NCBI GenBank assembly: GCA_016342455.1 | Contig: JAEIOE010000019.1 | Span: forward strand, 1-36,800 | Reading direction: 5' to 3' | Length of the DNA: 36,800 nucleotides | Source of the DNA: Mycoplasmatota bacterium | GTDB lineage: Bacteria > Bacillota_I > Bacilli_A > Izemoplasmatales > Hujiaoplasmataceae | Shown: in pieces, positions 1-36,800 of the stretch | How the letters are laid out: each line of letters starts with the position of its first letter | Numbering within the stretch: position 1 is the first letter of the stretch | Program-made: the position numbers and the translations under genes | Notes under the pieces: model-generated | The model's database searches: none | Seen by the model: only the letters and a program-made list of their open reading frames with translations | What the model was told of the DNA's origin: nothing

Positions 1-147
1 TTTAGATCTCGTCGTATTAATGTTGTAAAGTTGTTGTGCATTATCTATCTATAAGTAATCAACTATAAAACTCGGGTGAGAGCAATATTTAAAAAAGAAA
101 ATATTTATGTAATTCAATATTTAAAGAAATAAATTAAGTAAAGAATC

Positions 148-156
148 TGTTATAAT
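148..156 (+). promoter_or_regulatory. Extended -10 promoter for engB
   Basis: A perfect TATAAT at 151-156 is preceded by TG at 148-149, giving an extended -10 (TGN-TATAAT). No good -35 is visible 16-18 bases upstream, which is usual for extended -10 promoters. Transcription would start near 163, about 27 bases before the likely engB start codon. Confidence 0.6.
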
Positions 157-189
157 AGAGTTATAGAATTAGAAAATAAGGTGAATGTC

Positions 190-795
190 ATGATACTAAA
201 ATCAGTAAATTTTATAGGCTCAGCCGTAGCTGAAGACCAATTTCCAAGAGACGGTCGCCCTCAGATTGTATTTTCGGGACGCTCAAATGTGGGTAAATCA
301 ACCTTCATTAATGCTTTGCTTTCTAGAAAGAAAATAGCGAGAGTTTCTCAAACTCCTGGTAAAACGAGATTAGTGAACTTCTTTTCAATTAACGAAGAAT
401 TCTACTTTGTGGATATCCCTGGATATGGCTATGCTTCAGTATCTAAGAAGATGATAAGAGAATTCAAATACATGATTGAAACCTATCTAAGACAACCTGA
501 GATATCGTTAACTGTACTTCTTTTAGATATTAGAAGAATTCCGAATGATGATGATATTCTGATGTATGAATACTACAAAGCAATGAAGAGTGAAGTATTA
601 ATCGTATTAACAAAATCTGATAAATTATCGAATAACCAAAAATTTAATCAAGTCAAAAAAATAAAAGCAAAATTAAATCCGAGACCAATTGATAAGTTTA
701 TTACTTTTTCAGCAATAAACTTAGAAAACAAAGATGTGATATGGAATATTATTGAAGAAAATGTTTTGAGGTTTAAAGATGAACAAGCTCTATGA
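190..795 (+). CDS. engB: Ribosome biogenesis GTPase EngB (YsxC/YihA)
   Basis: Small TRAFAC-class GTPase needed for late assembly of the large ribosomal subunit. The G1 loop GRSNVGKST, G2 region TPGKTR, G3 DIPGYGYA and G4 LTKSDK appear in order in the first two thirds, and the product is about 201 residues, the normal size for the family. A GTG at 181 is also in frame, but it lies inside the Shine-Dalgarno AAGGTG (178-183), which is correctly spaced (6 bases) from the ATG at 190, so I take the ATG. It ends in TGA, one of several TGA stops showing the standard code. The next gene starts inside its last codons, so the two are probably cotranscribed and translationally coupled. Confidence 0.95.
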   Translation: MILKSVNFIGSAVAEDQFPRDGRPQIVFSGRSNVGKSTFINALLSRKKIARVSQTPGKTRLVNFFSINEEFYFVDIPGYGYASVSKKMIREFKYMIETYLRQPEISLTVLLLDIRRIPNDDDILMYEYYKAMKSEVLIVLTKSDKLSNNQKFNQVKKIKAKLNPRPIDKFITFSAINLENKDVIWNIIEENVLRFKDEQAL

Positions 796-1510
796 TTCTA
801 TCGCTAGGCAATATGATCAATTAGTGAAAGACGATATTGAAAATCAAACCTTCCCCTTCGCTGCTTATGGAGATATCCAAGACATGATTGCTAGTTATGT
901 TTTCGATAATCAAGAACCAAGAAAAGCTAGAATACTAGACTTAGGTATTGGTACAGCTTCTTTATATGAAAAAATAATGCCGCAAAAATATAGCTTAACA
1001 GGAATTGACAGTTCTACTAAAATGCTAGAATTAGCGAAGTTAAGACTTCCAGATGCAATTCTTTATGACTATGATTTACAAAATGGCTTGCCTGAAGAGA
1101 TAAAGGGAGAGAAGTATGATTTTATTATCATCAATTATGTTTTCTTGCATTTTGACCAAAACTATGTGATTAATATGATCAATCAACTAGGTAGTTACTT
1201 AGCGCCTACGGGTAAGATATTAATCGGTGATATTCTATTTTGTGACTACGGAAGCCAAAAGCTTTATTTTGAAAATCATCCTGAAAATAACGGTTATAAT
1301 TACTTCTATCATAGCTTCGAAGATATCGCTGCGAAGACAGACGATATCTATGATGTTAGTTTTATGGAAATAAATGAATATTCAGGGCTTTTGATAATTG
1401 AGAAATATTATGAAAGTTCTTTACATTTCGAAGAAACTTTGGTAAAATACAAATCAAATACAGAGAAGTGGAAGAGTAGTCAATCTAGGAAAAAAGAGAG
1501 TAAACGGTAG
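779..1510 (+). CDS. Class I SAM-dependent methyltransferase
   Basis: A 243-residue Rossmann-fold methyltransferase. The SAM-binding motif I is LDLGIGTASLYEK (about residues 53-65), followed by the motif II acidic strand GIDSSTKMLE and a motif IV region YDFIIINYVFLHF. The substrate cannot be told from sequence; small molecule, lipid or rRNA/tRNA are all possible. It overlaps the end of engB by 17 bases. The last ~90 bases are dual-purpose: they contain a promoter (1420-1448) and probably the start of the T-box leader transcript for the next operon. The C-terminal tail is rich in Lys, Ser and Arg. Confidence 0.85.
   Translation: MNKLYDSIARQYDQLVKDDIENQTFPFAAYGDIQDMIASYVFDNQEPRKARILDLGIGTASLYEKIMPQKYSLTGIDSSTKMLELAKLRLPDAILYDYDLQNGLPEEIKGEKYDFIIINYVFLHFDQNYVINMINQLGSYLAPTGKILIGDILFCDYGSQKLYFENHPENNGYNYFYHSFEDIAAKTDDIYDVSFMEINEYSGLLIIEKYYESSLHFEETLVKYKSNTEKWKSSQSRKKESKR
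1420..1448 (+). promoter_or_regulatory. Promoter for the T-box / valS operon
   Basis: TTTACA (1420-1425) and TAAAAT (1443-1448) are separated by exactly 17 bases, with TGG just before the -10 (extended -10). The promoter lies inside the 3' end of the methyltransferase gene and would start transcription near 1455, just upstream of the T-box leader. Confidence 0.6.
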
Positions 1511-1668
1511 CTGCGAGTTTATCTCCGAAATTGATGAAGGTAGCCATGGAGTTGTTCTAATGAAACGAAGTAGTTAGAAACGTTGCTCGCGTTAAGAGAA
1601 TTGAGTGCTAGCAGTTTGCTAGAACAAAGGTGGTACCGCGATTATTCGTCCTTTTAATTAAGGACGAT
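1455..1668 (+). promoter_or_regulatory. T-box riboswitch leader (aminoacyl-tRNA sensing)
   Basis: The canonical T-box core AACAAAGGTGGTACCGCG lies at 1623-1640. Its tRNA-acceptor-pairing bulge reads TGGT, matching a tRNA with discriminator base A, as expected for tRNA-Val. A Stem III hairpin (CTAGCA 1608-1613 / TGCTAG 1617-1622) precedes it. A Stem I helix GCGAG (1513-1517) / CTCGC (1586-1590) is visible. AAAGG (1626-1630) can pair with CCTTT (1650-1654) to form the antiterminator, competing with the terminator stem. The leader controls a NUDIX gene and valS, so a valine specifier is expected. GTT-A at 1591-1594 is a candidate, but I could not fold Stem I well enough to be sure. Confidence 0.9.
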
Positions 1669-1672
1669 TTTT
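1647..1672 (+). terminator. T-box intrinsic terminator
   Basis: A perfect 7-bp stem CGTCCTT (1647-1653) / AAGGACG (1660-1666) with a 6-base loop is followed by a short T-rich tract. Its left arm is shared with the antiterminator helix of the T-box, so uncharged tRNA would prevent its formation. Confidence 0.85.
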
Positions 1673-1690
1673 ATTTGGAAGGAGCGCATG

Positions 1691-2179
1691 ATGAATAAAT
1701 CTTATATACAATACATAAGAGAGATGGTCGGAGATAAAATGATCATGTTAAATGCTACAGCAGTGGTCATTGTCAATGAAGCCAATCAAGTATTGCTTCA
1801 AAAGCGTTCTGACAATTTGATGTGGGGCTTACCTGGTGGCTTATTAGAAATGGATGAATCCATCACTGAGGGAGCTATTAGAGAAGTAAAGGAAGAAACA
1901 AACTTAGATATCGAAATCGAGAAGTTTATCGGAGTCTTTATCAATCCAATGATGGTTTGGCGAATATCAGATAAGGCGAAAGTCTTCGCCTATGGATTTT
2001 TAGGACGAGTCGTCTCTGGGGACTTACGAATCAACGATGATGAAAGTTTAGAATTTAGATATTTTGATGAAGACAAATTACCAAAGATTCACTCTGCGGA
2101 TAATTATGATATTATAAAGGCATATTATGCCAATAGATTTAACTTAGTAGAAGGGAATGATTTTAATGGAAATGGATAA
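1691..2179 (+). CDS. NUDIX hydrolase
   Basis: A 162-residue NUDIX pyrophosphohydrolase that would hydrolyse a nucleoside diphosphate linked to another group. The NUDIX box is clear: GGLLEMDE, then after seven residues REVKEET-N-L, with Asn where the signature usually has the Gly of EExGU; the metal-binding glutamates are intact. The substrate is not predictable; ADP-ribose/NADH-type and MutT-like clean-up are both plausible. ATG codons exist at 1688 and 1691. The Shine-Dalgarno AAGGAG (1679-1684) is 3 bases from the first and 6 from the second, favouring 1691. The gene lies between the T-box and valS and overlaps the valS start, so it shares tRNA-dependent control. Confidence 0.9.
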   Translation: MNKSYIQYIREMVGDKMIMLNATAVVIVNEANQVLLQKRSDNLMWGLPGGLLEMDESITEGAIREVKEETNLDIEIEKFIGVFINPMMVWRISDKAKVFAYGFLGRVVSGDLRINDDESLEFRYFDEDKLPKIHSADNYDIIKAYYANRFNLVEGNDFNGNG

Positions 2180-4739
2180 AAAATATAATCACTTAGAAGT
2201 AGAGAGTGGAAAATACGATTTTTGGTTGGAAAATAAGTTGTTCGCAAGCGGCGATTTATCGAAAAAACCTTTTACAATTGTAATCCCACCACCAAATGTA
2301 ACTGGAAAATTACATTTAGGACATACATGGGATAACACCTTACAAGATTTAATTATACGTAGAAAGAAAATGCAAGGCTATGATACCTTGTATTTACCTG
2401 GTATGGACCATGCAGGTATTGCGACTCAAGCAAAAGTGGATGCGAAACTTCGCGAACAAGGAATTAGTCGCTATGATTTAGGTAGAGAAGAATACTTAAA
2501 AGTAGCCTGGGAATGGAAAACTGAATACGCAAAAACAATTAGAGCACAATGGAGAAGTATGGGCTTAGCCCTAGACTACGATAAAGAACGTTTCACATTG
2601 GATGACGGCTTATCAAAAGCTGTCAATAAAGTGTTTATCGATTTTTATAATAAAGGCTATATCTACCGTGGTAAAAGAATTATCAACTGGGACATTCAAG
2701 CAAAAACAGCTTTATCCAATATTGAAATAGATCATCAAGATGTAAAAGGCGCACTGTATTACTATACTTATCCTTTCGTTGATGGAGTTGGTGGATTAAC
2801 AGTAGCGACTACTCGTCCTGAAACGATGTTTGCAGATACAGCTATTATGGTAAACCCAAAAGATGAAAGATTCTTAGATATCCATGGGAAAGAATTATAT
2901 ATACCAACAACGAAAACAAAAATTAAAGTAATTACAGATAGATACGTTGACCAAGAATTTGGTACTGGAATTGTTAAAGTAACACCAGCACATGATCCAA
3001 ATGACTTTATGGTTGGAAAGCGTCATAATTTGGAAATGCCTCTTTGTATGAATGAAGATGGAACTATGAATGAATTAGCTGGTAAATATAAGGGCCTTGA
3101 TCGCTTTGAATGTCGAAAACTTGTCATTAATGACTTAAAAGAATTAGGTTTACTTGTTAAAGTTGAACCAATTATTCATGCAGTTGGACATAGTGAGAGA
3201 ACAAATGTTATCGTTGAACCAAGACTATCGGAACAATGGTTCGTTAAAATGGATGAGTTAGCGAAAAACACATTAGCTGAAAATATCGTTGAATTTGTAC
3301 CTGATAGATTTAAGAAAACATTCGTAAACTGGATGGAAGGAATAGAAGACTGGTGTATTAGCCGTCAGTTATGGTGGGGACACCGTATACCTGTTTGGTA
3401 TCGCGGTGAAGAAATTTATTGTGGTCTAGAGGAACCTAAGGGGGATGGCTGGTCACAAGATGAAGATGTATTAGATACATGGTTCTCATCTGCTTTATGG
3501 CCATTTAGTACTTTAGGGTGGCCAGAGTCTATGGCAGATTTTGAAAGATATTATCCAAATGATGTTATGGTAACTGGTTATGATATTATCTTTTTCTGGG
3601 TTGCGAGAATGATATTCCAAGGAATTGAATTCACTGGAGAATCACCATTTAAATACTGTTACATTCATGGCTTAATTAGAGACCCAGAAGGTAGAAAAAT
3701 GTCGAAATCACTAGGCAATGGAGTGGATCCAATCGATGTGATTCAAGAATACGGTGCTGATTCCTTACGTTACTTTATCACAACCAATTCAAGTCCAGGA
3801 CAAGACCTGAGATATGATGAAGAAAAAGTTGTTTCTAGTTGGAATTATATTAATAAAATATGGAATATAAGTCGTTATGTTATAATGAATACAGAAGGCT
3901 TAAACGCCAAAGACATCGTCTTAAAACCAGAAGAAATGGAATTTCCTGAAAAATGGATTCTTTCTAAACTAAATGAAATGCTAGACCAAGCAAATTATTA
4001 CTTTGAAAAATTTGAATTTGGTGAAGCGGCAAAATTAGTTTATAACTTCACATGGCATGATTTTGCTTCTTGGTATATTGAAATGGCAAAACTATCTGAA
4101 ACGAATCAAACTAAAGTAGTTTTGGTTTATGTATTAGATAAAATAATTAAGTTATTACACCCATTCATGCCATTTGTTACCGAAGAGATATTCCAAAAAC
4201 TTCCAAATGAAGAAATATCAATTATGCTTTCAAGTTGGCCAGAGAACAATAATTTAGTATTTGATGAAGTAAATGATACTGATTGGTTCTTTGAATTAAT
4301 CAGAAAAATTAGAACGATAAGAAATGACTATCAAGCACCTTGGTCAAAACCAATTGATATGTTAATTCAAACAGATGATAAAAATAAAGAGTTTCTATTA
4401 AATAACGAAAAGTATTTTAAAAAGTTTTTGAATCCAGATAAGTTTGTGATTTCAGAAACAATTAGTGATACAGATAACACAGTAGCTGTCATTCTAGCGA
4501 ATGTACAAGCATATATTCCACTTGGTTCTTTAGTCAATATAGAAGAAGAAATCCAAAAAGTAACGGCTGAAATCCAAAGGTTAGAATCTGAAATTAGAAG
4601 GGGTACTGGAATGCTTTCAAACCAAAACTTCTTAAACAAAGCTCCTGCTGAAAAAATTGAGGATGAAAAACAAAAGCTTGCAGGCTACGAAAATAATTTG
4701 AAAGAAGCAAAAAATAGATTGGATGAATTAAAGGGTTAA
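2166..4739 (+). CDS. valS: Valyl-tRNA synthetase
   Basis: Charges tRNA-Val in the cytoplasm. Class I signature HIGH is HLGH within GKLHLGHTWDN (around residues 50-60) and KMSKS is intact in GRKMSKSLGNGVDP (around residue 515). Between them lies the CP1 editing domain (VATTRPETMFADTA, GTGIVKVTPAHDPND). The C-terminus ends in the Arg/Lys/Glu-rich coiled-coil typical of ValRS. At about 857 residues it is full length. In-frame starts exist at 2157, 2166 and 2172; the Shine-Dalgarno AAGGG (2151-2155) is 10 bases from 2166 and only 1 from 2157, so I choose 2166. The 5' end overlaps the NUDIX gene, and folC follows after one base. Confidence 0.97.
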   Translation: MEMDKKYNHLEVESGKYDFWLENKLFASGDLSKKPFTIVIPPPNVTGKLHLGHTWDNTLQDLIIRRKKMQGYDTLYLPGMDHAGIATQAKVDAKLREQGISRYDLGREEYLKVAWEWKTEYAKTIRAQWRSMGLALDYDKERFTLDDGLSKAVNKVFIDFYNKGYIYRGKRIINWDIQAKTALSNIEIDHQDVKGALYYYTYPFVDGVGGLTVATTRPETMFADTAIMVNPKDERFLDIHGKELYIPTTKTKIKVITDRYVDQEFGTGIVKVTPAHDPNDFMVGKRHNLEMPLCMNEDGTMNELAGKYKGLDRFECRKLVINDLKELGLLVKVEPIIHAVGHSERTNVIVEPRLSEQWFVKMDELAKNTLAENIVEFVPDRFKKTFVNWMEGIEDWCISRQLWWGHRIPVWYRGEEIYCGLEEPKGDGWSQDEDVLDTWFSSALWPFSTLGWPESMADFERYYPNDVMVTGYDIIFFWVARMIFQGIEFTGESPFKYCYIHGLIRDPEGRKMSKSLGNGVDPIDVIQEYGADSLRYFITTNSSPGQDLRYDEEKVVSSWNYINKIWNISRYVIMNTEGLNAKDIVLKPEEMEFPEKWILSKLNEMLDQANYYFEKFEFGEAAKLVYNFTWHDFASWYIEMAKLSETNQTKVVLVYVLDKIIKLLHPFMPFVTEEIFQKLPNEEISIMLSSWPENNNLVFDEVNDTDWFFELIRKIRTIRNDYQAPWSKPIDMLIQTDDKNKEFLLNNEKYFKKFLNPDKFVISETISDTDNTVAVILANVQAYIPLGSLVNIEEEIQKVTAEIQRLESEIRRGTGMLSNQNFLNKAPAEKIEDEKQKLAGYENNLKEAKNRLDELKG

Positions 4740-4740
4740 T

Positions 4741-6000
4741 ATGTTCAGAGAATTTGAAGAAACTAAAAACTGGATAGAAAACATTAAGAAGTTCGGCTCA
4801 AGGTTAGATTTGAGCCGTATTTCTGCGTTCCTAAAGGAACTTGATAATCCTGAAAAAGCATATAAAACAATCCATGTAGCTGGAACGAACGGAAAAGGTT
4901 CGACTTCATCTTATCTTGCGAACATTTTAATGGATGCAGGATATAAGGTTGGATTGTATACTTCACCTTATATTGTAAAATTTAATGAAAGAATTGTGGT
5001 GAACAACCACTATATCACTGACCAAGAAATGGTAAAATATGCAAATGAAATACTCCCGATTTGGCAAAGAATGTTTGATGCTGGTGATACGGTAACGTTC
5101 TTTGAAGTGTTAACGATAATGTGTTTCTTATATTTTAAAGAGAAATCAGTAGACTTTGCAGTAATAGAGGTTGGTTTAGGTGGTACATTAGACGCGACGA
5201 ATGTTATTGTTCCTGAAATATCGCTTATTACAAATATTTCTTATGACCATATGAATGTCTTAGGAGATACCTTAGAATCTATTGCTTTAAATAAACTAGG
5301 CATTGTAAAAGACAATGTACCTTTAGTTACAAGTGTTGAAAATGAGAAACTATGTCCCTTATTTAAAGAAATAACTGAAAAACATCATTCTGAGCTTCAT
5401 TTTGTTGATTTTGAACAATTAAGAGATATTTCGCTTGATGAATCTACAAAATTCACTTACAGAGAAAAACAATATGAGGCAGGTCTTGTAGGATTGCATC
5501 AAGCAAAGAATGCAGCCCTAGCAGTAGATGCTATTCATTTGTTGAATGAACGCCTTAATCTTCATATTTCTGAGGAAAACATTAGAAATGGATTGCTAAA
5601 TACAAAATGGCCCGGAAGATTTGAAATATTTAATCATAATATCATCTTAGATGGAGCACATAACATCGGTGGTATCGAAGCGTTAAGAAAAACGGTATGG
5701 AAACTATATCCAAACAAAAACATAAAATGTCTAGTAAGCATTATGCATGATAAAGAACATCAAAAAATAATTGAGGTGCTAGATAATTTCTGTGACGAGT
5801 TGTTCTTTACTGAATTCGAATATGCAAGAAGAGCCGATGCAAAAGACTTATTTGATGAATCACATCATCATAATAAGAAACTATATAAAGATCACAAACA
5901 AATCTTCTTAAGATTAGCAAAAAACTTAAGAGATGACGAGGTTCTTTTAGTAACTGGGTCGTTATACTTCATTTCAGAAATCAGAAAAATATTAATTTAA
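4741..6000 (+). CDS. folC: Folylpolyglutamate synthase / dihydrofolate synthase
   Basis: Mur-ligase-family enzyme that adds glutamate to folates (and in many bacteria to dihydropteroate). The P-loop is VAGTNGKGSTSS (about residues 46-57), followed by EVGLGGTLDATNV with its conserved acidic residue, the central-domain motif SYDHMNVLGDT, and the C-terminal LDGAHNIGG motif. The length, 419 residues, is normal. Its ATG is one base after the valS stop and is served by AAAGGG at the end of valS. The valS-folC pairing is widespread in Firmicutes and supports both assignments. Confidence 0.95.
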   Translation: MFREFEETKNWIENIKKFGSRLDLSRISAFLKELDNPEKAYKTIHVAGTNGKGSTSSYLANILMDAGYKVGLYTSPYIVKFNERIVVNNHYITDQEMVKYANEILPIWQRMFDAGDTVTFFEVLTIMCFLYFKEKSVDFAVIEVGLGGTLDATNVIVPEISLITNISYDHMNVLGDTLESIALNKLGIVKDNVPLVTSVENEKLCPLFKEITEKHHSELHFVDFEQLRDISLDESTKFTYREKQYEAGLVGLHQAKNAALAVDAIHLLNERLNLHISEENIRNGLLNTKWPGRFEIFNHNIILDGAHNIGGIEALRKTVWKLYPNKNIKCLVSIMHDKEHQKIIEVLDNFCDELFFTEFEYARRADAKDLFDESHHHNKKLYKDHKQIFLRLAKNLRDDEVLLVTGSLYFISEIRKILI

Positions 6001-6008
6001 TAAAGATA

Positions 6009-6048
6009 ATCACCCTAAGAATTGTATTATTTTTTAGGGTGATAATTT
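6009..6048 (+). promoter_or_regulatory. Hairpin between folC and radC that contains the radC ribosome-binding site
   Basis: ATCACCCTAA (6009-6018) and TTAGGGTGAT (6034-6043) form a perfect 10-bp inverted repeat with a 15-base AT-rich loop, followed by only AATTTT. The right arm contains AGGGTGAT, the only Shine-Dalgarno-like sequence for the radC ATG at 6050. The structure could act as a leaky terminator, as a translational brake on radC, or both. Confidence 0.65.
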
Positions 6049-6049
6049 T

Positions 6050-6721
6050 ATGTATTTAATCAAAGATATGCCTTTGAATGAAAGACCAAGAGAACGGCTT
6101 ATGCTATATGGTGCTAAAAGCCTAAGTACTTATGAATTGATAGCCATTATTTTCAGAATAGGGTATGGAAAACTATCCGCTATCGATCTAGCGAAAATGA
6201 TTATCAATGAAACAGAAGACATCTCTGAATTACGTAATAAGACAGTGAATGAGTTATCAGCCATAAAAGGTGTTGGTAAGACAAAAGCAATCACCTTGTT
6301 AGCGGCTTTTGAACTGGGGGAAAGAGTATTAAAACCGAGAGCTGAATATAAACAGGTTTGTTCTCCACGAGATGTCTATGAACTCTTAAAATACGATTTA
6401 AAGGATTTAAAACAGGAAGTACTCATCGTATTATACTTGGATGTTAAAACGAACTTAATCGCAAAAAAACAGATATTTCAAGGGAGTTTGAATCAAAGTC
6501 TTATCCATCCAAGAGAAGTATTTAAGTACGCAGTTAAATATTCTGCTTATTCAATACTTTTAGTTCACAATCATCCCTCAGGTGATCCGGAACCATCAAT
6601 ACAAGATTTAGAAGTCACAAATCGTTTCAAAAAAATTGGAGAATTACTTCAAATACAATTATTGGACCACGTAATCATTGCAAATGATAAATACTTAAGT
6701 ATCAAAGAATATCAACAGTAA
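6050..6721 (+). CDS. radC: RadC family JAMM/MPN+ protein
   Basis: A 223-residue RadC (UPF0758) protein. The N-terminal half contains helix-hairpin-helix-like sequence (LSAIKGVGKTKAITLLAAFELGER, shown here only by its GVG core, around residues 70-95). The C-terminal half carries the JAMM metalloprotease-like motif VHNHPSGDPEPS followed by the acidic DLEVT. The family is linked to DNA repair by name only, and its biochemical role is unsettled. It sits last in the housekeeping block before a strong terminator. Its ribosome-binding site is inside an inverted repeat. Confidence 0.93.
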   Translation: MYLIKDMPLNERPRERLMLYGAKSLSTYELIAIIFRIGYGKLSAIDLAKMIINETEDISELRNKTVNELSAIKGVGKTKAITLLAAFELGERVLKPRAEYKQVCSPRDVYELLKYDLKDLKQEVLIVLYLDVKTNLIAKKQIFQGSLNQSLIHPREVFKYAVKYSAYSILLVHNHPSGDPEPSIQDLEVTNRFKKIGELLQIQLLDHVIIANDKYLSIKEYQQ

Positions 6722-6746
6722 CTCGAGAAAATTTCTCGAGTTTTTA
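6721..6746 (+). terminator. Intrinsic terminator after radC
   Basis: ACTCGAGAA / TTCTCGAGT form a perfect 9-bp stem with a 3-base loop (6721-6741), followed directly by TTTT. It separates the housekeeping block from the glucan locus. Confidence 0.9.
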
Positions 6747-6796
6747 ATATTTTTTATTTTTATTTTTAAATATATTAAAAAAAAGATATAAAGTAG

Positions 6797-6826
6797 TTGC
6801 AAAAACGCTTACACTTATGTTATACT
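6797..6826 (+). promoter_or_regulatory. Main promoter of the glucan-utilisation locus
   Basis: TTGCAA (6797-6802) and TATACT (6821-6826) are spaced 18 bases apart, with TGT immediately before the -10 (extended -10). The expected start near 6833 falls inside a palindromic operator. About 26 kb of same-strand genes with overlaps or short gaps follow. Confidence 0.75.
6800..6813 (+). promoter_or_regulatory. cre-like operator within the promoter spacer
   Basis: CAAAAACGCTTACA, centred on CG at 6806-6807, matches 12 of 14 positions of the Firmicutes cre consensus (TGWAARCGYTWNCW), missing only the first two bases. It lies between the -35 and -10, so binding of CcpA or another LacI-family protein would block initiation. 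Whether this genome encodes CcpA cannot be seen here. Confidence 0.5.
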
Positions 6827-6831
6827 GTTAT

Positions 6832-6845
6832 CGAAAACGTTTTCG
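6832..6845 (+). promoter_or_regulatory. LacI-family operator at the transcription start
   Basis: CGAAAACGTTTTCG is a perfect 14-bp palindrome with a central CG, the hallmark of LacI-family operators. It covers the predicted transcription start. The likely ligand-responsive repressor is the LacI protein encoded at 31468-32484 in the same locus. Confidence 0.75.
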
Positions 6846-6850
6846 GTGGC

Positions 6851-6868
6851 ATCTAAAACGATTTAGAT
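6851..6868 (+). promoter_or_regulatory. Third CG-centred inverted repeat in the leader
   Basis: ATCTAAAACGATTTAGAT has 7-bp perfect arms around ACGA, centred on CG at 6859-6860. Its centre is 21 bases from that of the 6832-6845 palindrome, about two helical turns. It could be an auxiliary operator on the same DNA face or a small mRNA hairpin just upstream of the Shine-Dalgarno AGGGGA (6869-6874). Confidence 0.4.
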
Positions 6869-6882
6869 AGGGGACTGATTTT

Positions 6883-8196
6883 ATGTTTAAACATTATAGA
6901 ACCAGTAAAAATAGCCTAATTCCTCATGAATTAATTGAGGTTTTTGCTGATTACTACCAATTAATACTTAAAGTAGACAAGAAAAAATCCTTCCAAAATA
7001 TAATCGGTTTTGGTGGAGCATTTACTGAATCAGCTGCCTATACCTTAAGTAAAGTTAGTAAAGATCAAAGAAATGAAGTTATCGAATCTTATTATAATAA
7101 GGAAACAGGTTTAAACTATAACATTGGTAGAGTTCATATCAATAGTTGCGACTTTAGTTTAGGAAATTATACGTATATAAAAGATTTTGATGTTGAATTA
7201 GAAACTTTTAACATAGATAGAGAATTAACATATGTTATTCCATTAATAAAGGATGCAGAAAAAGTAGCTGGCAACAAAATAAGTTTGTTGGCATCTCCTT
7301 GGTCTCCACCCGCTTGGATGAAATCAAATAATGAAATGAACAACGGTGGATACTTGCTACCTAAATATTATGAAGTTTGGGCAAAGTATTACGTAAAGTT
7401 TATTGATGAATTTAAAAAACACGACCTAAGTATTGATTATGTATCTGTTCAAAATGAGCCAGCTGCAATACAAACTTGGGATTCTTGTATTTATTCAGCA
7501 GAAGAGGAAAGAGATTTTGTTAGAGATTATCTTGGCCCAATTCTACACGAGAAATACCCTGATATTAAAATAATTATTTGGGATCACAATCGAGATGAAA
7601 TTGTGAAACGTGGAGATACTGTTTTAAAAGATGTAAAAGCAAGAGAGCATGTTTGGGGAACGGGACTTCACTGGTACTCAAAAGGACACTTTGAGAAATT
7701 AACTGAGTTACATGATTTACATCCAGATAAACATTTACTGTTTACAGAAGGCTGTATTGAAGGTGGCGTTCACTTGAATGATTGGACAACAGGCGAAAGA
7801 TACGCTAGAAACATGATCGGTGATTTTAGAAATTACTGTGAAGGATACATTGATTGGAATATTACACTTGATGAAACAGGTGGGCCAAACCATGTAGGAA
7901 ATTTATGTGACGCTCCTATTATTTCAGACACAATCGAACAAGAACTTATCTATAATAGTTCTTTTCACTATATTGGACATTTTTCAAGACATGTCTTAGC
8001 GGGTTCTAAAAGAATCGCTTCGGAATTAGATTCAGATAAGTTGCAACATGTTAGCTTTTTAACTGCTGATAACAAAATTGTATTAATCGTTTTAAATGAA
8101 ACAGAGAACACTTATCAAGTCAAATTGGACTTAGATTCAAGTTATTTAGTTGAAATACCCGCAAGGAGTATTCAAACATTTATTGAAGGGGAATAA
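6883..8196 (+). CDS. Cytosolic GH30 family glycosidase (probable beta-1,6-glucosidase/glucanase)
   Basis: A 437-residue retaining glycosidase of clan GH-A. The N-terminal GFGGAFTESAA (residues 42-52) is the typical GH30 opening. The acid/base is Glu192 in VSVQNEP and the nucleophile Glu289 in LLFTEGC. The C-terminus returns to the short beta-domain normal for the family. No signal peptide or lipobox is present, so it acts in the cytoplasm on imported oligosaccharides. In beta-1,3-glucan loci GH30 enzymes usually remove beta-1,6-linked glucose branches; beta-glucosidase or glucosylceramidase-like activity is the alternative. It is the first gene after the operator-controlled promoter, with a good Shine-Dalgarno AGGGGA 8 bases from the ATG. 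Confidence 0.88.
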   Translation: MFKHYRTSKNSLIPHELIEVFADYYQLILKVDKKKSFQNIIGFGGAFTESAAYTLSKVSKDQRNEVIESYYNKETGLNYNIGRVHINSCDFSLGNYTYIKDFDVELETFNIDRELTYVIPLIKDAEKVAGNKISLLASPWSPPAWMKSNNEMNNGGYLLPKYYEVWAKYYVKFIDEFKKHDLSIDYVSVQNEPAAIQTWDSCIYSAEEERDFVRDYLGPILHEKYPDIKIIIWDHNRDEIVKRGDTVLKDVKAREHVWGTGLHWYSKGHFEKLTELHDLHPDKHLLFTEGCIEGGVHLNDWTTGERYARNMIGDFRNYCEGYIDWNITLDETGGPNHVGNLCDAPIISDTIEQELIYNSSFHYIGHFSRHVLAGSKRIASELDSDKLQHVSFLTADNKIVLIVLNETENTYQVKLDLDSSYLVEIPARSIQTFIEGE

Positions 8197-8201
8197 TATT
8201 T

Positions 8202-11200
8202 ATGAAAGAATACTACTTTAAAAACGAGGAATTTATCATTAAAAATTATCTTCATAAATCAGCTTTTTCAAATTTCTTACCAAGCTTAGCAGGTAAAAAG
8301 GGAATTCCTTTATGGACTTTTTACGTAAACAGAGGTCAAGGCATCAGTGGCTTTGGTTTACAAAATAAGAATCATCCTATCATGGAATTCACTCCAGCGA
8401 ATAAGGCTTATGAATCTGTAGGACAATTTGGGTTTAGAACCTTTATCACAGCCAACGGTAAGTATTATGAACCATTTTTACCAACAAACAATGCTAATCA
8501 CAGAATGTCTATACAACGTTCTTCATTTAGCATTGAAGAGGAAAACAAAGAATTAGGACTTTCTATCAAAATAAAATATTTTGGTTTACCTAACGAAAAT
8601 ATTGGGGCTCTAGTAAGAAGAGTGACCATACAAAACATAGGAAAGAAACCTTTAAACTTAGAAGTGCTTGATGGATTGACAGAAGTTATCCCATCAGGAG
8701 TTAGAAACAGCGCATTCAAAGAAATGTCAAACCTATTAAGTTCTTGGATGGATGTAGAAGAATTAGAAAACAATTATGCTTTCTATAATTTAAGATCTTC
8801 AACTGGTGATAGTTCTGAAGTGAAAGAAATCGAAAGTGGAAACTACTTGTTTGGAGTAGTGAATAACCAATTAGTCAAACCGATTGTCGATCAAGATTTG
8901 GTCTTTGGTTATGATAACTTAAAACGCACTGCAAATGTATTCATTGAAAAAGGCCTTAAAAAAATACAAGCATCAGAACAGGTTACGGTAAACAAACTAG
9001 CTTGTGGCTATATTCCTTATGCAAAGGAATTAGAAGTATCTGAAACATTAGAAATAGATATTCTTGTAGGTTTCGCACACAGTAAAGAAATCTTAAAAAG
9101 CTTTATAGAAAGAGCTACTACAAAATCATATATCAATTCAAAAGATCAAGAAGCAAAACAAGTAGTTGAAGAACTGGTTAATGATGTAACAACCGATACA
9201 GGGTCTCATATATTTAATGAATATGTGAAGCAAAGCTACTTAGACAATTTACTAAGAGGTGGCTATCCTTATAAAATAGGTAATTCAATATACCACTTAT
9301 ATTCTAGAAGACATGGAGATTTAGAAAGAGATTACAATTTCTTTAATCTCGCACCGGAGTTTTATTCACAGGGTGGAGGAAATTTTAGAGACGTTTGTCA
9401 GAACCGCAGAATGGATAGTTTTATCCATCGTGATGTTCAGTCTCATAATATCAAGCATTTTGCTTCACTAATCCAAATGGATGGATTTAATCCATTAACA
9501 GTAGACGGATTAAAATTTTCAATCAACAACGACGATTTAATTAAAGAATTAGTGAACAAACACTTTAAGAATAAATTAGACATAGTTGAAAACTTCTTAA
9601 AAAGCAAATTTACACCAGGTGGATTAATTAATTTCATTCATAACAATAATATCAACTACATAATAGATGAATTAACTTGTTTAAATGATATCATTTCAAA
9701 TTCAAATCAAGAGATTCAATCTTCATTTGGAGAAGGATATTGGTCAGACCATTTTACTTACATTATAGATTTAGTAGAAAGTTATGAAGGAATCTATCCT
9801 GATAAGCTTAGCAACTTACTATTTAATGAATCAGATATCTTAAGTTTTGAATCCCCTGTAACTGTTTTAAGTAGAAATGAAAAAGCAGTTATAAATTCAA
9901 AGGGCAAGATTAGACAATATGGATCTTTACTTCATTTTGATGAAGAAAAGATTAGTAAACTTCACTTAAATAAGAATGGTTCTAACTGGGTTCAGTTAAA
10001 TAATGAAAACTATAAGACCAATCTTTTCACCAAATTATTAATCTTGGTAATAAATAAACATTCTCAACTAGATCATGATGGTTTAGGAATTGAAATGGAA
10101 TCTGAAAAACCAGGGTGGAATGACGCAATGAATGGATTGCCTGGCTTATTCGGTTCGGGAGTTGGCGAAACCATTGAATTAAAAAGAATCGTTCATTTCT
10201 TAAAGAATCATTTAAAAGAAGAAACGGTTACATTACCGATTGAACTAGTTACTTTATTAAATAATTTAGAAAATTCTTTAGATTACTTTAAAAGACTTGA
10301 TTCAAGAGAAGCATATAGAACTTCCATTAGATTTGGTTTATCTGGTAAGGAAGTTGTTGTAAAGAATCAAGAATTAAAAGAGTATCTAGAAAATTTAGAT
10401 CAATACTTAAGTAAAACATTTGATGACTTATTTGAAGAATCAAATGCAATCATTCCTACCTTCTTAACTTATGAAGTTTCTGAATTTAAGGAAGTACTTG
10501 AAAACGGTAATCCAGTAATTGGTAACTATGGCTTAGCTTTAGTAGAACCTAAGAAATACAGTAGAAAAGCATTACCTAATTTCTTAGAAGCGCCAGCTAG
10601 ATTACTAAAAACCGATTTTAATCAAGATAAGTTAAAGAGAATGTACAAAGCAATTAAGCAAAGCGATATATATGATAAGAAACTTAAAATCTACAAAACT
10701 TCAGGTACGCTTGAAAAAGAAGGTTATGAGATTGGTAGAATTAGAGCTTTTACAGCCGGATGGCTAGAAAGAGAATCAGATTTCTTGCATATGATCTACA
10801 AATACTTAATTGGTTTATTAAAAGCTGGTTTATACGAAGAGTTTTATAAAGAGCTTAATGATAACTTTGTTTGCTTTATGGACCCAGAAGTATACGGTAG
10901 AAATATTTTAGAAAATTCAAGTTTTATCGCTCCATCGAATAATCCGAATCCGAAGATTCATGGTAAGGGATTCTTACCAAGACTTAGTGGTTCGACTGTG
11001 GAAGCAATAGAAATTTGGGTGATGATGATGACGGGAGGAAGCCCGTTCAAGTTAGTAGAAGGTGAGTTAGTATTTCAGCCAAATCCTTTATTCTCAAAAG
11101 AGTTCTTTAAGGAAGATTTTACAGTAACTTACCGTTTTATGAAAGACGTGGATATTACTTATATTAGCAACAACAAGTTTGATACTTATGAATCTTGTAT

Positions 11201-11333
11201 CATTACAAAATTCGAATTAATTACTGAATATGTTACTGAAGTAGTAAATAATGGTTTTGTAGATAAGGATCAAGCGAAAATGATCAGAGATGGTTTTTAC
11301 AAAAGAATAAAAATATATATAGAAAAAAATTAG
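8202..11333 (+). CDS. Beta-1,3-oligoglucan phosphorylase-like protein (GH94/GH149/GH161 type)
   Basis: A 1043-residue cytosolic protein with the plan of inverting glycoside phosphorylases: an N-terminal beta-supersandwich (FYVNRGQGISGFG, then FTPANKAYESVGQFGFRTF), an (alpha/alpha)6 core (GGGNFRDVCQNRRMD) and the general-acid motif PGWNDAMNGL with Asp641. Clan GH-Q enzymes cleave glucosides with phosphate to release alpha-glucose-1-phosphate. The length and the N-terminal VNRGQ block fit GH149/GH161 better than shorter GH94 laminaribiose phosphorylases, judged from memory of the families and not from an alignment. No export signal is present. It begins 5 bases after the GH30 stop with Shine-Dalgarno GAAGGGGAA. 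Phosphorolysis would save ATP relative to hydrolysis plus a kinase. Confidence 0.75.
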   Translation: MKEYYFKNEEFIIKNYLHKSAFSNFLPSLAGKKGIPLWTFYVNRGQGISGFGLQNKNHPIMEFTPANKAYESVGQFGFRTFITANGKYYEPFLPTNNANHRMSIQRSSFSIEEENKELGLSIKIKYFGLPNENIGALVRRVTIQNIGKKPLNLEVLDGLTEVIPSGVRNSAFKEMSNLLSSWMDVEELENNYAFYNLRSSTGDSSEVKEIESGNYLFGVVNNQLVKPIVDQDLVFGYDNLKRTANVFIEKGLKKIQASEQVTVNKLACGYIPYAKELEVSETLEIDILVGFAHSKEILKSFIERATTKSYINSKDQEAKQVVEELVNDVTTDTGSHIFNEYVKQSYLDNLLRGGYPYKIGNSIYHLYSRRHGDLERDYNFFNLAPEFYSQGGGNFRDVCQNRRMDSFIHRDVQSHNIKHFASLIQMDGFNPLTVDGLKFSINNDDLIKELVNKHFKNKLDIVENFLKSKFTPGGLINFIHNNNINYIIDELTCLNDIISNSNQEIQSSFGEGYWSDHFTYIIDLVESYEGIYPDKLSNLLFNESDILSFESPVTVLSRNEKAVINSKGKIRQYGSLLHFDEEKISKLHLNKNGSNWVQLNNENYKTNLFTKLLILVINKHSQLDHDGLGIEMESEKPGWNDAMNGLPGLFGSGVGETIELKRIVHFLKNHLKEETVTLPIELVTLLNNLENSLDYFKRLDSREAYRTSIRFGLSGKEVVVKNQELKEYLENLDQYLSKTFDDLFEESNAIIPTFLTYEVSEFKEVLENGNPVIGNYGLALVEPKKYSRKALPNFLEAPARLLKTDFNQDKLKRMYKAIKQSDIYDKKLKIYKTSGTLEKEGYEIGRIRAFTAGWLERESDFLHMIYKYLIGLLKAGLYEEFYKELNDNFVCFMDPEVYGRNILENSSFIAPSNNPNPKIHGKGFLPRLSGSTVEAIEIWVMMMTGGSPFKLVEGELVFQPNPLFSKEFFKEDFTVTYRFMKDVDITYISNNKFDTYESCIITKFELITEYVTEVVNNGFVDKDQAKMIRDGFYKRIKIYIEKN

Positions 11334-11354
11334 AAAGAAAATTGGAGGAATTTT

Positions 11355-14300
11355 ATGAAAAAAGGTATGATTCTTGTACTAATGATGGTATTAGTACTAA
11401 CTTTAGCTAGTTGTGATTTATTTGGAGCAGCAACAACTGCAACAACTGCTGCAACAACAACTGCAGCAGCAACAACTGCAGCTGCAACTACGACTAGAGC
11501 AACAACAGTAGCACCTACAACAGTAGCGCCAACAACTTTGGCTCCTACAACAGTAGCACCTACTACTGTTACAACTGTTGCAGGAGATAAAACTGCACCA
11601 GTAATTACGGGTGCGACAAGTATAACTATATACGTTGATGTTGCATTTGATCCACTTGCTGGAGTAACTGCATCAGACAACGTTGATGGAGATCTTACTT
11701 CATCTATTACCTATGTTGGCTCTGTAGACATTACACAAACTGGTGTTTATTTCCTAAAATATAGTGTTACAGACGCTGCTGGGAATAAAACAGAAGCATC
11801 TAGATATGTAACTGTTGAAGTTGATCCAAGTTTAATCGGTGATGGCATGGTTCAAAATGGCGACTTTTCATTAGGTTGGGCAATTTGGTCTGGTGTTTCA
11901 GGTGTTGAAGGCGGAACTGGAAACTTTTCTGTTACAGACGGTGTCTTAGCTGTTGAAGTTACTGCCGCTGGTTGGAGTGATCCCTTCCCACGTTTAGACA
12001 GTAATACAATGACTTTTGAAAATGGTGTTACATATGAAATTACATTTTCTGCTAAGGCTGATGCACAAAGACCTATAAAGGTACAAGTTGGAGAATTATT
12101 TGCTGCTGCACCTTGGTTTAAAGACTTTATGCCTGGTCAAATAGAAATATTTAATCTTACAACTGATTGGCAAACATTCTCATTTAAATTTACAATGAAT
12201 GAAGAAACTACTGCAAACGGAAGTATTCTATTTAATCATGGTGGTACTATTACTGGTGATGCAGGATTCGACAATTATGGAACTACAGTTTATTATGATG
12301 ACATTCAAGTAGAAGTATCTACTCCAGACGCTGACACAGCCGCTCCAGTATTTACTGGTGTTGTTGATGCTACAGTTGAAGCTGGAACTGTATTTGACCC
12401 ACTTGCTGGCGTTACAGCATTTGATGTTGTTGACCAAGATATCACGTTAACAGCTGCAAATGTTACAGGTACTGTTGATACAGCTACTGAAGGTGTTTAC
12501 ACATTAACTTATACTGTTACTGATGCTGCTGGAAATACAGCAACAGAAACAAGAGAAATTACAGTTGTTAGTTTAATATTTACTAGTCAAGACTTAATTG
12601 ACGATTCAGACTTTTCAACAACTACTACAGTAATTGATGAACTTCAAGATGCTGATAATGGATATGCTGACATAACTGATCCTGACATTTGGTATAACTA
12701 TGTTGCTACATGGGATGGAGCTGCTGCTGGATTTACAGTTGTTGATGGAGTTATGACAATCGATGTTACAGCTGCAGGAAACCAAATCTGGGGTGTAATG
12801 CTTAAACAAAGAGGAATTACTCTTGTTCAAGGACAAACTTATAAATTAACATTTACTGCTAGCTCAACAGTTGATAGAGATATCGCTGCTGAATTAATCA
12901 GTGAAGATTATAGAACTTCATTTAACTTAACATCTACTGCAACAACATTTGAAATGATTTTCACATATGAAGAAGCAAACACAACAGATGCTAGATTAGC
13001 ATTCTTCTTTGGAAACTCTCCTGCATTCGCAGCGGGTGTTGTATCAATTGATGATGTTATGTTATCAGTATTAGAACAACCTACAGTAGTGAATGGTGAC
13101 TTCTCAGAAACTGGTTGGTCAACTTGGGCTCAAGACTGGGATCCAATGGCTGGAATCACTATTGATATCGTTAATGGAGAATTAGTAGCTGACGTTACTG
13201 CACTTGGTGGAGCTAACTGGGGTGTACAATTATTCCAAGAAGGTATTGAATTAGTAACTGGTACAGTATATACATTCACATTCGATGCAAAAGCATCAGT
13301 AGCTAGAGATATGAACTTTGTGTTAATAGCAGATGGTGAATATAGAGAAACATTTATGTTAACAACAGAAATGGCAACTTATACATATACATTTACATAT
13401 ACAGGCGCTGCAACAACAGGTAAAATCGACTTTGAATTCGGTAATATCTCAGTTAGTTCTGTTCCTGCAATGATTACTTTGGATAATTTAGCTCTAAATG
13501 ATGGAACTGCAGATGTAGAAATCGTAAACGCTGACTTCTCACAAGTTGTTGGTTGGTCAACATGGGCTCAAGATTGGGATCCTGTTGGTGGCGTTGCTAT
13601 TGAAGTAGTTGCTGGACAATTAGAAGTTGACGTTACTGCACTTGGTGGAGCTAACTGGGCTGTACAATTATTCCAAGAAGGCTTTGAGTTAATTCCTGGT
13701 TCAGTATATACTGTAACTTTCCAAGCGAAAGCTTCAGTAGCTAGAGATATTAACATCGTTCTTATCGATGGTAATAATGCTGAAGTAAGAAAAACTTATA
13801 TGTTAACTGAAGATATGCAAACATTCACATTTACTTTCATGTATGAAGGTACATCTACAACTGGTAAGATTGATTTTGAAATCGGTGCTATCAGTGATGA
13901 TTCAGTAGTTGCTTTAGTAACAATTGATAATGTTAATGTATTTAGAAACTTTAATGAATTCGTTCCAGAAGTAATAGAAGAACCTGTTAGTGATGGAGCA
14001 GTAGTTATCGGTTATGGTGGAATGGATACAGTTGTATTAGATGGTGTAATCACTATTACTTATACAAGCGTACCAACTCCTTGGTATAACGATAATACAC
14101 AAATAGAACTTCCTTCATTTGATGAAAATCAAGAATCAATTGTCTTTACATTTACAGGAGTTCTAGACCAAGTTTACTTATTTAAAATTGAAGGTGGCGG
14201 AGTTAACACAGAAGTGGAAGCTACTGGTACTGGCGCTGAACAAACTGTAACACTTGATCTTTCTGGTTTTACAGCAGCTGAGAGAGCTGGATTAAACTTA

Positions 14301-15941
14301 ATTATTATCTTTGTTAAAACAGAAGGTGCAGCTGGGACAATCGTAGTAACTAATATCTCAGGTGTTGTATTATTAAATCCTGTAATGGATGGATCAGAAG
14401 TTATCGGTTATGGTGGAATGACTACAGTTGTAGTAGATGGTGTAATCACTATTACTTATACAAGCGTACCAACTCCTTGGTATAACGATAATACACAAGT
14501 AGAACTTAATACATTTGACGAAAATCAAGAATCAATTGTCTTTACATTTACAGGTGTTCTAGACCAAGTTTACTTATTTAAAATTGAAGGTGGCGGAGTT
14601 AACACAGAAGTGGAAGCTACTGGTACTGGTGCTGAACAAACTGTAACACTTGATCTTTCTGGTTTTACAGCAGCTGAGAGAGCTGGATTAAACTTAATTA
14701 TTATCTTTGCTAAAACAGAAGGTGCAGCTGGGACAATCGTAGTAACTGACATTTCTGGTGTAGTATTGTTAGATTCTGTAATGGAAGAACAAGTTGTTGT
14801 TACAGGATATAACATGGATATTGTTGAAACAGACAACGGTGTAACTATTACTTATGATGTAGTGTCAACTCCATGGTATAACGATAATGTTCAAGCAGAA
14901 TTACCTGGATTCGATCCATTAGTAGAAGGTATTGAATTTACCTTTACTGGTGTTTTAGACCATGTATACTTATTTAAAATTGAAGGTTTTGGTACTGGTA
15001 TTGCTAGAGAAGTTGAAATTACAGGAACTGGTGCTGAACAAACTGTATTACTTGATGTTTCTGATTTAACAGCAGCAGAAAGAGCACAATTAGACCTAAT
15101 TATCATATTTGTTAAAACAGAAGGTTCATCTGGAATATTAGATATTACTAACGTAGATTTCTTATTACCAGAAGCACCTGCAGGTTGGTTCGCTGACGGT
15201 GACGTTCTAATTGTCGCTGCTGCAACTACTACAGATATTATGTTTGGACAAACACCAACAAACTGGTGGTTAAACAATGCACAATTCACAATTGATAGTT
15301 TCACTGGAACTAATGAAGGAGTTGCATTTGTATTTACAGGTGTTGATGGAGTTGAGTACTTATTTAAATTAGAAGGTACTGATTTCTTTAGAGAATTAGC
15401 AATTACGGCTGATGGAACAGAACAAACATTAAATTTCTATCTTTTAGGACTTAATGAAACTCAAAAAAATTCTATCAATAAATTAGCAATATTCGTTAAA
15501 ACAGCAGATGTAGAAGGCACTTTACACTACAACGGTTTTGATTACATACCAACTGCTCCTGAAGTAGTAGGATTTGGAATGGATGCAGTTATTACTGCTA
15601 CAGAAGTTACTTTAACTTATACAACTCCTGTTGCTAACTGGTGGGAAGCTAATGCTCAAGGAATCATTAGAGACTTTGATGGAACAAACACTTCAATAGA
15701 CTTTACATTTACAGGTGTAGCTGGTCATTTATACTTATTTAAAGTAGAAGGTGGCGGAGTTGCTAGAGAAGTAGAAGTTACTGCAACTGGTGTTGCTCAA
15801 ACTGTAACATTAAACCTATCTGATTTATCAGAAATAGAAAGAGACGGATTAGTATTATTCGTTGTATTCTGTAAAACAGTTGATGTAACAGGTACTTTAG
15901 TACTTGATGGTTGGGATTATACTCCAACTCCAGTAGTTTAA
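11355..15941 (+). CDS. Giant multimodular surface glycan-binding lipoprotein
   Basis: 1528 residues with a lipobox LASC (Cys20) and a Thr/Ala/Pro-rich stalk (about residues 25-75). I read the rest as an Ig-like DUF5011-type domain (77-157), a CBM4/9-like beta-sandwich (about 160-325), a second Ig-like domain (325-406), and three more CBM4/9-like modules (about 407-575, 576-722 and 723-870). Five tandem modules of about 125-133 residues follow (starting near 884, 1016, 1149, 1277 and 1405), which I do not recognise. They share paired aromatics (PWYNDN or NWW), FTFTGV, YLFK-EG and IFVKT. No catalytic motif is visible anywhere. It is probably a polymer-capturing protein on the outer membrane face, an analogue of SusE/F-type proteins. 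Modules 1 and 2 of the last set are almost identical in DNA. Confidence 0.85.
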   Translation: MKKGMILVLMMVLVLTLASCDLFGAATTATTAATTTAAATTAAATTTRATTVAPTTVAPTTLAPTTVAPTTVTTVAGDKTAPVITGATSITIYVDVAFDPLAGVTASDNVDGDLTSSITYVGSVDITQTGVYFLKYSVTDAAGNKTEASRYVTVEVDPSLIGDGMVQNGDFSLGWAIWSGVSGVEGGTGNFSVTDGVLAVEVTAAGWSDPFPRLDSNTMTFENGVTYEITFSAKADAQRPIKVQVGELFAAAPWFKDFMPGQIEIFNLTTDWQTFSFKFTMNEETTANGSILFNHGGTITGDAGFDNYGTTVYYDDIQVEVSTPDADTAAPVFTGVVDATVEAGTVFDPLAGVTAFDVVDQDITLTAANVTGTVDTATEGVYTLTYTVTDAAGNTATETREITVVSLIFTSQDLIDDSDFSTTTTVIDELQDADNGYADITDPDIWYNYVATWDGAAAGFTVVDGVMTIDVTAAGNQIWGVMLKQRGITLVQGQTYKLTFTASSTVDRDIAAELISEDYRTSFNLTSTATTFEMIFTYEEANTTDARLAFFFGNSPAFAAGVVSIDDVMLSVLEQPTVVNGDFSETGWSTWAQDWDPMAGITIDIVNGELVADVTALGGANWGVQLFQEGIELVTGTVYTFTFDAKASVARDMNFVLIADGEYRETFMLTTEMATYTYTFTYTGAATTGKIDFEFGNISVSSVPAMITLDNLALNDGTADVEIVNADFSQVVGWSTWAQDWDPVGGVAIEVVAGQLEVDVTALGGANWAVQLFQEGFELIPGSVYTVTFQAKASVARDINIVLIDGNNAEVRKTYMLTEDMQTFTFTFMYEGTSTTGKIDFEIGAISDDSVVALVTIDNVNVFRNFNEFVPEVIEEPVSDGAVVIGYGGMDTVVLDGVITITYTSVPTPWYNDNTQIELPSFDENQESIVFTFTGVLDQVYLFKIEGGGVNTEVEATGTGAEQTVTLDLSGFTAAERAGLNLIIIFVKTEGAAGTIVVTNISGVVLLNPVMDGSEVIGYGGMTTVVVDGVITITYTSVPTPWYNDNTQVELNTFDENQESIVFTFTGVLDQVYLFKIEGGGVNTEVEATGTGAEQTVTLDLSGFTAAERAGLNLIIIFAKTEGAAGTIVVTDISGVVLLDSVMEEQVVVTGYNMDIVETDNGVTITYDVVSTPWYNDNVQAELPGFDPLVEGIEFTFTGVLDHVYLFKIEGFGTGIAREVEITGTGAEQTVLLDVSDLTAAERAQLDLIIIFVKTEGSSGILDITNVDFLLPEAPAGWFADGDVLIVAAATTTDIMFGQTPTNWWLNNAQFTIDSFTGTNEGVAFVFTGVDGVEYLFKLEGTDFFRELAITADGTEQTLNFYLLGLNETQKNSINKLAIFVKTADVEGTLHYNGFDYIPTAPEVVGFGMDAVITATEVTLTYTTPVANWWEANAQGIIRDFDGTNTSIDFTFTGVAGHLYLFKVEGGGVAREVEVTATGVAQTVTLNLSDLSEIERDGLVLFVVFCKTVDVTGTLVLDGWDYTPTPVV
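14004..14798 (+). repeat. Tandem direct repeat of about 396 bp inside the giant lipoprotein gene
   Basis: The block starting at 14004 and the block starting at 14400 are offset by 396 bases (132 codons). By my count they differ at only 11 of the first 348 aligned bases. The next copy, from 14799, is recognisable mainly as protein. This indicates a recent in-frame duplication of one module, or gene conversion between copies. Confidence 0.9.
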
Positions 15942-15984
15942 TTAATTATAAAAATACTCGATAATTATTTCAAGGGTATTCTAT

Positions 15985-16007
15985 AGGGCATAGCTAGACT
16001 ATGCCCT
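15985..16007 (+). other. Intergenic hairpin without a U-tract
   Basis: AGGGCATAG (15985-15993) and CTATGCCCT (15999-16007) form a perfect 9-bp stem with the 5-base loop CTAGA. It sits between the giant lipoprotein gene and the GH5 gene. No T-run follows, so it is more likely an mRNA stabilising or processing element than a terminator. The GH5 Shine-Dalgarno AGGGAG (16015-16020) lies just after it. Confidence 0.6.
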
Positions 16008-16025
16008 CCTCTTAAGGGAGATAAA

Positions 16026-17066
16026 ATGATAGATAAAATTAGAGGTGTAAACTTAGGCGGTTGGTTAGTATTAGAAAAATGGATGACTCCTGAGTTATAT
16101 GCTGGCTTCGATGAAGCTCATGATGAATATAATCTTTTATTAAAGTTAGAAGATTCAAGACAAGCTATACTAAAGAAACATAGAGATACCTTTATCACAG
16201 AAAAAGATTTTGAATGGATGAGTGAATACGGACTAAATGTATTAAGACTTCCAATCGGTCACTGGTTATTTGAAGATAAGTATCCCTATATTAATTCTTT
16301 AGAATACGTTAAAAAAGCCTTTTTTTGGGCTGAAAAGTATGGAATGAAAATATTATTAAATGTTCATGCAGCACCAGGTTGTCAAAATGCTTTTGATAAC
16401 GGGGGCTTAAGTGGCATTTGTGATTGGCAAAAGTATGATAATATTGATAAAACATTAGTGTTTATCGAACAAATGACCAATTATTTTAAGGAAGAAAAAA
16501 GTCTTTATGGTATCCAAGTACTTAATGAACCTAGATGGGATATTGATATTTCTATCATTCAAGAATTTTACTTGAATAGTTATAGAATTATAAGAAAATA
16601 TCTTAATGATGACTACGTAATTGTGTTTCACGATGCCTTTAGGTTAAATCAGTGGAAAGAATTTTTTACAAGTAACGATTTTACCAATGTTATTTTAGAT
16701 ACTCACATGTATCAGGTATTTTCTTATAATGATAAAAGAAGAATTCCTGTTGAAGTTTTGGAAAAAACTAGTATTTTACGCTATAGAGAATTGGAAAAAA
16801 TAGATTTTGTTGATATCGTTATCGGAGAGTGGTCGCTTGGGGTACATAAATTCGCCTTAGATCAAATAACTGATGATTTTATGAGAGAATCTTTCTACAC
16901 AGCGGTTGGTCATAATTTGCTAACTACTTATGAAACAACAAAGGGTTGGTTCTTTTGGAATTACAACCTAAGTGAAGAATCAACAAAGAAACGTATTGGA
17001 TGGTCTTTTAGAGATGTTGTTGAAAAAGGCTATCTACCAAAAAAGATTAAAGGAGACAAACGATGA
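16026..17066 (+). CDS. Cytosolic GH5 family exo-beta-1,3-glucanase-like enzyme
   Basis: A 346-residue GH-A clan enzyme. It opens with RGVNLGGWLVLEKWM, the opening characteristic of exo-1,3-beta-glucanases of the yeast Exg1 type (GH5 subfamily 9). LRLPIGHW and LLNVHAAPG follow, then the acid/base Glu168 in VLNEPR and the nucleophile Glu268 in IGEWS. There is no signal peptide, so it should release glucose from imported beta-1,3-oligosaccharides in the cytoplasm. The exact subfamily, and so the linkage, is inferred from motifs only. Its last four bases overlap the start of the solute-binding protein gene (ATGA overlap), so the two are translationally coupled. Confidence 0.85.
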   Translation: MIDKIRGVNLGGWLVLEKWMTPELYAGFDEAHDEYNLLLKLEDSRQAILKKHRDTFITEKDFEWMSEYGLNVLRLPIGHWLFEDKYPYINSLEYVKKAFFWAEKYGMKILLNVHAAPGCQNAFDNGGLSGICDWQKYDNIDKTLVFIEQMTNYFKEEKSLYGIQVLNEPRWDIDISIIQEFYLNSYRIIRKYLNDDYVIVFHDAFRLNQWKEFFTSNDFTNVILDTHMYQVFSYNDKRRIPVEVLEKTSILRYRELEKIDFVDIVIGEWSLGVHKFALDQITDDFMRESFYTAVGHNLLTTYETTKGWFFWNYNLSEESTKKRIGWSFRDVVEKGYLPKKIKGDKR

Positions 17067-18577
17067 AAAAAATAATGACTTTAGCTATTCTAGGAGTCTT
17101 AGCGTTTAGTTTAATTGCTTGTGATAGAGCTACAACCGAAACTCAAGCTCAAACAACAGCAACAACAACTGGAAGCTCAACTACAAATAGCCAAACAACT
17201 ACTGCAGGAACTGTGACTACTGGAACAGGAACAACAACAGCAACTACAACTACAGAAGCTGTAGATGTATGTGAAGTAGACCCATTTGCACCGGAATGTA
17301 TCACTACTGATACTATTGTATTGTCATACGCAGATTGGGGAGATACAGAACTAAATACTGCTCTCATTAATGAGTTCATGTTAAAATATCCTAATATCAC
17401 GGTTGAATTAAGACAAGATATTACTGGTTCTGGTTCTGAATTTACTGGAAACTTAATCAATGCTCAAACAGCTGGAATTTTACCAGATGTATTTGCAATT
17501 GACAACGTTCCTACAGGTATTAATAATGGAATGTTATTAGATATTAGCGAATTTTTTGATATTGACCCTGATACTGAGTTAATATATGATAATATTAAAG
17601 GTACAGCAGTGTATAATGGAATGAGATTAGCAATTCCTTCTTTCCAATTTATTAAAGGGATTTTTATTAACATGACTTTATTTGATACTTATAATATTCC
17701 TTTACCAGATAAAGACTGGGATTATGATGAATTCATCGCATTATCAATCGAAATTAGACAAGCTGGGTTAAATGATTCAGTATTTGGAATTGATCCTTGG
17801 TATGGTGCTTTAGATTTTGAATCTACATTCCCAACTCAAGATTTCGCAGATGTTGGTTACCAAACATGGGATGGAACACAATTTAATTTTACAAGTCAAC
17901 CGTGGATTGATGCTTATAATGCAAAACTTGATTTATATGCGCAAGATGTTGTTGGTAATTATACGGCTGAAGAACTAAGTTCTTTAGGTGTTGACTGGCC
18001 TTGGTACGATGGACTTATCGGAATGAAAATCGATGGATCATGGAACTTATGGATGGTTGATGCAATGTATGAAGATAGAAATATTGAAGTAGGATTCTGG
18101 CCTTACCCAGGTGGTGATGCTGGTCAATTCCCTCCAACAATATTAGACTTTTCATGCGTGTCTTCACAAACTTCATATCCAAAAGAAGCATATTTATTAG
18201 CAAAATGGATGACGTTCGGTAGAGAAGGTTGGTTAACTAGACTCGCTTTAATGGAAGACAGAGGAGATACATATCTAGACCGTTATCCTATCGCTGATTA
18301 CCCAGAAGTATGGGAAGCAGCTGAGGACTTTATATTCTATATTGAAGGTTTAATAGAAAACATTGATTTATTAGAATATTCAAAGCCAGATGTTGATAAA
18401 TGGTTACCAGGATATAAAGCTTTCTGGGAATGGGTAAGTAATCCAGACAATGATTACTTCACAAAAATAGATGCTGGTTTAGTTACTCCTGAAGTATTTG
18501 CTTCAGAATGGGAAACAAAATTAAATCAATTAGTTTTAGAAGCAATGGCGCTTATTGGCCAAGATGAAGATGAATAA
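17063..18577 (+). CDS. Sugar ABC transporter solute-binding lipoprotein
   Basis: A 504-residue family-1 extracellular solute-binding protein. It has a signal peptide ending in the lipobox LIAC (Cys20), then a Thr-rich stalk to about residue 65, a short segment with two Cys eight residues apart (CEVDPFAPEC), and the binding fold starting at IVLSYADWGDTEL. The ligand is presumably a beta-glucan oligosaccharide, by context. It is followed by a long-loop terminator (18587-18650), which would leave this mRNA more abundant than the permease genes downstream, as in other sugar importer operons. Which of the two permease pairs it serves cannot be decided from sequence. Confidence 0.88.
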   Translation: MKKIMTLAILGVLAFSLIACDRATTETQAQTTATTTGSSTTNSQTTTAGTVTTGTGTTTATTTTEAVDVCEVDPFAPECITTDTIVLSYADWGDTELNTALINEFMLKYPNITVELRQDITGSGSEFTGNLINAQTAGILPDVFAIDNVPTGINNGMLLDISEFFDIDPDTELIYDNIKGTAVYNGMRLAIPSFQFIKGIFINMTLFDTYNIPLPDKDWDYDEFIALSIEIRQAGLNDSVFGIDPWYGALDFESTFPTQDFADVGYQTWDGTQFNFTSQPWIDAYNAKLDLYAQDVVGNYTAEELSSLGVDWPWYDGLIGMKIDGSWNLWMVDAMYEDRNIEVGFWPYPGGDAGQFPPTILDFSCVSSQTSYPKEAYLLAKWMTFGREGWLTRLALMEDRGDTYLDRYPIADYPEVWEAAEDFIFYIEGLIENIDLLEYSKPDVDKWLPGYKAFWEWVSNPDNDYFTKIDAGLVTPEVFASEWETKLNQLVLEAMALIGQDEDE

Positions 18578-18586
18578 ATAAAAATC

Positions 18587-18652
18587 AAGGCAAGTCCATT
18601 TAGAAAATAATTTAAAAAATTATAAAATAAAGAGACTTGCCTTTTCTTTTTT
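18587..18652 (+). terminator. Internal terminator between the two solute-binding protein genes
   Basis: AAGGCAAGTC (18587-18596) and GACTTGCCTT (18634-18643) form a perfect 10-bp stem, followed by TTCTTTTTTT. The loop is unusually long (37 bases, almost all A/T). Termination is probably partial. The loop also contains TTTAGA-N16-TATAAA (18599-18626), which could be a weak promoter or chance in AT-rich DNA. Confidence 0.75.
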
Positions 18653-18668
18653 TGAAAGAGGTAAATAT

Positions 18669-21629
18669 ATGCTAAAAAAATTAAAGCAAATAAATAGAAA
18701 ATGGTTTGTATTACTGGGCTTGCTAGTTGTGGTGTTACTGATTGTACTATCTTTCAGTAAATACTCAAATATCAGCTATGTAGATATAGATCCAAATTCA
18801 ATTGATTTGCAAGATTACAATTTAGAATCATACAGTCAGGTTTCGAAAACTTGGACTAATGTGACAGACGAAACCTTAGTTACCATTTATGCAGAAGATA
18901 TGTCTGATGCATCTATTGATGGTGGCTCTTTTGCTTATTCAGGGGATATTATTCATTTAGTTGAAGGTGACGTTATTGAATTCGATATTGATATTGTAAC
19001 GCCTGGAGCTTATAACATCCAAATCGACCAATTTGACGTTTCAGAGAACATTTTGTCTAATGAAATTTCTTTGTCTATCAATTCAGAATTTCAGTATGAA
19101 GAAGCAGAAGTTATCAAACTTCCTACTTACTGGGAATTCGAAACAAAGACTTTCCTTAAAGACAGATATGGTAATGAAATATTACCGAATTCTTTAAAGG
19201 ATGATGAGTGGAGATTAAATACGCCACTGAGAGATTCTACAGGACTTAATTCTGGCAATTTGACATTTAATTTTGTTAGTGGATCAAATACAATAAAAAT
19301 AGAATGTATCGCTGGAACGATATTGTTAGGAAATTTATACATTAAATCTGTAGAATCAACAAAGACTTATGAAGAGTATCTAGAAGATAACGTTTCAGAA
19401 ATGGCTTCTGGCTTAGTTATTCAAGGTGCTGAAAATATCTTATTTAAAACTAGTCCTTCTATCACCTTAGATAGTGAAAGAGACCCATCAGCGACTTCTT
19501 ATGATACACAGTATTTAAGATTAAATGCAGTGGATGGATCTAGTTTTGAACAAGGAAATGACGAACTAATATATGAGTTAGTAGTACCAGAGACAGGTTA
19601 TTACAATTTGGCTTTAAAATATCGTCAAGATTATTTAATGCAAATGCCTGTATTTAGAGAAATAAAATTTGATGGAGTAGTTCCTTTTACCGATATGGAA
19701 GCTTATGCATTTCCATATACTTCAACCTATGAAAATCTTGTTTTAAACAATGGTGATGAAGACTTCTTATTCTATTTGACAGAAGGAACACATACAGTAT
19801 CTCTTAGAGTTGTACTAGATCCCTACCGTAACGCTTATGAAAACATAGTTGGTGTTATGGATGAAATAAATGATTTAAGCTTAGAAATTAAAAAATTAAC
19901 TGGGAATACTTCTGATATCTATAGAACTTGGGATTTAATTGATTATATTCCTGATATTGAGGACAGATTAGACAATTGGATTTATGTTTTAGAAGATATA
20001 TTCGTTGAATTATCGCAATATTCTCATCAAAAAAATCCTGGACAATTAACAAATGTTAATTTGGCCATAGAAAAACTTCAAGAATTAAGAGAAGATGTAG
20101 ATGATATTCCTAATAAAATGGTTTTATTAGCAGATGGATCTAGTTCCGCTGCTCAGTTTTTAGGTTCTTCTATATCTGGTTTATTAGAAAATGGTTTAGA
20201 TATTGAAGCAATTTATCTAAGCGCTAATGAAAAATTACCAGCACCAAAGGCAAATATAATCGTAAGTACATGGGAATCAATTAAACGTTTCTTTATCTCA
20301 TTTACAGCTGATGATTATGCTGTTACAGACGTACCAGAGGGTGTTATCGAAGTATGGGTGAACCATCCAAGACAGTATATTGAAATTATGCAAACAATGA
20401 TTGACAATGATTTTACTCCATATACAAATATAGAAGTAAAATTATCGCTCATGCCAGATGAAAATAAACTTATCTTAGCAAACTCAACAAATTATAGTCC
20501 TGATGTAGCATTAGGGGTTAGTCACTGGATTCCATACGAATTTGCAATTCGTGGTGCATCTCTTGATTTAAGACAATTTGAGGGCTATGAAGACTTAGTT
20601 ACTAAATTTAGTCCAGGAGTTATGATTCCTTTTGCTTTTGAAGAAGGAGTATATGGTATTCCTGAAACACAAAACTTTTCCGTTACATTCTATCGTACAG
20701 ATATATTAGAATCATTAAATATACCAGTTCCAGATACTTGGGACGAAGTAATAGAAATACTTCCAGAACTTCAAAGATACGGAATGAATTACTATGAACC
20801 TTTGGCTTTATATAAAGGATTCAAACCATTCGTTGCGACCATTCCTTTTATTTACCAATTTGGAGGATCTTTATTTTCTGAAGATGGAATGTCGACCGTT
20901 ATTAACTCAGAAGAAAGTTTAGAAGGAATTAAGTTAATGACTGAATTATTTACAGTCTACGACTTACCAAAAGAAATTCCGAATTTTTACAATCACTTCC
21001 GTTATGGTACCTTACCAATTGGAATTAGTAATTTAGGAACATATTTACAACTATTAGTTGCCGCACCTGAAATCGCCGGTAAATGGGATATAGCACTTCA
21101 TCCTGGTACCTTAGACGCTGAAACTGGCGAAGTGTCAAGATGGGCAGCAAGTGGGGCTCAATCTTCAATGATTTTAAGTTCGACTGATTTAGAACAAGAA
21201 TCATGGGATTTCTTAAGTTGGTGGATGAGTACAGATGTTCAATCTGGATTTGCTCAAAGATTACAAACAACTTATGGTACAGCCTATTTATGGAACACAG
21301 CTAATTTAGAAGCTTTTGCGACTTTACCTTTACCAACAAGTCATAAAGAAGTTATTTTAGAACAATGGGAATATGCAATGGAAGCTTCAAGAATTCCTGG
21401 TGCATACATGGTTGAAAGAGAAATCAGTAATGCTTGGAATACAATCGTCTTTGACGATGCAAATCCTCGTGTTACGCTAGATGAAGCTGTGAAAACAGCA
21501 AATAGAGAAATACTTTATAAAATGGAAGAATTTGGATATGTAGTTGATGGCGAAGTCATGCGTTTCTATAATGTTCCAACAATCTATAATATAGAGTATT
21601 GGCTGAAGGAGCATGATCAGGATGATTAG
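18669..21629 (+). CDS. Membrane-anchored solute-binding protein fused to sugar-binding-like domains
   Basis: 986 residues. A single hydrophobic segment (about 12-29) has no lipobox Cys, so the protein is probably held by an uncleaved N-terminal helix. Two beta-rich segments resembling CBM6/CBM35-type jelly rolls follow (about 50-240 and 245-400; [10 protein letters not shown] and [10 protein letters not shown] are typical strands). A predicted helical linker (about 400-540) leads to a family-1 solute-binding domain (about 560-970; [19 protein letters not shown], then [14 protein letters not shown]). It likely collects oligosaccharides next to the permeases. The permease gene begins inside its 3' end, which couples the two. 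The domain limits are by eye. Confidence 0.82.
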
Positions 21630-22506
21630 AAAAATTAATAAACCTATTTGGTTCCTTGCACCTTACGTTGTACTATTTGTTGTATTTATTATTATCCCAG
21701 TATTAATTGCAATAGGTTTGAGTTTCACCTATTTTAATACGATTGAAACTCCTGATTTTATCGGGTTGAAGAACTATATTGAATTACTTACTAGAGATGA
21801 AGTATTTATGCAATACGTTTTACCGAATACAATTAAATTTGCATTCATAGTTGGACCTGTGGGTTATTTAATGAGTTTCTTGTTAGCATGGTTGCTAGCT
21901 CAGATTCCTCATAAACCTAGAACAATCTTAGCGATTATCTTATACTCGCCTTCTATGACCGCAGGGATAGCTATGACTGTTGTTTGGACAGTTATGTTCA
22001 GTGGGGATTCCACCGGCTATCTGAACTCTTTATTATTACAAATTGGCTTAATTCAAGAACCAATTCAGTTCTTGACTTCGCCAGATCATTTAATGAATAT
22101 TATGATATTGGTTTCTTTATGGGGTTCTATGGGTGTTGGTTTCTTAGCGATGTTAGCTGGGATTCTAAATATCGATCAAACACTATATGAAGCTGCTTAT
22201 GTTGATGGCTTGAAAAACCGTTGGCAAGAAATATTCTATATAACAATTCCATCCATGAAGCCGCAGATGCTCTTTGGGGCTGTAATGGCGGTGGTTGGTA
22301 CCTTCCAAGCTGGAGCGATAGGTGTTATGCTCTCCGGAGGAAACCCAACGCCTCAATATTCCGGGCAACTTATTGTCAACCATATTGAGGACTACGGATT
22401 TATCCGTTATTTGATGGGATATGCATCAGCAATATCTGTTGTTCTACTAGTGTTAGTTTATGCTATTAGTAGAGCTACATTCAAATTACTCGGAGAAAGG
22501 GATTAG
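21622..22506 (+). CDS. Sugar ABC transporter permease, MalF/UgpA type (pair 1)
   Basis: A membrane permease of about 294 residues with six hydrophobic segments. It carries the EAA motif [21 protein letters not shown], which contacts the ATPase (about residues 195-214). The start at 21613 is only one base from AAGGAG (21606-21611), whereas ATG 21622 is 10 bases away, so I prefer the latter. It overlaps the preceding solute-binding protein gene. No ATPase gene is nearby. Confidence 0.9.
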
Positions 22507-22516
22507 GTGAGATATA

Positions 22517-23392
22517 ATGGCTAGTTTTAGTGGAACAAAAATAAATCCTACTAGATTTAATAAATCACAACTTAAGTTTTACTTAATATTAATCCCTATG
22601 GCTTTATTTATTGCATTACCAATTTTATTCATTATCTCACATGCTTTTAAACCTGAGAATGAATTGTTTGCCTACCCTCCAAGATTCTTTGTTAGAGTGC
22701 CAACTTTTCAAAACTTTAGAGATTTAGTATCCATAGCAGCTGATTCAGGTATACCATTTAGTAGATACTTATTTAATAGTATTATTGTTACCTTTATCGG
22801 TGTGTTCTTAAGTGTTATGTTTACTTCAATGGCAGCTTATGCTTTAAGTAAATTGAAATTCAAAGGAAAAAAGATATTGTTTGAGATTAATACAATTGCC
22901 TTGATGTTTGTGCCGATTGCGGTTACGATTCCAAGGTATTTAGTTATTGCCAATACCGGTTTGATTGACTCCTATTTGGTTCTAATCCTACCGTTAATTG
23001 CCATGCCTGTAGGGCTCTTCTTAGTGAAGCAGTTTATCGATCAAACTCCTGATGAGTTGATTGAATCTGCTAAGATTGATGGAGCCTCAGAAATGGAGAT
23101 ATTTTTAAGAATCATTGTTCCAATTATCGCGCCAGCTATTGCGACAGTTGGTATCTTATCATTCGCCTTACTATGGAATGATACCTCTGGTTCATCACTA
23201 TATGTGAATGATGAGAGAATGAAGACCTTAGCCTTCTATTTCTCAACCTTAGCGTCAAGAACAGGTAATACGGTAGCTGGTCAAGGAATAATGGCCGCAG
23301 CCAGTTTGATAACATTTGTACCGAATATCGTTATCTTTATCTTCTTGCAATCTAGAGTTATGAATACCATGGCTCATTCAGGTATCAAATAA
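22517..23392 (+). CDS. Sugar ABC transporter permease, MalG/UgpE type (pair 1)
   Basis: A 291-residue partner permease with six predicted membrane helices. The EAA loop reads ESAKIDGASEMEIFLRIIVP (about residues 188-207), the form normal for MalG-type subunits. It follows the MalF-type gene after 10 bases with Shine-Dalgarno AGGTGA. Its stop shares one base with the next gene's ATG. Together with the 21622 gene it forms one complete transmembrane half of an importer. Confidence 0.9.
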   Translation: MASFSGTKINPTRFNKSQLKFYLILIPMALFIALPILFIISHAFKPENELFAYPPRFFVRVPTFQNFRDLVSIAADSGIPFSRYLFNSIIVTFIGVFLSVMFTSMAAYALSKLKFKGKKILFEINTIALMFVPIAVTIPRYLVIANTGLIDSYLVLILPLIAMPVGLFLVKQFIDQTPDELIESAKIDGASEMEIFLRIIVPIIAPAIATVGILSFALLWNDTSGSSLYVNDERMKTLAFYFSTLASRTGNTVAGQGIMAAASLITFVPNIVIFIFLQSRVMNTMAHSGIK

Positions 23393-25425
23393 TGAAGAAA
23401 TTATTAAGTGTTTTTGTCTTATCTCTTCTTGTATTCGTTTCCCTCGGTACGGCAGTGAATGCAGAATCTGGAGTTAGATATAATACCTTTACGAGTAGTA
23501 ATGGTGAACTTGTAAGAACTCAAACAGCTTACATCGCTTTATCGGAAAGCAGCGATATTTATGGAGAATCTTTAAATACTCCTAACGATATCTACATAGA
23601 CGATAATAATGATGTATATATAGCGGCTACTAATACAACTGCGGGAACTGGAAAAGTAATTAAGTTTAATCTTGCAAATCAAGATGTAGAAGTTTTCGGA
23701 ACTGATTTCTTAATTAATCCTACTGGAATTCATGTAAATGAAGATGGAGAAATCTATGTTGCAGACCGTGCTGCTCACAAAGCATATAAGTTAGATGCTT
23801 CTGGAAATATATTATTTACCTATACAAAACCAAATTCACCGCTTTATGGTACTGATGAGTTTAATCCTCGTAAAATCGTAAGTGATGCAAGAGGAAATGT
23901 ATATATTTTAAATAATGGCTCAAAAGGGTTAATGCAATACTCAACGAACGGTGAGTTCTATGGTTACTTTGGTGTGAATACTATTTCAGCATCATTTAGA
24001 ACCGTTCTTCAGTATGCAATATTTACAGACGAACAAATCGAAAACTTATTTAATATCTCTCCTCAAGAAATTTCTAATCTAGCAATTGATGATCGTGGTT
24101 TGATTCATACAGTTAGTTTAGGGATAGAGGAATATGGTGTAAAACGTTTAAACATTAGTGGAGGAAACTTACTATCAGAAATGATAAACGAGTTGGACTT
24201 AGCGGATATTTACATTGGACCAATTGGTAATATTTATGTGATATCAAAATCTGGATTAATATCAGAGTATGATATTGAAGGCAACTTACTTTTCCACTTT
24301 GGTGGACAAGATGTATCAAATCAAGTGAAAGGTTTATTTAATATACCTTCAGCAATTGCAGTAGATGACAATTATAATATCTATGTCCTTGATTCAGCGA
24401 ATAAAGAACTACAAATATTTATTCCAACTGAATTCGCAACTTTAGTGCATACCGCATTGGACTTGTATCAAGATGGTCTTTACTCAGAAAGTAAAGGTCC
24501 ATGGGAAGAAGTTCTAAAGATGAATGACTTATTTGATTTAGCTCATTCAGGTTTAGGGAATGCATATTATATTGTTGGAGATTACGAAGAAGCATTAGAA
24601 GAGTATTATATCTCTTATGACAGAGATGGTTTTAGCGATAGTTATTGGGAAGTTAGAAATGCATGGTTACTCGCGAATATTGAAACGGTATTAATTATAA
24701 CTTTCGCATTAGCGGCATTGTATTTTGTAAATATGCGTGTCCATTTTATGTCTCCTTTAACAAAGCCTATCAAAAAAGGTGCTAAAAAATTAAGGAAAAA
24801 AGTGAAAGTTCTGGATGAATTATTCTTTGTGTTTAAGTATTTAAAGAATCCAGCAGATGGCGCTTATGAAATTAAACGAAAGAATCGAGTAGGTATGCTA
24901 TCCGCCACGATTCTACTGATTATATTTTTCCTAATATATTTGTTGTATATCTATAAATTAGGATTCCTATTCAATTATAGAATCTTAGCTGATATCAACA
25001 TCTTAGAAGAAGCATTAAAAATATTCCTCCCATTGTTCTTATGGGTAATATCTAACACATTGGTTAGTTCTATTCGTGAGGGTGAAGGTAGATTTAAAGA
25101 TGTTTACATTACAACAATTTACTCTATCACTCCAATCATTTTAGTATTGCCAATTGTAACGATACTTTCACAAGTATTAACATACAATGAAGAATTCTTA
25201 ATTAGTGCTTTAATGTTTATTGGGTATTTTGCGACAATTATATACTTCTTTATCATGGTAAAAGAAACACATTATTATGGAGTGAAGGAATCATTTGGTT
25301 CAATCTTAATTTCTTTCTTTACAATGATAATGATGTTATTAAGTTCAATTATTATATATATCTTACTGAGTGAATTACTCACTCTGATTCGGGATGTATT
25401 CATGGAGGTGTTTGCTCGTGTCTAA
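23392..25425 (+). CDS. NHL-repeat / TPR / YIP1-like membrane protein
   Basis: 677 residues. A signal peptide (1-24, ending AVNA) is followed by an extracellular beta-propeller built of NHL-like repeats (about 50-350; units such as PNDIYIDDNNDVYIA and PTGIHVNEDGEIYVAD). A TPR-like helical pair comes next (about 360-415; GLGNAYYIVGDYEEALEEYY), then one membrane helix, a basic cytoplasmic-looking stretch (KPIKKGAKKLRKKVK), and a multi-helix YIP1-type membrane domain to the end. I know of YIP1-NHL proteins beside carbohydrate ABC transporters in Firmicutes, but no function has been shown to my knowledge. Its position between two permease pairs suggests a transport-accessory, sensing or assembly role. 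Confidence 0.75.
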   Translation: MKKLLSVFVLSLLVFVSLGTAVNAESGVRYNTFTSSNGELVRTQTAYIALSESSDIYGESLNTPNDIYIDDNNDVYIAATNTTAGTGKVIKFNLANQDVEVFGTDFLINPTGIHVNEDGEIYVADRAAHKAYKLDASGNILFTYTKPNSPLYGTDEFNPRKIVSDARGNVYILNNGSKGLMQYSTNGEFYGYFGVNTISASFRTVLQYAIFTDEQIENLFNISPQEISNLAIDDRGLIHTVSLGIEEYGVKRLNISGGNLLSEMINELDLADIYIGPIGNIYVISKSGLISEYDIEGNLLFHFGGQDVSNQVKGLFNIPSAIAVDDNYNIYVLDSANKELQIFIPTEFATLVHTALDLYQDGLYSESKGPWEEVLKMNDLFDLAHSGLGNAYYIVGDYEEALEEYYISYDRDGFSDSYWEVRNAWLLANIETVLIITFALAALYFVNMRVHFMSPLTKPIKKGAKKLRKKVKVLDELFFVFKYLKNPADGAYEIKRKNRVGMLSATILLIIFFLIYLLYIYKLGFLFNYRILADINILEEALKIFLPLFLWVISNTLVSSIREGEGRFKDVYITTIYSITPIILVLPIVTILSQVLTYNEEFLISALMFIGYFATIIYFFIMVKETHYYGVKESFGSILISFFTMIMMLLSSIIIYILLSELLTLIRDVFMEVFARV

Positions 25426-27784
25426 TATATTTAAAAAGATTCTGATAGTACTAGCACTTTCCTTAGCAGTATTCACTACGGTTCATGCTCTACAATTAAA
25501 TCTGACACCTTCTTACGAAGCTGAGGATTTTGTTCAAAACTATCCATTTATTGAAGATGCGAAATTAGCTTCTTCCAGATATACACAACCTGCTGATGAA
25601 ACAGCAGTAAATCCAGATGAATTCCTTGAAATTGATGACCGCGATGATGTATTAATCGCTGAAAACAATTTATTCAAGTTATATTACAACGAAGAAATTG
25701 TTTCTTTCAAAATATTAGATAAAGTAACGAACTATGTTTGGTCTACAGCGATAGACTCACCAAATGCGGGAACTTATACTGGATTACTTAGTTCAGGAAT
25801 TGGAATTGAATATGTCTTATTAGAAAAAGATATGTTTGTTGAAGAAAACATAGGAATAAGTGACATTGCCTTTACTCAAGAACAAACCTTAATCGAAAAT
25901 GGGATTAAAGTAAGTCTTGATTTAGGTGGTTACTGTGCCACAAGACTTTGTACTAGAATGTATGAGCGTTACCTTGATGACGATTTTACCTTAGAAGAAA
26001 TGATTGAAATGGGATACACTGAAATCAATGTTGGGTTTGACTTAGAAGTAACACTAACAGAACAAGGTATCGAAGCTTATATACCAATTGATTCAATACG
26101 TGAAGGAAAACCCGAAGAAATCACTTTATCTTCAATTATATTATTTCCAGGCTTAGGGGCTACTGAAATGGATAACATTCCAGGTTATATGGTAATTCCG
26201 GATGGTGCTGGTGCATTAATACGTTATGAAGACAATAATGACCAATTTAATTCTCCATATGAAGAAAGATTTTATGGGGATAATATGGGATTAGAAGACT
26301 TTAGAACTTCAGCTACAAATTATCCTTTATCGATGCCTATCTTTGGTGCGGTTCATGGGGTAAACCAAAATGGATTTATTGGTATTATAGAAAGCGGAGA
26401 TTTTAACGCTAGATTATTTGCCTATCCTAATGGAGCTCATAATTTGCCATATAACGTTATATTCCCTAAGTTCGATATCCAAGAGGTATACCGTCAAAGC
26501 TTTAGCAGTGACGGGACAGGAGGGACCTTAAAACTCATTCAATCAAGTTATGATGACATTGATGTTGTTTATAATTTCTTAAATGGCTCTGATGCAAATT
26601 ATGTTGGTATTGGAGAAAACTATAGATCCTACTTAGAAATAGAAGACGTGTTAGAAAAACAAACACAATCAGGAGATATTTCTATCTTCTTAAATTACTT
26701 AATGAGTGACTCGGAAGCTTCTTTCTTTGGTAATACCTTAGTAGAGATGAGTTCTGTTGCTCAAGTCTTAGAAATGTATGATTATTTCATCCTTCAAGGT
26801 TTAGAAAATCAAAACGTTGGCTTAATGGGTTGGAATACTAATGGCTACAGTGGTGAATTACCAGCTGATGTCAATTTCGAGAATGCTTTGGGATCAAATA
26901 GAGCTTTCAGAAATTTAATAGAATACATAAACGAAGAAAACTCAGTTTTATTAGTGAATAACTACATCATGGCGAATGGCGATACCGATGGTATTAGTTA
27001 TGCAAAAGATGTGGCGAAGGGAACCAATAGATTTAAAATTCAGGATTCTCACGAAATGTTTACACATTCAGAATTATATATACTCTATCCTTTTGTAACG
27101 AATAAACTAGCTCAAAGAGATTATGAAGATTATCTTGATGAAGGAGTTGGTGTTTTATTCGAATCTTTAGCGAATAATCTTTACTCTTATTATGAGAATG
27201 GTGATTATTACTTTAGGTCTGATAGTTATGCGGAATTTGTTGAAGTCATGGAACTATATGAAGAAATTGGTAGTTATTATTATCCATTTAGCTATAGTTA
27301 CAAATATGCAAACGCATTCTATGAAGCACCACTATACAATTCACAATTAAAGTATTTCGATGATTTAGTTCCACTGTTACAAGTTGTACTGAAGGGTAGC
27401 ATTGATATGTATGCTTCCGCGCTTAACTATAATAGTTTAGGGAAAGAAACAATTCTAAACTTAATTGATTTTGGGATGAATCCAAGTTATGTATTAACTT
27501 ATGAACCAGCGTCTTTATTGAAAGATACTGACTTAAAAAGATATTTTACTACTGAGTTTTCTAGATGGAAAGACACAATAGTAACAGAATATGAATATAT
27601 TAATAATGCTTTAAAATATGTGAACGGTGAATACATAACAGCACGAATTGTTTTAGATTTTGGTGTAGTTATGGTAAGTTACTCAAATGGTGTTGATATT
27701 TATATTAACTATACATCTAGTGATTACACAGATGGATTGGTAACTGTAGAAGCTATGGATTACTATGTGGGAGGTGTTTCTTGA
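25418..27784 (+). CDS. DUF5696-type secreted protein, possible TIM-barrel glycosidase
   Basis: About 788 residues. GTG at 25418 has GGAGG (25404-25408) 9 bases upstream and gives a clean signal peptide (SNIFKKILIVLALSLAVF, ending VHA), so I prefer it to ATG 25394. The N-terminal third looks beta-rich (LFKLYYNEEIVSFKILDK). The middle has alternating strand/helix segments as in a TIM barrel (NVGLMGWNTNGYSGELP, SVLLVNNYIMAN, GVLFESLANNLYSYY), and the end is a short beta-domain. I associate it with DUF5696 from memory. The layout recalls GH31/GH36/GH101-like hydrolases, but I cannot point to a catalytic pair. It overlaps the YIP1-NHL gene by 8 bases. Confidence 0.7.
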   Translation: MSNIFKKILIVLALSLAVFTTVHALQLNLTPSYEAEDFVQNYPFIEDAKLASSRYTQPADETAVNPDEFLEIDDRDDVLIAENNLFKLYYNEEIVSFKILDKVTNYVWSTAIDSPNAGTYTGLLSSGIGIEYVLLEKDMFVEENIGISDIAFTQEQTLIENGIKVSLDLGGYCATRLCTRMYERYLDDDFTLEEMIEMGYTEINVGFDLEVTLTEQGIEAYIPIDSIREGKPEEITLSSIILFPGLGATEMDNIPGYMVIPDGAGALIRYEDNNDQFNSPYEERFYGDNMGLEDFRTSATNYPLSMPIFGAVHGVNQNGFIGIIESGDFNARLFAYPNGAHNLPYNVIFPKFDIQEVYRQSFSSDGTGGTLKLIQSSYDDIDVVYNFLNGSDANYVGIGENYRSYLEIEDVLEKQTQSGDISIFLNYLMSDSEASFFGNTLVEMSSVAQVLEMYDYFILQGLENQNVGLMGWNTNGYSGELPADVNFENALGSNRAFRNLIEYINEENSVLLVNNYIMANGDTDGISYAKDVAKGTNRFKIQDSHEMFTHSELYILYPFVTNKLAQRDYEDYLDEGVGVLFESLANNLYSYYENGDYYFRSDSYAEFVEVMELYEEIGSYYYPFSYSYKYANAFYEAPLYNSQLKYFDDLVPLLQVVLKGSIDMYASALNYNSLGKETILNLIDFGMNPSYVLTYEPASLLKDTDLKRYFTTEFSRWKDTIVTEYEYINNALKYVNGEYITARIVLDFGVVMVSYSNGVDIYINYTSSDYTDGLVTVEAMDYYVGGVS

Positions 27785-28803
27785 TGAAAAAAGTATTGTC
27801 AAGAATAGGAGACTTCTATAACAGTAAAATAGCTGTTTTCCTAGCTAAAGTAGGACATGCGTTAACGCATAACTTCCTAATTAGGTTTACACATTCACAT
27901 TTAATTATGTTTAGTTTTTTGAAGTTTAAAGTAACAAACAAAAGAAGAACTGCAGCAACAGGTTTTGCCTTTATTTTCCTATGGATCGTTGGTTATTTAG
28001 TTTTCTCTTTATATCCAGTTTTCTATAGTCTTTACTTAAGTTTCTTTAAAGTAAGACTTGATGGAGCGAACATACAAATGACGTTCCAAGCAATTAATAA
28101 CTTTAAGGCAGCCTTTGCACAAGACCCATATTTCGTTGAAATATTGGTTGAATATGTTATGAATACCTTGATTAACGTTCCAGTAGTATTAGTGTTTGCA
28201 TTAATTATTGCGATGCTTATCAATCAAGACGTGAAAGGAAAAGGAGTATGGAGAACAATATTCTTCCTACCAGTTATTATTTCCTCTGGGCCAATTATTG
28301 GCGAGTTAATCAATCAAGGGGCAACGACCCTACCATCCATTAATAATTATGATTTAGTCTCCCTTATTTTAAATAACGTGGGAGAATTCATCGCAGATCC
28401 AATTCAGAATCTATTAGAAACTATTTTATTGGTTCTTTGGTTCTCTGGTATTCAAATCTTAATTATCTTAGCGGGACTTCAAAAAATCGATAAAGCGATA
28501 TATGAAGCTTCGATGATTGATGGAGCATCACCATGGGAATCTTTTTGGAAGATTACCCTACCATCCATTATGCCTTTAATTTCCGTTTCCGTAGTTTATA
28601 CGGTGGTTTCGATGTCTGTATTTAGCTTAAATGAAGTTATCATATACATTAAAAACGTAATGCTAGGTGAATCAACGGTAGGTACTTTAACCACAGGTTA
28701 CGGTTATAGTGCAGCTTTATCTTGGATTTACTTTGTAGTAATGGTATTAATTATCGGTTTATACGTTGGACTCCTTAATGTGAAGAGGAGGTCAAGACGA
28801 TGA
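27784..28803 (+). CDS. Sugar ABC transporter permease, MalF/UgpA type (pair 2)
   Basis: A 339-residue permease with a long N-terminal extension (about 60 residues, basic) before the first strong membrane helix. The EAA loop is EASMIDGASPWESFWKITLP (about residues 238-257). TTG at 27781 is also possible, but ATG 27784 is 9 bases from GGGAGG and shares one base with the preceding stop. It is translationally coupled to the DUF5696 gene, so that protein and this permease are probably made together. Confidence 0.9.
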   Translation: MKKVLSRIGDFYNSKIAVFLAKVGHALTHNFLIRFTHSHLIMFSFLKFKVTNKRRTAATGFAFIFLWIVGYLVFSLYPVFYSLYLSFFKVRLDGANIQMTFQAINNFKAAFAQDPYFVEILVEYVMNTLINVPVVLVFALIIAMLINQDVKGKGVWRTIFFLPVIISSGPIIGELINQGATTLPSINNYDLVSLILNNVGEFIADPIQNLLETILLVLWFSGIQILIILAGLQKIDKAIYEASMIDGASPWESFWKITLPSIMPLISVSVVYTVVSMSVFSLNEVIIYIKNVMLGESTVGTLTTGYGYSAALSWIYFVVMVLIIGLYVGLLNVKRRSRR

Positions 28804-29789
28804 AATTATTTAAAAACATAAAAGCTTTTAACAAAGATATTATTTCTTTAGTAAAGGCAAAAGATTATAAACAGTTAAAACAAAAATTTAAACGAATCTT
28901 CATGGGAATGAAGTTTACAGATGGTCTACTATTTAAAGTCTTAATCTATACTTTATTAATTAGTTTAGGTTATATCTACTTATATCCTGTACTTTATATG
29001 GTAACAAACAGTTTTATGACTGTTGAAGATATCATTAATGTATCGGTAAAATGGATTCCATCAAAACTTAACTGGGAAAACTATCGTATCGTTTGGACAG
29101 ACATTGGTTATTTAGATGCCTTAAAAGATGCTTTTATCCTATCTGTGATTCCAGCCTTATCAGCAACTGTATCTAGTGCAATTATTGGTTATGGTTTTGC
29201 AAGATATGAATTCCCACTAAAAAAATTGTTGTTCGTTTTAATGATTATGACATTTATCATTCCACCACAAATTACGATGTTACCAACATTTAGAATGTTT
29301 TCAAATTATGGACTTTTAGGATCTATTAAAGCATTTGTCTATCCTGCAATCCTTGGACAAGGATTAAATGGAGCGATATTTATCTTGATTTTCTATCAGT
29401 TCTTTAGAATGATACCAAAATCATTAGAGGAATCAGCTCAATTAGATGGAGCGAGCAACTTTAAAATATTTACAAAAATTGCGTTACCACTAGCAATACC
29501 ATCTATCATTATCGTGTTCTTATTTAGTTTAGTATGGTACTATAATGAGACTTACCTTGCGGGGTTATTCCTAAGAGGAAGCGATATGTTAACCCTACCG
29601 TTAAGAGTGAACCAATTCATTAATAGTTATACTTCCATCTATCCAGAAGGAAGTCAAGCGAGAGAATTAATGCAAGCGGTCAAATTAGCAGGAAATGTAT
29701 TAACATTACTACCATTATTAGTGATCTACTTTATCTTCCAACGTCATTTTGTTGAGAGTATTGATAGGACCGGAATTACAGGAGAGTAG
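28800..29789 (+). CDS. Sugar ABC transporter permease, MalG/UgpE type (pair 2)
   Basis: A 329-residue permease with an N-terminal extension of about 45 residues rich in Lys, then six predicted helices. The EAA loop ESAQLDGASNFKIFTKIALP lies at about residues 211-230. It begins in an ATGA overlap with its partner. The two pairs in this locus are clearly different in sequence, so they are not a recent duplication. Confidence 0.9.
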   Translation: MKLFKNIKAFNKDIISLVKAKDYKQLKQKFKRIFMGMKFTDGLLFKVLIYTLLISLGYIYLYPVLYMVTNSFMTVEDIINVSVKWIPSKLNWENYRIVWTDIGYLDALKDAFILSVIPALSATVSSAIIGYGFARYEFPLKKLLFVLMIMTFIIPPQITMLPTFRMFSNYGLLGSIKAFVYPAILGQGLNGAIFILIFYQFFRMIPKSLEESAQLDGASNFKIFTKIALPLAIPSIIIVFLFSLVWYYNETYLAGLFLRGSDMLTLPLRVNQFINSYTSIYPEGSQARELMQAVKLAGNVLTLLPLLVIYFIFQRHFVESIDRTGITGE

Positions 29790-29793
29790 TATT

Positions 29794-31467
29794 ATGAAAA
29801 AAATTAGTATTTTATTAACAATGATTATAGTGTTTGGTTTAGTAAGTTGTGATTTCGGTTCACCGACCGAAAGCACAACTGCTTCACAGACCGCTATTCA
29901 AACAACTACATCAGATAATCAGACAACTCTAATAGACACCACTTTAGTGGAAACAACTACACAAGTTGAAACTACTGTAGAAACTACTACTGAATTTGTC
30001 TATGATAATCGTTCTTTAGTGCCAGAGGATTCTCAACACCTTGAAAACATTGGTGATTGGCAACCGGTATGGAGTGACGAATTTAATTATGAGGGATTAC
30101 CTGACTCTGATAAATGGGGTTATGACGTTGGAGGTAGTGGTTGGGGAAATAACGAGTTGCAATACTATACTCGTGAAGACCTTGATAATGCATTAGTAAG
30201 CGATGGAACACTAAAGATTACTGCAAGAAAAGAAGATTATATGGGGAATGAATATACTTCAGCGAGACTCATCACAAAATATAAAGGTGACTGGGAATAT
30301 GGAAAAATCCAAGTTAAGGCAAAACTTCCATCAGGTTTAGGAACTTGGCCAGCGATTTGGATGTTACCAACAGACTGGGTATATGGCGGTTGGCCAGACA
30401 GTGGAGAAATAGACATCATGGAATATGTTGGCTATGATCCAGGAATTGTACATGGTACGATTCATACTGGAGCCTATAATCATAGCCTAGGTACACAAAT
30501 AGGTTATTCAAAAACAGTTGCAGATGCAGAAACAGCTTTCCATGTATATGAATTAGAATGGGAACCTGGATTTATGGAAGTATTCATTGACGGCGTAAGC
30601 TATGGTAGATTTGGATTTAATCCAACTTACAATGTAGATACTGATAATTCAGATGCTTGGCCATTTGACCAAAGATTTCACTTAATACTAAATCTAGCAG
30701 TAGGTGGAAACTGGGGAGGTGCTCAAGGGGTAAACCCTGAAGCATTCCCAACAAGTATGGAAGTTGACTATGTAAGAGTATATCAAAAAGATTACGCAGG
30801 TTTGGATCAAGCTGCACCAGAAGCAGTAACAAATCTTTCAACATTAAAAACAGGAACAGATTCTCTAAAATTTTATTGGACCAAAGCAATTGATGATATA
30901 ATGGTAAAAGAGTATGAAATCTATGTTGACTATGCTTTAGTTGGCGCTACTTCATTAAATTCTTATGAAGTAACAGATTTATTTCCATCTACTATGTATA
31001 GAATTGATGTCGTTGCTGTGGATTTTGCAGGAAATAGATCAACAGAAGCCACTTTGAATTTGGCAACAGATAATGTAAGAACAAACTTAGGTAGAATAGA
31101 AGCAGAAAGTTATACCTTCCAATCAGGAGTAGTCCGTGAGGAATGCTTAGATGAAGGTGGAGGTCAAAACGTAGCTTGGATTGGCACTAACGATTATATG
31201 GAATATCAACTTTTAGTTGAAGAAGCAGGAACTTACCAAATAACATATCGTATTGCAAGTCTTGAAACTGCTGGACAAATAAAACTATATGGGAAAAGTT
31301 CTCTACCACTTGTAACAACTAATTTACCAGTAACTGGTGGATGGCAAGTATGGCAAAGTGTTACAACTACTACATTTACTTTAAGTGAAGGTGTTACTAC
31401 ATTTAGAATAAAAGCAAGCATAGGCGGTTTTAATTTAAATTATTTTGAGTTTGAGAAGGTGGCGTAA
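29794..31467 (+). CDS. Surface GH16 laminarinase lipoprotein with FN3 and CBM6 domains
   Basis: 557 residues from ATG 29794 (GGAGAG 7 bases upstream). The longer in-frame reading back to 29749 would bury the signal peptide. Domains: signal peptide with lipobox LVSC (Cys19), Thr-rich stalk to about 68, a GH16 catalytic domain (about 85-332) with the retaining motif GEIDIMEYVG (nucleophile Glu205, Asp207, acid/base Glu210), a fibronectin type III domain (about 340-425) and a C-terminal CBM6 (about 432-557; IEAESYTFQSG, NDYMEYQLLVEEAGTYQITYR). It should cut beta-1,3-glucan at the cell surface. GH16 also covers agarases and carrageenases, but the EIDIME signature and the neighbours favour laminarinase. 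Confidence 0.92.
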   Translation: MKKISILLTMIIVFGLVSCDFGSPTESTTASQTAIQTTTSDNQTTLIDTTLVETTTQVETTVETTTEFVYDNRSLVPEDSQHLENIGDWQPVWSDEFNYEGLPDSDKWGYDVGGSGWGNNELQYYTREDLDNALVSDGTLKITARKEDYMGNEYTSARLITKYKGDWEYGKIQVKAKLPSGLGTWPAIWMLPTDWVYGGWPDSGEIDIMEYVGYDPGIVHGTIHTGAYNHSLGTQIGYSKTVADAETAFHVYELEWEPGFMEVFIDGVSYGRFGFNPTYNVDTDNSDAWPFDQRFHLILNLAVGGNWGGAQGVNPEAFPTSMEVDYVRVYQKDYAGLDQAAPEAVTNLSTLKTGTDSLKFYWTKAIDDIMVKEYEIYVDYALVGATSLNSYEVTDLFPSTMYRIDVVAVDFAGNRSTEATLNLATDNVRTNLGRIEAESYTFQSGVVREECLDEGGGQNVAWIGTNDYMEYQLLVEEAGTYQITYRIASLETAGQIKLYGKSSLPLVTTNLPVTGGWQVWQSVTTTTFTLSEGVTTFRIKASIGGFNLNYFEFEKVA

Positions 31468-32484
31468 TTGGTTACAATTAAAGACATATCAAGGATATCG
31501 GGTTTTAGTATAACAACAGTATCTAAAGCGCTAAATGACTATCCTGACATAGCAAAAAGCACAAAAGAGCATATTATTAAGGTTTGTGACGAAGAAGGAT
31601 ACATTCCTAATGCACAAGCACAAGGCTTGGTCTCTAAAAAATCATATACGATAGGGATTATATTTGAAGAAATAACTGGAGTTGGTTTACAACATCCATT
31701 ATTTTCTAAGATATTGGAATCTTTTAAAAACGAAGTTGAAAAACTTGGATATGACATTATGTTCTTATCCAACTCTTCTTTAAATAAAAACAATGGTTCT
31801 TACTATCAACATAGCATTAGAAAACAAGTAGAAGCCGTACTTGTTTTATGTGCGGATGTAAACTCTGAGGATATGGTCGAATTATATAATGGAGAAATAC
31901 CAATCGTAATGATTGACTTTGCTCATGAAAAAATTTTAAATATTACTTCTAATAACGAAACTGGAGTAAAAAAAGCTGTTGAACACCTCATTCATCTGAA
32001 CCATAAAAAAATAGCGAATATCCATGGATCATTAGATACCTTTATTGGTGATTTAAGAAAAGCTTATTTTGTTGGTGCAATGAATGAAAATAATTTAACT
32101 GTTCCAGAAGCATATTTTGCGAATGGTGAGTTTTTTAGTAAAGAATCAGGCTTTCATGCTATGAATGAACTCTTAAAACTTGAAGACCAACCAACAGCTA
32201 TATTTTGCGCATCAGATATGCTGGCTATTGGAGCCATACAAGCAATTAAAAAACATGGAAAAAAAGTGCCTAGAGATTACTCAATTATAGGCTTTGACGG
32301 AATTGAAGCTGGACAACTAATAAGTCCGTTACTTACTACTGTCAATCAAGATACAAAACAAATGGGTAAAATAGCCGCGAAACAAATTTTAGAAATGATA
32401 AAACTAAAGAAACAAACAAAAAAAGGGAAAACAATTGAAATTGAAACAACTTTACTTGAAGGAGAAACAACTAGGAAACTATGA
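31468..32484 (+). CDS. LacI-family transcriptional regulator of the locus
   Basis: 338 residues: N-terminal helix-turn-helix (IKDISRISGFSITTVSKALN, about 3-22), hinge segment YIPNAQAQGL with the minor-groove Leu, then a periplasmic-binding-type sensor domain (from YTIGIIFEE) ending with the usual IIGFDGIEAG and LLTTVNQD segments. It starts with TTG at 31468, right after the GH16 stop, with AAGGTG 6 bases upstream; no ATG fits the HTH. It probably represses the promoter at 6797-6826 through the CG-centred palindromes and is itself part of that transcript, so it would be autoregulated. The inducer is likely a gluco-oligosaccharide (inference). Confidence 0.92.
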   Translation: MVTIKDISRISGFSITTVSKALNDYPDIAKSTKEHIIKVCDEEGYIPNAQAQGLVSKKSYTIGIIFEEITGVGLQHPLFSKILESFKNEVEKLGYDIMFLSNSSLNKNNGSYYQHSIRKQVEAVLVLCADVNSEDMVELYNGEIPIVMIDFAHEKILNITSNNETGVKKAVEHLIHLNHKKIANIHGSLDTFIGDLRKAYFVGAMNENNLTVPEAYFANGEFFSKESGFHAMNELLKLEDQPTAIFCASDMLAIGAIQAIKKHGKKVPRDYSIIGFDGIEAGQLISPLLTTVNQDTKQMGKIAAKQILEMIKLKKQTKKGKTIEIETTLLEGETTRKL

Positions 32485-33182
32485 TGAAACTGACCAAACA
32501 TTTTAATTTTACAAATGACTCGTCTTTAGATAATAAATATTGGAATGTAGCAGTCGGCGAAAAATGGGCTAATCATGAATTACAACATTACGTAGATGAC
32601 TCGGAGCATTTATTTTTTGAAGATGGCTTAGTTTTAAAAGCTACTTATCAAGATGGTATTTATAAGAGTGGAAGAATTAGTACAAAACATAAATTTTCTT
32701 TTCAATATGGTAGAATTGATATTGTAGCCAAAGTTCCAAAAGGAATGGGAACTTGGCCTGCTCTTTGGATGATGAGTGCAACTTCACCTTATGGTAGATG
32801 GCCAAGAAGCGGGGAAATCGACATTATGGAACATGTTGGTAGAAACGAAGATAATATTTTTCTTTGTTTACATACCGCTAGTTATAACCATGTCTTAGGG
32901 GACTCTTTCTATAAAGAAATAGTTATTGAAGGAGCAACGGATTCATTCCATACCTATTCGATTGACTGGCAAGAGGACAAAATTACTTATTATATAGATA
33001 ACAAATTAATTGTAAGCTATTCAAAGTTTGATAGAGAAGATAAAAGTTCGAAAGGCTGGCCTTTTGACCACCCCTTCTTTTTAATCATAAATTTAGCAAT
33101 TGGTGGTAAGTTTGGTGGAGATGTAGATAATACTATTTTCCCAGTAGAATTTATCATTAAGGATATAAAAATATATCAATAA
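32481..33182 (+). CDS. Cytosolic GH16 beta-glucanase-like enzyme
   Basis: 233 residues, a bare GH16 domain without signal peptide, stalk or binding module. The catalytic motif GEIDIMEHVG (Glu112, Asp114, Glu117) is intact, as is the substrate-cleft segment GTWPALWMM. It is clearly a paralogue of the surface GH16 domain encoded at 29794. ATG codons at 32481 and 32484 overlap the LacI stop. A cytosolic GH16 is unusual because GH16 enzymes normally act outside; it may trim longer oligosaccharides entering through the two importers. It is the last gene of the locus before the terminator. Confidence 0.9.
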   Translation: MMKLTKHFNFTNDSSLDNKYWNVAVGEKWANHELQHYVDDSEHLFFEDGLVLKATYQDGIYKSGRISTKHKFSFQYGRIDIVAKVPKGMGTWPALWMMSATSPYGRWPRSGEIDIMEHVGRNEDNIFLCLHTASYNHVLGDSFYKEIVIEGATDSFHTYSIDWQEDKITYYIDNKLIVSYSKFDREDKSSKGWPFDHPFFLIINLAIGGKFGGDVDNTIFPVEFIIKDIKIYQ

Positions 33183-33203
33183 AAGTCTTGGTTATGAGAC
33201 TTT
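33182..33203 (+). other. Small hairpin after the cytosolic GH16 gene
   Basis: AAAGTCT (33182-33188) and AGACTTT (33197-33203) form a perfect 7-bp stem with an 8-base loop immediately after the stop codon. No T-run follows, so it is not an efficient terminator by itself; it may protect the 3' end. Confidence 0.35.
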
Positions 33204-33260
33204 GAACTATTGAACATATTTTAGCAATATAAAGAGAACGGAATTTACTTTTATAAGCAT

Positions 33261-33293
33261 AAAAAAAACCATCAAAATGATGGTTTTTGTTTT
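33261..33293. terminator. Bidirectional terminator between convergent genes
   Basis: AAAAACCATCA / TGATGGTTTTT form an 11-bp stem with a 3-base loop (33264-33288). An A-run at 33261-33268 precedes it and T-rich sequence follows, so it can terminate both the glucan locus on the plus strand and the hydrolase gene on the minus strand. Confidence 0.9.
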
Positions 33294-33296
33294 GTG

Positions 33297-34220
33297 TTAT
33301 TTTGCTTTAATAAAGTCAAGCATTTCTTTGTAGACTTCATCTTTGTTTAATTCATTTAGAATTTCGTGTCTACATTCAGGGAATAACTTCATTTTAACAT
33401 TCTTATAACCTAAATCTTGCATCACTTTAAATAACTTTCTAATATCCGCTCCATAAGTACTCAGTGGGTCGTTAGCACCAGACATAAAGTAAATTGGCAT
33501 ATCCTTATTTCCGTTATTTAAGTTCTTTTTATTGTTATCAAAAGATAACCATTGGAACATATCCAAGTTTGCTTGAATGGTAAATGGTTGTCCACACATT
33601 TTAGAATTCTTATAGTATTGTTGAATTTCAGTGTCTCTTGTTAACCACTCTTCATTAATACCAGTAATAATTCCATCTTTTCTCATTTTATTAGGGTTCG
33701 AATCAATCGCCATGTTTTGAATCATTGGTGATACATGTTTTGGCCCTTTAAATAAACGAATTACTTTAATTAAAAAACTTCCCATAGTAACAACCATTTT
33801 TGGAGAAAAAGCAGTGCCTGAGATAACAGCTTTTTTATAAAAATCAGGAAAATCTAGAATTAGTTTTCTAGCTAAGAAACTACCCATAGAATGTCCAACT
33901 ACAAAAACATCATAATCTTTATAGTTTTCTTCGATATACTCTTTTACCAAAACAACGGATTCATAAGCTAAAATATCTCCGTCTTTATCAGCGAAATGAA
34001 CATAATCTAGCGTTTCAGTAGATAATCCATGTCCTAAAAAATCACAACCAATAACTAAATATCCGTTTTTGTTTAGGAACTCAGCGAAAAGACCATATCT
34101 AGCGAAATGTTCTGACGCTCCGTGGATTACATGAACAACCCCTTTGATCGTATCAACTGGTTTGTATAGGTAAACATGAATAGGATTTTCTTGATAATCT
34201 TTTAAAATAATTTTTTCCAT
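33297..34220 (-). CDS. Alpha/beta hydrolase, monoacylglycerol lipase / lysophospholipase type
   Basis: 307 residues, Hydrolase_4-like. The oxyanion-hole motif is HGASEH (about 33-38), the nucleophile elbow GHSMGSF has Ser111, the acid is probably Asp in SGANDPLSTYG, and the His in ECRHEILNE near the C-terminus completes the triad. There is no signal peptide, so it is cytosolic or loosely membrane-associated. It probably releases glycerol or free fatty acid from mono-acyl lipids. The divergent neighbour encodes glycerol kinase, which fits a pathway from acylglycerol to glycerol-3-phosphate. A strong Shine-Dalgarno (AGGAGGA on the minus strand, plus positions 34226-34232) sits 5 bases from the ATG. 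Confidence 0.85.
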   Translation of the reverse strand: MEKIILKDYQENPIHVYLYKPVDTIKGVVHVIHGASEHFARYGLFAEFLNKNGYLVIGCDFLGHGLSTETLDYVHFADKDGDILAYESVVLVKEYIEENYKDYDVFVVGHSMGSFLARKLILDFPDFYKKAVISGTAFSPKMVVTMGSFLIKVIRLFKGPKHVSPMIQNMAIDSNPNKMRKDGIITGINEEWLTRDTEIQQYYKNSKMCGQPFTIQANLDMFQWLSFDNNKKNLNNGNKDMPIYFMSGANDPLSTYGADIRKLFKVMQDLGYKNVKMKLFPECRHEILNELNKDEVYKEMLDFIKAK

Positions 34221-34248
34221 TTAAATCCTCCTGTAAATTTATAATATA

Positions 34249-34277
34249 ATTATATCACTTTTGGTTTAAATTTTAAA
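34249..34277 (-). promoter_or_regulatory. Minus-strand promoter for the hydrolase
   Basis: Read on the minus strand, TTTAAA (34277-34272), a 17-base spacer and a perfect TATAAT (34254-34249). It lies back to back with the glycerol kinase promoter, with one base between the two -35 boxes. Confidence 0.6.
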
Positions 34278-34293
34278 TACAATTTGATATAAT
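34265..34293 (+). promoter_or_regulatory. Plus-strand promoter for glycerol kinase
   Basis: TTTAAA (34265-34270), a 17-base spacer and TATAAT (34288-34293) with TGA just before it (extended -10). The start near 34300 leaves a leader of only about 10 bases before the chosen GTG codon. Confidence 0.65.
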
Positions 34294-34310
34294 AATTAGT
34301 GGTGATTACT

Positions 34311-35798
34311 GTGAAAAAATATATTTTATCAATAGATCAAGGTACAACTTCTTCAAGAGTAGTTATTTTTGATAAGCAAGGAGAAATTGTTTCTTTTCTA
34401 AGTAGAGAGTTCAAACAATACTTTCCAAAAGCTGGATATGTATTGCATGATGCTTCAGAAATTTGGGAATCTGTATTATACTGTATGAACGGCGCCTTAG
34501 AAAAAGCCGGTATCACACTGAATGATATTGACTCTATTGGTATTACCAATCAAAGAGAAACTACTGTTATGTGGGATTCTGTTAGCCATGAGCCGGTATG
34601 TAAGGCGATTGTCTGGCAATCTTCACAAACAAAAGCTATCTGTGATGCTTTAGAAGCAAAAGGCTACAACGACATCTTTAAAGAAAAGACAGGTCTTTTA
34701 ATTAATCCATACTTTTCCGGGACTAAAATCAAATGGATTATGGATAATTGTGACCTAGCAAAAGAAGCTGCTTTAAAGGGTAACTTACGTTTTGGAACTA
34801 TTGACACATGGTTAATCTGGAAATTAACAAATGGAAAAAGTCATATTACAGATTATTCAAATGCATCTAGAACATTAATCTATAATATCTTTGATTTACA
34901 ATGGGATGATGAACTCTTAGAAATACTAAATATTCCTAAATCAGTATTACCAATTGTAAAGCCGTCTTCAGCTATCAATGCTTATACAGATAAATCAACT
35001 TTTGGAGTCGAAATACCGATTGCTGGTATTGCTGGCGACCAACAAGCTGCATTGTTTGGACAAACTTGTTTCACAGCAGGAGACGTTAAAAACACCTATG
35101 GAACTGGATGTTTTATTCTAATGAATACAGGGGAAACACCAAAGATTTCAAAACACGGTTTATTAACAACGATAGCTTGGGGAATAGATGGAAAAATAAC
35201 ATATGCCTTGGAAGGCTCTATCTTTGTTGCCGGTTCTGCTGTACAATGGTTAAGGGATGGACTAGAAATTATCAAAGACGCTTCTGAAACAGAAGCACTT
35301 GCATATTCAGTAGATAGTAACTTAGGAGTATATTTTGTACCTGCTTTTGCAGGACTTGGAACACCATTTTGGGAAGAAGATGTGAGAGGCTGTTTCTTTG
35401 GTTTAACCAGAGGAGTAACCAAAGCTCATATGTGTCGAAGTGCCTTAGAAGCAATTGCTTACCAAACGAAAGACGTTATTAACGTAATGCAGGATGAATC
35501 TAAAATCAAATTGAAAACATTGAAAGTAGATGGTGGAGCATCACAAAATAATTTTTTGATGCAATTCCAAGCTGATATTTTGAATACAACAATATATAGA
35601 CCTTTTATTACTGAAACAACGGCCCTAGGTGCAGCTTACCTTGCAGGTTTAGCTACTGGATTTTGGGAATTAGAAGAAATACAAAATAAATGGAAAATTG
35701 ACACAGAGTATACAACAAATATGAGTCATAATGATCGCAAGACTTTATATAATGATTGGAAAAAAGCGTTAAGAGCGTCCATTAAATTTGCTAAATAG
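34311..35798 (+). CDS. glpK: Glycerol kinase
   Basis: FGGY-family kinase making sn-glycerol-3-phosphate from glycerol and ATP. The phosphate-binding loop [10 protein letters not shown] is at the N-terminus. GITNQRETT, the [12 protein letters not shown] loop, [13 protein letters not shown] and [10 protein letters not shown] follow in the order expected. I choose GTG 34311: GGTGAT (34301-34306) matches the 3' part of the Shine-Dalgarno consensus at proper spacing, giving 495 residues, the usual length; GTG 34299 would leave almost no leader. The segment before IPIAGIAGD reads KSTFGVE where PTS-regulated Firmicute enzymes carry the phosphorylated His (in a YHF-like motif), so HPr activation is probably absent. 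No glpF or glpO is adjacent. Confidence 0.93.
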
Positions 35799-35812
35799 AG
35801 AGGAAGTAACAC

Positions 35813-36688
35813 ATGGAAGACAAATATTTAAAATTTAACACAGAAAAGAAAAACGCAGAGAAAAAGGTAATTATCGGTGGAATTATTCTAGCGGTGGGCG
35901 TTATCATGACAATTGGAGGGCAAGCTGCAGCTCCAGCAATAATGGTTATTGGAATTATCGTAGCACTTGTTGGACTTATATTTTTTGGGATTGGTTTCGG
36001 AGCTTTTTCAAAAGTTAAGAAATCTTTTAAGACAGAAGTATTAACTGAAATGTTTAAAGAAGCAATTCCTGACGTTGTTTATTCACCAACTCAAGGATTA
36101 AATCAACAAGAAGTATATGAAACAGATTTCTTAAAAAGAGCAGATAGATTCCACACAGAAGATAAATTATCTGGTTCTGTTGATGGTGTTAGTTTTGTAT
36201 CATCTGATGTAAAACTAGAAGAAAGACATGTTCAACACACAAAAAACGGGACGAGAGTATATTATGTTGTATACTTTTTAGGTAGAGTATTTAAGTTTGA
36301 CTTTAATAAAGAATTTGTTGGTTCTTTACATGTATTAGAGGCTGGTTCACCTAGATCTAAAGGTTTTGATAAAGTAAAACTAGAATCTATTGAATTCAAT
36401 AAAAAGTTCAAAACGTATTCTACGGATGATTTAACTGCTTTCTATATCTTAACTCCACCAATCATGGAAGCTATTACCGCTATAGAAAAGAAACATCCAG
36501 GACGAATCAGTTTTAGCTTTAGAGGCGATTTTATGTACTTTGCTATCAATAATAATAAAGATACATTTGAAGTCCAAATGTTCAGAAAAATTGATGAATC
36601 TATGATTGAAGAATTTAAAAATGATTTACTGATGATTAAAGATTTAATCGTAACACTTAAATTGAATAAAAATTTATTTAAAAAATAA
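35813..36688 (+). CDS. DUF3137-type membrane protein
   Basis: 291 residues. Two closely spaced hydrophobic helices (about 20-37 and 42-68, Gly/Ile/Ala rich) follow a charged N-terminus, and the rest is a soluble, probably cytosolic domain with alternating beta strands (GSVDGVSFVSSDVKLEER, RVYYVVYFLGRVFKFDF). I recognise the DUF3137 layout; its function is unknown. It lies 14 bases after glpK with Shine-Dalgarno GAGGAAG, so the two are probably cotranscribed, but nothing in the sequence ties it to glycerol metabolism. Confidence 0.8.
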   Translation: MEDKYLKFNTEKKNAEKKVIIGGIILAVGVIMTIGGQAAAPAIMVIGIIVALVGLIFFGIGFGAFSKVKKSFKTEVLTEMFKEAIPDVVYSPTQGLNQQEVYETDFLKRADRFHTEDKLSGSVDGVSFVSSDVKLEERHVQHTKNGTRVYYVVYFLGRVFKFDFNKEFVGSLHVLEAGSPRSKGFDKVKLESIEFNKKFKTYSTDDLTAFYILTPPIMEAITAIEKKHPGRISFSFRGDFMYFAINNNKDTFEVQMFRKIDESMIEEFKNDLLMIKDLIVTLKLNKNLFKK

Positions 36689-36766
36689 AGTAAATTACTA
36701 AATCGCTACAAATTTTTAAAATAAAAGGCTGTGTTCAAGATAAGTGTTGATAATAGGTAATAACGA

Positions 36767-36795
36767 TTGTTAAAAATTGAATAGTTTGGTAAAAT
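36767..36795 (+). promoter_or_regulatory. Promoter for a gene beyond the right edge
   Basis: TTGTTA (36767-36772), a 17-base spacer and TAAAAT (36790-36795), preceded by TGG (extended -10). The -10 context TTTGGTAAAATA is the same as in the promoter at 1420-1448. No gene starts before the window ends. Confidence 0.5.
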
Positions 36796-36800
36796 AGTAT

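Follow-up and report, generated by a model that had tools for sequence, protein, structure and literature searches.

Why are a membrane protein of the Yip1 family and a protein of family DUF5696 encoded by overlapping genes between two pairs of sugar permease genes? The question is raised by a locus in the window, as the whole stretch of 36,800 nucleotides of a Mycoplasmatota bacterium analysed here is called. In the reading which we favour, and to which we give a probability of roughly 0.6, the two proteins (hereafter YIP and DUF5696) serve a CUT1-type ABC glycan importer as its own accessory subunits, acting as scaffold plus docking component.

Among the open-licence papers searched we found no mention of DUF5696 and none describing the gene set of this cassette, which current annotation presents as loose parts: a YIP1 family protein, a DUF5696 protein and sugar permeases. 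The cassette occurs in a large share of the genomes around the order of the window and at many Paenibacillus and Clostridia loci, where its neighbours concern glycans of very different kinds. Should YIP and DUF5696 prove to be subunits of an importer, a large variant of the textbook CUT1 system would have gone unstudied, two unexplained families would acquire a testable role, and a glycosidase fold would have been turned into a transport subunit. Loci of glycan uptake could then also be recognized by a new marker in bacteria that have no outer membrane, among them wall-less lineages in which the cassette lies beside peptidoglycan-fragment enzymes.

Gene content and organization

The cassette has the order SBPx-PA1-PA2-YIP-DUF5696-PB1-PB2; all window features given here lie on the + strand. 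YIP (23392..25425; 677 aa) comprises a signal peptide, an NHL propeller, TPR and six membrane helices which include the Yip1 domain. Pfam recognizes the NHL repeats (6.9e-14) and Yip1 (PF04893; 1.2e-8, 35.4 bits, above the gathering cut-off of 28.6), with weak TPR matches, and agrees with the AF2 model on the propeller, TPR and YIP1 membrane domain that the initial annotation had described. The DUF5696 ORF (25394-27784) matches PF18952 with 3.4e-137 (459 bits versus a gathering cut-off of 25.6). Its likely start is the GTG at 25418, preceded by GGAGGT, the alternative being the ATG at 25394; the overlap of the two genes noted earlier therefore stands, its likely length being 8 bases and not 32. 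Taken together, PF18952, AF2, Foldseek, hhalign and a residue tally describe the product (25418..27784) as a membrane-anchored, GH129-fold putative pseudo-glycosidase.

All four flanking permeases are BPD_transp_1 proteins, so that there is indeed a permease pair on each side, as had been claimed. On the upstream side these are the MalF-like PA1 (21613..22506; EAA loop EAAYVDG) and the MalG-like PA2 (22517..23392; ESAKIDG), and on the downstream side PB1 (listed as 27781-28803 from a TTG, or 27784..28803 from an ATG; EASMIDG) and PB2 (28800..29789; EESAQLDG). The loops of PB1 and PB2 were located by pattern search, those of PA1 and PA2 by eye. The one-base coupling reported for both ends was recovered as TAATG at 23392 (PA2/YIP) and as TGATG at 27784, the latter if the start of PB1 is the ATG that directly follows the listed TTG.

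SBPx (18669..21629; 986 aa) has an N-terminal membrane helix, a CBM35-like and helical region, and a C-terminal solute-binding protein (SBP) domain (SBP_bac_8, 9e-13). The nearest solved structures are Lin1841 (5ysb) for the SBP domain and the CBM35 of 5x7g for the CBM35-like part. Immediately upstream lies the gene of a lipoprotein SBP (17063..18577; 504 aa, lipobox LIAC), which brings the window cassette to eight genes. This protein has no Pfam match alone, but its family profile matches sugar SBPs of the PDB (22hh, E 3e-43; 6rjy, 1e-18), and 18 of 43 equivalent upstream genes match SBP_bac_1.

Upstream of the cassette are a GH30 glycosidase (6883..8196), a GH161 beta-1,3-glucan phosphorylase without a Pfam match (8202..11333; 1043 aa; PDB 9qqk, E 2.8e-228) and a GH5 enzyme of the cellulase family (16026..17066). 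Between the latter two is the gene of a surface protein of 1528 aa (11355..15941) that has Ig-like domains and four of the CBM4_9 type; a similar protein of 1891 aa comes after the cassette at another locus (L036). Downstream, a GH16-Fn3-CBM6 lipoprotein, an extracellular beta-glucanase (29794..31467; start read as the ATG at aa 16), is followed by a LacI-type regulator (31468..32484) and a second, cytoplasmic GH16 protein without signal peptide (32481..33182). A terminator-like stem-loop, called by consensus match only, lies 3' of this last gene (33264..33288). Matches in a promoter scan of the window were not above those in shuffled sequences.

Occurrence and synteny

The window genome possesses three cassettes. 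Of 61 related genomes, 43 have a DUF5696 match above the cut-off, as have 101 of the 296 genomes of the class. A genome-collection scan gave at least 564 relatives, the best 80 of which include Acholeplasma laidlawii, Haloplasma contractile, Candidatus Izemoplasma and many Paenibacillus, as well as Alkalihalobacillus, Lederbergia, Caldicoprobacter and Lachnospiraceae. The order of the seven-gene cassette, for which a neighbourhood survey had been proposed, is kept from Acholeplasma and Izemoplasma to Paenibacillus and Clostridia. It recurs in 136 complete cassettes (129 after duplicate removal). The synteny tally covered 177 loci, which were picked for carrying DUF5696 and some of which are one locus from two collections; genes in the relatives' loci were called by simple ORF selection. 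SBPx-P-P-YIP, with YIP whole or split in two genes, is present in 131 of the 135 loci having at least 7.6 kb upstream, and two permeases follow DUF5696 in 157 of 163, three more having both fused. With these values on the two sides the flanking permease arrangement is not due to chance. PB1-PB2 is apparently one fused protein of about 620 aa in L086, L118 and L125.

A reverse test with the Yip1 part alone as query yielded 69 matches in the 61 related genomes. DUF5696 lies within 2.5 kb of 65 of these; short contigs or the edge of a contig account for the remaining four. YIP and DUF5696 are thus hardly ever separated; they are together wherever the contig permits, which strongly supports the initial annotation in assigning both proteins to an import machine. 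Wide occurrence without ABC permeases, which would speak against that assignment, was looked for, and no YIP or DUF5696 gene without permeases was found in the loci and genomes surveyed, the apparent loners being at contig ends bar one deletion remnant. This remnant (L232:10904 onward) has lost SBPx, both PA permeases, YIP and one half of the DUF5696 gene, and retains the other half, PB1, PB2, GH16, LacI and GH16.

Relation to the two permease pairs

It had been suggested that the two proteins join two ABC channels. Bridging of both channels into one machine as their essential role would fit the position of YIP-DUF5696 between the permease pairs in 136 of 136 complete cassettes, and the co-inheritance of all seven components, which correlate with r at least 0.80 in distance matrices that include shared species history and so rank links and are not proof of contact. 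A Halanaerobiaceae MAG argues otherwise. It encodes DUF5696 ten times and SBPx not at all; in six of the eight loci read the order is YIP-DUF5696-PB1-PB2-lipoSBP, with one permease pair each. Of the other two, L236 has an unclassified gene of like size in the SBP position, and L239 ends at the contig edge with an SBP upstream (L215 and L240 are one and the same locus). By these cassettes the pair is part of a single channel, and a junction of two is not needed. One of the Halanaerobiaceae cassettes (L233-L240) adjoins an alpha-L-rhamnosidase and one is upstream of threonine synthase.

The pairwise-distance correlations over the 129 cassettes, again with species history included, place the two proteins with the downstream pair: YIP-DUF5696 0.95, YIP-PB1/PB2 0.93/0.94 and DUF5696-PB 0.91, against 0.80/0.83 for DUF5696-PA, PA1-PA2 themselves giving 0.95. 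YIP and DUF5696 thus group with PB1/PB2 over PA1/PA2, and SBPx-PA1-PA2 looks like an add-on. The survey supports two statements: in the genomes YIP and DUF5696 are obligate companions of the PB1/PB2 pair, and SBPx-PA1-PA2 is a second module, usually but not always added. As most cassettes do have two permease pairs, these may function jointly, but a bridge as the essential role of YIP-DUF5696 we regard as distinctly unlikely.

YIP as a candidate scaffold

The AF2 model of YIP (pLDDT 86) consists of a signal helix, the propeller, TPR-like helices and membrane helices, and the Foldseek matches listed are mainly to NHL and other propellers. The analyses support an arrangement in which the six-helix Yip1 membrane domain carries the NHL propeller and TPR on its outer side. 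There is a precedent in Bacillus, where YknW, a protein of the Yip1 family, modulates the assembly of the ABC complex YknXYZ (PMC4887032). YknWXYZ resembles the cassette in combining a Yip1-family membrane protein with an ABC transporter and an extracellular partner. It differs in that YknYZ is a MacB-like exporter, whereas all four window permeases are of the BPD_transp_1 type and the cassette contains no MacB-type partner; nor is a propeller or TPR described for YknW in that paper (PMC4887032). It is from this precedent and from the gene partnership that we infer a scaffold role for YIP. By analogy with YknW, the Yip1 domain would dock on the PB1/PB2 permease and assemble the complex, and the propeller and TPR would hold DUF5696 over the channel.

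Conserved residues in YIP are E600 and, strongly, the DGEG loop of the Yip1 domain. This loop, and the LacI and other regulators often found nearby, might be taken as signs of a sensing or envelope-assembly module that reports importer loading and does not handle glycans. Such a module seems to us very improbable, for no signalling domain was recognized and the regulator type is variable or missing while YIP-DUF5696 is constant.

DUF5696, a probable pseudo-glycosidase

The AF2 model of DUF5696 has a pLDDT of 90. Foldseek against the PDB returned ZgGH129, NagBb (catalytic D435 in the numbering of PMC5698469) and GH101, then GH36 and GH31, with E 1e-32. The fold is of the GH129/GH101 type over its full length, with a beta-sandwich and a barrel. 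The earlier suggestion of a secreted, possibly TIM-barrel protein is thus correct as to the barrel, which is of the GH129 type, but the N-terminal membrane helix anchors the protein, so that it is not freely secreted. A second SBP is ruled out by the same fold, which is not that of a periplasmic binding protein.

Homology with GH129/GH101 (NagBb, ZgGH129 DagB) extends to the sequence. In hhalign the 172 DUF5696 sequences align with a GH129 set (one Pfam GH129 match in the class plus the genes of a family, f21, reached via PF18952) with a probability of 99, E 2.5e-18, 572 columns and 15% identity. In this 15%-identity profile alignment 27% of the 172 sequences have an acidic residue in the column of the GH129 nucleophile and 16% in that of the acid/base, which in NagBb we take, with the printed alignment, to be E478. 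No well-conserved acidic column was found within two residues of either aligned position among the 172. The aspartate columns of the HLDGW and HDQY motifs are acidic in 2% and 3%. DUF5696 differs from GH129/GH101 in having no conserved D435/E478 positions, in being membrane-anchored and in lying always within a transporter cassette, and the catalytic columns rule out an ordinary GH129. Because the aligned carboxylates are not conserved, DUF5696 is probably a membrane-anchored pseudo-glycosidase related to GH129/GH101, and of the roles first proposed, glycan handling or docking, both plausible, the loss points to binding rather than hydrolysis.

Residue 692 of the window protein, in the barrel, is D or E in 99% of the 172 sequences, so catalysis by some unknown route is conceivable. 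An active hydrolase with a rearranged active site, trimming glycans at the channel mouth and anchored by YIP, would account for this nearly invariant D692, for the retention of the full GH129-type fold and for the constant proximity of importer genes. It is unlikely, given that the barrel has no conserved carboxylate pair, that the HLDGW-aligned position is lost as well, and that separate glycosidases usually adjoin the cassettes. In the scaffold-plus-docking reading the inherited glycosidase cleft would be a non-hydrolytic holder, which receives oligosaccharides and hands them to an SBP or to the channel.

The f21 genes (L139, L221-L226) are true GH129: they score 747 bits to NagBb over the full length, and both catalytic motifs, YLDVF with the nucleophile and SSEE with the acid/base, are intact. 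Six of the seven exceed the PF18952 cut-off over part of the protein, and consequently PF18952 matches of about 600 aa without permeases are not to be taken for DUF5696.

Importer class and energy source

The cassette shares with CUT1 importers of the MalFGK2/MsmEFGK type the BPD_transp_1 pairs with EAA loops and the SBPs of the SBP_bac_1/8 type. Where the standard CUT1 system has a single SBP and a single permease pair, the cassette has two of each, SBPx being an SBP fused to a CBM and anchored in the membrane, and it has two further subunits which are membrane-anchored as well. The ATPase typical of CUT1 importers is of the MalK type with an OB/TOBE domain. No ATPase gene is present within the window cassette. 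The best UgpC/MalK-type ATPase of the window genome is encoded on a different contig, next to VTC, DUF4956 and HTH_30 genes (L227:7352-10479); the string VTC-DUF4956-HTH_30-MalK also comes directly after PB2 in a relative (L076), and in P. cellulosilyticus UgpC immediately precedes the cassette. In the favoured model a shared MalK-type ATPase would power the importer.

In the SusCD systems of Bacteroidota a dedicated surface glycan-binding subunit feeds a transporter. We tentatively suggest, at somewhat less than even odds, that the cassette represents a widespread unnamed glycan importer of single-membrane and wall-less bacteria, one that would do the work of SusCD with an ABC transporter. 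A GH129/GH101-derived pseudo-glycosidase would be its surface docking subunit on a propeller-Yip1 scaffold; its core would have one permease pair, the second pair and the membrane-anchored CBM-SBP fusion being added in most lineages. The likeness is one of function only: the cassette implies neither outer membrane nor TonB, its binding subunit would be glycosidase-derived and its motor an ABC ATPase.

Cargo

The genes downstream of the cassette vary by lineage and are mostly glycan-active (GH16/GH30, PF10091, GH3, NamZ+GH3+DUF624, GH38, GHL10); some flanking genes, for VTC, threonine synthase and flavin oxidoreductases, are not glycan enzymes. In the window, GH16, GH30 and the GH161 phosphorylase missed by Pfam make beta-1,3-glucan or beta-1,3-gluco-oligosaccharides the likely cargo of what would be a laminarin-consuming bacterium. 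The GH16 lipoprotein would cut beta-1,3-glucan outside, and the imported oligosaccharides would be broken down inside by the GH161 phosphorylase.

A similar set is found in a genome that shares 93% identity with A. laidlawii across 19.5 kb. There two loci (L246 and L120) together give the row GH3-GH94-GH16-GH30-SBP-SBPx-PA1-PA2-YIP-DUF5696-PB1-PB2-GH16-GH161-like-GH3; the gene in L120 is called GH161 because it is 40% identical to that of the window. Kuhaudomlarp (2019) described in A. laidlawii a GH94 cluster and a neighbouring GH161 cluster, possibly sharing an SBP (PMC6484121). The gene contents given in the excerpts of that account match this row, and the same excerpts make no mention of YIP1 or DUF5696. 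In our present reading the two published clusters would be a single cassette.

In Acholeplasma-type genomes (L105, read by Pfam, and similarly L143, L145, L152 and L155) DUF624, NamZ and GH3 genes follow the cassette, which suggests that wall-less bacteria take up fragments of peptidoglycan. At the second cassette of the window genome (L035) a PF10091 gene comes next, and together with the Lin1841-like SBP domain it gives a hint of beta-1,2-glucan.
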